Below, one piece after another: positions 1-64,000 of a stretch of 64,000 nucleotides of DNA (position 1 is the stretch's first letter; each line of letters opens with the position of its first letter). The DNA comes from Rhizobiaceae bacterium (GTDB taxonomy: Bacteria; Pseudomonadota; Alphaproteobacteria; Rhizobiales; Rhizobiaceae). The notes beneath the pieces are model-generated. The model searched no databases. It worked only from the letters and a program-made list of their open reading frames with translations, and was not told the origin of the DNA. A program made the position numbers and the translations under genes. The stretch spans positions 124,001 to 188,000 of the forward strand of contig JAILWO010000005.1 of assembly GCA_025698895.1 (NCBI GenBank). Direction: 5' to 3'.

Positions 1-176
1 CGCACCGCCTCGAATAGGCGGATCGCCTTATCGCTCTTCGATGCATCGTTGGGTAGATCGCGCAGAGCCCGGGCGACGAACTGCTGGACCTCGGGGCTGT
101 CGCTGTTCACGAAATACGTGGGCACGACGTATCTCGCGGCCTCTTCCGGGAGCTCTTCTTGGGAGGTCGTCATCAT
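1..176 (-). CDS. Transglutaminase-like family protein, N-terminal fragment (cut by window edge)
   Basis: Only the first 58 codons are inside the window; the gene continues to the left. The visible peptide contains a stretch like FVNSDSPEVQQFV followed by DKAIRLFEAV, which resembles the N-terminus of bacterial transglutaminase-like (papain-fold) proteins that begin with a short helix before the catalytic core. The catalytic Cys-His-Asp residues would lie outside the window, so function cannot be confirmed. The start is a double ATG (176 or 173) preceded by AAGGTGG. A perfect copy of the regulon palindrome lies 24 bp upstream, so the gene is probably co-regulated with the beta-oxidation operons. 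Confidence 0.5.
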   Translation of the reverse strand, partial: MMTTSQEELPEEAARYVVPTYFVNSDSPEVQQFVARALRDLPNDASKSDKAIRLFEAV

Positions 177-199
177 ATCCACCTTCTGGGAGAAGCAAT

Positions 200-215
200 T
201 CTAACACCTGTTAGA
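200..215. promoter_or_regulatory. Operator site A (TetR-type palindrome)
   Basis: TCTAACA-CC-TGTTAGA, perfect 7-bp arms. It lies between the 3' end of the AMACR-like gene and the start of the left-edge gene, 24 bp before that start, so it most likely controls the left-edge gene. Confidence 0.75.
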
Positions 216-265
216 TTAATGGACCACGCTGCCACCGTCAATGGTTCGGCGTTCTTGGCGGTGTC

Positions 266-1393
266 TCATGGGTCGGGCAGCCCGAAATAGCGGTTGTCAC
301 GTGCGAGATCGGGCGCGGCCTCGTCGCGGGAGGGCGGCGCGCGAAAAGCCGGCGCGATCGGAAGCGGCAGAGCGGGTACGCGCCGTTCCCCGATTCGCAC
401 TTGCCGGCCGTATATGCCACGCTTGGCAAAATGGTCGTCGGATGCCGCCTCGGCCGGGGTCTTGACCACCGTGCAGCAGCAATCGGCCTCGGCCAGAAGC
501 GGTTCCCAGTGCGAGGCCGGATGTGCCGCCAAGAGGCGGGCAACTTCGGCAGAGCTTGCTTGCGGATCGGCGAGGTCGTCGCGCAGCTCCGTCCTGAGTC
601 CGATCACCTGGCAGAAGGCCTGCCAGAACTTCTCTTCCAGTGCCGCCACGGCGATCTGCCGCCCGTCGGCTGCGGAATAGAGCCGGTAACGCGCCAGTCC
701 GCCCGTCAACCGGTCGGCGCCATTGCCAATCGGCTCTCCGGCGACAACGCCCTTGGCATGAGCCCAATAGGCGAAAACGAAGGCACCTTCGGCCATGGCG
801 ATATCGAGATGGGCGCCCTGCCCCGTACGATCGCGCTCGCGCAGGGCGAGCAGGATATTGAGCACCGCCGGGTAGCTGCCGCCCCCAATGTCGGCCACCA
901 GCGCGAACGGCATTGTCGGCTGCTCGTCCGGACCTCGACTGAGCGACAGGATTCCGGCGTCGCCGACATAGTTCAGGTCGTGGCCGGCAAAATCCCGTTT
1001 CGGCCCGGTCTGTCCGTAGCCGGTGATCGAGCAATAGACGATGCCCGGATTGATGGCACGCACCGCCTCATATCCCAAGCCCAGCCGATCCATCACGCCG
1101 GGGCGGAACTGCTCGACCAGGACATCGGCCTTCTCGATCAGCGGACGGAGGCTCTCCACCGCACCTTCAGCCTTCAAATCCAGCGCAATCGATTTCTTGC
1201 CGCGGTTCAGGATCGCGTAACCGATGCTGACGCCGTCGATTTTCGGCGCCGAATGACGCGCGTCCTCGCCCGTGCCGGGGCGCTCCAGCTTGACAACTTC
1301 CGCCCCGGCCTCGGCTAGCATCAGGGTCGCCAAGGGGCCAGGCAGAAGCGTGCTGAAATCCAGCACGAGAATATCGCTGAGCGGCTGAGCCAT
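266..1393 (-). CDS. CaiB/BaiF family protein, alpha-methylacyl-CoA racemase-like
   Basis: 375 aa type III CoA-transferase fold. The N-terminal DFSTLLPGPLATLML and the GYGQTGP loop are typical of the CaiB/BaiF family. Residues AGHDLNY put His138 exactly 30 residues before Asp168 (VADIGGG), the same spacing as the catalytic His/Asp pair of alpha-methylacyl-CoA racemases (His126/Asp156 in the mycobacterial enzyme); true CoA transferases lack this His. The likely role is epimerising 2-methylacyl-CoA so that the S isomer can be dehydrogenated. ATG 1393 has GAGGAC upstream and follows the MaoC stop by 11 bp. It is the last gene of the DUF35-thiolase-MaoC operon. Family assignment is firm, racemase over transferase is inference. 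Confidence 0.8.
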   Translation of the reverse strand: MAQPLSDILVLDFSTLLPGPLATLMLAEAGAEVVKLERPGTGEDARHSAPKIDGVSIGYAILNRGKKSIALDLKAEGAVESLRPLIEKADVLVEQFRPGVMDRLGLGYEAVRAINPGIVYCSITGYGQTGPKRDFAGHDLNYVGDAGILSLSRGPDEQPTMPFALVADIGGGSYPAVLNILLALRERDRTGQGAHLDIAMAEGAFVFAYWAHAKGVVAGEPIGNGADRLTGGLARYRLYSAADGRQIAVAALEEKFWQAFCQVIGLRTELRDDLADPQASSAEVARLLAAHPASHWEPLLAEADCCCTVVKTPAEAASDDHFAKRGIYGRQVRIGERRVPALPLPIAPAFRAPPSRDEAAPDLARDNRYFGLPDP

Positions 1394-1404
1394 GTTCGCT
1401 GTCC

Positions 1405-2262
1405 TCAGGCGAAGCGGGCTGCGCCGTTGTTCAGCACCACGACCTGACGCTCGGGGATCGAGGCTTTGAATCGGGCTTCGTTGCCTTCCCGCCAGATATG
1501 AAACCGCACCGTCTCGCCCGGATAGACCGGGGCGGAAAAGCGCACATCCAGTCCGGTCAGCCGGCTCGCGTTATAGTCGCAGAGCGTCTTGAGAATGGCG
1601 CGGGCCGCCAGCCCGTAGGTGGCCAGGCCATGCAGGATCGGGCGCTCGAACCCTGCCGCACGGGCGACCTTGGGATCAGCGTGCAGCGGGTTGTAATCGC
1701 CCGACAGGCGATAGATCAGCGCCTGGCGTGGCAGCGTCGCAAGATCGCAAACATGGTCGGGCTCACGCTCGGGGATGGACGCAGGCGTCGGTCCCGGTTT
1801 GTTTTCGCCGCCAAACCCGCCGTCGCCGCGGCAGAAGGTCGACATCGAGACCTTGGCCAGCGTCTCGCCACTGGCCGCATTGATGATGTCACGGCTCAGA
1901 TAGATGACCGCGCCGCGCTCTTCGCCCTTATCGGAGATCTGATCGATCCTGGTACGGCCGATCAGTTCACCTTTGACCGGCAATGGCTTGTAGACATCCA
2001 GCCACTGCTCGCCGTGCAAGACCTTCTTCCAATCGATCCCGGTGCGCGGATCGCGCAGCCAGAAACCGGGGTAGCCAAGCGTGACGGCCATTGACGGCAC
2101 GACCATCAGCCCGTCCTCATAGACATAGGCTAGTTCTTTTTCGTCGGTCGGATTCTCGCCAAAGCCCAAGCCAAGCGCATAGAGCATGGTGTCGCGCTCG
2201 GTGAGGGTTTGCGCTACATCTTCAAACTCCCAGTTGGAGAGAGCCTCATAATTGAGCGGCAT
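1405..2262 (-). CDS. MaoC-type (R)-specific enoyl-CoA hydratase (hydratase 2)
   Basis: 285 aa double-hotdog protein of the size of peroxisomal/fungal hydratase 2. The C-terminal half carries the full hydratase-2 signature, SGDYNPLHADPKVA at about residues 187-200 (Asp189, Asn191 and His194 being the catalytic set), then HGLATYG at 211-217. It should hydrate 2-trans-enoyl-CoA to the (3R)-hydroxy thioester. ATG 2262 is preceded by GGGGAGG. It sits between the AMACR-like gene and the thiolase-fold gene, 21 bp after the latter's stop, in one minus-strand operon. In steroid and pristanate side-chain oxidation the same kind of hydratase works with AMACR and an SCP-X-type thiolase. Confidence 0.88.
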   Translation of the reverse strand: MPLNYEALSNWEFEDVAQTLTERDTMLYALGLGFGENPTDEKELAYVYEDGLMVVPSMAVTLGYPGFWLRDPRTGIDWKKVLHGEQWLDVYKPLPVKGELIGRTRIDQISDKGEERGAVIYLSRDIINAASGETLAKVSMSTFCRGDGGFGGENKPGPTPASIPEREPDHVCDLATLPRQALIYRLSGDYNPLHADPKVARAAGFERPILHGLATYGLAARAILKTLCDYNASRLTGLDVRFSAPVYPGETVRFHIWREGNEARFKASIPERQVVVLNNGAARFA

Positions 2263-2283
2263 CGCTTCGCCTCCCCAGTCGTC

Positions 2284-3435
2284 TCACAACGTGTTCTCCG
2301 AGCCCAGAATTGCAGTGACCTGGCTCGACAACGTGCCGCCGTTGCCGTGGGCGAGCGCCAGATCAATATTTGCGATCTGAAGTCCCGGCGCATCGCCCCG
2401 GATCTGGCGGGTCGCCTCGATCACCGTGAAGATGCCGTACATGCCCGGATGCACGCAGGAGAGCCCGCCGCCGTTGGTGTTGACCGGCAACTCACCCCCC
2501 GGCGCGATCCGCCCGCCCTCGACGAAGGCCCCGCCCTCGCCCTTCTCGCAAAAGCCCAAATCCTCCAGAAAGAGGATCGTGTTGATGGTGAAGGCGTCGT
2601 AAAGTTCGACCACGTCGATGTCGGACGGAGTCACCCCTGCTGCGGCAAAGGCGCGCGCACCCGACTCCCTGGCCGCCGTGACGGTGAAATCCGGCATCTG
2701 AGAAATCTGTCGATGCGTGCTCTCGGCGGCGGAGCCAAGAACGTAAACCGGCGGCTTGGGGAAATCCCTCGCCCGCTCGGATCGAACCATCACGATCGCC
2801 CCGCCGCCATCAGTGACGAGGCAGCAGTCGCGCACCGTCAGCGGATCGCTCACCATGCGGGCGGCGAGCACATCCTCGCGTGTCAGGTCGCCGCGCGCGA
2901 AGGCCTCGGGATTGTGCTGCGCCCAGGCCCGCGCGGCAACCGCCACATCGGCCAGCTGTTCGCGCGTGGTGCCAAATTCGTGCATGTGCCGCGCCGCCGC
3001 AAGAGCATAGGCGGAGATCGGATAGCGCGGGCGATAGATCTGTTCGTAAGGCGGCGGCCGCGAGGCCGTAACGAGCTTGCCCGACCCACTGCGCTGGTTC
3101 GAGCCGTAGACGATCAGCGCCACATCGCACAACCCCGCTGTGAGCGCCATGGTGGCCGCGGTGATGTAGTTGACGAACGAAGAGCCGCCGGTCATCGTCC
3201 CCTCGACGAAACGCGGGCGGATGCCAAGATATTCCGCCGCCATCAACGCTGGCATGCTGTCTTCCATCATCGTGCAAAAGAGTCCGTCCACATCGGACAG
3301 TTTCAGCTGCGCATCCGCCAGTGCCGCCAAGCCCGCCTGCGCCATGATGTCGTAGGCCGTCAGTCCGGGCGCCTCGCCGAAGCCGGCGTGTCCGGTGCCC
3401 ACGATCGCAGATTTGCCGCGCAGCTTGTTCTCCAC
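2284..3435 (-). CDS. Thiolase-fold protein lacking the nucleophilic Cys; SCP-X/Ltp2-type, possible retro-aldolase
   Basis: 383 aa from a GTG start at 3435 (GGGGG upstream, 4 bp after the DUF35 stop; earlier in-frame starts would overlap that gene). Overall it aligns with non-specific lipid-transfer (SCP-X) thiolases. At the position where the two other thiolases in the window have NNCSTGS and ENACASAS, this one reads EGTMTGGS, so the acylation Cys is missing. The usual His in the HD-motif is Tyr279 (ELYDAF), and the C-terminal GHPxGATG is replaced by VHPGMYG with Tyr333. These features, plus the DUF35 partner, resemble Ltp2-type aldolases that cleave beta-hydroxyacyl-CoA in steroid side-chain breakdown. 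Retro-aldol activity is inferred; it could also be a structural or non-catalytic thiolase. Confidence 0.8.
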   Translation of the reverse strand: MENKLRGKSAIVGTGHAGFGEAPGLTAYDIMAQAGLAALADAQLKLSDVDGLFCTMMEDSMPALMAAEYLGIRPRFVEGTMTGGSSFVNYITAATMALTAGLCDVALIVYGSNQRSGSGKLVTASRPPPYEQIYRPRYPISAYALAAARHMHEFGTTREQLADVAVAARAWAQHNPEAFARGDLTREDVLAARMVSDPLTVRDCCLVTDGGGAIVMVRSERARDFPKPPVYVLGSAAESTHRQISQMPDFTVTAARESGARAFAAAGVTPSDIDVVELYDAFTINTILFLEDLGFCEKGEGGAFVEGGRIAPGGELPVNTNGGGLSCVHPGMYGIFTVIEATRQIRGDAPGLQIANIDLALAHGNGGTLSSQVTAILGSENTL

Positions 3436-3439
3436 CTCT

Positions 3440-3811
3440 TCAGCCCCCTTCCGGCCTGCACAGCACGGCGGGGGTGCCGTCGATCTCTCCCGCATAGGCG
3501 ATCACCGCCATGCCGATCTCCACGTCAGGAGGCGCAACGCCCTCAACGCGGCTCATCATCCGAACCCGTTCCTCCAGTTCGACGATGCAGACATTGTAAT
3601 CGCCGCCCCTATCGGGCGCGCGCCTGACGACCGTTGTGGTATGGATCTCGCCCCTGCCCGAAATCTCGTGTGACGTGAACGATGTTGCGTAACAATGCGG
3701 ACAGACCACGCGCGGGAAAAAGTGGAAACGTCCGCACGCGTTGCACTTGGGAAGAACCACCTTGCCTTCTGCCAGCCCCCTTCGAAAGGCTACATCCGGG
3801 CCTTCGTGCAT
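3440..3811 (-). CDS. Zn-ribbon OB-fold protein (DUF35), thiolase/aldolase partner
   Basis: 123 aa small protein with an N-terminal zinc ribbon (CNAC and CPHC, about residues 23-42) and a C-terminal OB fold, the DUF35 architecture. DUF35 proteins form complexes with thiolase-fold enzymes, for example the DUF35 domain of ChsH2 with Ltp2. ATG 3811 has AGGGTGG at a suitable distance; a TTG two codons earlier has no ribosome site. It is the first gene of the minus-strand operon and is followed after 4 bp by the Cys-less thiolase, fitting a stable two-protein complex. Operator B lies 53 bp upstream. Confidence 0.85.
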   Translation of the reverse strand: MHEGPDVAFRRGLAEGKVVLPKCNACGRFHFFPRVVCPHCYATSFTSHEISGRGEIHTTTVVRRAPDRGGDYNVCIVELEERVRMMSRVEGVAPPDVEIGMAVIAYAGEIDGTPAVLCRPEGG

Positions 3812-3853
3812 TCTCAACCACCCTTCCCTAACTGCGCTTCCAGGTCATCTGAG

Positions 3854-3882
3854 TTGACGATATTTCTAACAGATGTTAGATT
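3854..3882 (+). promoter_or_regulatory. Promoter overlapped by operator B
   Basis: TTGACG (3854-3859), a 17-nt spacer, then TAGATT (3877-3882): a good sigma-70-type promoter reading towards the CaiB gene at 3919. The operator covers the spacer and most of the -10, so a bound TetR protein would block RNA polymerase. Confidence 0.6.
3865..3880. promoter_or_regulatory. Operator site B (TetR-type palindrome)
   Basis: TCTAACA-GA-TGTTAGA, perfect 7-bp arms, in the divergent intergenic region between the DUF35 operon (minus) and the two CaiB genes (plus); it probably controls both directions. Confidence 0.8.
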
Positions 3883-3918
3883 TCTGGCAAGCTCAAAATT
3901 CACGCGTTCGAGAAGAAT

Positions 3919-5082
3919 ATGAACATCGACGAAAAGGGCCCGCTGCATGGGCTGCTTGTGGTTGCGCTAGAACAGGCGGTTGCCGCGCCATTCTGCTCGT
4001 CGCGCCTTGCAGATGCGGGTGCCCGGGTCATCAAGGTGGAGCGCAAGGGATCGGGCGATTTTGCTCGCGGATACGATAGAGCGGCGAACGGGGAAAGCGC
4101 CTATTTCGTCTGGCTTAACCGGGGCAAGGAATCTCTGGAGCTTGATATCAAGGACCCAGACGATCGTGCGCTGCTGGAACGGATTCTCGCCCGCGCCGAT
4201 GTGTTCCTGCAGAACCTCGCCCCCGGTTCGCTCGAAAAGCTGGAACTGGATTCGGCATCGCTGCGCGCGCGTTTCCCGCAGCTCGTCACCTGCGATATCA
4301 CGGGCTACGGCGATGATGGGCCGATGCGTAATGCCAAGGCCTATGACCTGCTTGTGCAATGCGAGAGCGGACTGGCATCGATCACCGGCACGCCGGACGG
4401 ACCCGGACGGGTCGGCATTTCGGTGTGCGACATCGCCACGGGCATGACCGCCCATGCGGGGATTTGCGAAGCGCTGATCGAATGCCAGCGCACCGGGCGC
4501 GCCCGCGGCGTCAGCGTGGCGATGTTCGACACCATGGCCGATTGGATGGCGGTGCCGCTTATCTTTCACGATTGTGCCGGACGTCCAACGCCTCGGGTGG
4601 GCCTCAGTCATCCGGTGATCTGCCCCTATGGCGCCTATACCTGCCGCGATGGCGGCCAGATCGTACTGTCGGTGCAGAACGAGCGCGAATGGGCGCGCTT
4701 TTGCAACGCGGTTCTGAAGCGGCCCGAACTCGTTGAGGATCCGCGTTTCGACGGCAATGACAACCGCAACCGCAACCGGGATGTGCTGCAGCCGATGATC
4801 GAATCCGCTTTCGCTGCGCTCGACAGGGCGCAGATGCTGGCGCTCCTGAGTGAAGCCGACATCGCCTCGGGCGCGGTCAACGACGTCGCGACGCTTTCCA
4901 GCCACCCGCAGCTCGACCGGACGCTCATTCAGTGCCCGTCGGGCGAAATTGGTCTACCGACACCACCGATTCGCAGGTCGGGCGAAAATGTGCCGCTGGG
5001 CGCCTCGCCTGCGCTGGGGGCGCATAATGCGGCGATCCGACGGGAGTTCGCCGCGCCCGTGGCGGGTGAGGACCAGACATGA
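3919..5082 (+). CDS. CaiB/BaiF family CoA transferase
   Basis: 387 aa type III CoA-transferase family protein. It has the family N-terminus (VAAPFCSSRLADAGARVIKVE), the GYGDDGP loop and the expected catalytic Asp171 in VCDIATG. Where racemases have AGHD it reads AYDLL, so it is better seen as a transferase moving CoA between acyl groups without ATP. ATG 3919 follows GAGAAG. Its stop overlaps the next CaiB start by 4 bp (ATGA), so the pair may be translationally coupled and may form a heteromer. Operator B ends 39 bp upstream. The acyl substrate is unknown. Confidence 0.82.
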   Translation: MNIDEKGPLHGLLVVALEQAVAAPFCSSRLADAGARVIKVERKGSGDFARGYDRAANGESAYFVWLNRGKESLELDIKDPDDRALLERILARADVFLQNLAPGSLEKLELDSASLRARFPQLVTCDITGYGDDGPMRNAKAYDLLVQCESGLASITGTPDGPGRVGISVCDIATGMTAHAGICEALIECQRTGRARGVSVAMFDTMADWMAVPLIFHDCAGRPTPRVGLSHPVICPYGAYTCRDGGQIVLSVQNEREWARFCNAVLKRPELVEDPRFDGNDNRNRNRDVLQPMIESAFAALDRAQMLALLSEADIASGAVNDVATLSSHPQLDRTLIQCPSGEIGLPTPPIRRSGENVPLGASPALGAHNAAIRREFAAPVAGEDQT

Positions 5083-6245
5083 GCAAAGCAAGACCCGCAC
5101 TTCTGTCGGGGGTCCGGATCATTGACATGACCTCGGTCGTGTTCGGTCCCTTGGCCACGCAGATGCTGGGTGATCTGGGGGCCGACGTCATCAAGGTAGA
5201 AAGCCCCGAGGGCGATATGCTGCGCCAGGTGCAGCCGGCTCAAAACCCCGGCATGGGTGCAGCCTTTCTGGGCGTGAATCGTAACAAACGCAGCGTCGTG
5301 CTGGATCTCAAGACCGATGACGGCCGGCGGTCTTTACGCCGGCTTTTGCGCGACGCCGATGTCTTCATATCCAGCATTCGCCCTGCAGCGCTGGCCCGCT
5401 TGTCCTTGGCACCGGACGCCCTGCGCCGTGAAAATCCCCGCCTGATTACCGTGGCTGCCGTGGGCTTCGGGTCGGACGGGCCGTACCGCGACAAGCCCGC
5501 CTATGATGACAGCGTTCAGGCGGTCTCGGGCATGGCGGGGCTGGCCACGATGCGCGACCCCGGCGCGCCGCCCTCCTATGCGCCAACCATTCTGGCCGAC
5601 AAGTTGGGCGGAGTCACGGCGGCCTGGGCGGTCATGGCCGCGCTCTACCACCGGGAACGCACCGGCGAGGGGCAGCATGTCGAGGTGCCGATGTTCGAAA
5701 CGCTGGCGTCGTTTCTGCTGGTGGAGCACATGGCCGCCGCGACATTCGAAGACCTCCCGCAAAGCTTCGGCTACAGCCGTATGCTGGTGCCGCATCGCCG
5801 TCCGGTCCAGACGAAGGACGGGTATATTACCATCCTTCCCTATTCCAACGCGCAATGGGCCCGCTTCTTCCGCGCCATCGGACGTGAAGACATGCTCTGT
5901 CATCCGTGGGTGACGAACATGGACGAACGCAGCCGCAATATCGGCGCGGTCTATGACATGGTAGCGCAGTTCGCGCCGTCGCGGACCACACAGGAATGGA
6001 TCGACTTGATGGAGGAAGCCGACATCCCGGTCATGCCGGTGAGCATGCTGCCCGACCTGCCGCAGGATTCCCACATCAAGGCAACCGGCTTCTTCCAACG
6101 CGTGGCGCATCCCACCGAAGGCGCCATCTGGACAACCAAACCTCCGGTGAAGTTTTCGGCCACGCCGGCGCGGCACGATCTGCGCACCGCGCCGCGCCTT
6201 GGTGAACATAGCGAAGAGATTCTGAGCGGAGTGGTGGAGGACTGA
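5079..6245 (+). CDS. CaiB/BaiF family CoA transferase
   Basis: 388 aa paralogue of the preceding gene, starting in an ATGA overlap with its stop. Family features: VVFGPLATQMLGDLGADVIKVE, GFGSDGP and catalytic Asp174 in LADKLGG; AYDDS replaces the racemase AGHD motif, again favouring transferase over racemase. Paired CaiB genes in one operon can encode the two subunits of a heteromeric CoA transferase, but the two may also be independent homodimers. The gene ends the plus-strand operon; the 220 bp to the convergent etfA gene hold no recognised gene and only a weak GC-rich hairpin. Confidence 0.82.
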   Translation: MSKARPALLSGVRIIDMTSVVFGPLATQMLGDLGADVIKVESPEGDMLRQVQPAQNPGMGAAFLGVNRNKRSVVLDLKTDDGRRSLRRLLRDADVFISSIRPAALARLSLAPDALRRENPRLITVAAVGFGSDGPYRDKPAYDDSVQAVSGMAGLATMRDPGAPPSYAPTILADKLGGVTAAWAVMAALYHRERTGEGQHVEVPMFETLASFLLVEHMAAATFEDLPQSFGYSRMLVPHRRPVQTKDGYITILPYSNAQWARFFRAIGREDMLCHPWVTNMDERSRNIGAVYDMVAQFAPSRTTQEWIDLMEEADIPVMPVSMLPDLPQDSHIKATGFFQRVAHPTEGAIWTTKPPVKFSATPARHDLRTAPRLGEHSEEILSGVVED

Positions 6246-6465
6246 ACGGCTTTCCAGCTCCGGAAACCATCACGCGAGCATGAGCCGCTGGCGGCGGTTC
6301 TTCGCGGCGCTATAGGATTACCCTCGCGTCAAATCTGTAGCAACTATGCGTCGCACGGTTTTCCCGCTTTCTCGCGTTGTCCCGGGAACATCTTGTGTTC
6401 CTCGGCGGCCCGGCTCGTAAAATGGGCGGCCAATTAACCAAGGCGAGATCCTCGAATAACGCGTC

Positions 6466-7392
6466 TCAGAGCTTCTCGATCAGCTCGGGTACGGCTTGGA
6501 AGAGGTCAGCCACAAGGCCGTAGTCGGCGATCTGGAAGATCGGGGCGTCCGGATCCTTGTTGACTGCGACGATGATCTTGGAATCCTTCATCCCTGCAAG
6601 GTGCTGGATCGCCCCGGAAATGCCCACTGCAACATAGAGCTCGGGCGCCACGACTTTGCCGGTCTGGCCGACTTGCCAGTCGTTCGGCGCGAAGCCGGCG
6701 TCGACTGCGGCCCGCGAGGCGCCCACTGCTGCGCCAAGCTTGTCGGCCAGCTTCTCGATCAGGGCGAAGTCTCCTTGCGAGCCGACGCCGCGGCCGCCAG
6801 AGACTACGACCCCGGCAGAGGTCAGTTCGGGGCGGTCGCTTTCGGCCACCTTGTCCTCTACCCATTCCGACAGGCCCGGATCACCGGGCACATCTACGGT
6901 CTCCACCTTGGCCGGGCCGCCCTTGCCGGCGGCCTTGAAAGCCGAGGTTCGGAGGGTCACGACCTTCTTGGCGTCCTTCGATCTCACCGTCTGGATTGCG
7001 TTGCCGGCATAGATCGGGCGCTCGAACGTTTCAGCATCGACAACGCCCGAGACATCGGAGATCACCATCACGTCCAGTAGCGCGGCCACCCGCGGCATCA
7101 CGTTCTTGGCGTCGGTGGTGGCCGGGGCCATTATATGCGAATAGTCGCCCGCGAGGCTTACGATCATTGCCGCAGTTGGCTCGGCAAGGCGGTGGCTCAG
7201 CGCCGGATGCTCGGCCACCAGAACCTTCGCCACGCCCTCGATCGTCGCGGCTGCCACGCCGGCGGCTGCCGCCGAAGCCCCGGCGCAGAGCACGGTAACC
7301 TCGCCCAGCACCTTGGCGGCATTCACCGCCTTGGCGGTGGGGTCCAGTGCCAGTTCGCCGTCATTTACTTCGCCCAGCAGAAGAACAGCCAT
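6466..7392 (-). CDS. etfA: Electron transfer flavoprotein subunit alpha
   Basis: 308 aa. The C-terminal FAD-binding part is unmistakable: [41 protein letters not shown] and [10 protein letters not shown] in the last 110 residues. With EtfB it accepts electrons from acyl-CoA dehydrogenases and passes them to ETF-ubiquinone oxidoreductase, which is not in this window. The ATG at 7392 shares one base with the etfB stop (TGATG), so translation is probably coupled; a GTG one codon earlier is a less likely start. It closes the long transporter/ligase operon. A dedicated ETF for the acyl-CoA dehydrogenases of the region is a plausible role. Confidence 0.97.
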
Positions 7393-8150
7393 CACACCAA
7401 CCCCCTCTCTTTGAGTTTCGCCACCAGCGTATCGACATCCGGCACGATCTCGCCAGCCTGGCGTGTTTCCGGCTCGGCCGTCTTCACCACTTCGAGCCGC
7501 GGGCTCACGTCGACGCCGTAATCCGCCGCCGTCTTCTCGTCGAGTGGCTTCTTCTTGGCCTTCATGATGTTCGGCAGCGAAGCGTAGCGGGGTTGGTTGA
7601 GGCGCAAATCGACCGTCACGATCGCCGGCAGCTTGACCTTGACGGTCTGCAGCCCGCCGTCGACCTCGCGCGTCACCACGGCGCTGCCGCCCTCGACCTT
7701 CACTTCCGAGGCGAAGGTCGCCTGGCTCCAGCCCAGCAGCGCCGAGAGCATCTGCCCGGTGGCATTCATATCGTTATCGATCGCCTGCTTGCCGGCGAGC
7801 ACCAGGTTCGGCTGCTCCTCGTCGATCACCGCCTTCAGGATCTTCGCCACCGCCAGGGGCTCGATGTCCTGATGCACATCTGCGGCCGCCACAATCAGGA
7901 TCGCGCGGTCCGCCCCCATCGCCAGCGCCGTTCTCAGCGTCTCCTGCGCCTGCTTCACCCCGATCGAAACTGCTACGACCTCGTCCGCCGTACCCGCTTC
8001 CTTCAGACGGATCGCCTCCTCAACCGCAATCTCGTCGAAAGGGTTCATAGACATCTTCACATTCGCGAGATCGACACCGCTCCCATCCGCTTTCACGCGA
8101 ACCTTCACGTTGTAGTCGATCACGCGTTTGACGGGCACGAGCACCTTCAT
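7392..8150 (-). CDS. etfB: Electron transfer flavoprotein subunit beta
   Basis: 252 aa, the normal EtfB length. It starts [19 protein letters not shown], carries [18 protein letters not shown] and the AMP-binding-type segment [17 protein letters not shown], and ends with the recognition-loop-bearing tail. It forms the soluble ETF heterodimer with EtfA, binding AMP and contacting acyl-CoA dehydrogenases. ATG 8150 has AGGAG 8 bp upstream. It lies downstream of two crotonase genes and directly upstream of etfA in the same minus-strand operon. Confidence 0.97.
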
Positions 8151-8191
8151 CGGCGTTTCTCCTATGACTGTTTGAACGTCTTTGGCCGCAA

Positions 8192-8974
8192 TCAGCAGTC
8201 CTTGAACCGTGGCGGCCGCTTTTCTTGGAAGGCGTTCATGGCCTCGGGAAAATCATGGGCGCAAAGCAGCACGCTTTGCGCATCGCGCTCGATCTCCAGA
8301 GCCTCGAGGTAGGAGCATTCGGCAGCCGCCCGCATGACACGCTTGGTTGTCTGCATGCCGAAGGCGGGGTGGGCGGCGATCTCTCGCGCGATCTCGATTG
8401 CTCGGTTTTCGACCTCCTCGGCCGGGACGCATTCCTCGACTACACGCAGCTCGCGAGCCGTTCGTCCGTCGATCTCGCGGCCGGTAAGCACCAGCATCCG
8501 GGCCACCCCAGCCCCGGCGCGCTGCTGAAGGAGCCAGCTCGACCCGGTGTCGGGGCAGCCGCCGACCTTGGCAAAGACCTCGCAGAGGCGCGCATCCTCG
8601 GCAGCCACGACGATATCGGCCGACAGCGCCAGGCTTAGCCCCGCGCCATAGGCGATTCCATTCACCGCAGCGATGAGTGGCTTCTTGAATTGATAGGCGG
8701 CACGACCGCCGTCGTGGACCATGTCGACCATCTGCGAGGTGGCGCGGGCGCCTTTGGCGATCTCGGCGCGGAAGCCGACAAGATCGCCGCCGCTTGAGAA
8801 ATGCTCGCCGCCGGTCATCACCACGGCACGTATCGCATCGTCCATCTCGGCCTGACGCAGATTGGCGATGAGCGCCTCGACGAATGCAATGCTGAAAGGG
8901 TTGCGCCGTTCCGTGCATAGAAAGCGCAAAACGCCCACAGGCCCATCACGATCAAGCCGCATCAATTCGCCCAT
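8192..8974 (-). CDS. Enoyl-CoA hydratase/isomerase family protein (isomerase-like active site)
   Basis: 260 aa crotonase-fold protein; ATG 8974 preceded by AAAGGAG (earlier in-frame starts lie inside the upstream gene). The oxyanion-hole region FSSGGDLVG and [14 protein letters not shown] are conserved. At the site of the first catalytic Glu of hydratases it has Phe (CEVFAKVGG), and CPDTG supplies an Asp as in PaaG- and ECI-type isomerases. It is therefore more likely a double-bond isomerase or another crotonase activity than a plain hydratase. It follows a second crotonase gene after 13 bp and precedes etfB. Confidence 0.85.
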
Positions 8975-8987
8975 GCCTCTCTCTCCT

Positions 8988-9770
8988 TTACCGGCCTTGC
9001 CAGACGGGCGCGCGTTTTTCGGCAAAGGCCCGCGGGCCCTCGATGGCATCCTGGCTGGCATAGACCACTTCGTGCAGGCGCTTACCCTCTTCCAGCCCGG
9101 CGGCGCAGCCCAGATCCATGGTCGCGCGCACACTGCCCTTCGCAGCTACTACCGAAAGCGGTGCGGCACTGGCGATCCGACGTGCGAGGTCGCGGGCCCG
9201 TTCGCGAACCAGATCAGGCGTGTCTTCAAGATAATTGGTGAAGCCGTAACCGTGCAGCCGCTCGATCGGCATGAGATCGCCGGTCAGAACGATTTCCATC
9301 AGGACAGGCTGCGGCAGCATCCACAGCGCCGGCGCTGCCCAGGGCGAGCCGCGTCCGATCTTGACTTCGGTGATCCCGATTTTGGTTCCTTTGAGTCCGA
9401 CCCGCAAATCGCAGTTCAGCGCCAGCATCATCCCACCAGCCATCAAGGAGCCGGTCATGGCAGCTATGATCGGCTTGCGACAGGCGCGCATCGTGTCGTG
9501 AAAGGGGTCGCGCATCTTGCTGAGGATGTCGACGCCCTCATTTCGCGCGATCTCTGCCGCCTCCTTGAGGTCTAGCCCGGCGCTAAAGACGCCGCAATCA
9601 GCCGAGGTCAGGATCGCAACGCTGACCGTATCGTCGGCCTCGATCCGCTCCCATGCATCGACCAATCCGTTGGCGGCGGCGACCGAGAGCGCGTTCTTGC
9701 GGTCGGGCCGGTTGATAGTGACGATGGCCACGCCACCTTCGACGGATACTTCGATGGGGCTGCTTTCCAT
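8988..9770 (-). CDS. Enoyl-CoA hydratase
   Basis: 260 aa from ATG 9770 (GAGGG upstream; an earlier in-frame GTG has no ribosome site). Crotonase fold with SAGLDLKEA, TGSLMAGGMMLALN, and both hydratase glutamates present: one in GITEVKIG and one in LMEIVLTG. It should add water to trans-2-enoyl-CoA. Positioned between the solute-binding-protein genes and the isomerase-like crotonase in the 6.5-18.9 kb operon; an 11-bp stem hairpin separates it from the gene before it, which may lower its expression relative to the binding proteins. Confidence 0.88.
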   Translation of the reverse strand: MESSPIEVSVEGGVAIVTINRPDRKNALSVAAANGLVDAWERIEADDTVSVAILTSADCGVFSAGLDLKEAAEIARNEGVDILSKMRDPFHDTMRACRKPIIAAMTGSLMAGGMMLALNCDLRVGLKGTKIGITEVKIGRGSPWAAPALWMLPQPVLMEIVLTGDLMPIERLHGYGFTNYLEDTPDLVRERARDLARRIASAAPLSVVAAKGSVRATMDLGCAAGLEEGKRLHEVVYASQDAIEGPRAFAEKRAPVWQGR

Positions 9771-9818
9771 TTCTCGATCCCTCGCAGACTGACCTTGCAC
9801 GACTGGGAACCGGCTTAT

Positions 9819-9845
9819 GCCTGCGGGTCACTCCGACCCGCAGGC
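9819..9845 (-). repeat. Intercistronic hairpin with perfect 11-bp stem
   Basis: GCCTGCGGGTC, loop ACTCC, GACCCGCAGGC: a perfect stem just after the first solute-binding-protein gene on the transcribed strand. No T-run follows, so it is more like an mRNA-stabilising or partial-attenuation hairpin behind an abundantly made binding protein than a full terminator. Confidence 0.65.
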
Positions 9846-9856
9846 ACGCCGTCAAA

Positions 9857-11107
9857 TCACTCGACGGTAAATTTCGACGAGCTTTCCTTGATCACTTCCC
9901 ACACCACGTCGGTGTAGTCCGCGCTCCAATCCGTGAGCGGCACCCAGGTCGAACCATCCCACTGCTCGACGCGGGTCTTACCGCCGCCTCCATGGTCTTT
10001 CGCGGTCACGGTGATCGGCGACATCACACCATTTCCGTCGAAATTCTCAATGGACTCATATCCTTCCTTCATCCTTTCGGCATTCAGCGGCCAGCCGTGT
10101 TTTTCGATCGCAATGCGGGCAGCTTCGAACCCAGTGGCATAGATAGCTAACCCGGTGTTGTAATAGACGTCGCGGACGAGCGATTCCGGACCACTGCCTT
10201 CACCCTTGGCATACAAGGTCTCGAGCATTGTCTTGACCAGAGGAACTTCTTGGCCACCCGCCACGTTAGTACCCCGCAAGATGCCTTTGGCTGCATCGGC
10301 TCCGATATTCTTGATGTCAACTTCGTTCAGCCAGTTCACCGAAAGATAGCGATCAATCGGAAATCCGTTCCGTTTCATCTCCTTCGAAGCCACGACGTGA
10401 CCGCCGGCTAGGATCCAGCTGATCATGTAATCAGGCTTGTCACGCCGAATCTGAGTCCAGGCGCTCGCCTGGTCGCTGCCGGGCAGTGGCACTGGATAGA
10501 GTTTGAGTTCGAAGCCTTCTTCCTCCGAGAGGGTCTTGAGAATCTCGATCGGCTCCTGACCGAAAGGATAGTCTAGATAGATGAAGCCGATCTTGGCTTC
10601 GCTCAGATCACCTCCCAACTGATCCTTAATGAAGGCCACGTCATTGGCCGCCTGCTGCCAATAGGTCGGACCGACCGGGAAAATCCACTTGAACACATCG
10701 CCATCCACAGCGTCGCCGCGGCCGACGAAGGATTGCATGACGATGTTGCCGTCCTTCATCGCACGTGGCAGAGCGGCATTGGTCACGGGCGTCGAGAGGA
10801 AGTTGAAAATGAAGACGCCCTCTCGCTTGAGCTGTTCGTAGCATTCGACACCGCGCTGCGGCTCGTTGCCGTGGTCGCGCACGATAATTTCGACTGGATG
10901 ACCTTCTATGCCGCCGTCGTCGTTTGTGTATTTGGCCAGATCCTGCGCAGCCTGCGCCACCTGCGGTGAGATGAAGGTGTAGGATTTGCTCAGATCAAAG
11001 CAAAGGCCGAAGCGGATCGGCTCCTTGTCTTGTGCCGCGGCTGTCTGGATTGCCAGTCCCAGCGCCGCTGCCAGTACAGCGGCAGTCACTCTATTGAATA
11101 TAGTCAT
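9857..11107 (-). CDS. ABC transporter substrate-binding protein (branched-chain amino acid/amide type)
   Basis: 416 aa. ATG 11107 follows GGGAGG; the peptide opens with a basic residue, a hydrophobic stretch and an AAA-type cleavage site just before QDKEP, a clear Sec signal peptide for the periplasm. The mature part is a type I periplasmic binding protein of the LivK/AmiC family (GRGDAVDGDVFKW, YLDYPFGQEPIEIL). It is a close paralogue of the next gene upstream; both share the C-terminal region VEQWDGSTWVPLTDW / IEMWDGATWVPQTDW. Probable partner of the LivFGHM genes in this operon. The ligand is unknown; with acyl-CoA ligase and beta-oxidation genes alongside, an organic acid is likelier than an amino acid. 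Confidence 0.88.
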   Translation of the reverse strand: MTIFNRVTAAVLAAALGLAIQTAAAQDKEPIRFGLCFDLSKSYTFISPQVAQAAQDLAKYTNDDGGIEGHPVEIIVRDHGNEPQRGVECYEQLKREGVFIFNFLSTPVTNAALPRAMKDGNIVMQSFVGRGDAVDGDVFKWIFPVGPTYWQQAANDVAFIKDQLGGDLSEAKIGFIYLDYPFGQEPIEILKTLSEEEGFELKLYPVPLPGSDQASAWTQIRRDKPDYMISWILAGGHVVASKEMKRNGFPIDRYLSVNWLNEVDIKNIGADAAKGILRGTNVAGGQEVPLVKTMLETLYAKGEGSGPESLVRDVYYNTGLAIYATGFEAARIAIEKHGWPLNAERMKEGYESIENFDGNGVMSPITVTAKDHGGGGKTRVEQWDGSTWVPLTDWSADYTDVVWEVIKESSSKFTVE

Positions 11108-11208
11108 GTCGAACCTCCCTGTTGCATATCGCTTCCTCATTGACTGCCCACTCCGCGGGGCCCGGCTTCACAGGCCCCACGGACGGTGCGGCTTGCACCT
11201 GCTTCACA

Positions 11209-12456
11209 TCAATTGCCGTCGAACTTCGACGAACTCTCCTTAACAACCTCCCAGACGACATCCTGATAGGCGGCAATCCAGTCGGTCTGCGGCACCCAAG
11301 TGGCCCCGTCCCACATTTCGATGCGCGTGCGACCTCCGCCGCCATGATCCTCCGCCGTCACCGTGATCGGCGCCATCAGGCCATTTGCGTCAAATTTCTC
11401 GATCGCCTCTAGCCCGGCTTTGTATGACTCGGCAGTGATCGGATGGCCGTGCAGCGAAGCCGCCTGACGAGCAGCTTCGAACACGATCGAATACATCGCA
11501 AGGCCGGTATTGTAGAAAACATCCAGCGTCTTTTCGACCGGGCCGTTACCTTTGCCCTTGTCATAAAGCTCGGTCATGATTTCCTTGTAGAGTGGGATGT
11601 CCTGACCGCCCACGACATTCGTACCGCGCTTGAGCCCCTTCGCCGCCGCCGCGCCGATATTGGAGATATCCACCTCGTTGAGCCAGTTGACGGCGATGTA
11701 CTTCTCCATTGGGATACCGTTACGCTTCATTTCCTTTGACGCAACCACGTGCGCACCGCCAAGCATCCAGCTGATGATATGGTCAGGCTTATCTCGGCGC
11801 ACTTTGGACCAGACGCTCGCCTGGTCGCTGCCAGGCAACGGAACCGGATAGAGGACCAGGTCGAATCCTTCCTTACCCGACAGTGTTTTAAGGATCTCGA
11901 TCGGCTCCTGCCCGAAGGGATAATCGAAGTAGACGAAGCCCACCTTTACATCCGAAAGATCTCCGTCGTGCAGCTGCTTGATATAGGCGATGTCGTTGGC
12001 CGCCTGGCCCCAGTAGGTCGGTCCGACAGGATAGACCCAGTTGAACACGGTGCCGTCGACAGCGTCGCCTCGCCCGACAAGCGATTGCATCAGGATGCGC
12101 TGGTCCTTCATTGCGCGCGGCAAGATCGCCAGTGAAACCGGTGTGGACAGCGTGTCGAAAACGAACACACCCTCGCGGCTGAGCTTGCTGTAGCATTCGA
12201 TCCCGCGCTGCGGCTCATTGCCGTGGTCGCGCACGATCACCTCGACCTGTGCCCCATCGATTCCGCCTTTCATGTTGACGAGATCGGCAAGATCGAGCGC
12301 CGCCTGCGAGACCTGTGGCGTAGCGAAAGTATAGGCCTTGCTCAGATCGTAGCAAACGCCGATCCTGAATGGCTCGGGATCCGCCGCCTTGGCGGATTCC
12401 GATAGGAGGCCTGCGGCGAGCAAGGCCAAAGCCAGTGTTCTTCCAATCGACTGCAT
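11209..12456 (-). CDS. ABC transporter substrate-binding protein (paralogue of the following gene)
   Basis: 415 aa with a signal peptide ending ESAKA before ADPEPF. ATG 12456 has GGGAGG and AGGAG immediately upstream. Type I periplasmic binding protein of the Liv family with the same landmarks as its neighbour (GRGDAVDGTVFNW, YFDYPFGQEPIEIL, TAEDHGGGG). Two successive paralogues behind one membrane complex suggest that the importer accepts two related ligands. The 100 bp between the paralogues contains a GGGGCC/GGCCCC inverted repeat and a GGTGC/GCACC hairpin, again probably mRNA-level tuning. Confidence 0.88.
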   Translation of the reverse strand: MQSIGRTLALALLAAGLLSESAKAADPEPFRIGVCYDLSKAYTFATPQVSQAALDLADLVNMKGGIDGAQVEVIVRDHGNEPQRGIECYSKLSREGVFVFDTLSTPVSLAILPRAMKDQRILMQSLVGRGDAVDGTVFNWVYPVGPTYWGQAANDIAYIKQLHDGDLSDVKVGFVYFDYPFGQEPIEILKTLSGKEGFDLVLYPVPLPGSDQASVWSKVRRDKPDHIISWMLGGAHVVASKEMKRNGIPMEKYIAVNWLNEVDISNIGAAAAKGLKRGTNVVGGQDIPLYKEIMTELYDKGKGNGPVEKTLDVFYNTGLAMYSIVFEAARQAASLHGHPITAESYKAGLEAIEKFDANGLMAPITVTAEDHGGGGRTRIEMWDGATWVPQTDWIAAYQDVVWEVVKESSSKFDGN

Positions 12457-12489
12457 ATTCTCCTCCCGGTCTCGTTTGGAACAATCGAG

Positions 12490-13308
12490 TCAGCTCAGCC
12501 AGCGTTTGCGCCGACTGTAATGTTTGATGTCGTGGAAATTCGTTCCCGAACCTCCCCCCAGATAGAATTCCTGAATGTCTGAATTCGCTTTCAATGCCTG
12601 GGCCGTGTCGTGCATGACAACGCGGCCATTCTCGATCAGATACCCGTCCGAGACGATCTCCAGCGCCGCGAGTGCATTCTGCTCGACCAGCAAAACAGAC
12701 AACTTCTCTTCCTCGTTGACCTTCTTGATGATGCTGAAGATCTCGGCCACCAGGAAAGGAGCCAAGCCTAGACTCGGTTCATCGAGCATCAGAAGACGGG
12801 GCTGGGTCATCAATGCTCGACCAATCGCCAGCATCTGCTGCTCGCCGCCTGAGAGATATCCCGCCTGGGAGTTCTTCCGTTCAGCGAGGCGCGGAAAGTA
12901 CTCGTAGATTCTCTGCTTTTCCGTTTTGAGTGTGGCGCGATTCATCGAAATCGGTGCAGCCGCTTCGAGGTTCTCGTCGGGCGTCAGATGTTCGAAAACT
13001 CGACGGCCTTCGATCACATGGCAAATCCCAATCTCTACACGTCGCTGCGCAGGAACACCGGTGATCACTGCGCCGTCGAAGCTGATCTCGCCGCGGTTGA
13101 CGCGGCCGCGCTCGGCCTTGAGAAGGCCGCTGATCGCCTTTAACGTCGTGCTCTTTCCGGCCCCGTTGGACCCAAGCAGCGCTACCATTCCTCCTTTTGG
13201 AATCTGGATGGAGACCCCCTTGATCGCCAACATGACGTTGTCATACAGGACCTCTACACTGTTCATCGACAGGATGTTTTCTGCTTCTTTGTCGGGAGCG
13301 TGGGTCAT
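12490..13308 (-). CDS. ABC transporter ATP-binding protein, LivF type
   Basis: 272 aa from ATG 13308, 7 bp after the LivM stop. Walker A GSNGAGKST (46-54), ABC signature YLSGGEQQMLAIGRAL and Walker B LLMLDEPSLGLAP are intact; the HVIEGRRVFEHLT segment is typical of LivF. It energises the importer together with LivG. The C-terminus extends about 30 residues beyond a typical LivF and ends IKHYSRRKRWLS, a basic tail also present in the second LivF of this window. Confidence 0.93.
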   Translation of the reverse strand: MTHAPDKEAENILSMNSVEVLYDNVMLAIKGVSIQIPKGGMVALLGSNGAGKSTTLKAISGLLKAERGRVNRGEISFDGAVITGVPAQRRVEIGICHVIEGRRVFEHLTPDENLEAAAPISMNRATLKTEKQRIYEYFPRLAERKNSQAGYLSGGEQQMLAIGRALMTQPRLLMLDEPSLGLAPFLVAEIFSIIKKVNEEEKLSVLLVEQNALAALEIVSDGYLIENGRVVMHDTAQALKANSDIQEFYLGGGSGTNFHDIKHYSRRKRWLS

Positions 13309-13315
13309 CTCCGGC

Positions 13316-14389
13316 CTATTTCTTGAATTGATCAAAGGGCCACACCCTCAGGTAGTCCCGGATGTTGCTATAAAGCTTGCCCAATCCCAGCGGCTCGATC
13401 ATCAGGATGATGATGATGATCGCTCCGTAGACCGCGTTCGGAATGTGGGCCAGCGATTCGACATTCAGTTGAAGCCCCAGTGCTCCGGCGCCTTCTGCCA
13501 CGAGGCCATTGACGACGCCCGGCACCAGCAGGATCAACGCGACACCAAAATAGGTGCCGATGATACTGCCGAGGCCGCCAACGATCACCATAGCCAGAAC
13601 CTGGATCGACACGGCGACCGAGAACTGTTCGGGCGCGGCCAGAAAAAAGAACGTAGCGACAAGGATCGCTCCACTGACTCCGCCGATGAAGGAGGAGGTC
13701 GCGAACGCAACAATCTTGTAGTAGAAGCTGTTGACTCCGAGAATGGCCGCCGCATAGTCCTTCTCGCGGACTGCCACCAGCGCACGACCCAGACCGGTAC
13801 GGCGCAGATTCAGCATAAAAATGGTGACAAGCAGACACCAGCCGAAGGCGACATAATACAGGCCTGTATCCGACGTAATCCGCTGGCCCAGAAGTGCAAA
13901 TGTGGGCGCCTGCAGCGAAGCGTGCGAGCCACCCGAGATCGCCGGCGAATGGGTCAGCACCCAGTCCATGACGAACTGCATCGCCAGTGTGGTCAAGGCC
14001 AGATAGAGGCCCTTCACCCGCAGGGCCGCGAAGGCGAACAGGCTGCCGATGACCGAGGCGGAAATCCCACCGATCAGGAGCGCGAATTCCCAGGGCAAGC
14101 CGTACCTGGCCGCGTGAACAGCCGAATATGCGCCGACGGCCATCACCGCCGCATAGCCGAGGTGCAGTTGGCCGGCCCAACCCGTCACCAGGTTGAGCCC
14201 GAGCGCCGCTGCCGTCCAAACAAGCCAAGGCAACATATAGCTGTTGAGGTACAGCGACCCGACAAGGAACGGAGCTGCCAGGCCGAGCGCCAGGAAGAAC
14301 AGTGCGAGATTCCTGTCGGCTGGAATCTTGTAGAGCCGACTGTCGGATACGTAGCTGGTATGATGGATACCAGATAGCCGGTAAAACAT
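13316..14389 (-). CDS. ABC transporter permease, LivM type
   Basis: 357 aa membrane protein with many hydrophobic segments; GWAGQLHLGYAAVMAVGAY and ALRVKGLYLALTTLAMQF are LivM family landmarks, as is the VREKDYAAAILGVN loop that contacts the ATPases. ATG 14389 lies 4 bp after the LivH stop; an earlier in-frame start would overlap LivH. It forms the transmembrane channel with LivH. The C-terminus ends in WPFDQFKK; the second LivM of the window also ends in a WPF motif. Confidence 0.92.
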   Translation of the reverse strand: MFYRLSGIHHTSYVSDSRLYKIPADRNLALFFLALGLAAPFLVGSLYLNSYMLPWLVWTAAALGLNLVTGWAGQLHLGYAAVMAVGAYSAVHAARYGLPWEFALLIGGISASVIGSLFAFAALRVKGLYLALTTLAMQFVMDWVLTHSPAISGGSHASLQAPTFALLGQRITSDTGLYYVAFGWCLLVTIFMLNLRRTGLGRALVAVREKDYAAAILGVNSFYYKIVAFATSSFIGGVSGAILVATFFFLAAPEQFSVAVSIQVLAMVIVGGLGSIIGTYFGVALILLVPGVVNGLVAEGAGALGLQLNVESLAHIPNAVYGAIIIIILMIEPLGLGKLYSNIRDYLRVWPFDQFKK

Positions 14390-14393
14390 CGCG

Positions 14394-15281
14394 TCAAACC
14401 CTTTCGATGTCTTGACGGCCAAACAGACCGTGCGGCCGAAGCATGACAGTGAGGATGAGCACCGCTGCCACGATCAGGTCGCGGCTGCCACCGCCCACGA
14501 ACGGATCCAGATAGGCGGACCCCACATTCTCGATGATGCCGAGAATGATCCCCGCGAGCACCGCGCCAAAGATGCTGTCCAGCCCGCCTAGAACGGCTAC
14601 CGTCAATCCCTTGAGCAGCAAGAGCGACAGCGACTGGTCGACGCCCTGAACCTCGCCCCATATGACGCCTGCCGCCACCGCAACGATCGAAGCCAGTCCC
14701 CAGGACAGGCCAACCCCACGCTCGACAGATATGCCGACGGACCATGAGGCCATGTAATCGTCGGCTATTGCGCGCAGGCGGATACCCTGTCGGCTGCGGA
14801 AGAACAGGACGAAGACCACAAACAAAACGAGGGCTACAACAGCGCCAACCAAATGGATGCGGCTGATCAGAACGTCGCCAATGAAAAGCGGATCATAGCC
14901 GACGCCTAGTTCGACCGAGCGCGACGTACCGCCCCAGATAGCAAGCGTCGTGCCGCGCAGAAAGATGTCAATCCCGAGCGTCATCATGAGGATCATCACG
15001 ATCGGTCGGCCAGCGAGCCGGCGCAGCGCAACCCGCTCGATCCCCATACCGAAACCGAACATGGCGACGGCAGCCACGGGGATTGCCACCCAGAGCGGAA
15101 GCCCTATGTCGCGAGCTAGCGCCAGCACAACGTACGCTCCCACCATGGTGAGCCCGCCCTGCGCGAGGTTTGGCACGGAAGAGGCTTTGTAGATCAGTAC
15201 CAGGCCGATCGCGAACAACGAGTAGAGCAACCCTGTGAGAGCTCCGTTCGCCGCTAGCTCAGCCAAGAAAACTAGTTCCAT
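14394..15281 (-). CDS. ABC transporter permease, LivH type
   Basis: 295 aa integral membrane protein. LLYSLFAIGLVLIYKASSVP near the N-terminus, a central loop VALRRLAGRPIVMILM and a C-terminal GLFGRQDIERV are typical LivH features. ATG 15281 has GGGAGG upstream and abuts the stop of the acyl-CoA ligase gene. Pairs with LivM as the membrane channel of the importer. Confidence 0.92.
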   Translation of the reverse strand: MELVFLAELAANGALTGLLYSLFAIGLVLIYKASSVPNLAQGGLTMVGAYVVLALARDIGLPLWVAIPVAAVAMFGFGMGIERVALRRLAGRPIVMILMMTLGIDIFLRGTTLAIWGGTSRSVELGVGYDPLFIGDVLISRIHLVGAVVALVLFVVFVLFFRSRQGIRLRAIADDYMASWSVGISVERGVGLSWGLASIVAVAAGVIWGEVQGVDQSLSLLLLKGLTVAVLGGLDSIFGAVLAGIILGIIENVGSAYLDPFVGGGSRDLIVAAVLILTVMLRPHGLFGRQDIERV

Positions 15282-17201
15282 CTAAACCTCCCTGACAGGG
15301 AGGGTGCGGTCGACCCTTCCCGTCTCACCCGTCTCGTAGGTCACGACGGCGCTGACGTGGACGTGCTTTGATCCGTCGTAAAGCGCCGCGATCACGTTCT
15401 GGTAGCGGTCTTCCACCACCGTTCGGCGCAGCTTGCGCGTGCGCGTGATCTCTCCGTCGTCGGGATCGAATTCCTTGTGCAGGCTGACGAACCTTTTGAG
15501 CCGCAGAGGCTCCGGGAGGACTTTGTTTACCCGCAGGAATGCCTCGCTCAGAAGCGCGGCCACCTCTTCGCGCTGAGACAGATCGGCATAGGACACATAG
15601 GGTACGCCGTTCACTTCGGCCCAGTGGCCGACGGCATCGAAATCGATGCACACCATTGCCGTTAATTCGTGTCGGCCTGCGCCCACCACGGCCGCGTCCT
15701 TTATGTATGGACTGAACTTCAGGCGGTTCTCGATGTAATTTGGCACATAGCGCTCTCCGGCTTTTGTGTGCATCACTTCTGAAACGCGGCCAAGCACCAC
15801 GAGATTGCCATCGTCTTCGAGGTAGCCGGCATCGCCTGAACGCAACCAGCCAGCGGAAAGCGTCTCGGCCGAAGCTTCGGGCTTGTTATAGTATCCGGCG
15901 AAAACGCTATCCGACTTCAGGAGGATTTCGCCATTGTCGGCGATCTTCACCTCGACCCCCGGGGCAACCTTGCCCACGGTGTGGAGCCGCACCTCATCAG
16001 GCGCCTGGATCGCGTTGATGGCACTGTTCTCCGTCTGACCATACAGTTGGCGCAGCTTGATGCCGAGCGCCCGGTAGAATACGAAGGTGTCCTCTCCGAT
16101 CGCCTCACCGCCGGTGAAGGCGTTCTTGAGACGGTGCATGCCGAACTGGTCCTTGATCGGCCCGAAGATCAGAATCTCGCCGATGAAACGGCCGATACCT
16201 TCCAAAGCGCCAGCGCTCATGCCGTTGAGCTTGCGACGCTCGGCTGCCATGGCCCGTTCGATGAACAAGTGATAAAGCCACTTCTTCAGCGGCGTCGAAT
16301 TCTCGATGCCTACCTGAATGGTGGTCAGGATGTTGTCCCAGCTGCGCGGTGCGGCCAGATAGAATGTCGGCGCGATTTCTCGCATATCACGCAGCACGGT
16401 TTCCTGTCGTTCGGGCACGTTGACGGTGAAGCGCAGCAGAAGCGCGGCGGCTACCGTGATCGCATAATCGCCCACCCAGGCCATCGGCAGATAGGCCAGC
16501 ACCTGCTCTCCGAAGTCGAAGGCCCCGGCGGCATGGCCGTTCCGCGCCGCCGCCAACACGTTCTTCTGGCTCAGCACGACGCCCTTGGGCTTGTCCGTCG
16601 TGCCCGACGAATGCAGGAACACCGCCGGATCGTCGGGCTTGGCCCGGCCGAGCAGATTCTCGCGCAGCCCCGGCTCACCGTTGAGACGATGGCTGCCGCT
16701 CTCGACGAGATGCTCCCATGACATCAGTCCGGCCGCCTTGTAGAAGCCGAGGCCCCGGCCGTCGTCATACACGATGTACTTCAACTGCGCGGCCCCGGCG
16801 TCACGCAGTTCCAAAATCTTGTCCACCTGCTCCTGGTCCTCGGCGAGAGCGGCTACGACGTTCGCCTCGTCCGCGAAATGCTGGAGCTCTTCGAGTGTGG
16901 TGCCCGGATAGGCGGGCATTGCGTAAACTCCGAGCGTGGCCAGCGCCAGCATTCCGCAATAGAGGCGTACACGATTGTCGCCGAGAATGAGCACCGCGTC
17001 CCCCGGCTTCAGGCCGAGCCCGTCGAGGCCGGCCGCGCAGGCCAGCACCTCTTCCGTGTATTGAGCCCAGGTGGTTGCCTTCCAAATCCCACGCTCTTTT
17101 TCCCGCAATGCGATGTCGCTGCCGTGTTCGGACGCGTTCCGCATCAGAACCGAGGCAATGGTTTCACCCGCGACCGTCGGGCTTTGTGTGGTCTCAGCCA
17201 T
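15282..17201 (-). CDS. AMP-dependent acyl-CoA synthetase/ligase (long-chain type)
   Basis: 639 aa ANL-superfamily ligase. The P-loop motif HSSGTTDKPKGVV, the adenylate motif YGQTE, the hinge region LRSGDAGYLEDDG and a C-terminal ITRTRKLRR segment containing basic residues typical of long-chain ligases are visible. It should adenylate a carboxylic acid with ATP and transfer it to CoA. ATG 17201 overlaps the LivG stop by 8 bp; a TTG further upstream is less likely. Its location inside a Liv-type ABC operon suggests that import and CoA activation of the same acid are coupled, so-called vectorial acylation; the acid is not identified. Confidence 0.9.
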   Translation of the reverse strand: MAETTQSPTVAGETIASVLMRNASEHGSDIALREKERGIWKATTWAQYTEEVLACAAGLDGLGLKPGDAVLILGDNRVRLYCGMLALATLGVYAMPAYPGTTLEELQHFADEANVVAALAEDQEQVDKILELRDAGAAQLKYIVYDDGRGLGFYKAAGLMSWEHLVESGSHRLNGEPGLRENLLGRAKPDDPAVFLHSSGTTDKPKGVVLSQKNVLAAARNGHAAGAFDFGEQVLAYLPMAWVGDYAITVAAALLLRFTVNVPERQETVLRDMREIAPTFYLAAPRSWDNILTTIQVGIENSTPLKKWLYHLFIERAMAAERRKLNGMSAGALEGIGRFIGEILIFGPIKDQFGMHRLKNAFTGGEAIGEDTFVFYRALGIKLRQLYGQTENSAINAIQAPDEVRLHTVGKVAPGVEVKIADNGEILLKSDSVFAGYYNKPEASAETLSAGWLRSGDAGYLEDDGNLVVLGRVSEVMHTKAGERYVPNYIENRLKFSPYIKDAAVVGAGRHELTAMVCIDFDAVGHWAEVNGVPYVSYADLSQREEVAALLSEAFLRVNKVLPEPLRLKRFVSLHKEFDPDDGEITRTRKLRRTVVEDRYQNVIAALYDGSKHVHVSAVVTYETGETGRVDRTLPVREV

Positions 17202-18012
17202 GGGCGCCCCCGATATACGCCTCAACGACCCGGGGATCCTTGACGACCTCCTTCGGAATCCCGCTGGCGATCATCTCGCCATAATTGAGCGCCAGCATCC
17301 GGTCGCAGATACCGGTAATGACGTCCATGTGGTGCTCGATCAGCAGCACGCTTATGCCCCGTTCAGCTCTCGCGTCGAGAATAAAACGGGCCATGTACCC
17401 CTTCTCCTCTTGGTTCATGCCGGCCATGGGCTCGTCGAGAATGAGAAGATGGGGCTCGGCGACCAGTGCCCGTGCCAGTTCCACACGCTTCTTGAGCCCG
17501 ATTGGAATCCCGTCCACAAGCTCGTTGCGGATGCTTTCGAGCTGGAGGAATTCGATCACCTCCTCTACCACTTCGCGGTTCCTGATCTCGCTCGGTCGCG
17601 CCACCCACCAATACAGCGCAGTGGGAAGAACTCCGGGCTTCATGTGGATGTGGCGCCCCAAGAGAATGTTCTCGAGCACGCTCATGCCGTTGAAAAGCGC
17701 AAGGTTCTGAAAGGTCCGGGCGACGCCGAGCTTGGCCACCTTGTGAGGCGCGGTGCCCGTGATGTCCTTGCCATCGAGACATATCGAGCCTTTGTTCGGC
17801 GGATAGAACCCGGTGATCGCATTTGTCACCGTCGTCTTCCCGCTCCCGTTCGGTCCGACGAGGCCAAATATTTCGCCCTTATGAATACTGAGGTCCACGC
17901 CGCTAACGGCAACAATACCGCCGAATCGACGCTCGATTCCGCGACACTCCAATACGGGAGGAGCTTTGGCGTGTTGTTGCTCTCGGGTGTAATTGTTTGT
18001 CATTTCATTCAT
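17194..18012 (-). CDS. ABC transporter ATP-binding protein, LivG type
   Basis: 272 aa. Walker A GPNGSGKTT (53-61), Walker B ILDEPMAGMN and the LivG-type C-terminus IASGIPKEVVKDPRVVEAYIGG are present. The signature region is diverged (VDGIPIGLKKRVELARALV in place of LSGGQ), a variation seen in LivG proteins linked to acyl-CoA ligase operons. Start ATG 18012 or the in-frame ATG 18003; neither has a strong ribosome site. Second gene of the operon, after the SDR. Confidence 0.9.
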   Translation of the reverse strand: MNEMTNNYTREQQHAKAPPVLECRGIERRFGGIVAVSGVDLSIHKGEIFGLVGPNGSGKTTVTNAITGFYPPNKGSICLDGKDITGTAPHKVAKLGVARTFQNLALFNGMSVLENILLGRHIHMKPGVLPTALYWWVARPSEIRNREVVEEVIEFLQLESIRNELVDGIPIGLKKRVELARALVAEPHLLILDEPMAGMNQEEKGYMARFILDARAERGISVLLIEHHMDVITGICDRMLALNYGEMIASGIPKEVVKDPRVVEAYIGGAHG

Positions 18013-18039
18013 ATCGCCGTCGAAGCTCTTGTTCTGGTA

Positions 18040-18894
18040 TCACGCGATACGGAAATAGTCGGGCCGGCCCGTCGGCCAGGGATCGCCCCACAGCTGCTGC
18101 CCGCCGTCCACGGTCAACACTTCGCCGGTAATGAACTTGCCGGAAGGCGCAGCCAAATAGACTACCGCCTCGGCGACATCCCATTCGTCTCCGGCGTGGC
18201 GCATCGGGTTCGACTCCTCAAACGTCGCCGCCCCCTCCTCGGGATATCGCGCAAACCCGGTGCTTTCGCAGCATCCCGGCGCCACGCAATTGACGCGGAT
18301 ATTGTGCGGCGCCCATTCGACGGCCACCGATTTGGACAGGTAGATGACCCCGGCGCGCGCAGCACAGCTATGCGCGATACCAGGCATCCCGCGCCAGATA
18401 TCCGCGACAATGCTCACGATGGCACCAGGACGCTTGGCCTTGACCCAGTTTCGGGCCGCGGCCTGCATCATCCACCAGGTGCCATTGAGGTTGGTGTCGA
18501 TGACGGCGTTCCAGCCCTTCGGCGCATATTCAAGGGCGGGCTGCGGAAACTGTCCACCCGCATTGTTTACCAGAATGTCGAACCCGCCGAAATGATCGCC
18601 CACGCCATCCACGAAATTCTGTACCTGTTCGGGATTCCGGATGGTCATGGGACGAGCCAGCACCTGCCCGCCAAAGCCACGCAGGAACTTTGCGGCTTCT
18701 TCGAGCTTTTCCTCGTTCCGCCCGTTGATGGCCAGATCAGCCCCGAGACGGGCGAACAGGGTGGCGATCGCCAGGCCCAGCCCGCCTCCCGCGCCGGTCA
18801 CGACAATGGTTTTTCCCGAGAACAGCCCATCAACATAGACCGTTGGATGATCGCGCAGTCTTTCACGGGAAAACCCGTAACCGGCTTCCGGCAT
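18040..18894 (-). CDS. SDR family oxidoreductase, 2,4-dienoyl-CoA reductase-like
   Basis: 284 aa; ATG 18894 behind GGGAGGAG. The nucleotide-binding motif TGAGGGLG and NNAGG are intact. In place of the catalytic YxxxK it has AHSCAARAG, so Tyr and Lys are replaced; this pattern is found in dienoyl-CoA-reductase-like SDRs rather than ordinary ketoreductases. It probably reduces a conjugated double bond in an acyl-CoA with NADPH. It is the first gene of the 12-gene transporter/ligase/ETF operon, with operator C and a promoter 50 bp upstream. Confidence 0.85.
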   Translation of the reverse strand: MPEAGYGFSRERLRDHPTVYVDGLFSGKTIVVTGAGGGLGLAIATLFARLGADLAINGRNEEKLEEAAKFLRGFGGQVLARPMTIRNPEQVQNFVDGVGDHFGGFDILVNNAGGQFPQPALEYAPKGWNAVIDTNLNGTWWMMQAAARNWVKAKRPGAIVSIVADIWRGMPGIAHSCAARAGVIYLSKSVAVEWAPHNIRVNCVAPGCCESTGFARYPEEGAATFEESNPMRHAGDEWDVAEAVVYLAAPSGKFITGEVLTVDGGQQLWGDPWPTGRPDYFRIA

Positions 18895-18941
18895 TGACGC
18901 TCCTCCCAAAGCGGATCGGACTGTTGTTCTTGATCTGATTA

Positions 18942-18970
18942 AATCTAACGCACGTTAGAAAAATGCGCAA
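18942..18970 (-). promoter_or_regulatory. Promoter overlapped by operator C
   Basis: On the minus strand TTGCGC (18970-18965), a 17-nt spacer and TAGATT (18947-18942). Same geometry as the promoter at operator B. Drives the SDR-Liv-ligase-ETF operon. Confidence 0.55.
18944..18959. promoter_or_regulatory. Operator site C (TetR-type palindrome)
   Basis: TCTAACG-CA-CGTTAGA, perfect arms but with G/C in place of A/T at the innermost position. 50 bp upstream of the SDR start. Confidence 0.72.
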
Positions 18971-19004
18971 CCCCCCTTTTCACTGGAACGGTTTCGCTCC
19001 GGTT

Positions 19005-20171
19005 TCAGTACGATTTGGGCAGACCCAGCGCCTTCTCGGCGATGAACGACATCAGCATCTGCGGCGTGACCGGCACGATGTGAAAGAGAAGCGCTTCGCG
19101 AACCAGTCTCTCGATGTGATATTCCTTGGCGTAGCCGAAGCCGCCAAATGTCATCTGTGCCGTTTGTGTCGCCTCGACAGCGGCTTCGGCCGCCAGCAAC
19201 TTGGCGGCATTCGCCTCGACCCCGCACGGCTCTCCCGCGTCGTAGAGCGCCGCCGCATGCATTACCATCAGGTTCGCAGCCTCGACCTTCGCCCAGGCCT
19301 TGGCGAGCGGGTGCTGCACCCCCTGGTTCTGTCCGATCGGGCGTCCGAAAACCTGGCGCTCCTTGGCATAGGCGGCAGCGCGTTTTAGAGCGATCCGGGC
19401 AATGCCCACGCACTCCCCGGCCACGAGGATACGCTCGGGATTGAGCCCGTGCAGGATCTGTCTGAAACCCTGTCCTTCCTCGCCGATCAGGTCCTCCGCC
19501 GGGATCGGCAGCCCATCGATGAACAGTTCGTTCGAGTCGACCGCCTTGCGGCCCATCTTCTCGATCTCGCGCACATCGACGAAGGTCCGGTCCAGATCGG
19601 TATAGAAGAGCGACAGGCCCTCGGTCGGTTTTGCCACCTCTTCGAGCGGCGTCGTGCGCGCCAGAAGCAAGATCTTGTCGGCCACCTGGGCGGTGGAAAT
19701 CCAAACTTTCTGGCCATGCACGACATAGCGGTCCCCCTGTCGAACCGCGCGCGTTTTGAGCCTGGTCGTGTCGAGGCCGGTCGTCGGCTCGGTGACGCCG
19801 AAACAGGCCTTCTCGCGCCCTTTAATCAGAGGTGGCAGCATCCGTGCCTTTTGCTCCGCGCTGCCGAAGACCACGACCGGGTTCAGTCCGAAGATGTTCA
19901 TGTGAACGGCCGAGGCCGCGCTGGCACCGCCGCCAGACTCGGCAATGGCCTGCATCATGATCGTGGCTTCGGTGATCCCGAGGCCGGCGCCTCCAAACTC
20001 CTCCGGCATGGCAATTCCCAGCCAGCCGCCGTCCGCCATCGCCCTGTGCAGGTCGTGGGGAAAGCCGCCGTTGCGGTCGCGCTCCAGCCAGTATTCGTCG
20101 TCGAAGGCCGCACAGATCCTCAGGATCGTATCGCGGATGTCCTGCTGGTGTTCGGTCAGCCTGAAACTCAT
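19005..20171 (-). CDS. Acyl-CoA dehydrogenase
   Basis: 388 aa flavoprotein of the acyl-CoA dehydrogenase family (FAD-contact region ACFGVTEPTTGLDTTRLKT, VWISTAQVAD). The C-terminal position usually occupied by the YEGT catalytic Glu reads FHIVPVTPQ, so the base must come from elsewhere; LNPERILVAGE on the helix used by isovaleryl- and long-chain enzymes offers a Glu. This favours a branched or bulky acyl substrate. ATG 20171 lies in an ATGA overlap with the preceding CaiB gene and has GGGGAGG upstream. Electrons would go to ETF. Two-gene operon under operator D. Confidence 0.88.
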   Translation of the reverse strand: MSFRLTEHQQDIRDTILRICAAFDDEYWLERDRNGGFPHDLHRAMADGGWLGIAMPEEFGGAGLGITEATIMMQAIAESGGGASAASAVHMNIFGLNPVVVFGSAEQKARMLPPLIKGREKACFGVTEPTTGLDTTRLKTRAVRQGDRYVVHGQKVWISTAQVADKILLLARTTPLEEVAKPTEGLSLFYTDLDRTFVDVREIEKMGRKAVDSNELFIDGLPIPAEDLIGEEGQGFRQILHGLNPERILVAGECVGIARIALKRAAAYAKERQVFGRPIGQNQGVQHPLAKAWAKVEAANLMVMHAAALYDAGEPCGVEANAAKLLAAEAAVEATQTAQMTFGGFGYAKEYHIERLVREALLFHIVPVTPQMLMSFIAEKALGLPKSY

Positions 20172-21385
20172 GCCGTTTCCTCCCCGGCAGGGCTAACTGC
20201 GATCAGGCCTGCCTCCACCAACCTTTCGATCGTCGCCAGGTCGCAGCCGAGCTCCTGCATGATTTCAGCAGTGTCCGCGCCCGGCCGCCGCCCCAACCAG
20301 CGAACGCTGCCCGGCGTATCACTCAGACGCGGCACTGGGCCGACCACCTTCGTCGCATCGCCTTCGACCGATACGATATCGCCGCGATGGGCGATCTGCG
20401 GGTGGGCCACGATGTTCTCGGCGCTCAGCACTGGCGCGGCCACCGCGTCGTGGAGCGCGAATTCCGCCTCGACCTCGGCAAACTCCCTCGCGGTGACGAA
20501 TTCGTTGAGCCGGTCAAAGATCTCGCTCATATGCGCCGAGATTCCCTCCATCGTGGCAAAGCGCGGATCCTCGGCAAAACTGTCCCCGCCCACCGCGCGC
20601 AACAGCCGTCTGGCCGTCTCCGCGCCCCCGGCCGAGACGGTCACCCAGACACCGTCCTTGGTGCGGAATGTGCCGCCCGGCGCAAAATCCATCGGCTGAC
20701 GCAGCCCGTTGCGCATCGGCGAGACACCTGCTCCGGTCAGAGCGGGAATATGATAATCGATTAGCCGCAACAGGGCTTCGAATACCGCCAGATCGACGAT
20801 CTGACCGCGAACCCTGCCCCTCTCGCGGGCGAAAAGGGCGATCATGATGCCCAGGGCTCCCATCAGCCCCGTCGTGCTGTCGGCGGCCGGGAAACCGGGA
20901 TGCATTGGCGAGCCATCGGCGTAGCCCGTGAGGTGCGCCAGGCCGCTCATCGCCTCGGCGGCGCGCCCAAAGGCCGGCGTCTTACGCATCGGCCCATCCT
21001 GTCCGTAGCCCGACACCCGCAAGATCACCAGGTCGGGGTTCCATTGATGCAGAACCTCAGGCCCGATCCCCGCCCGCTCGAGCACGCCGGGACGGAAATT
21101 TTCCACCAGAACATCGGTACTTTCGACCAGCTTTTCCAGGACCTTGCGCCCGGGATCGCTCTTCCAGTCGAGCGCGAGGATTCGCTTGTTGCGGGCAAGC
21201 GTCTTCCACCAGACGCCGACCCCGTCCTGCGCTTTCGGGCCCAATTCGCGCATCATGTCGCCTCGGCCGGGGGCTTCGATCTTGATCACCTCGGCACCGA
21301 AATCCGAAAGGAGTGCTGCCGCCAGCGGCCCTGCGATCACATGGCCAAGTTCAATGATCCGAATATCGCCGAGCGGCATCGCCAT
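20168..21385 (-). CDS. CaiB/BaiF family CoA transferase
   Basis: 405 aa, with IELGHVIAGPLAAALLSDFGAE, GYGQDGP and catalytic Asp169 (AADSTTG). PAFGRAAE replaces the racemase AGHD motif, so transferase is more likely. ATG 21385 follows AGGGAGGG; it overlaps the acyl-CoA dehydrogenase by 4 bp. A CoA transferase coupled to one acyl-CoA dehydrogenase suggests activation of an acid directly followed by alpha,beta-desaturation, with the product acid recycling CoA. Confidence 0.85.
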   Translation of the reverse strand: MAMPLGDIRIIELGHVIAGPLAAALLSDFGAEVIKIEAPGRGDMMRELGPKAQDGVGVWWKTLARNKRILALDWKSDPGRKVLEKLVESTDVLVENFRPGVLERAGIGPEVLHQWNPDLVILRVSGYGQDGPMRKTPAFGRAAEAMSGLAHLTGYADGSPMHPGFPAADSTTGLMGALGIMIALFARERGRVRGQIVDLAVFEALLRLIDYHIPALTGAGVSPMRNGLRQPMDFAPGGTFRTKDGVWVTVSAGGAETARRLLRAVGGDSFAEDPRFATMEGISAHMSEIFDRLNEFVTAREFAEVEAEFALHDAVAAPVLSAENIVAHPQIAHRGDIVSVEGDATKVVGPVPRLSDTPGSVRWLGRRPGADTAEIMQELGCDLATIERLVEAGLIAVSPAGEETA

Positions 21386-21421
21386 GTCAGCCCTCCCTGG
21401 TACTCACGAAAGCAAGCATAA

Positions 21422-21437
21422 TCTAACATATGTTAGA
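21422..21437. promoter_or_regulatory. Operator site D (TetR-type palindrome)
   Basis: TCTAACA-TA-TGTTAGA, a fully symmetric 16-mer including the centre, extended to 18 bp by flanking A and T. 37 bp upstream of the CaiB start. The -35 is not recognisable here. Confidence 0.82.
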
Positions 21438-21654
21438 TTTGAAGGAGGGAATCTACGCGAAGGCCGCAAGAAAGTGATGGGGCGAAGCGGGCGAGTCACG
21501 GATCGCCCGTTCGCTCGATAGGTCGCCTCGCCGGCTGAATGAAGCCGTGCGGCGGCATTTCGGCCAGGACGCCACAAGGCGAAAGCCATCGCCCTCGAAA
21601 CGCGGACACCATCTTTGGTCTCCGCATCGTTCGCGGTCGAGAAGGGACACTCCA

Positions 21655-22260
21655 TTATTTCTTCTCGGGCTTTTCTCCCGACATGTGTCCAAGTCTCGGA
21701 ACGACCGCGGATGCGCCAATGAAGAGCAGACCGGCGATAACCGATTTAACCAAGTCACCCAACAGAAACGGATAGAAGCCGGCCGTGAGGAGGCGCTCTC
21801 CATAGCCGGTGAAGACACCCAGCCATGCGAGCCCGGGAACGTAGATCAGCGCACCTGCGACGACTGCAACTGTGACCGCCCCCGGGATTGTCTTGGAATA
21901 TCCTTTTCTTGCCAGCCATCCAGCCGCAAAGGCCGATATCGCAAAACCCGCAAGGTAGCCGCCCGTCGGCCCGGCAACATATGCCAGGCCAGAAGACGCC
22001 GGTGGCGTGCCGGCGAAGACCGGATAGCCTGCCAGCCCCTGCAGGATATAGGCAATGACGATGCCTGAACCACGGACAGGCCCGAGGAACAGGCCAAGCG
22101 CAACGACCACCAGGGTCTGCAACGTCATCGGAACTGGATAGAACGGAACTTGCGCCTTCGCAGACGCCGTCAGAAGTATCGTACCGGCGATCAGGATGAG
22201 CGCCTCGCCGAGCAATGTTGCGCCAATATTCCGTCCCACAAACATCTTGTTGCTATACAT
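21655..22260 (-). CDS. bioY: Biotin transporter BioY (S component)
   Basis: 201 aa hydrophobic protein with the BioY signature near the first loop, PVPMTLQTLVVVALGLFLGP, then GGYLAGFAISAFAAGWLAR and a C-terminal FLLGDLVKSVIAG. BioY binds biotin in the membrane alone or with an energy-coupling-factor ATPase; no bioM or bioN is nearby. ATG 22260 has AAAGGAG 8 bp upstream. It follows an operon encoding a biotin-dependent carboxylase, so supplying its cofactor is an obvious role. A 56-bp gap separates it from the acyl-CoA dehydrogenase gene, so it may be co-transcribed. Confidence 0.95.
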   Translation of the reverse strand: MYSNKMFVGRNIGATLLGEALILIAGTILLTASAKAQVPFYPVPMTLQTLVVVALGLFLGPVRGSGIVIAYILQGLAGYPVFAGTPPASSGLAYVAGPTGGYLAGFAISAFAAGWLARKGYSKTIPGAVTVAVVAGALIYVPGLAWLGVFTGYGERLLTAGFYPFLLGDLVKSVIAGLLFIGASAVVPRLGHMSGEKPEKK

Positions 22261-22334
22261 CTTTCTGACTCCTTTCATGACTTGGGCTGAGATCTTGAAG
22301 AGTTTTCTTCAGAGGTTGGGGCTCAATTGGCTGT

Positions 22335-23497
22335 TCACATGCGCTTGGCGACTTCTTCAAGCATCACCTCGGTCGCGCCCCCGCCGATCGCCTGCACACG
22401 AACGTCGCGCGACATTCGCTCGACCGGGTTTTCGCGCATGTAGCCCATGCCGCCATGGAACTGCACGCAGTCATAGAGCACGCTGTTGGCCAGCTCGCCG
22501 CAATAAGCCTTCACCATTGACACCTCGCGCACGCATTCAACGTCAGCCGCGTCGAGCCGCGCGGCGTGATAGACGAGCTGCCGGCCCGCCTCGATCCGTG
22601 TCTGGCAGTCCGCAAGACGCTGGCGGACGACCTGCTTGTTCCACAAAACGCCGCCGAAAGCCTTGCGCTGCTTGACATAGTCCACGGTCATGTCCAGCGC
22701 GGTCTGCGCCTCGGCGCAGACCATCGCGCCCAGCACGATCCGCTCGTTCTGGAAGTTCTTCATCACCGCATAAAAGCCGCGGTTCACCTCGCCGAGGACG
22801 TTCTCGGCCGGCACGCGGACATCCTCGAAAATCAGCTCGGCCGTGTCCGAACACAGCCAGCCGGTCTTGTTCAGCGCCCGGCCGACCGAAAAGCCCGGTG
22901 TGCCCTTTTCGATGGCGAACATGGTGATCCCGCGCGAGCCCTTGGCGTCGGGGTCGGTCTTGGCGCCAACAAAGTAGAGATCGCCATGCACACCGTTGGT
23001 GATGAACATCTTGGTGCCGTTCAACACCCAATCCGACCCATGCTGCACGGCGCGGGTGCGCATCCCCGCAACGTCCGAGCCCGCGCCCGGTTCGGTCACG
23101 GCGACGGCGGTGATCGTCTCGCCCGCGGTGATGCCGGGCAACCAGCGCGCCTTCTGCTCGGGTGTGCCGGCGTTTTCCAGGTGCGGCGAGGCCATATCGG
23201 TATGCACCAGCACCGTGGCCGAGAACCCGCCGAAGGTGGACCGGCCGACCTCCTCGGCCAGCATCACGCTCGACATGACATCGAGCCCGGCGCCGCCATA
23301 CTGTTCGTCATAGCGCATGCCGAGAACGCCGAGCGCGCCCATCTGGCGTAGCACCTCGCGCGAAACCATGCCCTTCTCTTCCCAGGCTTCGCCCTTGGGC
23401 TTCACCTCGGTTTCGATGAAGCGCCGCAGCTGAGCTCGGATCATTTGGATATCCTCGCCGAACGGGCCGGTGGCCGCGTCGATAGTCTCGTGTCGGG

Positions 23498-23501
<4 letters not shown>
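22335..23501 (-). CDS. Acyl-CoA dehydrogenase
   Basis: 388 aa, GTG start at 23501 in a GTGA overlap with the biotin carboxylase stop, with GGAGGACAGG upstream. Family motifs: VTEPGAGSDVAGMRT, MFITNGVHGDLY, FGGVLWNKQ, and HGGMGYMRENPVERM. The YEGT Glu is replaced by Gly (IGGGATEV), while FQNERIVLG supplies a Glu on the helix used by isovaleryl-CoA dehydrogenase. In a leucine/isovalerate-like operon it would do the isovaleryl-CoA dehydrogenation step, but it could serve another branched acyl-CoA. Confidence 0.88.
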
Positions 23502-25497
<1,996 letters not shown>

Positions 25498-25513
<16 letters not shown>

Positions 25514-26295
25514 GACGGCGTGTCCTTGTTCAGGAAGCTGTTGATCCCCTCGATGCCTTCCTCGGTCTCCCAGGCGTCGGCCAGGCGGTCGGCGGTATAG
25601 ATCATGCTGTCTTCGAGCCCGTGGCTCGCGACATAGGCGATCAGCCGCTTGGTGTCGGCCACTGCCCCGGGCGCGGCCTGCAGATGGGCCTGGACGACGC
25701 GCTCCACCGCCTCGTCCAGCGCATCGGGCGCGACCACCTCGGTCAGCAGTCCGATCCGTTCGGCCCGCGCCGTGTCGAACAGGGCACCGGACAGCATCGT
25801 CTCGCGCGACGCCGCCTCGCCGATGCGCGCCACCACATAGGGTGAGATGTTGGCGGGCAGGAGGCCGAGCCGCACCTCGGTCAGGCCGAACGTCGCGCCC
25901 TCGGCGCCGATGGCGTAGTCGCACACCGATATCAGGCCGACGCCCCCGCCATAGGCCGCCCCGTTGATTCGCCCGATCAGCGGCTTTGGCAGTGTGTCGA
26001 GCCGGCGCAAGAGCCGAGCGAGCGTGGCGCTCTGTTCCACCCGTTCCGCGCGGCTCTTTTGCACGTTCGAGGCGAACCAGTTGAAGTCGCCCCCCGCGCA
26101 GAAGCTCCTGCCCTCCCCGGTCAGCACCACGATGCGCACCGCCCCGTCCTCGGCAAGCGCCGCCGCCGCATCGGCGAGTTCCGAGATCAGCGCCGCGTTG
26201 AGCGCATTGTGCTTGTCGGGGCGATTGAGGATCACGGTGGCGACGCCGCGCGCGTCCAGTTCGATCCGCAGCGTTTCATAGCGATCGTAAACCAT
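25498..26295 (-). CDS. Enoyl-CoA hydratase, methylglutaconyl-CoA hydratase-like
   Basis: 265 aa crotonase. Near the N-terminus LDARGVATVILNRPDKHNAL, then GEGRSFCAGGDFNWF and LPKPLIGRINGAAYGGGVGL, all close to the LiuC-type methylglutaconyl-CoA hydratases. The first catalytic Glu is present (GLTEVRLG). ATG 26295 follows AAGGA. It is sandwiched between the two carboxylase subunit genes, the usual order of leucine-degradation operons (carboxyltransferase, hydratase, biotin subunit). The lyase that would finish leucine breakdown is not in the window. Confidence 0.88.
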
Positions 26296-26304
26296 TGCCT
26301 ATCC

Positions 26305-27903
26305 TTACATTCTGAAGACGGGCGTGTGACGCCCCGTGTCCGGAACCGAGGTCACTATGGCCAGGCACAGGCCCAGGATGTCGCGAGTCTGGCCAGGCTC
26401 GATCAGGCCATCGTCCCAGAGCCGCGATGTGGCGTAATAGGGGTCGGACTGTTTGGCATATTGCGCGCGCACCTCGGCCACGATGCGTTCCAGATCGGCC
26501 TGCACCTTCGCCGGGTCTCCGCCCTTCCCGCGGCGCAGTTCCTGCATCACATTCGAGGCGATGTCGGCCGACATGGTGGCCAACTCCGCTGTGGGCCAGG
26601 CGAAGAGAAAGCGCGGCGCAAACCCCCGGCCGCACATACCGTAGTTGCCGGCCCCGTAGGATCCGCCCACAATTACCGACAGCCGGGGCACCTTGGCCAC
26701 CGACATGGCGTAGACCAGCTTGGCGCTATCCTTGGCGATGCCGCCGCGCTCGGCCTCGGTGCCGACCATGAAGCCGGAAATGTTGTGCAGGAACAGAAGC
26801 GGAATGTTGCGCTGGTCGCACATCGACACGAACTGCGCGCCCTTGAGCGAGCTGTCGGAGAGCAGCGCGCCGTTGTTGCCGAGGATTCCGACGCGGTAGC
26901 CGTGGACGCGGGCGGTGCCGCAGACAAGCGTCTCGCCCCAGTTCGGCTTGAATTCGCGGAGCTCGCCCGCATCGATGATGCGCAGCAGAAGCTCTCGTAC
27001 ATCATAGGGCTGCTTGCGGTCGGCGCTGATAACCCCCAACAGCTCTTCGGGATCGTGCAGGGGCGCGGCGGCGGGTGCATCCGGGGCCATCGGTCGCGTG
27101 AGGCCCAGATTGCCGACGATGTCGCGCATCAGCGCCAGCGCATGATATTCGTCTTCGGCCAGATGGTCGTTGACGCCCGAGATGCGGGTATGCATCTCGG
27201 CCCCGCCCAGCGTTTCGCCGTCCACCTCTTCATTGATCGCCACCTTGACGATGGAAGGGCCGCCAAGATGGATGCGCGCATTGCCGCGGACCATGATGAC
27301 CTCGTCTGAGAGCGCCGGAATGTAGGCACCTCCCGCCGTGCAGCCGCCGAAGACGGCCGAGATCTGCGGCAGGCCGGAGGCCGACATATTGGTCTGGCGG
27401 TAAAAGGAATTGCCGAAATGACGGGCATCGGGGAAGACCCTGTCCTGCTCGGGCAGATAGGCGCCGCCGCAATCGACGAGGTAAAGACAGGGCAGGCGGT
27501 TTTCTGCCGCGATCTCCTGCGCGCGGATGTGCTTCTTGACGGTTTCGTGGTAAAATGATCCACCTTTCACCGTGGCATCATTGGCGATGATCATGCAGGG
27601 CAGACCGTGCACGATGCCAATGCCCGTGACGATCCCGGCGCCGGGCACGTCTCCGCCGTATTGTCCGTGGGCCGCCAGCGAAGAAAGCTCTATGAAGGCG
27701 GTGCCTGGATCCACCAGCAGGTCGATTCGTTCGCGGACCAGAAGCTTGCCGCGACTGCGGTGGCGTTCGACCATGTCGGGGCGCCCACCCGCGGTTGCCG
27801 CGGCGATCCGCGCGCGCAATGTCTCGACGCGGGCTGTCTGTGCAGCGTGATTGCCCCTGAAGGTTTCCGAGCCGGCCAATACGGCCGACGTGAGTTCAGC
27901 CAT
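26305..27903 (-). CDS. Acyl-CoA carboxylase carboxyltransferase subunit (methylcrotonyl-CoA type)
   Basis: 532 aa, the normal length of methylcrotonyl-CoA carboxylase beta subunits. Landmarks: ANDATVKGGSFYHETVKKH, FGGCTAGGAYIPALSDE, LGGAEMHTRISGV and SYGAGNYGMCGRGF. ATG 27903 lies 3 bp after the TetR stop. It transfers CO2 from carboxybiotin to an enoyl-CoA. Compared with the second carboxyltransferase of the window (35-36.7 kb) it has INEEVDGETLGG instead of the more usual ATGEVV-LGG loop, so the substrate pockets may differ. Confidence 0.9.
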   Translation of the reverse strand: MAELTSAVLAGSETFRGNHAAQTARVETLRARIAAATAGGRPDMVERHRSRGKLLVRERIDLLVDPGTAFIELSSLAAHGQYGGDVPGAGIVTGIGIVHGLPCMIIANDATVKGGSFYHETVKKHIRAQEIAAENRLPCLYLVDCGGAYLPEQDRVFPDARHFGNSFYRQTNMSASGLPQISAVFGGCTAGGAYIPALSDEVIMVRGNARIHLGGPSIVKVAINEEVDGETLGGAEMHTRISGVNDHLAEDEYHALALMRDIVGNLGLTRPMAPDAPAAAPLHDPEELLGVISADRKQPYDVRELLLRIIDAGELREFKPNWGETLVCGTARVHGYRVGILGNNGALLSDSSLKGAQFVSMCDQRNIPLLFLHNISGFMVGTEAERGGIAKDSAKLVYAMSVAKVPRLSVIVGGSYGAGNYGMCGRGFAPRFLFAWPTAELATMSADIASNVMQELRRGKGGDPAKVQADLERIVAEVRAQYAKQSDPYYATSRLWDDGLIEPGQTRDILGLCLAIVTSVPDTGRHTPVFRM

Positions 27904-27905
27904 AA

Positions 27906-28538
27906 TCAGACTTCCCGCTGTTCCAGTATTCCATTGAGAAAGACGTCGGCATACGTCGAGGCCAGTGCCTCGACGCTGCCGCGTTCGGGGTCGAACCACT
28001 CCAGCGTTGCATTCAGCGCGCCGATAAGCATCAGGCGCAGCCGGCGGATATCGACGTTGCGCCGCAAGGCGCCGTCCCTCTGGAGCCGGGTCAACAGATT
28101 ATCCCACTCGGCCTCGTAGGCCCGGCGCGTCGGCAGATTGGCATCGCGGACGGATTGCGGCACCTGCCCGAAAATCCGCACATTGGCCGAAGAGTAGTCA
28201 CTGACATCCAGCAACGCGCGCAGATGTGCCCTGATCGCGGCCCGCAGAATGGCGGCGGCAGCGGCGCCATCGGCATGCCTCAAAACAGCTTGGCGCATCT
28301 TTTCGTGGACGGCCCTGATACCCAGATCCAGAATGGCCACGACAATCTCGTCCTTAGAGCCGAAGTGATAATAGATGCTGCCCGCCTTGATGCCCGCCGC
28401 CTCGGCGATCTTTCTGAGCGAAACCGGGCCATAGCCCTGTTCGCGAAAAAGCCGCGCCGCGACATCCAGTATGCCGTCGCGCCCGACTGGGCTGCGAATG
28501 GAAGCAACTGAAACTGTTCTTGAAGCGCGTTCGGCCAC
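27906..28538 (-). CDS. TetR family transcriptional regulator
   Basis: 210 aa. N-terminal helix-turn-helix at about 20-66 (ILDVAARLFREQGY, LRKIAEAAGIKAGSIYYHFGSKDEI), then a ligand-binding domain containing DYSSANVRIFGQVP and a C-terminal ALNATLEWFDPERG. The best start is GTG 28538; no in-frame ATG exists before the HTH, and the ribosome site is weak. First gene of the carboxylase operon, 3 bp before the carboxyltransferase, with operator E 29 bp upstream, so autorepression relieved by an acyl-CoA is likely. The ligand domain shares motifs with both halves of the double TetR at 45.7-47.0 kb. Confidence 0.92.
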   Translation of the reverse strand: MAERASRTVSVASIRSPVGRDGILDVAARLFREQGYGPVSLRKIAEAAGIKAGSIYYHFGSKDEIVVAILDLGIRAVHEKMRQAVLRHADGAAAAAILRAAIRAHLRALLDVSDYSSANVRIFGQVPQSVRDANLPTRRAYEAEWDNLLTRLQRDGALRRNVDIRRLRLMLIGALNATLEWFDPERGSVEALASTYADVFLNGILEQREV

Positions 28539-28565
28539 GGAAGGATCCAGCTCAAGCCCCCTGCA

Positions 28566-28593
28566 TAACTAACACTTGTTAGGTTATTTCCAA
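28566..28593 (-). promoter_or_regulatory. Promoter overlapped by operator E
   Basis: Minus strand TTGGAA (28593-28588), 16-nt spacer, TAGTTA (28571-28566). Reads into the TetR-carboxylase operon. Confidence 0.5.
28568..28583. promoter_or_regulatory. Operator site E (TetR-type palindrome)
   Basis: ACTAACA-CT-TGTTAGG: the inner CTAACA/TGTTAG is perfect, the outermost pair differs from consensus. It begins 29 bp upstream of the TetR start. Confidence 0.72.
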
Positions 28594-28722
28594 GGAAGTG
28601 TCAACCGTGCTTCAAGGGCTTATTTTGCATCAGCCTTTCAAGGAAATAGCCGATATGCGCACCGCCCGGCCACAATGTCGGCGGTGTTCAGACCCCGCCA
28701 TGCGGGCTTGCGACCGCATAGG

Positions 28723-29553
28723 TCAGATGGTGAAGCCGCCCCCGCAGATCACATACTGGCCCGAGATGAAGTTCGATTCGGGCGAGCAGAAAAGATAGAC
28801 GGCACCAGCCGCTTCTTCGGGCGTGCCGACCCGGCCCAGCGGGATCATCCGCTCCATTTGGCTGAGCAGGTCCGGGTTGACGCCGACCTTGATGTCCCTG
28901 TTCCCGACCGTGATCGTGTTGCCGCCGTCGGCGCTGCCCTCGGTCAGACGGGTGCGGATCGGTCCAAAGGCCACTGCGTTGACGTTCACTTTGTAGCGCC
29001 CCCATTCCTTCGCCATTGTCCGGGTCATGCCCAGGATTCCGGCCTTGGCGGCGGAATAGTTGATCTGGCCGGCATTGCCTCCAGTGCCGGCGATCGAGGA
29101 GATGTTCACCACCTTGCGGAACACCTCCTGCCCGGCGGCCGCCTCTTCCTTGGCCTTGGCGCTGATCACCGGCTGGGCGGCGCGCAGGATCCTGAAGGGC
29201 GCGGTCAGGTGAACGTCGATGATCGCCTGCCACTGTTCATCCGTCATCTTCTGAACGACGCTGTCCCAGGTGTAGCCTGCGTTGTTCACGATGATGTCCA
29301 GCCCGCCAAAGCTGTCCATGCCCGTCTTGATGAATCGCTCTGCAAAGCCGTCCTCTGTCACGCTTCCGGCGCAGACCACGGCCTCGCCCCCGGCGGCGCG
29401 GACCGCCTCGGCGGTTTCGTTGGCCGGGTCGACGTCGAGATCGTTCACCACAACGCGCGCGCCTTCTGATGCCAGCTTCAGCGCGATTTCGCGTCCGATG
29501 CCACGGCCCGAACCCGAAACCAAAGCCACGCGGCCTCTGAGTTTTCCCGCCAT
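28723..29553 (-). CDS. SDR family oxidoreductase, FabG/3-hydroxyacyl-CoA dehydrogenase-like
   Basis: 276 aa; GSGRGIGRE nucleotide-binding motif, NNAGYT, catalytic Ser in NISSIAG, and an intact Tyr-Lys pair (INYSAAKAG). C-terminal FISGQYVICGGGF is the usual end of this family. Likely oxidises 3-hydroxyacyl-CoA, or acts in the reverse direction as a ketoreductase. ATG 29553 has GGGAGGAG. It lies 24 bp downstream of the SCP-X thiolase gene, so the two could do consecutive steps (hydroxyacyl oxidation, then thiolysis). The 140 bp beyond its stop hold operator E and no gene. Confidence 0.87.
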   Translation of the reverse strand: MAGKLRGRVALVSGSGRGIGREIALKLASEGARVVVNDLDVDPANETAEAVRAAGGEAVVCAGSVTEDGFAERFIKTGMDSFGGLDIIVNNAGYTWDSVVQKMTDEQWQAIIDVHLTAPFRILRAAQPVISAKAKEEAAAGQEVFRKVVNISSIAGTGGNAGQINYSAAKAGILGMTRTMAKEWGRYKVNVNAVAFGPIRTRLTEGSADGGNTITVGNRDIKVGVNPDLLSQMERMIPLGRVGTPEEAAGAVYLFCSPESNFISGQYVICGGGFTI

Positions 29554-29577
29554 GTCGTCTCCTCCCGTTCGCCCGCC

Positions 29578-30762
29578 TCAGGCCTTTTCATAAAGTGTTG
29601 TCACACAGGCACCGCCGAGGCCCAGATTGTGCTGAAGCGCCAGGCGCGCGCCGTCGACCTGGCGCGCCTCGGCCTGACCACGCAACTGCTGGACAAGCTC
29701 GGTGCATTGGGCAAGGCCGGTCGCCCCAAGCGGATGGCCCTTGGACAACAGACCGCCCGACGGGTTGGTCACGTATTTGCCGCCATAGGTGTTGTCGCCA
29801 TCATCGACAAACTTCGCAGCCTCACCGCGCCCGCAGAGGCCAAGCGCTTCGTAGGTGATCAGCTCGTTATGGGCAAAGCAGTCGTGCAGTTCGACGACGT
29901 CCACATCGTCGGGGCCGATGCCGGCGGCCTCGTAGACTTGATCGGCAGCGCGCTTGGCCATCGAGTACCCGACGACCTCACGCATGTCATGGGCGTTGAA
30001 GGTTTCCCGGCCGTCCGTTGTCATGGCCTGCGCTGCAATGCGGACCGAGCTGTCGAGACCGTGCTTATCTGCAAATTCCTTGGAACAGATGATTGCCGCG
30101 GCCGCGCCACAGGTCGGTGGGCAGGCCATCAGCTTGGTCATCACGCCGGGCCAGACGACCTGAGCCGCCATGACGTCTTCCGGCGTCACTTCCTGCCGGA
30201 ACAGGGCAACCGGGTTCTTGGCCGCATGCCGACTGGCCTTGGCGCGGATCTTGGCGAAGGTCTCCAGTGTGGTGCCGAACTCTTCCATATGCGCTTTGCC
30301 CGCACCACCGAAATACCGTAGCGCAAGCGGGATGCCGGCATTGCCCACCAGGTTGTCGGTTTCTTCGTCAAAAGCTGCAAAAGGGCTGACCCGATCGCTG
30401 AACATCGCGCCGATGGCGCCGGGTTGCATCTGTTCGAAACCCAGCGCCAGAGCACAGTCCACCGCGCCGCTTTCGACCGCCTGGCGCGCCAGGAACAGCG
30501 CGGTCGAGCCGGTCGAGCAGTTGTTGTTGACGTTGATGACGGGTATTCCGGTCATCCCAACCCGGTAGAGCGCGCGCTGGCCGCAGGTGCTGTCGCCATA
30601 GACATAGCCGGCATAGGCCTGCTGAACCTTGTCGTAGTCGAGTCCGGCGTCCTCCAGCGCCGTGCGCGCCGCCTTCGCAGCCATCACGTCGTAGCTTTCA
30701 GACTTGCCCGGTTTCTGAAAGGCCACCATTCCAACGCCGGTGACATAGGCTTTGCCGTTCAT
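29578..30762 (-). CDS. Thiolase, SCP-X (lipid-transfer) type
   Basis: 394 aa from ATG 30762 (GGGAG upstream). Nucleophile Cys82 in NVNNNCSTGST, His in ELHDCFAHNE, and GHPLGATG near the C-terminus with the second Cys in ACVTTLYEK: a complete thiolase active site. SCP-X thiolases cleave 3-oxoacyl-CoA, including 2-methyl-branched substrates. First gene of a two-gene operon with the FabG-like SDR; operator F is 53 bp upstream. Confidence 0.9.
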   Translation of the reverse strand: MNGKAYVTGVGMVAFQKPGKSESYDVMAAKAARTALEDAGLDYDKVQQAYAGYVYGDSTCGQRALYRVGMTGIPVINVNNNCSTGSTALFLARQAVESGAVDCALALGFEQMQPGAIGAMFSDRVSPFAAFDEETDNLVGNAGIPLALRYFGGAGKAHMEEFGTTLETFAKIRAKASRHAAKNPVALFRQEVTPEDVMAAQVVWPGVMTKLMACPPTCGAAAAIICSKEFADKHGLDSSVRIAAQAMTTDGRETFNAHDMREVVGYSMAKRAADQVYEAAGIGPDDVDVVELHDCFAHNELITYEALGLCGRGEAAKFVDDGDNTYGGKYVTNPSGGLLSKGHPLGATGLAQCTELVQQLRGQAEARQVDGARLALQHNLGLGGACVTTLYEKA

Positions 30763-30814
30763 GTCTCTCTCCCGCTTCCATCGGCCACGTTCCAACGCCG
30801 ACGCCGGACCATTT

Positions 30815-30830
30815 TCTACCAGTTGTTAGA
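30815..30830. promoter_or_regulatory. Operator site F (TetR-type palindrome)
   Basis: TCTACCA-GT-TGTTAGA, one mismatch between the arms. 53 bp upstream of the thiolase start. Confidence 0.65.
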
Positions 30831-30963
30831 TTTTAACACACTGGAACGCACGCCTGTCAACATCGCTGGTGAGGGAGACGTCCCCGGCACCCATCCGAGA
30901 TCAATCGCGGCAAGCGAGCGGAGGTATTGCTAACTTACGAACGATCTCTTGCCCGGCTTCCCA

Positions 30964-31365
30964 TCACCCGTCGGGGCTTGCAGACAAGGCTCGCTTGCCG
31001 GATTTGTCCATTTTAAGCGGCATCCGGTCCATTGCCCCTTCAAAGACCCCTTCAGCCTTCCACCGATCCGCGATTTCTCCGAGCGAGTCCAGAACGCTTC
31101 GCAGGTCGTCACCACGCTGCGTCAAGCCATAGGTCACCGCAGGCGGGATCGTCTCCGCCTGTTCCCGCCATATGACCCCGGCGCCTTCGAGCATCCGCAG
31201 GCGTTCGGTCAGCATTCGCGTCGATATCCCCGGCACGGAGCGTCTCAGCGCTCCGAATCGTTGCGGCCCTTTGTCACTCAGAACCCAGATGATGTAGGTC
31301 GTCCACGGCCCCATGAGCAGACGCAGGATCGAGTCCATCGGGCACTGTGGCGGCGTCTTGGGCAT
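30964..31365 (-). CDS. HxlR family transcriptional regulator
   Basis: 133 aa winged-helix protein. CPMDSILRLLMGPWTTYI at the N-terminus with the family Cys (residue 8), then RFGALRRSVPGISTRMLTERL and LTQRGDDL. The N-terminal Cys is used for redox or electrophile sensing in several HxlR proteins. ATG 31365 follows GGGAG. Divergent from the DoxX-like gene across 115 bp, so it probably controls that and the following genes. No copy of the regulon palindrome occurs in this block. Confidence 0.92.
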   Translation of the reverse strand: MPKTPPQCPMDSILRLLMGPWTTYIIWVLSDKGPQRFGALRRSVPGISTRMLTERLRMLEGAGVIWREQAETIPPAVTYGLTQRGDDLRSVLDSLGEIADRWKAEGVFEGAMDRMPLKMDKSGKRALSASPDG

Positions 31366-31480
31366 CGGTGTCCACTCCCTGTTGCTGCAGTTACTTTTCC
31401 GTTCTTACTTTGATTTCCGCTGTAACTCAACTATTCTCGACCAAGCGGGCAACATTCAAAGCAGGCAACGGGAAGATGGC

Positions 31481-31895
31481 ATGAGCGACAGGACGGTGCG
31501 TATCACTTATTGGATTGCAACAGGGTTCGTCGCCCTGGTCTATCTGGGAGGGGCGATCTTCTACGTCACGGCCAACGACATGGTGACGGGGATGTACGAT
31601 GTACGAGAGCGTGCTTGGCTACCCGACCTACCTGATCTGGCCACTTGCCGCTGTGAAGATCGTGGCCGCGATCGTGATACTCTGGCGTCCCTCGGCTTTT
31701 CTGACTGACTTCGCTTATGGCACGATGTTCTGGCACCTTCTTCTGGCGGTATCGGCGCATGTGAGCGCGGGCGATCCCGGCTGGCCCCCTGCTCTCTTGG
31801 CTCTGTTCGCGCTTGTGGTTTCCTTCCTGACACAAAACCGCGTCCGCGCGGTCAAATCGCCTCATGGCAAGGTGATGAGAGGACAACAGGCCTGA
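31481..31895 (+). pseudogene. DoxX-like membrane protein, frameshifted by a 7-bp tandem duplication
   Basis: Starts ATG 31481 (MSDRTVRITYWIATG) and runs through a first hydrophobic segment to DMVTGMYD, then goes out of frame. A second frame opens with MYESVLGYPTYLIWPL (from 31599) and continues through three hydrophobic segments to 31895. The junction is a direct repeat, ATGTACG-ATGTACG at 31592-31605; deleting one copy restores a single 135-aa DoxX-like protein reading GMYESVLGYPTYL. DoxX-like proteins are small four-helix membrane proteins often paired with HxlR regulators. As written the gene is broken, though the downstream part has its own ATG, and slippage could restore the frame. Confidence 0.85.
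31592..31605 (+). repeat. 7-bp tandem duplication causing the DoxX frameshift
   Basis: Two adjacent copies of ATGTACG. Removal of either copy fuses the two reading frames of the DoxX-like gene exactly. Confidence 0.9.
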
Positions 31896-31967
31896 CAGGC
31901 GCTCCGGCTGCACAGTCTTGCGCCTCGAACTTCAGCATTTCCGTCAGGCCGGGAGGGACAATCAGAT

Positions 31968-32780
31968 ATGACTCGCATGCCAACGGTGTTCATCCCTCAT
32001 GGAGGCGGTCCCTGCTTTTTCATGGATTGGAACCCGCCGGATGAATGGGACCGGCACCGCCAGTTCCTGCAGAGCCTGCCCGGCACGTTGCCCGATCGTC
32101 CGAAGGCGCTCTTGGTGATCTCGGGTCATTGGGAGCAGCGTGCGTTCACCGTTCAGACCAACCCCGCCCCGCCGCTTCTGTTCGACTATGGCGGTTTCCC
32201 GCCTCACACCTATGAACTGAGTTGGCCCGCCCCCAGTGATCCTGTGCTGGCCGACCGTGTTCATCATCTGATCCGTGCCGCCGGTCTACCGGCGGCGAAA
32301 GACGCCGCGCGCGGCTTTGACCACGGCGCGTTCGTGCCGCTCAAGGTCGCCTTTCCCGATGCCGATTTCCCCTGTGTTCAACTGTCGCTTGCCAGCGATC
32401 TCGATCCCGGACGCCACATCGCGCTGGGTCAAGCCTTGGCGCCCCTGCGCGACGAGGGCGTGCTGATCATCGGCAGCGGCAACACCTATCACAACATGGG
32501 TGTGATGATGCGCAGCCTGCGCGGCGGACCACGGGGGGACACTGTCGGCGGCACGTTCGACGCCTGGCTGACCGAGGCGGTGACCTGCCCGGATGCCGGG
32601 GAACGAAACCGCAGGCTGACGTACTGGTCCAAAGCCCCGGGCGGCCGCGATGCACATCCCAGAGAAGAGCACCTAATCCCGCTGCATGTCATCGCCGGCG
32701 CGGCGGGCGCCGATATCGGCCGGAAAACCCTGGATGATCACGTTCTTGGTGCCGTCGAAAGCGCCTTTCGGTTCGGTTGA
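31968..32780 (+). CDS. DODA-type (class III extradiol) aromatic ring-opening dioxygenase family protein
   Basis: 270 aa LigB-superfamily protein. The metal and catalytic histidines fit: IPHGGGP (His11), ISGHW (His54), FDHGAF (His119) and GSGNTYHN (His175). Such proteins (YgiD/DODA) are single-subunit non-haem Fe or Zn enzymes acting on catecholic compounds such as DOPA, though many have unknown substrates. ATG 31968 has GGGAGG upstream, with an alternative ATG at 31977. It is followed after 26 bp by an NmrA-like SDR, in the HxlR-headed block. Confidence 0.9.
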   Translation: MTRMPTVFIPHGGGPCFFMDWNPPDEWDRHRQFLQSLPGTLPDRPKALLVISGHWEQRAFTVQTNPAPPLLFDYGGFPPHTYELSWPAPSDPVLADRVHHLIRAAGLPAAKDAARGFDHGAFVPLKVAFPDADFPCVQLSLASDLDPGRHIALGQALAPLRDEGVLIIGSGNTYHNMGVMMRSLRGGPRGDTVGGTFDAWLTEAVTCPDAGERNRRLTYWSKAPGGRDAHPREEHLIPLHVIAGAAGADIGRKTLDDHVLGAVESAFRFG

Positions 32781-32806
32781 CAGGAAAAGGAAAGGAACAC
32801 CACGAA

Positions 32807-33700
32807 ATGTCCAACACCATCAAGGGCCCCTTCATCGTGACCGGCGCATCCGGTCATCTCGGCAGCCAGGTCATCGAAGCCCTTCTTGAGGAAGGGGCCG
32901 AACCCCTTGTCGCGGTCACGCGCTCGCCGGAGAAGCTCGAGGCGCTTGGGGCGCGCGGCGTCGAGATCCGGGCGGGAGACTTCAATGACCCGGCCACGCT
33001 TGGGCCGGCTTTCGCCGGCGGCGGACGGCTGCTGATCATTTCGACGGACGACCTTGCCCCGGGCAAACGCTTCGCCGCGCACAGCAATGCCGTAGCCGCC
33101 GCCAAAGAGGCAGGTGTTTCGCACATCGTCTACACCTCGCTCACCAATCCGGACGAGGGCAACCCGATCGGATTTGCGAGGTACCACCGCGAGACCGAGG
33201 CGTCAATCAAGGATACCGGAATCTCCCATACGATCCTGCGGAACTGCCTTTACGCCGATCTCTTGCTGATGAACGGCCAACAAGCTGTCGGCGCGGGCGC
33301 CCTTTATTCTGCGGCGGGTGACGGCAAGGCGGGTTATGTCACCCGTGCCGATTGCGCCCGCGCGGCTGCCGCGGCCCTATTGACCGAGACCGGTTCCTCG
33401 GTCCGCGATATCACCGGGCCCGCGGCCGTCAGCCAGGCCGAAATTGCGGTGATCTTGTCCGAGGCCACCGGGAAAGAGATCCCCTATGTCCCGATCACGC
33501 GGGACGCCTTGGTCGCCGCCATGACAGAGAAGGGCATGCCAGACTCCGTAGCGGATGTCTTCTCGTCCTTCGACGTCGCCATCGCCGAAGGATACCTGGA
33601 CGTCACCTCGAACGACGTGCAAGACCTGACCGGCCAAGGCGGGCAGTCGGTGCGGGATTTTCTGCTTGCCAAGAAGGCCGTTCTGATCGGTCAGGGATAA
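32807..33700 (+). CDS. NmrA/QorB-like NAD(P)-binding SDR
   Basis: 297 aa atypical SDR. GASGHLGSQVIEALL at the N-terminus is the GxxGxxG dinucleotide motif; VEIRAGDFNDPATL and YTSLTN continue the NmrA/QorB pattern, with no YxxxK active site expected. Proteins of this type reduce quinones or sense NAD(P). ATG 32807 follows AAAGGAA; the earlier in-frame start has no good site. A second member of this family occurs at 49.9 kb with an AraC-type regulator. Confidence 0.88.
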   Translation: MSNTIKGPFIVTGASGHLGSQVIEALLEEGAEPLVAVTRSPEKLEALGARGVEIRAGDFNDPATLGPAFAGGGRLLIISTDDLAPGKRFAAHSNAVAAAKEAGVSHIVYTSLTNPDEGNPIGFARYHRETEASIKDTGISHTILRNCLYADLLLMNGQQAVGAGALYSAAGDGKAGYVTRADCARAAAAALLTETGSSVRDITGPAAVSQAEIAVILSEATGKEIPYVPITRDALVAAMTEKGMPDSVADVFSSFDVAIAEGYLDVTSNDVQDLTGQGGQSVRDFLLAKKAVLIGQG

Positions 33701-33723
33701 ACGACACTTACGGAGGCTCTGTC

Positions 33724-34212
33724 GTGCTGAAGATACCCCCACGCGAGGGGCCAAGGCCCAAGACCACGCCTTGCGCCCCGCATACGCAGATCAGCCAGAA
33801 CCCGGATGCACGGTTCCATCGGGCGTTCAAGGACAGGGCTTTCGATTTTCCTTTTGTCACGCGCCAGCCTTCGATGATCTCTGTCCCGGGCGCCGAGGCG
33901 CTGTGCCTCAAACACGGGCACGGCCGCGGTTGCCGCAAGGCGTTCATGATCGGCAATGAGTTCGCCCATGTCCATCCGCCGGAGGACGGCAGCCTGCACA
34001 TGATGCTGCCGGAGGAGGCCGTGCCGCAGATCGTCGATCTGGGCTGGGCGGAGCCGCATCCGATGGCGGCGGCCGGCATGATCCCGTCAACCGCAGTTAT
34101 GGTCTACGGCCCCCGAAACGAGGTGGAGATCGAAACGGTTCTCGAACTCCTGCGCCTGTCTTATGACTTTGCCTGTGGCAAGCTCGGGCGGGTCGACAGC
34201 GTCGTTCTTTGA
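33724..34212 (+). CDS. Luciferase-domain (DUF5519-like) protein
   Basis: 162 aa from GTG 33724, with GGAGG 7 bp upstream. The second half has the pattern HVHPPEDGSLHMMLP, GWAEPHPMA and VYGPRNEVEIETVLEL, seen in small proteins annotated as luciferase family or DUF5519. The biochemical function of these proteins is not established. Last gene of the HxlR-linked block. A 7-bp inverted repeat (GTTCTTT/AAAGAAC, 34204-34222) spans its stop codon but has no T-run after it. Confidence 0.75.
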   Translation: MLKIPPREGPRPKTTPCAPHTQISQNPDARFHRAFKDRAFDFPFVTRQPSMISVPGAEALCLKHGHGRGCRKAFMIGNEFAHVHPPEDGSLHMMLPEEAVPQIVDLGWAEPHPMAAAGMIPSTAVMVYGPRNEVEIETVLELLRLSYDFACGKLGRVDSVVL

Positions 34213-34222
34213 CGGAAAGAAC

Positions 34223-34354
34223 CGAGCGGCGCTTGCTAAGATAGATCGTCGATCCGCTTGCGCCGACGGTCCTTTCGATCTCCTTGTCGCCGGCGCCAGT
34301 GTTGGTAGCCAGTAGGATCTGCGCCGCTTGTGCGGACGGACCGAATGCTTGCCG
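34223..34354 (-). mobile_element. IS630-like transposase N-terminal remnant
   Basis: On the minus strand the segment AAQILLATNTGAGDKEIERT followed by VGASGSTIYLSKRR matches the helix-turn-helix start of IS630-family transposases. It is only about 44 codons long and has no catalytic DDE part nearby, so it is a dead fragment. No terminal repeats were recognised. Confidence 0.5.
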
Positions 34355-34381
34355 CCGCTGAGGAAGGCTGTGTGTTCGCAC

Positions 34382-35122
34382 GCTGCGCTCGCCTTGGCTG
34401 AGTTCGACCCACTAGCGCGATCCTCTCACTGCGTCGAGAGTTCAGGCACCTTATAGTTTTTATCAGGACGACGAGGGAGGGTTGGCCTCATTCGGGCACA
34501 AGCGCCATCGGCGCCGCGTTGAGCGGCGGTGTCTGTTCGGCGACGTCTCCTGTTCTGGTTACGGGAAAGGTTCAGGTCCGGAGTCCGGAGACGTCAGTGG
34601 GGGCGCGGTGCGTATTCGGGCATGCGCCAGGGCAAATACGTCGGCATAGGGGGCAAGCTGACGCCATCGCCACCTTGATGCGGGCTCCGAGACGCGAACC
34701 TGTGCGCCGGTCTTTAGGAGTTCCAGGAGGATGGTTCGGTGGCCCGGGCCAGCGGCGTCTGGGCAAGGCCGAGGCGGCGTAGGGCACAGATCAGGACATG
34801 GGTAAAGGAGGCAAGCGAGAGGCGCAGTTGGTTGGCCCCTAAGGGTCGAGCTGGCATCCTTTGATGCGGCTCATTCGGCGGACGCCGGCGTCGCGCGCAG
34901 GATCGAGATGCTCGTCGAACCCGAGGATGTATCAATCTTACGCTGATGTTCCCAACCCGACACCAATCAATGTGCAGCGGTACTGGCAGATCCTGAAGCG
35001 GCGGAACAAACCAGCTGTCCGATCGGATTATTTTCGTGCGTGGCCGCTTATGAAGGTGGCTGTTCCATCCCACAGGCGTGCATATTTGAGCGAGATGGGT
35101 TTTCATCGCACCGGCTATCGTG
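34382..35122. other. Gene-poor stretch holding insertion-sequence debris
   Basis: No credible gene. The part from about 34590 to 34845 is an IS1380-like remnant (separate entry). In 34846-35122 short open frames exist on both strands but show no recognisable family, no ribosome site and atypical composition; nothing else is seen. Confidence 0.6.
34590..34845 (-). mobile_element. IS1380-like transposase C-terminal remnant, multiply frameshifted
   Basis: Minus-strand pieces in different frames line up with the C-terminus of IS1380 transposases: GANQLRLSLASFTHVLICAL with RRLGLAQT, then LLKTGAQVRVS, then IKVAMASACP, then YADVFALAHARIRTAP. At least two frame changes separate them, and there is no N-terminal part, so it is inactive debris. 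It separates the HxlR block from the Atu-like cluster. Confidence 0.65.
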
Positions 35123-36730
35123 TCACAGGCGGAATATCCCGTAGTGCGGATCGTCAATCGGAGCATTAAGTGCGGCAGAGATCGACATCGCCAAAGCATT
35201 TCTGGTGTCGACGGGATCGAGGATGCCGTCATCCCAAATCTCGGAGGTCGAGGTATAGGCCTCCACGTCGCGCTTGTAGCGCTCCAGCACCGGTTCTCGG
35301 ATCGCGGCGATCTCCTCGTCGGTCAGTTCTTTGCCTTCGCGTTGAAGCTGCCGGATCTTGACGTCGGCCATAGTGTTGGCGGCCTGGTCGGCACCCATCA
35401 CGCCGATTTCGGCCTGCGGCCACATGAACAGCGTACGCGCATCCCAGGCCCGCCCGCACATGCCGTAATTACCCGCCCCGTACGAGGCATTGGCGATCAC
35501 TGTGAATTTCGGCACGACCGAGCCGCCCTGCGCCATGAGCATCTTGGCGCCGTCCTTGGCGATACCGCGCTCTTCGTACTCGCGGCCCACCATGTAGCCG
35601 GTGATGTTCTGGAAGAAGACCAGCGGCGTGCGGTTCTGGTTGCAAAGTTGCATGAAATGCGCAGCCTTAAGCGAGCTGTCGTTGAACAACACCCCGTTGT
35701 TGGCCAGGATTCCCACCTTGTAGCCCCAGATATGGGCAAAGCCGCAGACAAGCGTGGTGCCGTAATCGGGCTGGTATTCGTGAAAGCGTGAGCCGTCCAC
35801 GATCCGCGCCAGCACCTCGCGCATGTCGAACTGGGTTTTCCGATCCTTGGGGATGATCCCATAGAGCTCCTTCGGATCGTAGTACGGCTCTTCGCAAGGC
35901 GCGGTCTCGATGATCGTCTTGGGCATCCGCTTCCACTGGCTGACAATCTCGCGTGCCAGAGAAAAGGCGTGCTGTTCGGTTGCAGCGCGATAATCGCCCG
36001 TGCCCGAGACCGAGGTGTGCATGACTGCCCCGCCAAGTTCCTGAACGCCGACTACTTCGCCGGTGGCTGCCTTGACCAGCGGCGGACCGCCCAGAAAGAT
36101 GGCGCCTGTGCCCTCGATGATGATGTTGTAATCGCTCAGCGTTGGCACATAGGCGCCGCCTGCGGTGCAATGCCCCCCGACCACTGCGATCTGGGGGATG
36201 TTGGCCTGGCTCAGCTTGACCTGGTTGCGAAACACCCGACCGCCCAGATACCTGTCCGGGAACACGCCGTGTTGGAGCGGCAGGAAGCCGCCGGCGCTGT
36301 CGCAGATGTGGATGACCGGCAGGCGGTTCTCCAGCGCGACATCCAGAAGCCGCACGATCTTCTTCACGGTCAGCGGATACCAGGCCCCGCCCTTGACGCT
36401 GGCATCGTTGGCATGAATGGCGACTTCGCGCCCTTGTACGATACCGATGCCCGTCACCACGGCGGCACCGGGCACCGCCCCGTCATATTCGCGACATGCG
36501 GCGAGGGTGGAAAACTCCAGGAACGGCGTGCCGGGGTCCAGCAGCAGCTTCAGCCGCTCACGCACGCCCAGTTTGTTCTGGCGTGCCAGGCGGTCGTTGT
36601 CCCGTTGGGGCCGCTCGAAACGCGCCGCGTGCTGGCGGGTGTGAAACTCCTTCAGCCGTGCGGACATGGCGGCGAAGTTTGCCTTGTAGTCGGGGGCGTT
36701 CGTGTCGATCTGGCTTTCGATCCGGCGCAT
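35123..36730 (-). CDS. Acyl-CoA carboxylase carboxyltransferase subunit (AtuC/geranyl-CoA type candidate)
   Basis: 535 aa. Carboxyltransferase landmarks HANDASVKGGAWYPLTVKK, GGHCTAGGAYVPTLSD, GGPPLVKAATGEVVGVQELG and YGAGNYGMCGRAWD are intact. ATG 36730 follows GGAGGACTGACC right after the biotin-carrier stop. It forms a carboxylase with the separate biotin carboxylase and carrier proteins encoded just upstream. Association with an AtuA-family gene and isovaleryl/citronellyl-type dehydrogenases suggests carboxylation of a 3-methyl-branched enoyl-CoA such as geranyl-CoA; sequence alone does not fix the substrate. Confidence 0.88.
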   Translation of the reverse strand: MRRIESQIDTNAPDYKANFAAMSARLKEFHTRQHAARFERPQRDNDRLARQNKLGVRERLKLLLDPGTPFLEFSTLAACREYDGAVPGAAVVTGIGIVQGREVAIHANDASVKGGAWYPLTVKKIVRLLDVALENRLPVIHICDSAGGFLPLQHGVFPDRYLGGRVFRNQVKLSQANIPQIAVVGGHCTAGGAYVPTLSDYNIIIEGTGAIFLGGPPLVKAATGEVVGVQELGGAVMHTSVSGTGDYRAATEQHAFSLAREIVSQWKRMPKTIIETAPCEEPYYDPKELYGIIPKDRKTQFDMREVLARIVDGSRFHEYQPDYGTTLVCGFAHIWGYKVGILANNGVLFNDSSLKAAHFMQLCNQNRTPLVFFQNITGYMVGREYEERGIAKDGAKMLMAQGGSVVPKFTVIANASYGAGNYGMCGRAWDARTLFMWPQAEIGVMGADQAANTMADVKIRQLQREGKELTDEEIAAIREPVLERYKRDVEAYTSTSEIWDDGILDPVDTRNALAMSISAALNAPIDDPHYGIFRL

Positions 36731-36732
36731 GG

Positions 36733-37236
36733 TCAGTCCTCCTCCGGAGCCAACTGGGCAAGGACGTCCTTCAGCCCGAAACTGTCGCCCGCGGCAAACG
36801 GGATTTCGGCAACCACACCGTCGCGCGGGGCGGCAAGGGTGGTTTCAAGCTTCATGCTTTCGATGACCAGAAGCGGCTGGCCCGCGGCAACGATGTCTCC
36901 CGGTTTGACCGCCACCGAGACGACGACCCCCGGCATCGGCGCCACAATCCGATCGTCGCTCGCGCCGCCATCGCTTCCGGCAAGACGCTCGGCGGGATCG
37001 GCACGCCCGACTTCGTAGGTACGACCGTCCATGTGCACAAATGTCGACTCGGGGCCAGCGGCTAGACGGACGTCGCGGACAAGGCCCCTCGCCCGCAAGA
37101 CAAAACCGCCCGGCGAAGTCGTCGGGTCCAATCGGCAGGGCAGCACGCCCTCGGGGGTATTCAGTACAAACCGGCTGCCGTCATGGGCGAGCCAGCATTC
37201 GGTCTCTTCGCCGCCGATCTGAAATATCCTCCGCAT
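36733..37236 (-). CDS. Biotin carboxyl carrier protein (separate BT/BCCP subunit)
   Basis: 167 aa. The last 75 residues form a biotinyl domain (VAPMPGVVVSVAVKPGD, ESMKLETT with the biotinylated Lys); the first 90 look like the BT/linker domain usually fused behind biotin carboxylase. ATG 37236 shares a base with the biotin carboxylase stop (TGATG) and follows GGAGAAACTG. In most methylcrotonyl- and geranyl-CoA carboxylases this part is fused to the biotin carboxylase; here a stop/start junction separates them, with coupled translation keeping stoichiometry. Confidence 0.88.
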   Translation of the reverse strand: MRRIFQIGGEETECWLAHDGSRFVLNTPEGVLPCRLDPTTSPGGFVLRARGLVRDVRLAAGPESTFVHMDGRTYEVGRADPAERLAGSDGGASDDRIVAPMPGVVVSVAVKPGDIVAAGQPLLVIESMKLETTLAAPRDGVVAEIPFAAGDSFGLKDVLAQLAPEED

Positions 37237-38705
37237 CAGTTTCTCCAACCACCCATCTTGCGGTGCATATCTGATATCTGCATCACTTCGGCCACCAGCC
37301 TTTCGTCCGACAGGGCGGCAACCGCCATCAGCAGGTCGTCCACATTCTCGCCCGGCGCGGTCAATGCATCCGCCTGCTCGGCCAGGAAACCGGTCGAGAC
37401 GTCGCCCGACGCGAAATCGGGATGGGCCAGGATCGCATCCAGATAGCCGGTGTTGGTCGTTACACCGAGGATCACGTAGTTTTGCACCGCGTGACGCGCA
37501 CGGGCGATGGCCTGCGCACGATCCGATCCATGCACGATCAGCTTGGACAGCATCGGGTCGAAATCGGTCGTCACCTTACCGCCGTCCAGGATGCCGCTGT
37601 CCACACGAACCCCCTCGCCCCGTGGTTCGTCCAGCAGCAGGATATTCCCGATCGAGGGGCGGAAATCGGCCGTTGCATCCTCGGCGCAGATGCGCAGCTC
37701 GATCGAGTGGCCCGTCTGCGGAATGTCGGCTTGGGCGGCGCTCAGCCCCTCTCCCGTCGCAATGCGTAGCTGCTCGGCCACCAGGTCGAAGCCCGTCACC
37801 ATCTCGGTCACGGGATGTTCGACCTGAAGGCGGGTGTTCATTTCCAGGAAATAGAAGGTACCGTCCTGAGCGCAGATGAACTCGACCGTCCCGGCACCGC
37901 GGTAGTTGACGGCGCGGGCAATCCCGGCGGCGGTTTCGCAGATGTCCAGGCGTTGTTCGGGCGAAAGCGCCGGAGACGGCGTTTCCTCTATGATCTTCTG
38001 GAATCGGCGCTGGATCGAGCATTCGCGCTCCCAGAAGTGGACCACATTGCCCTTCCCGTCCCCCATCACCTGAACCTCGATATGGCGCGGGCGTTCGATA
38101 TACCGTTCGACAAACAGCCGGCCATCTCCGAAATAGCGCTTGCCCTCGCGCCGTGCGGCCTCGATCTCCGCCTCCAGCGCGGCATCCGCGCGCACCACGC
38201 GCATTCCTTTTCCGCCGCCGCCTGCCGAAGGCTTGATCAGCAGTGGATAGCCCACGGCACGGGCGCGTTCGATAAAGGTCGCGGGGCCGTCATCCTCAAT
38301 GGCCGACGGGGCGACGGGAAATCCGCGCTCTTCCACAAAGGCCCGTGCGCGTACCTTGTCGCCCATCAGGTCGATGACATCGGAGGTCGGGCCGACGAAG
38401 GTCACTCCCGCTTTTTCCAGCGCGGCCACGAAGCCCGCGTTTTCCGACAGAAAACCGTAGCCGGGATGCACCGCGTCCGCGCCGATCCGTTTTGCAACCT
38501 CGACAATCTGCGGGATGTCGAGATAGGCGGCCACGGGCGTGGGCCCATCGATGGTCACAACCTCATCCGCGATGACATGGGCTGGCCCCTCCTGCTCGGA
38601 TGCATGGCGCAGCACGGCGGTCTCGAGGCCGCGTGCCTTGGCGGTGCGCAGGACGCGCGCCGCGATCTCGCCGCGATTGGCGACCAGAAGTTTTGAAATG
38701 GTCAT
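37236..38705 (-). CDS. Biotin carboxylase subunit of acyl-CoA carboxylase
   Basis: 489 aa, ending after the biotin carboxylase C-terminal domain and lacking the biotinyl domain. ISKLLVANRGEIAARVLRTA opens the preATP-grasp domain; LIKPSAGGGGKGMRVVRA is the ATP-binding glycine loop; EMNTRLQVEHPVTEMVTG is the catalytic core. Loads CO2 from bicarbonate and ATP onto biotin. ATG 38705; ribosome site weak, 12 bp after the AtuA-family stop, so expression may depend on coupling. Third component set: with the carrier and carboxyltransferase downstream. Confidence 0.9.
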   Translation of the reverse strand: MTISKLLVANRGEIAARVLRTAKARGLETAVLRHASEQEGPAHVIADEVVTIDGPTPVAAYLDIPQIVEVAKRIGADAVHPGYGFLSENAGFVAALEKAGVTFVGPTSDVIDLMGDKVRARAFVEERGFPVAPSAIEDDGPATFIERARAVGYPLLIKPSAGGGGKGMRVVRADAALEAEIEAARREGKRYFGDGRLFVERYIERPRHIEVQVMGDGKGNVVHFWERECSIQRRFQKIIEETPSPALSPEQRLDICETAAGIARAVNYRGAGTVEFICAQDGTFYFLEMNTRLQVEHPVTEMVTGFDLVAEQLRIATGEGLSAAQADIPQTGHSIELRICAEDATADFRPSIGNILLLDEPRGEGVRVDSGILDGGKVTTDFDPMLSKLIVHGSDRAQAIARARHAVQNYVILGVTTNTGYLDAILAHPDFASGDVSTGFLAEQADALTAPGENVDDLLMAVAALSDERLVAEVMQISDMHRKMGGWRN

Positions 38706-38717
38706 GGGCTTGTTATC

Positions 38718-40517
38718 TCAGCTGGGGTTCGAGGCGTTCAGCCCGTCGCGCGCGGCCAGATCGGCCGGCACAGGTATTTGGATATCGAGGAGCATCTGTG
38801 CGAAGCCCTTGCCCTGCGGGTCGATCCTGACCGATGCGATGCCGCCGCCGCCCAGCGAGTCGTGCAGCAGGAAGTTCAGTGCATGAATGCCGGGCAGTTC
38901 GAACCGCTCGACCGGTCCGTTGCAGAGATGCGCAAAGTAGTCCTTCACGGTCTCTTCGGTCAGCGCCGAGCGGATATAGGGCAAATACCCCGGCTTGCGC
39001 GCGATCACGCCGATATTGGCGATGTTGCCCTTGTCGCCTGAGCGGCCCCAGGCGAGTTCGACCAGGCGCACCATCACCGCGCGGGGACCGGCCTCGCGGC
39101 CTTCCACCGCCGCCGCGGAGGAAGCATCAAGTCGCACCGCCTCGGCTGCAATGGTGACGGGCACGTCTTTGCCGTCGACCTCGACCGCGATCGGGGTGTC
39201 GGCCTTGTCCTGCAAGAAGGAGAAGAGACGGACCACCGGCTGCACCTTTGGCCGACCGGCGAAGAAACCGGTCAGCCCCTGCGCAGAGGAGACCGCCATC
39301 GGCGCGATCTCTCCGGCGAAGATGTTCAACGCATCGCGGTCATCATGGGTCACGCCGATCTTCAGCACCACCTCGCGCGTGCGGGCGCGGGCGTTGGCGC
39401 CATAGGCGGCCTCGGCGCCCAGCACCTCCACGCTGACCTGCCGGAAATCACCGAGGTTGCGGTCGCGGAAAATGCGGCGGCAGCGGGTCAGAATGGCCTC
39501 GGCAACACGTTCGGCCTTGGCAGGCGCGTCGATCGCGGCCAGCGTCAGCGTGGTGATCGCCCGCCAGCCGTCGGCATGGGTGGCCGACACCTTGTAGCTG
39601 TCGGTGCGTCCCAGCCCCCGCGCGCCCTTCACCGTCACCCGGTCGGGCCCCACCTGCTCCAGTGTCACCTGCGACCAGTCGCAGATCACATCGGGCAGGA
39701 CGTAGCGCTGCGGATCGCCGATCTCGTAGAGCATCTGCTCGCCGACCGAGGCCGGCACCACCAGCCCGCCGGTATCCGGCGTCTTGGTCATGATGAAGCT
39801 GCCGTCTTCCGACACTTCGACAATCGGCATGCCCATATCGTCCCAGCCCGGCACCTCCCGCCAATCGGTGAAATTGCCGCCCGTGCCCTGCGGGCCGCAT
39901 TCGATCAGGTGGCCGGCCAGCGAGCCTTGGCTGAGCTTGTCCCAATCGTCGTCTTTCCAGCCGAACTCATGCATCAGCGGCCCAAGCGCCACAGCACTGT
40001 CAGCGCAGCGGCCGGTCACCACGATCTCGGCACCCGCATCGAGGGCGGCCGCAATCGGCCGCGCGCCGAGATAGGCGTTCATGCTCATCGGCTTGGCCGG
40101 GAAAGGCGCGCCCGAAAACATCTCGGTCACGTCGCGGGCGCGGATCTCGTCCGCGCGGCCCAGCAGATCATCACCCAGCACGACGCCGATCGAAATGTCG
40201 ATGCCCGCCGCCGCCGCCGCCTTGGCCAGCGCCTCGCGGCAGCCGCGCGGATTGACCCCGCCGGCATTCGCGACAACCTTGATCCCCTTGCGCTTGAGCT
40301 CTGGCAATAAAGGCGCAACTGCCTGGACAAAGTCCGGCGCATAACCCGCTTCCGGCGACTTCGTCCGCGCCCGCGCAAGCAGCGACATCGTGATCTCGGC
40401 AAGATAGTCGAAGACCAGATAATCGATGTCGCCCTTCGTCACCAGTTGGCCAACCGCCTCGGGCGTGTCGCCCCAGAACCCCGAGGCGCAGCCGATGCGC
40501 ACAGTTCGCCCAGTCAT
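38718..40517 (-). CDS. atuA: AtuA-family protein (DUF1446, acyclic terpene utilisation)
   Basis: 599 aa; ATG 40517 behind GGGAGG. The N-terminal DUF1446 domain starts VRIGCASGFWGDTPEAVGQL and contains VVANAGGVNPRGCREAL and VTGRCADSAVALGPLMHEFGW; the C-terminal AtuA-like domain has AWGRSGDKGNIANIGVIARK and the final SLGGGGIASVRIDPQGKG. AtuA proteins are required for growth on citronellol/geraniol in Pseudomonas, but the enzymatic role is not established. First gene of the minus-strand carboxylase operon, divergent from the dehydrogenase operon, with operator G in between. Confidence 0.88.
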   Translation of the reverse strand: MTGRTVRIGCASGFWGDTPEAVGQLVTKGDIDYLVFDYLAEITMSLLARARTKSPEAGYAPDFVQAVAPLLPELKRKGIKVVANAGGVNPRGCREALAKAAAAAGIDISIGVVLGDDLLGRADEIRARDVTEMFSGAPFPAKPMSMNAYLGARPIAAALDAGAEIVVTGRCADSAVALGPLMHEFGWKDDDWDKLSQGSLAGHLIECGPQGTGGNFTDWREVPGWDDMGMPIVEVSEDGSFIMTKTPDTGGLVVPASVGEQMLYEIGDPQRYVLPDVICDWSQVTLEQVGPDRVTVKGARGLGRTDSYKVSATHADGWRAITTLTLAAIDAPAKAERVAEAILTRCRRIFRDRNLGDFRQVSVEVLGAEAAYGANARARTREVVLKIGVTHDDRDALNIFAGEIAPMAVSSAQGLTGFFAGRPKVQPVVRLFSFLQDKADTPIAVEVDGKDVPVTIAAEAVRLDASSAAAVEGREAGPRAVMVRLVELAWGRSGDKGNIANIGVIARKPGYLPYIRSALTEETVKDYFAHLCNGPVERFELPGIHALNFLLHDSLGGGGIASVRIDPQGKGFAQMLLDIQIPVPADLAARDGLNASNPS

Positions 40518-40624
40518 CGCAACCTCCCTGTCGCCCGGTCCATTCGGGTGGACGCCGATGGCAAGCTTCCGTCTTTCCTCCCAAGCGCATGCCCAAAAAA
40601 AAGACACACGCAGCTCGACACCAC

Positions 40625-40653
40625 TTGAAACGTTTTCTAACATATGTTTGATT
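40625..40653 (+). promoter_or_regulatory. Promoter overlapped by operator G, towards the dehydrogenases
   Basis: TTGAAA (40625-40630), 17-nt spacer, TTGATT (40648-40653). The -10 is weak but the spacing equals that at operators B and C. Confidence 0.45.
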
Positions 40654-40661
40654 TTGATCAA
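40634..40661 (-). promoter_or_regulatory. Promoter overlapped by operator G, towards the AtuA gene
   Basis: Minus strand TTGATC (40661-40656), 16-nt spacer, TAGAAA (40639-40634). Together with the plus-strand promoter it forms a face-to-face pair sharing one operator. Confidence 0.45.
40636..40651. promoter_or_regulatory. Operator site G (TetR-type palindrome)
   Basis: TCTAACA-TA-TGTTTGA, one mismatch (A to T in the right arm). Lies between the divergent AtuA/carboxylase and dehydrogenase operons, 44 bp before the plus-strand start. Confidence 0.75.
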
Positions 40662-40695
40662 TAGGCAAGTTGCGCAGCCATCGGGAGGATCAAAG

Positions 40696-41910
40696 ATGAA
40701 CGTCCAGGCCGGGCCAGGCATGGCCGCGCTCGCGGCCATAAAGGCCAACTATTCGCTGACGCCCGAACAACGGCAGATCGTGGATCACGTGGATCGGGTT
40801 GCGCGCGAGATTCTTCATCCATTGCAAGAGAAGATGGATGCGGAAGAATGGTGGCCCGAGGATTTGTTTCGGCAGATGGGCGAGCTCGGGCTGCTGGGCA
40901 TTACCGCGCCCGAGGAGCTGGGCGGCAGCGGCCAGAACGAATTTACCCAGGCCCTGGTCTCAGAGACCATCTCGAAATGGAACCCGGCAGTCGGCCTTTC
41001 GCACGGCGCGCACGACAATCTGTGCCTCAACAACATCCTCAGGAACGGCTCGGATGAGCAGGTGCGGAAATACGTTCCCGGCCTGTGCTCGGGCGAGCTG
41101 GTCGGCGCACTTGGGCTGACCGAGCCCGGCGCGGGCTCGGACGCGCTGGGCTCGATGGCCACCAGCGCCGTGCGCGATGGCAATGATTATGTGATCAACG
41201 GCTCCAAGATCTACATTACCAACGGCCCGATCGCGGATGTCATCCTGGTTTACACAAAAACCGATAAGGCGAAGGGCGCCAAGGGCATCTCGGCTTTCAT
41301 CGTGGAGACCGACAATCCGGGCTTCAAGGTGGCGCAGAAGCTCGACAAGATGGGCTTCCGTGGCTCGCCCACGGGCGAACTGGTGTTCGAGGACTGCCGC
41401 GTGCCCGCCTCGGCCATGATCGGGGCCGAGAACAGCGGCGTTTCGGTGGTGATGAGCGGGCTCGACCTGGAGCGGGCGATGGTCGCTTCGGTTTGCGTGG
41501 GGATGGCCGAAAGGGCTCTGGAGCTGGCGCTCGACTACGCCAGGATCCGCGAACAGTTCGGCAAGCCGATCGCCAGCTTTCAGATGGTGCAGTCGAAGCT
41601 CGCGGAAATCTATGTCGAGGTCGAAACCGCACGCGCCTTCGGCTATCGCGCGCTCGCGGCTTGCGTCGGCCTGCCCAAGGGCGCCGGTGGACGCGGCGAA
41701 ATCCATAAGCTCACCGCCGCCGCCTGCCTTTACGCTGGCGAAGCTTTCAACAAGGCCGTGACCGAAGCGTGCCATATCCATGGCGGCTCGGGCTACATGC
41801 AGGATACCGAGATCAACCGGCTCTACCGCGCCAACAAGCTGCTGGAAATCGGTGCAGGCACCAGCGAGGTGCGAAAAATTATCATTGCCGAAGAACTGCT
41901 GCGCGCCTGA
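40696..41910 (+). CDS. Acyl-CoA dehydrogenase, isovaleryl/citronellyl-CoA type
   Basis: 404 aa from ATG 40696 (GGGAGGATCAAAG). SHGAHDNLCLNNI, LTEPGAGSDALGSMATSA and FRGSPTGELVFEDCRVP are typical of isovaleryl-CoA dehydrogenase relatives. The YEGT Glu is replaced (EIGAGTSEVRK), exactly as in isovaleryl-CoA dehydrogenase, and the base is expected to be the Glu of SGLDLERAM. It should desaturate a 3-methyl-branched acyl-CoA. First of two tandem paralogues in a plus-strand operon opposite the AtuA/carboxylase operon; citronellyl-CoA dehydrogenase (AtuD) is the natural comparison. Confidence 0.9.
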   Translation: MNVQAGPGMAALAAIKANYSLTPEQRQIVDHVDRVAREILHPLQEKMDAEEWWPEDLFRQMGELGLLGITAPEELGGSGQNEFTQALVSETISKWNPAVGLSHGAHDNLCLNNILRNGSDEQVRKYVPGLCSGELVGALGLTEPGAGSDALGSMATSAVRDGNDYVINGSKIYITNGPIADVILVYTKTDKAKGAKGISAFIVETDNPGFKVAQKLDKMGFRGSPTGELVFEDCRVPASAMIGAENSGVSVVMSGLDLERAMVASVCVGMAERALELALDYARIREQFGKPIASFQMVQSKLAEIYVEVETARAFGYRALAACVGLPKGAGGRGEIHKLTAAACLYAGEAFNKAVTEACHIHGGSGYMQDTEINRLYRANKLLEIGAGTSEVRKIIIAEELLRA

Positions 41911-41925
41911 GCGAGGACACCAGCT

Positions 41926-43125
41926 ATGAACGAGCGATTGCGTAACGTCCCCGACCTGCCGACCCATTACCTGACAGAAGAGCAGCAGGCGCTGGCCGAT
42001 CAGGCCAGCAAGTTCTTCTTTTCCGAGTTTCATCACCTGAACGCCGAAATGGACGACACCGACGACCTGTCGCCCTCCATCTTTCCCAAGCTGGGCGAGA
42101 TGGGCTATCTGGGCCTCAACGTGGCGCCTGAATTCGGCGGTGCGGGGCTCGATTTCACCTCGGCCTGCATCATCACCGAGGAATTGTCGCGCGCCTCGGC
42201 GGCGATCGGGCTGAGCCACGCGGCCCATGACAATCTTTGCGTCAACAACATCTACCGTAACGCCAATGACGATCTGCGGCGGAAGTATCTGCCGGGCCTC
42301 TGCGACGGCTCGCTGATCGGCGCGCTGGGCCTGACGGAGCCGGGCGCGGGATCGGATGCGCTCGGTTCGATGCGGACGACCGCCCGGAAGGACGGCGACC
42401 ACTACGTGCTCAACGGCTCCAAGATCTATATCACCAACGGCCCGATCGCCGATATCGTGCTGGTCTATGCCAAGACCTCGCCCGAGAAGGGCGCCAAGGG
42501 AATTTCCGCCTTCATCGTCGAGACCGACACACCGGGCTTCAAGGTGGCGCAGAAGCTCAACAAGATGGGGTTCCGCGGCTCGCCCACAGGCGAGTTGGTG
42601 TTCGAGGATTGCCGGGTGCCGGCGGCAAACATGGTGGGCAAGCTGGACGGCGGTGTGGCAGTGACCATGTCGGGGCTCGATCTTGAACGCGCCATCGTCT
42701 GCTTCAATGCGGTGGGCATCGCGCGCCGGGCATTGGAGATATCGATCGACTATGCCAAGACGCGCCAGCAGTTCGGCAAGCCGATCGCCAATTTCCAGAT
42801 GGTGCAGGCCATGCTGGCCGAGATGTATACCGCGATCGAGGCCGCGCGAAGCCTGTCGCTGCGCACCGCCGCCATGTGCGAGGGTCTGGAAGAAGGCGAA
42901 GGGGGGCGCGGCGAGATCCACAAGCTGACGGCCGCGGCTATTTTCAAGGCCGCGGCGGCGACCTCCTTCGTGCTGGATCGCGCGGTGCAGATTCACGGCG
43001 GATCGGGCTACATGCGCGACACCGAGGTCAACCGCCTCTATCGGACGGGCCGGGTACTCGAGGTGGGTGCGGGTACGCAGGAGGTGCGCAAACTCATCAT
43101 CTCCGGCGAACTTCTGAAGAACTGA
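41926..43125 (+). CDS. Acyl-CoA dehydrogenase, isovaleryl/citronellyl-CoA type (tandem paralogue)
   Basis: 399 aa, 15 bp after its paralogue. The same landmarks recur: SHAAHDNLCVNNIYRN, LTEPGAGSDALGSMRTTA, FRGSPTGELVFEDCRVP, GLDLERAIV (catalytic Glu) and EVGAGTQEVRKLII. The C-terminal 250 residues are clearly closer to the preceding protein than to the other dehydrogenases in the window, indicating local duplication; the N-termini differ more. The two could act on successive intermediates or form a heteromer. Confidence 0.9.
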   Translation: MNERLRNVPDLPTHYLTEEQQALADQASKFFFSEFHHLNAEMDDTDDLSPSIFPKLGEMGYLGLNVAPEFGGAGLDFTSACIITEELSRASAAIGLSHAAHDNLCVNNIYRNANDDLRRKYLPGLCDGSLIGALGLTEPGAGSDALGSMRTTARKDGDHYVLNGSKIYITNGPIADIVLVYAKTSPEKGAKGISAFIVETDTPGFKVAQKLNKMGFRGSPTGELVFEDCRVPAANMVGKLDGGVAVTMSGLDLERAIVCFNAVGIARRALEISIDYAKTRQQFGKPIANFQMVQAMLAEMYTAIEAARSLSLRTAAMCEGLEEGEGGRGEIHKLTAAAIFKAAAATSFVLDRAVQIHGGSGYMRDTEVNRLYRTGRVLEVGAGTQEVRKLIISGELLKN

Positions 43126-43135
43126 GGCCTGGTAC

Positions 43136-43993
43136 ATGGCAGAAAAACAAGTGCAGAGCCGTTACGCCCCCGACCTCATGGCAGGTCAGGTGGCTCTCGT
43201 GACCGGCTCGGGCTCCGGCATGGGCCGCGCCACAGCGCTCGAAATGGCTTCCTGCGGGGCCAGACTGGCGCTATTCGCCCGTCGCGAGGAGCCGCTTCGG
43301 GAAACCGCCGAGATGATCCGCGCGATGGGGGGCGAAGCCTTCGTCGTGCCGGGCGACACTCGCGACGAGAAGAGCGTCGAGTCGGCAATGCTGAAGATCA
43401 AAGATCACTACGGTCGGCTCGACGTGCTTGTGAACAATGCCGGCGGCCAGTATATCGCCGCCGCCCGCGACATCACCAACAAAGGGTTCGAGGCGGTTAT
43501 CCGCAACAATCTGATCGGCTCGTGGCAGATGACGCGCGCCGCCGCCGACCACTTCATGTTCGAGAACGGCGGCTCGATCGTATTCGTAACCGCGATCTCG
43601 ACCCGCACCGCACTGACGGGCTTCGCCCATACCGTTGCCGCGCGCGCAGGCGTCACAGGCTTGATGAAGACGCTTGCCGCCGAATGGGGTGAATACCGCA
43701 TCCGCCTGAACTGCGTAGCTCCCGGTACGATCAAGACAGAGGCGCTCGGCCGCTACCCGATATCGCCGGAAAAATGGCACGAGCTAAACCGGTCAGTTCT
43801 TAACCGCATGGGGGCGGCGGAAGACGTCGCGGGGACGATCATTTTTCTTGCCTCCAGGCTCGGTTCCTTCATTACCGGCGAGGATGTGTATGTGGACGGG
43901 GGAGAAACCCTGCACATGGGCCACGACGCCCGCGACATGATCCATCGTGACATGTTCCAGGAGCGTCAGCGGGGGGACGGAAAGAATGAGTGA
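43136..43993 (+). CDS. SDR family oxidoreductase, 2,4-dienoyl-CoA reductase-like (AtuB/AtuG candidate)
   Basis: 285 aa. TGSGSGMGRATALEMA is the dinucleotide motif and NNAGGQY the structural Asn region. The catalytic YxxxK is absent: the aligned segment is FAHTVAARAG, with Thr and Arg at those positions, as in dienoyl-reductase-like SDRs. ATG 43136 lies 10 bp after the dehydrogenase stop. Ends in a charged tail of about 25 residues after the usual GG-E end. Acts probably on a conjugated acyl-CoA in the Atu-like pathway. Confidence 0.85.
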   Translation: MAEKQVQSRYAPDLMAGQVALVTGSGSGMGRATALEMASCGARLALFARREEPLRETAEMIRAMGGEAFVVPGDTRDEKSVESAMLKIKDHYGRLDVLVNNAGGQYIAAARDITNKGFEAVIRNNLIGSWQMTRAAADHFMFENGGSIVFVTAISTRTALTGFAHTVAARAGVTGLMKTLAAEWGEYRIRLNCVAPGTIKTEALGRYPISPEKWHELNRSVLNRMGAAEDVAGTIIFLASRLGSFITGEDVYVDGGETLHMGHDARDMIHRDMFQERQRGDGKNE

Positions 43994-44789
43994 ATCCGTC
44001 GTCCTGCTCGAGATTGCCGATCGCATCGCAACGGTGACGCTCAACGACCCCGACAGGCGCAATCCCGTCACCGGCAATGAGATGATCGCGGGGCTGCTCG
44101 ACGCGTTCGACCAGGCGCAGCGCGATCCCGGGGTGAGTGTCATGATCCTGACCGGCGCAGACCCGGCCTTCTGCGCCGGCGGCGATATCAAGGAAATGTC
44201 GGACCCCGAAAGCGTGTTCCGCAAGAATCCGCTGGCCGCGGCGGACAGCTACATCACCGGCATTCAGCGGATACCGCTCGCGCTCTACAATCTCGACATA
44301 CCTACGATCGCGGCTGTCAACGGCCCGGCCGTGGGCGCGGGCTGCGACCTGACGATGATGTGCGACATGCGCATCGCATCGGAGAAGGCAAAATTCGGCG
44401 AGGTGTTCTTGAACCTCGGAATCATTCCTGGCGACGCAGGTACCTGGTTCCTACTGCGGCGGCTCGGTCACCAGAAAGCGGCCGAACTGACATTCACTGG
44501 ACGGATGGTCGGGGCCGAGGAGGCGGTGGAGCTAGGAATGGTGCTTGAGGTGGTGCCGCATGGCGATCTCATGGCGCGGGCGCGGGAGCGAGCGGCCGTA
44601 ATTGCGGCCAAGCCGCCCCGCGCACTGCGCGTCGCCAAGCGGCTGATGCGCAATGCCGAACGCATGGACCTGCCGGATTTCCTGAATACCGCCGCCGCGT
44701 ACCAGGCACTGATGCACCAGACCAAGGACCACCACGAAGCTCTTGCCGCGTTCCTCGAGAAACGAAAACCTGCATTCTTTGGCGACTGA
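43986..44789 (+). CDS. Enoyl-CoA hydratase/isomerase family protein (AtuE-position crotonase)
   Basis: 267 aa from ATG 43986, overlapping the SDR stop by 8 bp, with GGGGGGACGGA upstream. GADPAFCAGGDIKEM and VNGPAVGAGCDLTMMCD give the oxyanion hole. At the first hydratase Glu site it has Phe (GEVFLNLG), while the second Glu is kept (AAELTFTG) and an Asp follows PG in IIPGDAG. In the Atu pathway the crotonase after carboxylation is isohexenylglutaconyl-CoA hydratase (AtuE); gene position fits, active-site residues leave isomerase possible. Confidence 0.85.
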   Translation: MSESVVLLEIADRIATVTLNDPDRRNPVTGNEMIAGLLDAFDQAQRDPGVSVMILTGADPAFCAGGDIKEMSDPESVFRKNPLAAADSYITGIQRIPLALYNLDIPTIAAVNGPAVGAGCDLTMMCDMRIASEKAKFGEVFLNLGIIPGDAGTWFLLRRLGHQKAAELTFTGRMVGAEEAVELGMVLEVVPHGDLMARARERAAVIAAKPPRALRVAKRLMRNAERMDLPDFLNTAAAYQALMHQTKDHHEALAAFLEKRKPAFFGD

Positions 44790-45291
44790 CAGATCGGCCT
44801 TACAGTTGACCCATCCGGACCAGAAGAAACTAGATCAGATCGCCAGGATGTGGAACCATCGCGGACGTGGTCTGATTACCGAGATGAACCTGAAGATTGA
44901 AAAGGTGGCGATTGATGGCGTTCTGGTTAGGATGCCGTTCAACCCCTCTTTCTGCGCCGACGAGGTCAAAACCCTGCTGCATGGCGGGGTGTTAACGGCC
45001 CTTCTGGACAGCGTGTTCGGACTAGCGAATTTCGTGGCGATCGACGGGATCAGCAGCATGGCGACACTCGACCTCCGCGTCGACTATCTGCGCCCGGCGA
45101 AATCGCGGGCCGACGTCATGGTGCGCGCAGAATGCATTCGGCAGACCCGGCATATCGCGTTCAATTCGGGCAGGATCTGGTTCGATGAGCCGGATCAGGC
45201 CGAAGTGGCCCGTGGCGCCGCCAGTTTTGCGCTCACACGGGGCGAGGTCAGCATTTTCGATGCAATGACGCAAAGCAGGTCCTCCAAATGA
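44779..45291 (+). CDS. PaaI-type hotdog thioesterase
   Basis: About 170 aa; no ATG is available before the fold, so the start is a TTG, taken at 44779 (overlapping the crotonase by 11 bp); TTG 44806 is an alternative and both have poor ribosome sites. LLHGGVLTALLDSVFGLA is the hotdog helix with the HGG and Asp of acyl-CoA thioesterases, and LRVDYLRPAKSRAD the following strands. Releases CoA from an acyl-CoA, perhaps to rescue trapped CoA or excrete a product. Confidence 0.8.
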   Translation: MATDRSALQLTHPDQKKLDQIARMWNHRGRGLITEMNLKIEKVAIDGVLVRMPFNPSFCADEVKTLLHGGVLTALLDSVFGLANFVAIDGISSMATLDLRVDYLRPAKSRADVMVRAECIRQTRHIAFNSGRIWFDEPDQAEVARGAASFALTRGEVSIFDAMTQSRSSK

Positions 45292-45689
45292 CGCCGGATC
45301 TCGCAACTCAGCAGCTCAGGAAAGTACCGTTCTTCCAGTTTCTCGACTTCATGATCACCGAGCTTGCTGAAACGCATGCGGCCGCGACGATGCCGTTCGC
45401 CGAACGACTGATCGGAAATCCGATCATGGAATACTACCATGGCGGAATCATCGCGAGCTTCATGGAGGCGGTCGCCGCGATCAGCGTAAGCCATGGTCCC
45501 GATCTGCAGCCACCCAAGCCGATCAATCTGACGGTTGACTACTTGCGCCCGGCGGTCAAAGGGGCCCTGATGGCCGAAGCCACAGTGACGCGGAAGGGCA
45601 AGCGCATGGCAAGCGTGCGGACGGCCTGTTGGCAGGATGACGCCTCCCGGCCGGTGGCCGAAGGGTTGTATCATTTTCTATTGGTCTGA
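45288..45689 (+). CDS. PaaI-type hotdog thioesterase (second copy)
   Basis: 133 aa starting in an ATGA overlap with the preceding thioesterase. EYYHGGIIASFMEAVAAI carries the HGG motif, with Glu where the partner has Asp; INLTVDYLRPAVKGALM follows. Two adjacent small hotdog genes of different length often give a heteromeric thioesterase. Last gene of the plus-strand operon; convergent with the double TetR gene 24 bp away. Confidence 0.85.
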   Translation: MTPDLATQQLRKVPFFQFLDFMITELAETHAAATMPFAERLIGNPIMEYYHGGIIASFMEAVAAISVSHGPDLQPPKPINLTVDYLRPAVKGALMAEATVTRKGKRMASVRTACWQDDASRPVAEGLYHFLLV

Positions 45690-45713
45690 GGCATGCTATT
45701 CTTCGCGCCCCGA

Positions 45714-47021
45714 TTATGTGATCTTCGGGGCTGAGCCGTTGGGCGAAATACCGTCCAGCAGCATTTTGATGAGCAGATCCGTGAAAGCTGAAAGCGTATA
45801 GTATCCGCGTTGGTCGCCCTTGCCGGGATCGAACCATTCGACCGTCCAATTCAGCGCGCCCAGCATGGCCTGCCGTAGCGGAACCACCTTGATGTCGGAG
45901 CGCAAGGCTCCGGCCGTCTGCGCCTCGCGCAACAGCCGATCCCAGACCTTCGCGTATTGGTGTCGAACAGGCCGATGGCGCGAGCGGATCCCTTCCGGCA
46001 GCATCCCATAGATGCGGATGTTGGCGGAGGTAAACTCGCTGACACGGAACAAATATGCCATGTGCGTCGCGATTGCCGTCGCGATCCGGTTTCTATGATC
46101 TTCCTTGTTCGGCCATATGGCGGCGGCATGGCTGACGCCGTTCAAGAGATCACGCAGGCCCAGGTCGAGCACCTCATCGAGAATTTCCTCCTTCGAGCCG
46201 AAATGGTAGTAGACGCTGCCTGCCTCAAGGCCCGCTTCCGATGCGACACGTCGTATTGTAGCGGCCTTGTAGCCGCTCTCTCGCAAGATTCGCGCGGCCG
46301 TGCGAAGGATTTGATGGCGGGTTCGTTCGGCCTTCCCCGCTGGTTCGAGTCCATCTGTTAGGTCAAGAGATTCGACCGATTTTCTGACCGTTCCGCCACG
46401 TTTGGTGCACATGCCGTCGAGCAGCAGTTTCGACAAGCGTTCCGATAGCAGACTGACCGGATAACGTTCGCTGTCGTACCATTCCGCTGTCCAGTTCATA
46501 GCTCCGAGGATGAACTGGCTGACCAGGGTGACCGAGATGTCACCACGCAGATCGTCCTGATGGTGCTGCAAAAATGATCGCCAGAGCTGCGCATAGGCCT
46601 CTCGCAAGGGACGATGCGCTCTGCGGCGCTTGTCCGACAGCATAGGGAAGTTCCTGATATTCGCCGAAGTGAAATCACTTTCTTTCAAAAGGAAACAAAG
46701 GTGAGTGTCGACAAGCTGCGCGAACGTTTTCCGGAATGGGTCACCTTCCGCCGCCGACCGTTCGACGATCCCCCGAATTTGCTCGTAGAGTTGTCTAACC
46801 CCAATATCGAGGACCTCGTCCAGGATCTGATCCTTCGAGCCGAAATGATAGTAGATGCTACCGGCTTCCAGGTTCGCCGCCTCGGCGATCCGCCGCATGG
46901 TGGTCGCGTTGTATCCCTCTTTGCTAAATAGCTTCGCCGCCGCCAGGAGGATCGCGCGACGCGTCTGCACCGATTTCCCGTATGGCTCGTCGCCGGGGCT
47001 ATGGGGGAGGATTTCTTCCAT
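45714..47021 (-). CDS. Double TetR regulator: two complete TetR units in one polypeptide
   Basis: 435 aa, about twice a normal TetR. Unit 1 (about 18-206): RRAILLAAAKLFSKEGY, RIAEAANLEAGSIYYHFGSK, then ligand domain with DFTSANIRNF and GAMNWTAEWYDSERY. A linker of about 25 residues follows. Unit 2 (about 232-425): HQILRTAARILRESGY, RVASEAGLEAGSVYYHFGSK, EFTSANIRIYGMLP and GALNWTVEWFDPGKG. Both HTHs and both ligand domains look intact, with no internal stop. ATG 47021 has a GAGAG-type site. TetR proteins normally act as homodimers; here one chain may act as a built-in dimer. Operator H lies 46 bp upstream. Confidence 0.93.
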   Translation of the reverse strand: MEEILPHSPGDEPYGKSVQTRRAILLAAAKLFSKEGYNATTMRRIAEAANLEAGSIYYHFGSKDQILDEVLDIGVRQLYEQIRGIVERSAAEGDPFRKTFAQLVDTHLCFLLKESDFTSANIRNFPMLSDKRRRAHRPLREAYAQLWRSFLQHHQDDLRGDISVTLVSQFILGAMNWTAEWYDSERYPVSLLSERLSKLLLDGMCTKRGGTVRKSVESLDLTDGLEPAGKAERTRHQILRTAARILRESGYKAATIRRVASEAGLEAGSVYYHFGSKEEILDEVLDLGLRDLLNGVSHAAAIWPNKEDHRNRIATAIATHMAYLFRVSEFTSANIRIYGMLPEGIRSRHRPVRHQYAKVWDRLLREAQTAGALRSDIKVVPLRQAMLGALNWTVEWFDPGKGDQRGYYTLSAFTDLLIKMLLDGISPNGSAPKIT

Positions 47022-47057
47022 GGATCTCTCTTTCGACGCTGGACATCAGTTTATCAG

Positions 47058-47085
47058 TTGAGGTAATTCGAACAAGCGTTAGAAT
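47058..47085 (+). promoter_or_regulatory. Promoter overlapped by operator H
   Basis: TTGAGG (47058-47063), 16-nt spacer, TAGAAT (47080-47085), reading towards the BadH-like SDR. Confidence 0.5.
47068..47083. promoter_or_regulatory. Operator site H (TetR-type palindrome, most degenerate)
   Basis: TCGAACA-AG-CGTTAGA: arms agree at five of seven positions. Sits between the divergent double-TetR gene and the BadH-like SDR. Confidence 0.55.
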
Positions 47086-47134
47086 GCGCGGTCATTCCAC
47101 GGTGCCTGCGACACCGGCAAAAGGAGAAACGGGA

Positions 47135-47896
47135 ATGCGCGGACTGAAAGGCAAGAGAGTAATCGTCACGGGTGGCGGAAGCGGAATCGGGCGGGCGATC
47201 TGCACCCGCTTCGCCGAGGAAGGAGCCGAGGTTGCGGTTTTCGACCTCAATGAAGAAGGTGCCCGGCAAACCGTCGGAACGATCGAAGATGCAGGCGGCA
47301 AGGCTCGTGCTTACACCGTCGACATCACCGACCGCAAGGCAGTGGACGCCGCAGTGGCCGAGTTCGAGGCCGGCGGGCCGATCGACGTTCTCGTTAACAA
47401 TGCCGGATGGGATGAGATCAAGCCGTTCCTCGAGACCGATCTTGATCTGTGGAAGAAGATCATAGACATCAACCTCTACGGCCCTCTTCATATGCATCAT
47501 GCTGTTCTTCCGGGCATGGTAAGGAATGGGTCCGGCCGCGTCGTGAACATCAGTTCGGATGCGGGCCGCGTCGGCTCCTCGGGCGAGGCGGTCTATTCGG
47601 CCTGCAAAGGTGGCATCATTTCCTTTACCAAGACTGTCGCGCGGGAATTGGCCCGCAAGGGCATTCAGCTCAACGCGGTCGCGCCCGGTCCGACAGACAC
47701 CCCGCTATTCGCAGAAGTCGCCAAGGGCGAAGCCGGAGAGAAGATTGCGGAAGGCCTTAAACGGGCGATCCCCATGAGACGTCTCGCCCAGCCGACGGAC
47801 TATCCCGGGATTGTGTGTTTCCTCGCCTCGGACGATGCCGGATTCATAACCGGACAGGTCATTTCCGTATCGGGCGGGCTGTCAATGCACGGTTGA
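47135..47896 (+). CDS. SDR family oxidoreductase, BadH-like (2-hydroxycyclohexanecarboxyl-CoA dehydrogenase type)
   Basis: 253 aa from ATG 47135 (AAGGAGAAACGG). VTGGGSGIGRAICTRFAEEG, NNAGWDEIKPF, MHHAVLPGMV, an intact active site (SSDAGRVGSSGEAVYSACK) and FITGQVISVSGGLSMHG follow the pattern of BadH, the NAD-dependent 2-hydroxycyclohexanecarboxyl-CoA dehydrogenase of Rhodopseudomonas cyclohexanecarboxylate breakdown. It should oxidise a 3-hydroxyacyl-CoA, possibly alicyclic. Divergent from the double TetR gene; followed by a strong terminator, so it may be a single-gene unit and a direct target of that regulator. Confidence 0.87.
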   Translation: MRGLKGKRVIVTGGGSGIGRAICTRFAEEGAEVAVFDLNEEGARQTVGTIEDAGGKARAYTVDITDRKAVDAAVAEFEAGGPIDVLVNNAGWDEIKPFLETDLDLWKKIIDINLYGPLHMHHAVLPGMVRNGSGRVVNISSDAGRVGSSGEAVYSACKGGIISFTKTVARELARKGIQLNAVAPGPTDTPLFAEVAKGEAGEKIAEGLKRAIPMRRLAQPTDYPGIVCFLASDDAGFITGQVISVSGGLSMHG

Positions 47897-47949
47897 CAGC
47901 CCGGCGGTGCTTTCCGGTTCCAAACGATGTCAAGGTTTCCTCCCCACCT

Positions 47950-47976
47950 GGCCGCATTCAGTGCGGCCCCTTTTTT
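47950..47976 (+). terminator. Rho-independent terminator after the BadH-like SDR
   Basis: Perfect 7-bp stem GGCCGCA/TGCGGCC with loop TTCAG, then CC and six T. It lies 53 bp after the SDR stop and 18 bp before the acyl-CoA synthetase start. Confidence 0.85.
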
Positions 47977-47993
47977 AGGTCAGAAGATCCGTA

Positions 47994-49931
47994 ATGTTCG
48001 AGGCCGACCAAACCATCAAGGAAACAAGTACGCTCGCGGCATTCATGGACCGTTGTGGCGTTGCGAACTACGAGGAATTGGTCGAACGCGCAGACAGTGA
48101 CCCGGATTGGTTCTGGACGCAGATTCTCGACCTCACCCGCATTCGATTCGCCCGCCCGTACGACCGTCTGCGCGAGATCGGCGACGGACCGGAGAACATC
48201 CGCTGGGGAATCGGCGGCGCACTGAATCTCACCGAAACCTGTCTCGACGCGCACATCGAGAAGGGGCTCGGCGATAAGACAGCGATCGACTGGGTGGGCG
48301 AAGACGGCAGCCGCCAGCAATGGAGCTATTCCCGGCTTGCCGAGGAAGCCGCGCGCGTTGCCTCCGCCCTCTCGGCGCGTGGAGTGAGGCCCAGCCAGGG
48401 CGTCGGCATCTACATGCCGATGATCCCCGAAATCGAGGCCGCGCTTCTGGGCATCGCGCGGCTGGGCGCCGTAGCGGTCCCGCTATTTTCGGGGTTTGCG
48501 CCGCATGCCATCGTCACCCGCCTGAACGACGCCCGTGCCGTTGCCGTGCTGACTGCGGATGCGACGCCCCGGCGGGGCAAGCCGGTCTGGATGGAAGCCA
48601 CCCTGGCCGAGGCACTGGCGGAGGTGCCCTCGGTGCATACCGTGTTCAGCCTGCGGCGCTTCGGCGGCCCAGTGGCCGATCCGGCCCGCGATCTCGACTG
48701 GCAGGAAACCGTCGCTAAGGCCGACGCGACGCGGCCGGCGCATCCGGTGGAGACCGACGCACCGCTGCTCATCGCCTACACCTCGGGCACCACCGGCAAG
48801 CCCAAGGGGGTGGTTCACACGCATTTGGGCGTACAGGCCAAGGCCACGGCCGATTTTCTGCTGTGTCTCGATCTAAAGCCCGATGATCGGCATCTTTGGA
48901 TGACGGACATGGGTTGGGTGATGGGGCCCCTCACGCTGATTTCGGTGCTGCTTGCGGGCGCCACGTTGGTGCTCGCCGAAGGAGCGCCCTCGATGCCGGG
49001 CGATCCCTTCCGCCTACTGCGGCTGGCCGCCGAGAACAAAGTTACTCATATGGGCGTTGCCCCAACGCTGGTGCGGCAATTCATGACGCAGGATCCCGCG
49101 CCGCTGCGGGGGTACGATCTTTCCGCACTGCGTATCGTCGCCTCGACCGGAGAGCCCTGGACCGAAGATGCCTGGCTTTGGCACCTGGAGCATATCTGCC
49201 GGCACCACGCGGTACCGCTCAACATTTCGGGTGGAACCGAGCTCTTCGGCGCAATTCTTTCCTCGACCGTACTGCACGAGGTGAAGCCGGGTGGCTTTTC
49301 GGGTCAGGCGCTGGGCGTCGGTGCCAAGGTGCTGCGCGTGGACGGCAGCGAGGCTGCGCCGGGCGAGGTCGGCGAATTGGTCGTCACCCGGCCGCCGATG
49401 GGGCTGACGCCGACGATCTGGGGCGACAAAAAGCGCTATCTCGACACCTACTGGTCCACGTTTCCCGGCATCTGGCGCCATGGCGACTGGGCGCGGCGCG
49501 ATCCGGACGGCACCTGGTTTATCCTCGGCCGTTCCGATGACACGCTGAACATTGCCGGCAAGCGCATCGGGCCACCGGAGATCGAGGCGGCGCTGACCGA
49601 AACGGGGAAAGTTGTAGATGCAGCGGCGATACCCGTCCCCGACCCCATAAAGGGTACAACGGTGATTTGCATCTGCGTCACGGCGCCCGGTGTGACGCCC
49701 GATGACAGGCTCGTCGAGCAGCTCAAGGACCGCGTCGGCGAGGTGGTTTCGAGGCCCTTCCGCCCGAGCGAGATCCATTTCGTCGAGGCGCTGCCCAAGA
49801 CCCGCAGCATGAAGACGATGCGCCGGATCGTGCGCGCCGCCTTCCTGGACGAGGATCCGGGCGACCTCTCCTCGATCAGCAATCCCGAAACGATGGAGGC
49901 CATCGCGGCCCTGAGAAAGGACAAGCCATGA
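47994..49931 (+). CDS. AMP-dependent acyl-CoA synthetase (acetyl-CoA-synthetase-like, 645 aa)
   Basis: 645 aa ANL ligase with an N-terminal cap (SDPDWFWTQILDLTRIRF) as in acetyl/propionyl-CoA synthetases. P-loop IAYTSGTTGKPKGVVHTH, W-D-MGWVMG, ISGGTELFG in place of the usual YGxTE, HGDWARRDPDGTWFILGRSDD hinge and a C-terminal LPKTRSMKTMRR with the catalytic Lys. Activates a short or medium acid, possibly branched; in gene order it occupies the place of the Atu-cluster synthetase (AtuH). ATG 47994 has a weak ribosome site and lies directly behind a terminator, so it needs its own promoter or read-through. Confidence 0.88.
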   Translation: MFEADQTIKETSTLAAFMDRCGVANYEELVERADSDPDWFWTQILDLTRIRFARPYDRLREIGDGPENIRWGIGGALNLTETCLDAHIEKGLGDKTAIDWVGEDGSRQQWSYSRLAEEAARVASALSARGVRPSQGVGIYMPMIPEIEAALLGIARLGAVAVPLFSGFAPHAIVTRLNDARAVAVLTADATPRRGKPVWMEATLAEALAEVPSVHTVFSLRRFGGPVADPARDLDWQETVAKADATRPAHPVETDAPLLIAYTSGTTGKPKGVVHTHLGVQAKATADFLLCLDLKPDDRHLWMTDMGWVMGPLTLISVLLAGATLVLAEGAPSMPGDPFRLLRLAAENKVTHMGVAPTLVRQFMTQDPAPLRGYDLSALRIVASTGEPWTEDAWLWHLEHICRHHAVPLNISGGTELFGAILSSTVLHEVKPGGFSGQALGVGAKVLRVDGSEAAPGEVGELVVTRPPMGLTPTIWGDKKRYLDTYWSTFPGIWRHGDWARRDPDGTWFILGRSDDTLNIAGKRIGPPEIEAALTETGKVVDAAAIPVPDPIKGTTVICICVTAPGVTPDDRLVEQLKDRVGEVVSRPFRPSEIHFVEALPKTRSMKTMRRIVRAAFLDEDPGDLSSISNPETMEAIAALRKDKP

Positions 49932-50782
49932 TCACGGTCTTCGGAGCCACGGGCACCACCGGCGCGCCACTGGTGGAAGCGCTTCTCACCAGGGGCGCGA
50001 GGCTGCGTGCCGTCACCGGCCAGCCTGCGAAGGCCACGGCGCTGGTGGCGAAGGGTTGCGATGCCGCCGTGGCGGATTTCGGCGACCGCGACGCTTTGGA
50101 ACGCGCCTGCCAAGGAGCGGAGAAGGCCTATCTCGTGACGCCGCCGCATCAGGACATGCGCCGCTGGAAGGCCAATGCCATCGTCGCGGCCAAGGCGGCG
50201 GGCGTGCGCCATGTGGTCATGTCCACCGGACTCGGTGCTTCGCCCAGGGCGCGGCTGACCTTCGGGATGTGGCATTCCGAAAGCCAGGAACTGCTGAAGG
50301 ACAGCGGCATGGACTGGACCTTGGTTCAGCCCACCTATTTCATGCAAAACCTTCTGTGGCAGGCTGAAAACATCGTCTCCGATGGCGTCTATTATGACGA
50401 TCTGGGTGGGCCGGTGGCGTGGGTCGACGCCCGTGACATCGCCGATGTGGCGGTCGAGGCGCTGCTTGGCGCGGGCCATGCTGGCAAGGCCTATGGCCTG
50501 ACGGGCGCGGAGGCGTTGACCGGCGAGGAGATCGCCTCTCTCCTCAGCGAGGCGACAGGCCGCGCGGTGACATGCGCCTCCTTGCCGCCGAATCAGGCCA
50601 AGGCGCAGATGATTGCGAACGGCATGCACCCCGACGTCGCCGCCGCCATGGTGGAGTTGGCCTCGCTCGCAGCCAAGGGCTATCTCGCCGGCATTGAGAC
50701 CACGGTCAGCGAGGTGCTCGGCCGCCCGGCGCGCCGCTTCCGCGACTTTGTGGCCGGGAACAGGCATGCCTACGTCGGATAA
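49928..50782 (+). CDS. NmrA-like NAD(P)H-binding SDR
   Basis: 284 aa starting in an ATGA overlap with the synthetase stop. ITVFGATGTTGAPLVEALL is the dinucleotide-binding motif; LVQPTYFMQNLLW and DIADVAVEALL are NmrA/QorB features. No catalytic YxxxK. Related in type to the SDR at 32.8 kb. Its 3' end overlaps the AraC-type regulator by 17 bp, a common partner arrangement in which the SDR is the regulator's target. Confidence 0.85.
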   Translation: MITVFGATGTTGAPLVEALLTRGARLRAVTGQPAKATALVAKGCDAAVADFGDRDALERACQGAEKAYLVTPPHQDMRRWKANAIVAAKAAGVRHVVMSTGLGASPRARLTFGMWHSESQELLKDSGMDWTLVQPTYFMQNLLWQAENIVSDGVYYDDLGGPVAWVDARDIADVAVEALLGAGHAGKAYGLTGAEALTGEEIASLLSEATGRAVTCASLPPNQAKAQMIANGMHPDVAAAMVELASLAAKGYLAGIETTVSEVLGRPARRFRDFVAGNRHAYVG

Positions 50783-51506
50783 GGCGGCGCCCGCGCCGCT
50801 TTATCTCGAGCTCGCGCCGCCGGCCGGGGCCCCCGCCCAGATCGACCATTTCTTCGTCTACTGCGATTGCGGCCTCTTGTCGGGTCCCGGCACCGGCCGC
50901 TTCGCCACCGATCTCTTTACGCTTTCCCTGACGCTGCGCGGCGGAGCCGATCGCGGCCCCCGCCCGCGCCTCGACCTCGAACCGCCCCGCCCCGCCTTCA
51001 GCCCGCGCCGCGCGCCCTTCGAGGGCGCGATCGCCGGAATGCGCCTCGACGCCGCGCCCCACCTTCTCCCCTCCGAAGGGAATCTGGACGCGCTGACCCT
51101 TGCTCTTCTGGCAGTGGCGGGGAACGGTGAGGCCTGGGCGCCGCTTGTTGCGGCACTCGACCAGCTCGCCTGCGACCTGACCTTCTCCGGCTGCCACTCC
51201 GCCCCCGCCAGCGCGCGAAGTGAACGGCGTCGCGTCCGCGCGGCCACCGGCATGTCGCGGCGGCGGCTCGCTGCCACCCGGCGTTTCCGGACCCTGCTGG
51301 ACGGGCTTGCGGCGCGCGATCAGGCGTTAAGCGAACTGGCGCTCGATGCAGGGTACTACGACCAGTCGCACATGTCGGCCGTCTGCCGCGCCTTCGCCGA
51401 CGCCCCACCGGGCGTGCTCCGCCGCCTTGCCCGCGCGCGGCCCTCTGGCCGTTTCTTCCAAGATCAGGGACTCGAAACCCGCCTAAGACTGCTCATCGAT
51501 CCCTGA
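50766..51506 (+). CDS. AraC family transcriptional regulator
   Basis: 246 aa from ATG 50766, inside the end of the SDR gene. The C-terminal part has an AraC-type double HTH: RRRLAATRRFRTLLDGL, then ALSELALDAGYYDQSHMSAVCRAFADAPPG. The N-terminal 150 residues are Pro/Arg/Ala-rich and resemble the sensing domain of small AraC-like regulators without a recognisable ligand motif. Codon usage is very GC-rich, which gives long spurious frames on the opposite strand. Confidence 0.8.
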   Translation: MPTSDKAAPAPLYLELAPPAGAPAQIDHFFVYCDCGLLSGPGTGRFATDLFTLSLTLRGGADRGPRPRLDLEPPRPAFSPRRAPFEGAIAGMRLDAAPHLLPSEGNLDALTLALLAVAGNGEAWAPLVAALDQLACDLTFSGCHSAPASARSERRRVRAATGMSRRRLAATRRFRTLLDGLAARDQALSELALDAGYYDQSHMSAVCRAFADAPPGVLRRLARARPSGRFFQDQGLETRLRLLIDP

Positions 51507-51523
51507 CGAGGAGCAGACAGGCC

Positions 51524-51979
51524 ATGCCCGGTTTCGAGCCGAAGAACCCCGAATTCGACGCACGCGTGCGCGACAGTTTCGGACGCCAGAAGGTGATGCA
51601 CACGCTGGGCATCACCATTGCCGACCTGTCGCCCGGACGCATCGTTCTGGAGATGGCGCACAACGACGCGCTGACCCAGCAGCACGGCTTCGTTCACGCC
51701 GGCATCGTCTCGACAGCGCTCGACAGCGCTTGCGGCTACGCCGCCTTCTCGCTGATGCCGGCCGAAGCGGCGGTGCTGACCGTGGAGTTCAAAATCAACC
51801 TCCTCAACCCAGCCGACGGCGAGTGCTTCCGCTTCCAGGCCGAGGTGGTCAAACCGGGTCGCACCCTCACCATCTGCGAGGCGCGCGCCCATGCGCTGAA
51901 GGGCGGGGCGGAGAAGCTGGTCGCCACGATGACCGGTACGGTGATGGCGCTGTTCGGACGGACGGGTGTCAGCGGATAG
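51524..51979 (+). CDS. PaaI family thioesterase
   Basis: 151 aa hotdog thioesterase. FGRQKVMHTLGI near the N-terminus, FVHAGIVSTALDSACGYAA with the catalytic Asp, and EFKINLLNPADGECF. ATG 51524 is 18 bp after the AraC stop, with GAGGAGCAGA upstream. Third hotdog thioesterase in the window, closer to the standard PaaI form than the other two. Confidence 0.88.
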   Translation: MPGFEPKNPEFDARVRDSFGRQKVMHTLGITIADLSPGRIVLEMAHNDALTQQHGFVHAGIVSTALDSACGYAAFSLMPAEAAVLTVEFKINLLNPADGECFRFQAEVVKPGRTLTICEARAHALKGGAEKLVATMTGTVMALFGRTGVSG

Positions 51980-51997
51980 GCGCAGTCGAGGCAGGCC

Positions 51998-52312
51998 TCA
52001 GCTGGCCTCGCGCTCGATCCAGGTCTCCAGGACGTGGCGCTGGATCTTGCCGCTGGTCGAGCGCGGGAAGTCTTCGCAAGCGATGAAGCGGATCTCGCGC
52101 GGCCGTTTTTAGCCGGCCAGTTGATCGCGGCAAAGCCGCTTCAGCTCGTCGGCGTCAGGGCTGCCGACGTGCCCGTGCCACGGAGGCCACCGGGCGTTCG
52201 CCCCAGCGCAGGTCCCCGGCCTTTACGACGGCGGCATCGATCACCTGCGGATTCGCCAGCAGCACCCGCTCGATCTCGGCCGGATAGACGTTCTCGCCGT
52301 CCACGGCGAGAG
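51998..52312 (-). pseudogene. C-terminal remnant of an AMP-dependent acyl-CoA ligase
   Basis: On the minus strand VDGENVYPAEIERVLL and VIDAAVVKAGDLRWGERPV match the ligase C-terminal domain, and after a frame change SPDADELKRLCRDQLAG, then an in-frame TAA (52111-52109) exactly where the common LAGYKRP motif has Tyr, then KRPREIRFIACEDFPRSTSG and KIQRHVLETW to the natural stop at 51998. A frameshift, a nonsense codon and loss of the N-terminal 400 residues make it a pseudogene. Confidence 0.85.
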
Positions 52313-52654
52313 GCTCTTATGAGGACCCGCCTGGAGTGGCCGAGTTCTCGACTTACGGCTACATAGCCTCGGATTGAAACCCCCGGATTTTATCCGCTCA
52401 AACCGCAGTGCGATAGTCGATACCCGAAAGCGCTATTCGGCTGGGCTCCGGGCCGCCAACAGTCTCGCCGAGAGGCGAACATCGATGCGGACTTCGCAAT
52501 CCGCTACGGCACCGCATTTTTTCGGCAGCGTAAACCGACCGTCGGCTCCGATAATCAATCCGAGCGCCCGCCTGACCCCAGAGATTTGCCGGTCTCATGA
52601 CCGCCGCTGGGATGACGCTTGAGGGGCAGCTGCAGCCCCCTGTCAGGCACCGGA
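52313..52654. other. Gap with no recognised gene
   Basis: About 340 bp between the ligase remnant and the next gene. Short frames exist but have no family resemblance or ribosome site. Probably decayed DNA from the same deletion event that left the ligase remnant. Confidence 0.5.
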
Positions 52655-53821
52655 TCAGAACGCACCGACGCCGGTGAGGTTGCGTCCGATCACCAGCTTC
52701 TGGATTTCCGTGGTGCCATCGGGGATCGGCATCACCTTGGCATTGCGGAAGTGCCGTTCTACCGGGAATTCCTTGGTGATCCCATTACCGCCGTGGATTT
52801 GCACCGCCTTCCCGGTGATCTCAACAGACATCTCTGTGGCGTACCACTTTGCCATCGAGGTCTGAGTGTCGCAGCGGACGCCAAGATCAAGAAGCTTCAA
52901 CCCGCGCTGGCAGAGAAGCCGAGCAGCGTCGAGCTGGGTGGCCATGTCGGCCAGGTAGCCCTGGATCAACTGATGCCCGGCGATCGGCTTGCCGTGCTGG
53001 TGGCGGTCCTTCGCATAGGTCACCGCGCATTCCAGAGCCGCCTGGCCGATCCCGATGCTGGTGAGGCCTACGAAGACTCGCGCGCTCTCGAACAACTTCA
53101 GTGTTTGGAAGAGCCCACTGCCCGGCTGGCCCAGCACGTGGTCCGAAGTGGTTTCGGCGCGGTCGAAGAAGAGTTCGCAAGTCGAGGCGCCCACCAGGCC
53201 CAGCTTGCGCAGTTCGCGGCTTTCGTACTTGCCGGCGTCGCGGTCAACGATCACCATCGATATACCGCCGTCCAGATTGCAGACCACGATGGCGAAATCC
53301 GACTGTGCACCGTTCGAGATCCACAACTTTTGACCACTGATGAAGATTTTTTCGCCCTCGCGCGTGCCCCGACACTTCACCTCGCGTACGTTTGAGCCCA
53401 CCTCTGGCTCGGAGATGCAGGTGCAGGCGATGCGCTCGCTGCGCAGAAGCGGCTTTAGATAAATCTCCTTCTGCTCGGGGCTGCCCAGAAGGCTGAGGGC
53501 GAAGGCGGCATGGCCCTGGATCAGAACGGCGATCGCCAGGTCGGGCCAGATGCGCGCCAGTTCCTCATACAGAATACCGTAGCTCATCCGGTCCATGCCT
53601 GCGCCGCCATCTTCCTCGGGGATCAAGCCGCTGATCAGTCCGAACTCCTCGACCTTGGCGAACAAGCCTTTCAGCGTGTCCGCGTCCGGCGGATGGCCCA
53701 GAGCTTCGTATTTCTCCGTCAGCGGGGCGAATTCGGCCTCGGCCATCTTGCGGAAGTTCTCCAGCAACATGCGCTGGTCGTCGGTATAGATTGCCTGAGC
53801 GGCGGCGATCACGTTTTCCAT
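52655..53821 (-). CDS. Acyl-CoA dehydrogenase with Asp at the usual base position
   Basis: 388 aa. CTCISEPEVGSNVREVKCR, LWISNGAQSDFA, HGKPIAGHQLIQG and HGGNGITKEFPVERHFRNAK are family landmarks. The canonical YEGT Glu is replaced by Asp (IPDGTTEIQKLVIGR), and the alternative helix Glu is absent (FESARVFVG), so the Asp is the likely base. ATG 53821; CAGGTAGA upstream. It follows the SCP-X thiolase and atypical crotonase genes in a minus-strand operon. Confidence 0.88.
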   Translation of the reverse strand: MENVIAAAQAIYTDDQRMLLENFRKMAEAEFAPLTEKYEALGHPPDADTLKGLFAKVEEFGLISGLIPEEDGGAGMDRMSYGILYEELARIWPDLAIAVLIQGHAAFALSLLGSPEQKEIYLKPLLRSERIACTCISEPEVGSNVREVKCRGTREGEKIFISGQKLWISNGAQSDFAIVVCNLDGGISMVIVDRDAGKYESRELRKLGLVGASTCELFFDRAETTSDHVLGQPGSGLFQTLKLFESARVFVGLTSIGIGQAALECAVTYAKDRHQHGKPIAGHQLIQGYLADMATQLDAARLLCQRGLKLLDLGVRCDTQTSMAKWYATEMSVEITGKAVQIHGGNGITKEFPVERHFRNAKVMPIPDGTTEIQKLVIGRNLTGVGAF

Positions 53822-53836
53822 TGTTGTCTACCTGTG

Positions 53837-55075
53837 TTAGCGGCCCAAAATGGTGACGCAGGCGGTGGCTTCCTCGACTCCGTGCAATCCGCCACCGTTT
53901 TCGGCGATTGCGTTCTGCGCGCCCTCGACCTGACGCGCGCCGGCCTCCCCGCGCAGCTGCGTGACCAGTTCGAAAATCTGCCCGATCCCGGTGGCCCCGA
54001 CCGGGTGGCCCTTGGATTCGAGCCCGCCCGAGGGGTTCACCGGGATGCGCCCGCCGATCTTCGTCTCGCCGCGCAGGCTGGCCGGGCCACCCTCTCCGAA
54101 TTCGACAAACCCGAGGTTCTCGATCTGGATAACTTCGCCCACGGCGGTTGCGTCATGCACCTCGGCAACGGACATGTCCTCCGGGCCAAGTCCGGCCTGT
54201 TCATAGGCCTGAAGCGCGGCAAGGCGGGTCAGGTGGTTCTTGAAGTCCTCGGGCGGACGGTCGGTGCCGGACCGCAGGATCGCCGCCTTGACCTTGATCG
54301 CACGCGCTGGATCGAGACCCAGCCGCTTGAGTCCCTCGCCGGTGCACAGCAGGGCTGCCGCCGCGCCATCGGAGATCGGGGCGCACATCGGCAGGGTCAG
54401 CGGGTAGGAAATGGGCGGCGCGGCCAGAACCTGTTCAATGCTCATTGAATCACGGTACTGGGCCAGCGGGTTATGCGCGGAATGCGCATGGTTCTTTGCG
54501 GCGACGGCGGCGAATTGTTCCTGCGTTGTGCCGAAGGTCTTCATGTGCAGCCGCGCGAAGCCGGCATAGACATCCATGAACACGCTGTAAGGCTTGGGCG
54601 ATTTCGAGCCTTCGGGTTCCTCGACCCCAGCGCCCAGATCGGCCAGGCGCTGCGCGACCTCTTCGCCGTTGCTAACATCCCAGCCGCTGTCGAAGGCCGA
54701 GAACATCAGCGCCCGGTCGTCGGAATACATCTTCTCGGCGCCGACCGCGAGGCAGCAATCGCCATTGGCCGCCTTGAGGAAGTCGATCGCCAGCTTGAAC
54801 GCGGTCGAGGCGCTGGCACAGGCATTCTCGACGTTGACGACCGGGATACCCTGGATACCCATCTCGCGTAGCGCGATCTCGCCGCGGATCATGTGCTGGC
54901 GTTCCATGTGGCCTTGGACGGCGTTGGAGAAGAAGGCGCCCTCGATCCGGTTGGCCGCGAGCCCGGCATCTTCGAGCGCCGCATTGACGGCTTCGCACGT
55001 CATGTCCTTGACCGACTTGTCGCGGAACTTTCCGAACGGCGTCATCCCGACGCCAACCACGTAAATATCCTGCAT
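53837..55075 (-). CDS. Thiolase, SCP-X (lipid-transfer) type
   Basis: 412 aa from ATG 55075 (GGAGGGAAG). Nucleophile Cys86 in ENACASAST, His in EVHDATAVGE, SKGHPVGATG and the second Cys in ATACVTILGR: complete thiolase active site. Larger than the 29.6 kb thiolase through a central insertion. Between an atypical crotonase gene and an acyl-CoA dehydrogenase, so it probably does the terminal thiolysis for that set. Confidence 0.9.
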   Translation of the reverse strand: MQDIYVVGVGMTPFGKFRDKSVKDMTCEAVNAALEDAGLAANRIEGAFFSNAVQGHMERQHMIRGEIALREMGIQGIPVVNVENACASASTAFKLAIDFLKAANGDCCLAVGAEKMYSDDRALMFSAFDSGWDVSNGEEVAQRLADLGAGVEEPEGSKSPKPYSVFMDVYAGFARLHMKTFGTTQEQFAAVAAKNHAHSAHNPLAQYRDSMSIEQVLAAPPISYPLTLPMCAPISDGAAAALLCTGEGLKRLGLDPARAIKVKAAILRSGTDRPPEDFKNHLTRLAALQAYEQAGLGPEDMSVAEVHDATAVGEVIQIENLGFVEFGEGGPASLRGETKIGGRIPVNPSGGLESKGHPVGATGIGQIFELVTQLRGEAGARQVEGAQNAIAENGGGLHGVEEATACVTILGR

Positions 55076-55092
55076 CGTACTTCCCTCCGGGC

Positions 55093-55884
55093 TCAGTAGC
55101 CCCTGAATTGCGGTTTGCGTTTCTCGGCAAAGGCCGCGAGCCCTTCCCGGATGTCCCACGAGCGCATGTGCGCACGCAGGTTCAGCATTTCCTCGGCCAG
55201 GGCGGCGGGCTCGTCCACGTTCATCGCCCGGTTCGCCACGGCCTTCATCCGCCGCAGCACGGCGGGGCTCTTCTCGGCAAGTTTGTCAGTGAAGGCCTGC
55301 ACCGTGTCGCGTAGCTCGTCATCGGGCACGACCTTGTTCACAAGCCCCCAGTCCATCATCTCGCGGGCCGAGACGTGTTCGCCCGAGAACAAGAGGTACT
55401 TGGCGCGGTTGAGCCCGATCCGGCGCGGCAGAATGGCGGCGCCGCCGGCTCCGGGGAAGACGCCGAAGTTGGAATGGGCGTCGCCGAGTTTCGCGCTTTC
55501 GGCTGCGAACACCAGATCGCAGGCCATCACCATTTCCAGGCCGCCCGCCAGGGTCAGGCCGTTAACCGCGGCGATCACCGGCTTGGGGCCGCTGCGGATG
55601 AGTCCGAAAGCGTGATCCACGCGATCGAGCAGATCCGGCTCGCCCGGCTTCAACTCGGCCTCGCTCACCTCCTTGAGATCGGCTCCGGCGCAGAAGGCGC
55701 GGCCCGAACCGGTGAGCGCCACCGCGCGCACCTCGTCGTCGGTCATCGCCTGGACAAGCGCCCCGGCCATCTCGTCGAGCATCTGCATCGACATCGCGTT
55801 CATCTGCTCGCTGCGCCGAAAGGTGATCCACTGGGTTTGCCCAACGCGTTTGACCGACACGGTCTTTCGATCTTCAGTCAACAT
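55093..55884 (-). CDS. Crotonase-family protein lacking both hydratase glutamates
   Basis: 263 aa from ATG 55884, preceded by AGGAGG only 2 bp away; a 41-codon in-frame extension upstream overlaps the divergent CaiB gene and is not credible. GSGRAFCAGADLKEV and VNGLTLAGGLEMVMACD are conserved. The first catalytic Glu site is His (GDAHSNFG) and the second is Tyr (RAKYLLFSG). It is therefore unlikely to be an ordinary enoyl-CoA hydratase; hydrolase, lyase or isomerase activity is possible. First gene of the 52.7-55.9 kb operon. Confidence 0.85.
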   Translation of the reverse strand: MLTEDRKTVSVKRVGQTQWITFRRSEQMNAMSMQMLDEMAGALVQAMTDDEVRAVALTGSGRAFCAGADLKEVSEAELKPGEPDLLDRVDHAFGLIRSGPKPVIAAVNGLTLAGGLEMVMACDLVFAAESAKLGDAHSNFGVFPGAGGAAILPRRIGLNRAKYLLFSGEHVSAREMMDWGLVNKVVPDDELRDTVQAFTDKLAEKSPAVLRRMKAVANRAMNVDEPAALAEEMLNLRAHMRSWDIREGLAAFAEKRKPQFRGY

Positions 55885-55994
55885 AACCTCCTGAAGACAT
55901 TGCAAAAAATGGTGATTTTTGGGGTTGATCTCCGGCGCCGCGCGCGGTGGAATGAGGGGCCCGCACGCGGGCGGAACAAGGATGGGAGGCGGCG
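55885..55994. promoter_or_regulatory. Divergent promoter region
   Basis: 110 bp between the crotonase operon (minus) and the AMACR-like gene (plus). It has an A/T-rich core with the inverted repeat CAAAAA-7 nt-TTTTTG at 55903-55921, unusual in this GC-rich DNA. No copy of the regulon palindrome is present. Confidence 0.45.
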
Positions 55995-57098
55995 ATGAGC
56001 AACGCACCGCTCGAAGGGCTGAGGATCCTGAGTCTGGCCGAGCAGTTTCCGGGGCCCTATGCCACGATGCTGCTGTCGGACATGGGCGCCGAGGTGATCA
56101 TGGTGGAGCGGCCGGGCATGGGCGACCCGGCGCGGCAGTTCGCGCCGCTGTTCAAGGCGCTGAACCGGGGCAAGAAGAGCGTGGCCCTGGACCTTAAGGT
56201 ACCCCAAGAGCTGGCGCGGTTCCGCGAATTGGCCGCGGAGATGGACGTTATCGTTGAGGGGTTTCGCCCCGGCAAGCTCGCCGCTCTCGGGGCAGGGTTC
56301 GAGGAGGTGCGCAAGGTCAATCCGCGCCTCGTCTACGTGTCGATCTCGGGATACGGGCAGGACGGGCCCTATCGCGACCGGGCCGGCCACGATCTGAGCT
56401 ACGAGGGCGTGGGCGGGCTTCTGGCCGGGCAGGCCAACGCGGGCCTGCCAAGCGAAGTGCCGCGAGTTCCCCTGGCCGATATAGGCGCGGCACTGTTCGC
56501 GGCCATCGCGGTCCTCTCGGCCACGATCTCGGCCCGGCGGACGGGGCGGGGGCGCTACGTGGACGTTTCGATGTCGGATGCCGTGGTTTCGATGCTCACC
56601 GCCTTCCTGGTACCCGAGGCCAACGGCACTCCCCTGGGCAACTTCATCGCCGAGCCGGCCTATGGCGTCTTCACCTGCGGCGACGGCAAGCTCATAACGC
56701 TTTCGATCGCGCATGAGGATTGGTTCTGGCGCCCCTTCTGCGAGGTGATCGGCAGGCCGAAGCTCGCCGGCCTGAAGGGCCGCGACCGCGCAGCACGAAA
56801 AGACGCGCTGCGCGAGGATATCGCCGCAGTGATCGTCACCCGGGCGCGCGACGCGTGGGGCCTCCTGTTCGACAAGGCCGGCGTGCCCTGGGGCCCGGTC
56901 AACAGCCTGACCGAGACCCTCGCCGATCCGCATGTTCGCGCCCGCGGACTGCTGCGGACCCTGGCGCTGCCGGACGGGGGGAGCGAGACACATCTGGTTC
57001 AGCCTCTGAAGTTCGACGGGTTCGAGAGCAGCCCGAGTAGCCCGGCTCCGGAGCTTGGGGCCGATACCGACGGCGTTCTGGGGCGGGGCCGCGGATAG
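55995..57098 (+). CDS. CaiB/BaiF family protein, alpha-methylacyl-CoA racemase-like
   Basis: 367 aa; ATG 55995 behind GGGAGG. SLAEQFPGPYATMLLSDMGAE and GYGQDGP are family motifs. AGHDLSY gives His132, 30 residues before Asp162 in LADIGAA, the racemase spacing. Second racemase candidate of the window, single gene on the plus strand, divergent from a thiolase/crotonase operon and convergent with the second transporter operon. Confidence 0.8.
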   Translation: MSNAPLEGLRILSLAEQFPGPYATMLLSDMGAEVIMVERPGMGDPARQFAPLFKALNRGKKSVALDLKVPQELARFRELAAEMDVIVEGFRPGKLAALGAGFEEVRKVNPRLVYVSISGYGQDGPYRDRAGHDLSYEGVGGLLAGQANAGLPSEVPRVPLADIGAALFAAIAVLSATISARRTGRGRYVDVSMSDAVVSMLTAFLVPEANGTPLGNFIAEPAYGVFTCGDGKLITLSIAHEDWFWRPFCEVIGRPKLAGLKGRDRAARKDALREDIAAVIVTRARDAWGLLFDKAGVPWGPVNSLTETLADPHVRARGLLRTLALPDGGSETHLVQPLKFDGFESSPSSPAPELGADTDGVLGRGRG

Positions 57099-57116
57099 TG
57101 GCCCGCCTTCCCTAGG

Positions 57117-57905
57117 TCAGACCGCAAACGAGTATCCCCCGTTGACCGGATAGGTCTGGCCGGTGATCCAGCTCGCCGCGTCCGAGCAGAGGAAGAGGAT
57201 CAGGCCCGCCGGATCCTCCGGTTCACCGAGGCGACGGATCAGGTATTGCGAAAGGACCTTTTTCTCAGCGGCCTCGTCGGGGATCAGATCGGTCACCGCG
57301 GGGGTCCGTGTGCCGCCGAGGGCAACGCAGTTGGCGGTGATCCCGAAGCGGCCGCCGGCTTTGGCGATTGCGCGCATGAAGCCTGCAGCGCCGGCCTTGG
57401 CACCGGAATAGACAGCCAGGTGCGGCTCGCCGACGCGGCCGGCGTCCGAGATCACGGTGACAATCCGACCGTAACCGCCCTTGATCATGCCGGGCATGGC
57501 GTGGCGGGTGCAGTTGAGCACGCCGTCTAAGTTGGTGGCCAACCAGCGTCGCCACTCGTCGGGACCGGATTCCCAGAAAGAAACCAAATCGTCGAGGCGC
57601 GAGGTCGGGCCTGCATTGCCGGCGTTGTTCACCAGGATGTCGACCCCGCCCAGCGCCTCACGCGCCCTGGCGAACGCGCCGCCGACGGCCTCGAAATCGG
57701 AGACGTCGAAGGCCAGGGGCAGCGCCTTCGCACCGAGCGCCGCTACCTCGGATGCCACCGCTTCGGCGCGGTCGGCGTGGAAATCGTTGATCACAACGGC
57801 GCCGGCGCCGTACTGCGCCAGATAGAGGGCGACCTGGCGCCCCACGCCTTGTCCACCGCCGGTCACCAGCGCTGTCCGTCCCTTGAGGTCGAGAATGTGT
57901 TTCAT
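57117..57905 (-). CDS. SDR family oxidoreductase (3-hydroxyacyl-CoA dehydrogenase-like)
   Basis: 262 aa. TGGGQGVGRQVALYLAQYG, NNAGNAGPTS, and an intact Tyr-Lys pair (AVYSGAKAGA). ITGQTYPVNGGYSF at the end is typical. ATG 57905 has GGGGGAGG. Last gene of the second Liv/ligase operon, 15 bp after LivF; the first such operon begins with an SDR, so an SDR is a constant companion of these transporters. Confidence 0.87.
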   Translation of the reverse strand: MKHILDLKGRTALVTGGGQGVGRQVALYLAQYGAGAVVINDFHADRAEAVASEVAALGAKALPLAFDVSDFEAVGGAFARAREALGGVDILVNNAGNAGPTSRLDDLVSFWESGPDEWRRWLATNLDGVLNCTRHAMPGMIKGGYGRIVTVISDAGRVGEPHLAVYSGAKAGAAGFMRAIAKAGGRFGITANCVALGGTRTPAVTDLIPDEAAEKKVLSQYLIRRLGEPEDPAGLILFLCSDAASWITGQTYPVNGGYSFAV

Positions 57906-57920
57906 GCCTCCCCCTGTTCG

Positions 57921-58712
57921 TCATCCGAGCCAGCGCTTGCGCCGGCGGTAGTGCTTGACCTGGCGATAACTCTTGCGTTCGCCTGAGGCGGTCACGCCGA
58001 GGTAGAATTCCTTCACGTCCTCGTTCTGGGCCAGCTTGTCGGCGCGCCCGTCGAGAACCACCCGGCCGTTCTCCAGCACATAGGCGTAATCGGCCAGTCC
58101 CAGCCCCGCGGCGCTGTTCTGCTCAACCAAAAAGAAGGTCGTGCCCTCCTCCTTCAGCCGGCTCAGCACCTCGTAGACGTCGTGGATCATCAGCGGAGCG
58201 AGGCCGAGCGAAGGCTCATCGATGGCGATGATCTTAGGCCGGGCCATCATCGCGCGGCCGATCAGAAGGAGCTGCTGTTCGCCGCCCGACATGAAGCCCG
58301 CCGTGCGGGACTTCAGGTTAGCGAGGCGCGGCATCAGCGTGTAGACGTGATCGAGCCGTCGCTTCAGCTCGGCCCGGTCAGGCACCATGTGTCCCCCGAC
58401 AATCAGGTTCTGCTCCGCTGTCATGTGGCGCAGCACGCGGCGGCCTTCCATCACGTGGATGAGGCCGCGCCGCACAACCTCCGAAGCTTCCAGGTTATGG
58501 ATCGGAGTGCCCTCGAGGGTGATCGCTCCGGCCGACACCTTTCCGTCTTCGGATTTCAGCGTGCCCGAGATTGCCTTGAGGATCGTGCTCTTGCCGGCGC
58601 CGTTGCCGCCAAGGAGCGCGACGCACTGCCCTTCCCGAAGGCTGAGAGAAACGCCCTTCAGCGCAAGGATGACATCGGAATAGGTAACCTCTACATTGTG
58701 AAGTTCCAGCAT
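57921..58712 (-). CDS. ABC transporter ATP-binding protein, LivF type (second system)
   Basis: 263 aa. Walker A GGNGAGKST (35-43), signature FMSGGEQQLLLIGRAM, Walker B IIAIDEPSLGLAP. HVMEGRRVLRHMT as in the other LivF. The C-terminus is extended and ends VKHYRRRKRWLG, nearly the same as the tail of the first LivF. ATG 58712 with GGGGCAAG upstream. Preceded by the binding-protein gene; the matching LivG gene is not visible and may lie beyond the right edge. Confidence 0.92.
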   Translation of the reverse strand: MLELHNVEVTYSDVILALKGVSLSLREGQCVALLGGNGAGKSTILKAISGTLKSEDGKVSAGAITLEGTPIHNLEASEVVRRGLIHVMEGRRVLRHMTAEQNLIVGGHMVPDRAELKRRLDHVYTLMPRLANLKSRTAGFMSGGEQQLLLIGRAMMARPKIIAIDEPSLGLAPLMIHDVYEVLSRLKEEGTTFFLVEQNSAAGLGLADYAYVLENGRVVLDGRADKLAQNEDVKEFYLGVTASGERKSYRQVKHYRRRKRWLG

Positions 58713-58775
58713 CGGCCGCTTGCCCCGTTCTTAGGATAGGGCCGGGCACCACGAGCGGGCGGTGCCCGGCAGGTC

Positions 58776-60014
58776 TCACCACTTCTCGACGTTGGGGATG
58801 GCGGCCCCGGTGGCCTCGACCACGATTTTGCCGTCGCGCACGCTGCCGACGTTGACCTGAAGTCCCTTCAGGGGGAAGGGCGCCTCAGGCGTGAAGGACA
58901 GCGTGGGAAGGAAACCGTGGGTTTCTTCTGTAGTGATCGGTTCTGCGAAAAGCGCCTCGCGCACCTTCTCGCCGGTCAGGCCCTCGGGACCGTTGGCTTC
59001 TATCGCATGTTCGATCACCGTAACGGCAAAAAGCCCTTGGGAGATGCCCATGGCAGTCACTACGTTCCAAGGTGCCTTCAGGCCGTAACTGTCGGACAGG
59101 GTCTGGTAGAACTGGCGGGGCGGCGTATCCTCGTCGGCCGCGATGGCCATGCCGTAGGCTTCGTAGTCGCCTTCAAGCTGTTCGAGGCCGCCCAGGGCCT
59201 TGCCCGAGGCGGGAAGGCCATTGTGCGAACTCATCATGATCGGCACATCGGCGCCATTGGCCTGCAGGCCGCGCTTTGCGGCAACTACGATCGAAGTGTT
59301 GGTCTGGATGATCAAGGCGTCGGCGCCCGAGCGTGCTACGCGGCGCATCTGCGCCGTCAGATCGGTCGGCTGCACTTCCGTATAGATCACCTCAACCAGT
59401 TCGATCTCGTCGGGGTGCTCTTCGGCGTATTTCTCCAGGCCCTTGACCATGTCCACATAGGCCGGCGAGGCCTCCGAGGCCATAATCGCTGCCTTGATGG
59501 GGCCATCACCGCCCCGCTTCTGGCGCAGCCAGTACAGGAAGCCCGCGCTCTCGTGTGAGTAGGTGGGACGGGGATTGAAAATCCAGGAGTCCGGTTTCCA
59601 CGCATAGCCGTACGCGGCGGTGGCCATGAACATCGGGATCTTGTCCTCGGGCAGGCGCTCGGACAGTGCTGCGACGTCGGGGCCGCCGAGGCCGATTACC
59701 GCGATGGGCTCGAGTTCGGACTTGATGCCGGGCCACAGACTTGCCACCTGGGCGGCGTCATAGCGGGTCTCGTAGTTCTTGTAGTTCAGCGTCACACCCA
59801 GTTGTGCGCCGCGGGTGGCGTTCCACCAGTCGATCACCTTCTCGCGCCCCGCCGCGAGGATCGGCATGATGTCGGCATAAGGCCCCGAGAAGTCCGACAG
59901 GAGCGCCACGTTGTAGCGGGTTTCCTCCTGCGCCTTCAGCGGCAGTGCCCAGGCCAGTGCCATTGCGCCCGCCGCAAGAAGAGTGCGGCACCTCGATTTC
60001 AACGACGTTGTCAT
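58776..60014 (-). CDS. ABC transporter substrate-binding protein (second system)
   Basis: 412 aa with a signal peptide (RTLLAAGAMALAWALPLKA before QEE). Type I periplasmic binding protein of the Liv family, but not a close paralogue of the pair at 9.9-12.5 kb: SDFSGPYADIMPILAAGRE, NPRPTYSHESAGFLYWL. This suggests a different ligand from the first importer. ATG 60014 follows GGGAGAAAG. Confidence 0.9.
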   Translation of the reverse strand: MTTSLKSRCRTLLAAGAMALAWALPLKAQEETRYNVALLSDFSGPYADIMPILAAGREKVIDWWNATRGAQLGVTLNYKNYETRYDAAQVASLWPGIKSELEPIAVIGLGGPDVAALSERLPEDKIPMFMATAAYGYAWKPDSWIFNPRPTYSHESAGFLYWLRQKRGGDGPIKAAIMASEASPAYVDMVKGLEKYAEEHPDEIELVEVIYTEVQPTDLTAQMRRVARSGADALIIQTNTSIVVAAKRGLQANGADVPIMMSSHNGLPASGKALGGLEQLEGDYEAYGMAIAADEDTPPRQFYQTLSDSYGLKAPWNVVTAMGISQGLFAVTVIEHAIEANGPEGLTGEKVREALFAEPITTEETHGFLPTLSFTPEAPFPLKGLQVNVGSVRDGKIVVEATGAAIPNVEKW

Positions 60015-60045
60015 TTTCTTTCTCCCAGTTGAGGGCCGGCCCTGG

Positions 60046-61098
60046 TCAATAGGGGAACGGCCAGATGCGGTAAGACGACTTCAGGATGGTCCAGCGATGC
60101 ATCAGTCCCTTGGGCTCGAGGATCATGAAGAGGGCAATGACCCCGCCCAGGATCACGTTCATTCCCGCGAAGACGATGTCGCCGCCGAGGAAGGTGACGC
60201 TGTCGGCAATGTTCGGCCCAACGGTTGCGATGATCTCCTGAATCACGCGGATCACGAAGACCCCGATGAGCGCACCGACGACAGAGCCCATGCCGCCAAC
60301 AATAATCATCGCTATGAAGAACACCGAGTTGAACAGGGTGAACTGATCCACGCCGACGAAGCGGATCAGGTAGGCCCAGAGCCCGCCGCCCACCCCGGCG
60401 TAGAATGCGCCGATCAGGAAGGCGTTGGCCTTGGTGGCGGCGACATTGATGCCCATGATGCCGGCGGCCACGTCGTCGTCGCGGACCGCCACGAAGGCAC
60501 GCCCGAAGCGCGAGCGGACGATTCCGAAGGCGCCGGCCACCATGATCGCGGCAACGAACAGCATAAGGTAGTACTGCGCGCCTTCGCTCACGATCCGCAA
60601 TCCGAAAAGCGTGGCCGGCGGCACGGTCACCCCGTTCGATCCCCCAAGCCAGGACGAGGGCAGATTGAGTACCGCGAAGTGGAAGATGAATTGTGCAGCG
60701 ATGGTGGTGAGCGCCAAGTAGAAGCCCTTGATCCGCGCCGCCGTCAGCCCGAAGAGGAAGCCGAAGACAGCCGCTGCGAAACCGGCGATGGGGATTGTCA
60801 GAAGGAAGGTTAGCCCGGTCTTCTCGGCCAGGATCGCAGCCGTATAGGCGCCAACTCCCATGAATGCCGCCTGACCGAGGTTGATCTGACCGGCATAGCC
60901 GGTGCAGATCTGAAGCCCCACGGCGACCACGGCGCTGATGTACATGATGTTGAGGATGGCGACGATCCGCGGCCCTACCAGATAGGGCGCCGCCAGCAGC
61001 ACCGCGATGAATAGGATGAGCGAAAGCGCTTGCCAGCGGGTGCGGACCAGCCGCCGGTCGGCGCGGTAGCTGGTGGCGAAGATGCCGGAAGGATCCAT
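60046..61098 (-). CDS. ABC transporter permease, LivM type (second system)
   Basis: 350 aa membrane protein. GYAGQINLGQAAFMGVGAY, TAARIKGFYLALTTIAAQF and VRDDDVAAGIMGIN mirror the first LivM. Ends YRIWPFPY. ATG 61098, 3 bp after the LivH stop, with GAGAGGGTC. Forms the channel with LivH. Confidence 0.93.
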   Translation of the reverse strand: MDPSGIFATSYRADRRLVRTRWQALSLILFIAVLLAAPYLVGPRIVAILNIMYISAVVAVGLQICTGYAGQINLGQAAFMGVGAYTAAILAEKTGLTFLLTIPIAGFAAAVFGFLFGLTAARIKGFYLALTTIAAQFIFHFAVLNLPSSWLGGSNGVTVPPATLFGLRIVSEGAQYYLMLFVAAIMVAGAFGIVRSRFGRAFVAVRDDDVAAGIMGINVAATKANAFLIGAFYAGVGGGLWAYLIRFVGVDQFTLFNSVFFIAMIIVGGMGSVVGALIGVFVIRVIQEIIATVGPNIADSVTFLGGDIVFAGMNVILGGVIALFMILEPKGLMHRWTILKSSYRIWPFPY

Positions 61099-61101
61099 CG
61101 C

Positions 61102-61986
61102 TCAGACCCTCTCGATGGTGCGCCAGCCGAACAGTCCGGTTGGCCGGATCAGCAGGATGCCCAGCATGATGAGGTAGGGCACGACAGTACCGAGCGCACC
61201 GCCCACCAGCGGATCGAGATAGTTGGTGGCCAAGCTTTGTGCCACGCCCACGATTACGCCGGCAAGGATTAGTCCGCCGATGGATTCGAGCCCGGCAAAC
61301 AGCGCAACAGGAAGCGCGGCGAAGCCGATCTCGGAGGCAAGGAAAGTGAGCGACTTGCCGCTCAGGAAGATCATCGCACCCACCGTGGAGAGAACCGCGC
61401 CCAGGACCCAGGCGAAGGCGATCGAGCCCTTGACCGAGATCCCCATAGACGAAGCCACCACATGATCCTCGGCCACCGCCGTCATGCGCAGCCCGGCGCG
61501 GGTCCGATTGAAGAACCAGGAGAGCCCGACCGCCGCGACCACGGTGATGAGACCGCCGATCAGGAGGTTCATCGGAATCAGCATCTCTCCCAGGAACAGC
61601 GGCTTCAGAGGGAAGATCACCGGGAAGGGCCGCACCGCGGGTCCGAAAAGCAGCAGCACAATCCCGCGCAGCAATATCAACAGCCCCACGGTGACCATGA
61701 CCATGGAGAATACACTTTCTCCGATCAGTTTGGTCAGGAAGATCCGCTCGATCAGGTAGCCTGCCAGCGCCGAAAGCAGCAGCGAGAGCGGGATCGCCAG
61801 CCAGAGGTCGAGACCCAGCTCGAAGGTCGTGTACCACACGATGAAGCCGCCCAGGATCACCAGTTCGCCCTGGGCGAAGTTGAACACTTTGCTGGCGCGA
61901 TAGATCACCACGAACCCCATCGCGACCAGAGCATAGAGCAGCCCGATCAGGGCGCCAGTGATGATGTCGTTGATAACGTAGATCAT
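61102..61986 (-). CDS. ABC transporter permease, LivH type (second system)
   Basis: 294 aa membrane protein. LLYALVAMGFVVIYRASKVF near the N-terminus, FAQGELVILGGFIV and the end RPTGLFGWRTIERV are LivH features. ATG 61986 with GAAGGAG 11 bp upstream. It follows the ligase gene by 16 bp. Confidence 0.93.
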   Translation of the reverse strand: MIYVINDIITGALIGLLYALVAMGFVVIYRASKVFNFAQGELVILGGFIVWYTTFELGLDLWLAIPLSLLLSALAGYLIERIFLTKLIGESVFSMVMVTVGLLILLRGIVLLLFGPAVRPFPVIFPLKPLFLGEMLIPMNLLIGGLITVVAAVGLSWFFNRTRAGLRMTAVAEDHVVASSMGISVKGSIAFAWVLGAVLSTVGAMIFLSGKSLTFLASEIGFAALPVALFAGLESIGGLILAGVIVGVAQSLATNYLDPLVGGALGTVVPYLIMLGILLIRPTGLFGWRTIERV

Positions 61987-62002
61987 CGTTTCGTGAACTC
62001 CT

Positions 62003-64000
62003 TCACGCGGCGTGTTGCTTCCGGGCGGTGCGCGGAGCGCCCTCTACATCGGTAACGGCGACGTGGACTCTTAGAACGCCCCGGCGGCCGTCTTGATAGG
62101 TGACAGCGATTTCGAGATCGACACTGTGGTCCCCGCCGTAGATCGCCTCCACTAGATCGGCGTAGCGCTCTTCCAGAAAGGCTCGGCGCAGCTTGCGGCT
62201 GCGGGTCAGCTCGCCCTCGTCGGGATCGAGCTCCTTGGGGAAGTTCGCGAAACGCCGGACCCGCGAGCCTTCCGGCAGAAGCATGTTGATGCGCTCCACC
62301 TCCGCTCTGATCAGTTCGAGGATCTCGGGTTTCTGCGACAGGTCGGTATAGGTCGAGAAGCTAAGCTGGTTCTCCTCGACCCAGCGGCTCAGTACCTCCA
62401 TATCGATATTGATCAACGCCGCCACGAAGGGGCGCGTCTGGTCTCCAAGGATCATCAGGTCCTTGATGAAGGGGCTGTAGCGCAGACGGGTTTCGATGAA
62501 CTGCGGCGGATAGCTGTGACCGTTGCAGAGATGCCGCATGTCCTTTACGCGGTCGAAGAACACGAGCTCTCCATCATCGGTCATTGAGACGGCGTCGCCG
62601 GTCGCGTACCAGCCGTCCCTGGTCTGGGCCTCAGCGGTCTTGTCAGGCTTGCGGAAATAGCCGCCGAACCCCGAGCCGCCCCGCACATGGAGCTCGCCGT
62701 CCTCGGCGATGCGAAATTCGAGCGGATCGCCATAGACAGGATTGACCTGCATCCAGCGCCCGCTGGTCTCCAGCTTATAGCTTTCGCCCATATGCGCTGT
62801 GAGAAGTCCGACTTCTGTTGCCCCGTATACGTTGCGCAGCTTCACGCCCATGGCGTGGAACATGCGGAAGACGTCAGGCGCCATGAGCGCCCCCCCAGAC
62901 ATGGCGTTCCTGGCCTTTCTCAGGCCTAGGTTGTCGCGCAGGTGCCAAAGCACCAGAACCTCGGCCAGCGGCAGCTGCAGGCGCGCTGCAAGCGAAGGCC
63001 GACGCCCTTCAAGCCGCTCGACATAGACGTCGCGGCCCACCCTCATGGCCCAGTTGTAGAACGCCCGCCGAATTGGCCCCGCGCTAAGCATCCGCGCCTG
63101 CACAATCGAGGCAAGGTTCTCCCACTGACGCGGGCTGAAGACCAGCGCATTGACGGCCAGCTCACGGATGTTGTCGAGTATCTCTTCCGGCCCCTCGGGG
63201 AAGTTCACCACCATCGGTGCAAGCAGCCCGATCGACAGCCCGAAGATCTGCTCGGTAACCCAAGCCGGGGAAATATAGGTGAGGTACTCGGTGCCCGGCG
63301 CGATTTCGACCGCGCCCATCACCCGGGCGGAGTTGTCGAAAAGATAGCGCTGCGAGATCATAACGCCTTTCGGCTTGCTGGTCGTGCCCGAGGTATAGGA
63401 CAGAACCGCGATGTCGCCGGGTCTACCGCGCGCGACACGAGCCTCGAATAACTTCGGATCCTGGTCGTGACGGCGGGCTCCGGCATCGCTCACCGCCTGA
63501 TACGAGCGCAAGAGCGGGTGTGCGTAGGTCCACAGCCCGGCATCGTCCCAGTAGACAATGGCGATGATGCCTTCGAGGTCCCCGGCGATCTCGAGGCACT
63601 TGTCCACCTGCTCCTGGTCCTGCACGAGGAAAATCCGCGTCTCCGAATCCCGCGCCAGATAGTGAATCTCGGCGGAGGATTGATCGGGGTAGACCGAGAT
63701 CACCTTCCCGCCCAACGATTGGGCGGCGTACTCGGCCCAGAAATGTTCGGGTTCGTTCTCGCCGATTACCATCATTGAGTCGCCCGAGCCGAATCCCAGA
63801 TCGTCAAGGCCAAGCGCCAAAGCGCGGACCCGCTGGAGCACGTCGGCCCAGGTGAACTCGCGCCAGATGCCGAGGCGCTTGTGCCGCTGGGCCAAGGCAG
63901 CCGGCGTGGCCTTGGCTCGCGCCAGCAACACCTGCGGCAGCGTTTGGCTTTGCGTCACCGCAGGATCGCTGAAGACCTTCGCTGCTCTTGTGCGCTCCAC
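62003..64000 (-). CDS. AMP-dependent acyl-CoA synthetase/ligase, long-chain type (second system; 5' end at window edge)
   Basis: 665 codons visible, open at the right edge; a GTG at 64000 could be the start but the gene may begin outside. SYTSGTTSKPKGVMISQ (P-loop), NVYGATEVG, YATGDAVSMTDDG hinge and LTRSRKLRR near the C-terminus. It belongs to the same ligase subtype as the protein at 15.3-17.2 kb, sharing the long C-terminal extension with a final beta-type segment (VDLEIAVTYQDGRRGV). First visible gene of the second importer operon. Confidence 0.88.
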   Translation of the reverse strand: MERTRAAKVFSDPAVTQSQTLPQVLLARAKATPAALAQRHKRLGIWREFTWADVLQRVRALALGLDDLGFGSGDSMMVIGENEPEHFWAEYAAQSLGGKVISVYPDQSSAEIHYLARDSETRIFLVQDQEQVDKCLEIAGDLEGIIAIVYWDDAGLWTYAHPLLRSYQAVSDAGARRHDQDPKLFEARVARGRPGDIAVLSYTSGTTSKPKGVMISQRYLFDNSARVMGAVEIAPGTEYLTYISPAWVTEQIFGLSIGLLAPMVVNFPEGPEEILDNIRELAVNALVFSPRQWENLASIVQARMLSAGPIRRAFYNWAMRVGRDVYVERLEGRRPSLAARLQLPLAEVLVLWHLRDNLGLRKARNAMSGGALMAPDVFRMFHAMGVKLRNVYGATEVGLLTAHMGESYKLETSGRWMQVNPVYGDPLEFRIAEDGELHVRGGSGFGGYFRKPDKTAEAQTRDGWYATGDAVSMTDDGELVFFDRVKDMRHLCNGHSYPPQFIETRLRYSPFIKDLMILGDQTRPFVAALINIDMEVLSRWVEENQLSFSTYTDLSQKPEILELIRAEVERINMLLPEGSRVRRFANFPKELDPDEGELTRSRKLRRAFLEERYADLVEAIYGGDHSVDLEIAVTYQDGRRGVLRVHVAVTDVEGAPRTARKQHAA

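Follow-up and report, generated by a model that had tools for sequence, protein, structure and literature searches.

A double TetR gene in a single frame

The window, the whole 64,000-nucleotide stretch analyzed here, carries on its minus strand a gene for a 435-amino-acid (435-aa) protein, surrounded by genes for acyl-CoA metabolism and by copies of an operator-like sequence (Table 1). Pfam detected TetR_N (PF00440) in two stretches of the protein (117.9 bits for the whole protein against a cut-off of 24) and TetR_C_24 likewise in two stretches (94.3 bits against 26.4), and alignment of unit 1 with unit 2 gave 44% identity over 206 columns. According to the initial annotation, a single reading frame at this locus encodes a pair of complete TetR units, and the open reading frame, the Pfam matches, and the self-alignment confirm that description. 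The helix-turn-helix (HTH) scores above the curated cut-off and is accompanied by an all-helical C-terminal ligand/dimerization domain, as in the TetR family, and the polypeptide holds two such units, as in double TFRs of the Mce3R type. A match to NCBIfam NF041196 (ScbR-type autoregulator-binding factors) reached 152.4 against a cut-off of 150, a score that is the sum of both units. TetR_C_24 matched eight times in the window's own genome.

Table 1. Positions of the regulator gene, its parts, putative operators, and neighboring genes in the window
Feature	Position	Strand	Description
Operator-like site	198..217	.	Unlike half-sites ATTC/AATC
Operator-like site	3863..3882	.	Unlike half-sites TTTC/AATC
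Operator-like site	18942..18961	.	Unlike half-sites AATC/TTTC
Operator-like site	21420..21439	.	Perfect palindrome
Operator-like site	28566..28585	.	Upstream of single TetR P0002; probably P0002's own
Operator-like site	30813..30832	.	Unlike half-sites; lowest symmetry of the eight (6 of 10 pairs)
AtuA-like protein and biotin-dependent carboxylase subunits	35123..40748	-	Syntenic in relatives
Operator-like site	40634..40653	.	Between AtuA-like and acyl-CoA dehydrogenase genes
Two acyl-CoA dehydrogenases	40696..43125	+	Syntenic in relatives
SDR, enoyl-CoA hydratase, two hotdog thioesterases	43136..45689	+	Syntenic in relatives
Double TetR regulator gene	45714..47021	-	435 aa, single frame, ATG start
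TetR unit 2	45741..46337	-	Residues ~229-427; Pfam TetR_C_24 308-424, AF2 helices 230-423
HTH of unit 2	46200..46259	-	TIRRVASEAGLEAGSVYYHF, residues 255-274
Linker	46338..46406	-	Residues ~206-228 (~23 residues), low confidence in AF2 model
TetR unit 1	46407..46979	-	Residues ~15-205; Pfam TetR_N 24-70, AF2 helices 12-202, half-versus-half alignment
HTH of unit 1	46842..46901	-	TMRRIAEAANLEAGSIYYHF, residues 41-60
Putative operator, site H	47066..47085	.	Middle of 113-bp divergent promoter; half-sites ATTCGAAC and ATTCTAAC
SDR gene, BadH-like (2-hydroxycyclohexanecarboxyl-CoA dehydrogenase)	47135..47896	+	Divergent from regulator; likely target
Acyl-CoA ligase, acetyl-CoA synthetase-like	47994..49931	+	Likely target

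Relatives were collected from one genome per species. A total of 476 were confirmed as coding, and the best-scoring 80 (L011 to L090) were retained, a set biased toward fused proteins because the scoring favors full-length matches. All 80 carry both TetR units in one uninterrupted frame, and plasmid p1536_2 of Nitratireductor thuwali carries a 98.6% identical, 435-aa copy annotated as a single CDS. A hidden stop between the units, raised at the outset as a way in which the fusion might prove false, was looked for and not found; the intact frame in the best 80 of 476 relatives and in the plasmid copy excludes a sequencing error. Nor are homologues always encoded as two genes, since none of the 80 best relatives is split, although one-unit relatives do occur (L093, L095, and L131). 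Scanning residues 196 to 240 revealed no internal start codon with a ribosome-binding site. An assembly artifact or a split gene was rejected on these grounds; we found no evidence in favor of either, or of a product made as two proteins, and consider all of these extremely improbable.

Rhodobacteraceae and Roseobacter-type bacteria account for many of the best 80 relatives. In evenly drawn genomes, the family is uncommon. In an even draw at E 1e-60, with the window's own genome counted, 2 of 297 genomes of the order had a relative; at the class level the count was 4 of 385 (E 1e-60, own genome counted), one of the four having a single-unit relative only, and at the phylum level 2 of 398 (E 1e-45, own genome counted), one being a single-unit relative. 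The order of genome G559 had a relative in 10 of 25 genomes (E 1e-45), with 15 of 16 matches spanning both units.

Neighboring genes and putative operators

The divergent SDR scored 373.7 bits against BadH, below the cut-off of 431.2, and is called BadH-like here. Synteny was counted in the 55 relatives with more than 9 kb before the gene and more than 20 kb in total, a homologue being defined by at least 50% identity. Homologues of the BadH-like SDR occurred in 53 of these relatives and those of the ligase in 51; each hotdog protein was matched in 48, enoyl-CoA hydratase in 47, and AtuA and biotin carboxylase in 46 each. Both acyl-CoA dehydrogenases were found in 47, a count in which the two paralogues may cross-match. 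The AtuA, carboxylase, and BadH-like genes combine this conserved synteny with putative operators at both divergent promoters. The limonene ring-cleavage pathway proposed for Castellaniella includes a BadH-like dehydrogenase, according to the available text of PMC4109377, and the Pfam name of AtuA is acyclic terpene utilization. The BadH-like SDR and AtuA neighbors suggest that the substrate is likely to be a terpenoid or alicyclic acid in the form of its CoA ester.

The DNA of the catabolic cluster (35710 to 52298) is 99.3% identical to that of Aliihoeflea aestuarii and, over 16.6 kb, 92.9% identical to that of Enterovirga aerilata, which belongs to another genus. The cluster also occurs on a Nitratireductor plasmid typed as non-mobilizable, with MPF_T. 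This cross-genus identity and plasmid location indicate that the cluster was probably transferred horizontally in the recent past (compare L012, L013, and L181). Its right edge, 52298, is common to L012, L013, L014, and L084, and its left edge corresponds to the ends of the loci compared.

With two or fewer mismatches, the core TCTAACANNTGTTAGA occurred eight times in the window, against a mean of 0.05 in 100 shuffled versions. The whole genome contained 13 core matches, 10 of them in a 69-kb part of the window's contig; a reversed control pattern gave 8 genome-wide. Two of the 10, with unlike halves, lie just past the right end of the window (positions 188937 and 192791 of contig C5; L154). 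Upstream of the regulator, a 20-bp site was found in all 80 best relatives with 0 to 4 mismatches of 18, compared with 5 to 10 in 400 shuffled upstream regions, and many relatives have an operator-like site about 6.3 kb from the regulator, as the window has at 40634.

The single TetR P0002 (27906 to 28538) is 40% identical to unit 2, and the operator upstream of it shares the CTAAC/GTTAG core. Since P0002 has a like operator (28566), some of the eight window sites may be its own, and cross-talk between P0002 and the double TetR is possible. Near-symmetric sites likewise lie upstream of single TetR genes in L068, L071, L082, L083, and L086.

Predicted assembly and operator reading

An AlphaFold2 (AF2) model of the 435-aa protein, built from an alignment of 42 sequences, had a pLDDT of 85.4 and a pTM of 0.84. 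When the PDB library was searched with Foldseek, Mce3R of Mycobacterium tuberculosis (PDB 9b7y) ranked first (TM 0.73 by target, 417 columns). It was also first in VIA-align (Z 26.1, rmsd 4.1, 357 residues aligned, model residues 11 to 424), where the runner-up was an ordinary one-unit TetR chain (Z 18.3, 189 residues aligned). By sequence, with the family profile, Mce3R was only 15th. One-unit structure matches included the acyl-CoA-binding regulators AibR, with isovaleryl-CoA, and FadR, with acyl-CoA. Because Mce3R superposes over both units, the two units are predicted to be arranged as in a solved single-chain double TetR. The model match thus supports the covalent pseudo-dimer that the initial annotation had proposed, and we regard that interpretation as probably correct, bearing in mind that AlphaFold may favor the familiar TetR dimer interface regardless of the real assembly.

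The premise that homodimers of ~200-aa chains are the only known form of TetR does not stand, and the chain here has 435 aa and two units. According to the available text of PMC11667970, Mce3R is a natural single-chain double TetR, or double TFR, and 204 putative double TFRs in Actinomycetes are quoted there; the architecture is therefore already known and is not new here. The initial annotation also allowed for two ligands or a four-HTH dimer; in Mce3R, both halves of a chain contribute to one shared ligand domain, and the chains associate in pairs as a C2 dimer that binds two DNAs (PMC11667970, available text). Both proteins have two TetR units per chain of ~400 residues in the same predicted overall arrangement, and Mce3R, as described in that text, is a repressor linked to lipid-type catabolism, similar to the role proposed for the window regulator, with the HTHs of both units binding one operator, as we propose here also. 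The two differ in that identity in the structural alignment is 18%, that the Mce3R halves resemble distinct TFR subgroups whereas those of the window protein are close paralogues (44%), and that Mce3R sites are 25 bp and non-palindromic whereas the putative site here is a 20-bp near-palindrome (same source for Mce3R). In engineered single-chain Tet transregulators, as the available part of PMC1797012 describes them, two TetR domains joined head to tail by a linker also fold intramolecularly into one working unit, but these are man-made from the TetR of Tn10 and respond to a tetracycline-type ligand.

The reading that we consider likely is a single-chain pseudo-dimer repressor that binds a 20-bp near-palindrome and represses an acyl-CoA catabolic regulon until an acyl-CoA releases it. 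Units 1 and 2 would pack against each other in solution through their C-terminal helices, much as separate chains do in a normal TetR dimer, so that one 435-aa chain would offer two HTHs to one 20-bp near-palindrome, [AT]TTCTAACANNTGTTAGATT or a near variant. At site H, the protein would block both divergent promoters, one serving its own gene and the other serving the genes for the BadH-like SDR and the acyl-CoA ligase, and at further operator copies it would repress the remaining regulon. Release and derepression would probably follow when an acyl-CoA intermediate, which may derive from a terpenoid or alicyclic acid, enters the ligand domain; this ligand is a guess from the neighboring genes. 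AtuR of Pseudomonas aeruginosa, which we take to be an ordinary one-unit TetR, unlike the two-unit window protein, offers a similar setting. In the available text of PMC3511530, AtuR is a TetR-like repressor of its divergent neighbor in the atu cluster, and a title cited within that paper has it binding inverted repeats in the atuA-atuR intergenic region.

Both units have many invariant residues (alignment A1, 42 sequences), some within the HTH and others near FTSANIR in the ligand domain. Fused paralogues frequently lose one active site, which would favor a protein in which a single unit binds DNA or ligand and the other is a structural passenger. The invariant residues argue against such an arrangement, as does the helix-3 stretch AGSxYYHF, which is kept in both units of the best 80 relatives and varies only as I, V, or L at x and by three H/Y changes in unit 1, and we think a passenger unit quite unlikely. 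Both units could be active and yet pair between molecules (1 with 1′ and 2 with 2′); the resulting homodimer would have four HTHs and could span a pair of palindromic operators or the two arms of a loop. Several site copies spread across 69 kb, symmetric sites such as 21420, which paired like units would read, and the poor definition of the ~23-residue linker in the model would all suit this arrangement, but the AF2 model and the solved Mce3R both pair units within the chain, and the Mce3R C2 dimer rests on a separate, additional contact (PMC11667970, available text). We regard intermolecular pairing as an unlikely alternative to the single-chain pseudo-dimer.

The initial annotation had argued for asymmetric reading from different recognition helices and from site H as the least symmetric operator. 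The units of the window protein differ in helix 3 by I versus V only. Among the 80 relatives, they differ at the residue before helix 2 (Y, H, or N versus K), at one helix-2 residue (M versus L, M, or I), and at the residue two places ahead of the G in AGS (one unit has E in all 80, whereas the other has K in 51, E in 24, and Q in 5). The claim of different recognition helices therefore holds for helix 2 and its flanks but not for helix 3, and the stretches quoted for it are mostly helix 2. Site H has 7 symmetric pairs of 10, tied with four others of the eight sites, while the site at 30813 has 6. Since helix 3 hardly differs between the units and another site is less symmetric than H, the argument does not hold up in that form.

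The idea can be framed more broadly: the units would read different half-sites, the operator would be asymmetric by design, and the fusion would have been kept because of that. Removing the six sites upstream of single TetRs from 105 distinct sites left 99 distinct 32-mers, and in 88 of these, position 2 is A in one half and T in the other. Unlike halves also mark the regulator's own site in 68 of the 80 relatives, 53 of them having one orientation and 15 the opposite, and the unit differences before and in helix 2 and ahead of AGS point the same way. The remaining 12 relatives have own sites that are T/T (7), A/A (4), or C/A (1). Against the idea, all three kinds are represented among the own sites of more distant double TetRs; like-half sites also occur at L030 4293, L069 16899, L069 20605, and L088 3363. 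Orthologous sites are not independent, however. When 219 sites were clustered by flanking sequence into independent families, with two families of other bases set aside, those with mostly unlike halves numbered 7 of 11 (P = 0.27) or 5 of 8 (P = 0.36), neither being significant; this clustering is conservative because it lumped paralogous promoters (one cluster held 206 sites with tblastx). Single TetRs, too, have an unlike site upstream in 6 of 22 loci (L113, L114, L126, L128, L129, and L131); others of the 22 have T/T (L109, L119, L120, and L125), A/A (L118 and L136), or G or C at position 2 (L116 and L127), and in the remaining 8 no like site was found upstream. Site H itself is T/T, and 21420 is perfectly palindromic. 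Given these two sites, the unlike sites of single TetRs, the non-significant families, and the near identity of helix 3, we regard asymmetric reading as possible but doubtful. The operator set assembled here renders the question of half-site symmetry testable.

Descent of the two units

A search for other TetR-TetR fusions, which the initial annotation had envisaged, found them among the relatives, in Rhodococcus oxybenzonivorans, in genome G009, and in Mce3R. Three trees of halves were built, with Mce3R absent from the rows: a quick, 109-row tree comprising 28 of the best 80 relatives, the query, and others; a careful tree of 72 of those rows, from which L003 was dropped as a very long branch and the rest thinned; and a third tree with the Rhodococcus halves, of 65 rows (11 dropped from and 4 added to the 72-row tree). 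In the careful tree, the first halves formed one clade (100/97) and the second halves another (100/99), and the quick tree agreed. These separate clades point to one old duplication-fusion underlying the alphaproteobacterial family. The nearest one-unit relatives, L093 near the second halves and L131 near the first, are both alphaproteobacterial, and neither is firmly placed.

Two fusions fell outside this pattern. The halves of the G009 protein grouped together with L010 (99/91), outside both clades, and placement of its first half with the other first halves was rejected (p-AU 0.005). G009 is a draft genome, 84% complete, in which the gene lies on a short contig whose end truncates the first unit; L010 could represent another copy or belong to the same gene. 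The topology suggests that G009 probably represents a separate fusion in another alphaproteobacterium. Plasmid pRB98 of R. oxybenzonivorans likewise encodes a 440-aa single-chain double TetR (WP_230990348.1; L179 4980-6302), in an acyl-CoA setting like that of the window, adjoining acyl-CoA dehydrogenase and HMG-CoA lyase genes. Its halves were sisters (100/96), the second on a long branch, and a shared fusion, with its first half among the alphaproteobacterial first halves, was rejected (p-AU 1.2e-6). By this phylogenetic test, the Rhodococcus protein differs from the window protein in arising by a separate fusion.

What is new here, on the evidence of the trees, is that natural single-chain TetRs in Alphaproteobacteria form a family with its own duplication-fusion, and that one further fusion is of separate origin (Rhodococcus) and probably a second as well (G009). 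Among the results listed by searches of open-licence PubMed Central, no article described a double TetR from Proteobacteria. Once a homodimeric repressor has become a single chain, its halves are free to evolve apart. TetRs of acyl-CoA catabolism may have become single-chain pseudo-dimers several times (the alphaproteobacterial family, G009, Rhodococcus, and Mce3R if it is separate), with the HTHs of the old family then drifting to unlike half-sites and its operators becoming directional. We offer this scenario tentatively and think it rather unlikely as a whole; if it is true, operator symmetry tracks protein symmetry. The own-promoter sites of one-unit L093 and of the recent duplicate G009 are T/T, and each genome also has one unlike site (L093 2158; L173). 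With a similar operator core beside single, recently doubled, and long-doubled TetRs, several of which have the same target gene, the step from homodimer to pseudo-heterodimer is directly testable. The plasmid copies listed are labeled simply TetR or TetR/AcrR family, so for these relatives, regulons predicted on the assumption of symmetric operators and two-chain repressors may be off. These proteins also put natural single-chain TetRs on offer for synthetic biology.

Two adjacent TetRs of Rhodococcus pyridinivorans (L180) proved in the tree to be of a distant kind. A second double-TetR group, 40 to 44% identical, occurs in one alphaproteobacterial genus (L094, L100 to L103, L105, L106, and L108); its 4-kb loci contained no operator core with three or fewer mismatches, none lying within 1.5 kb, which counts against the mechanism proposed above. 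In L078 and L086, the tblastn match extends beyond the regulator frame, and in three relatives, a single TetR gene lies directly downstream of the double TetR gene (L056 2966-3613, L080 4043-4762, and L081 2296-2925).
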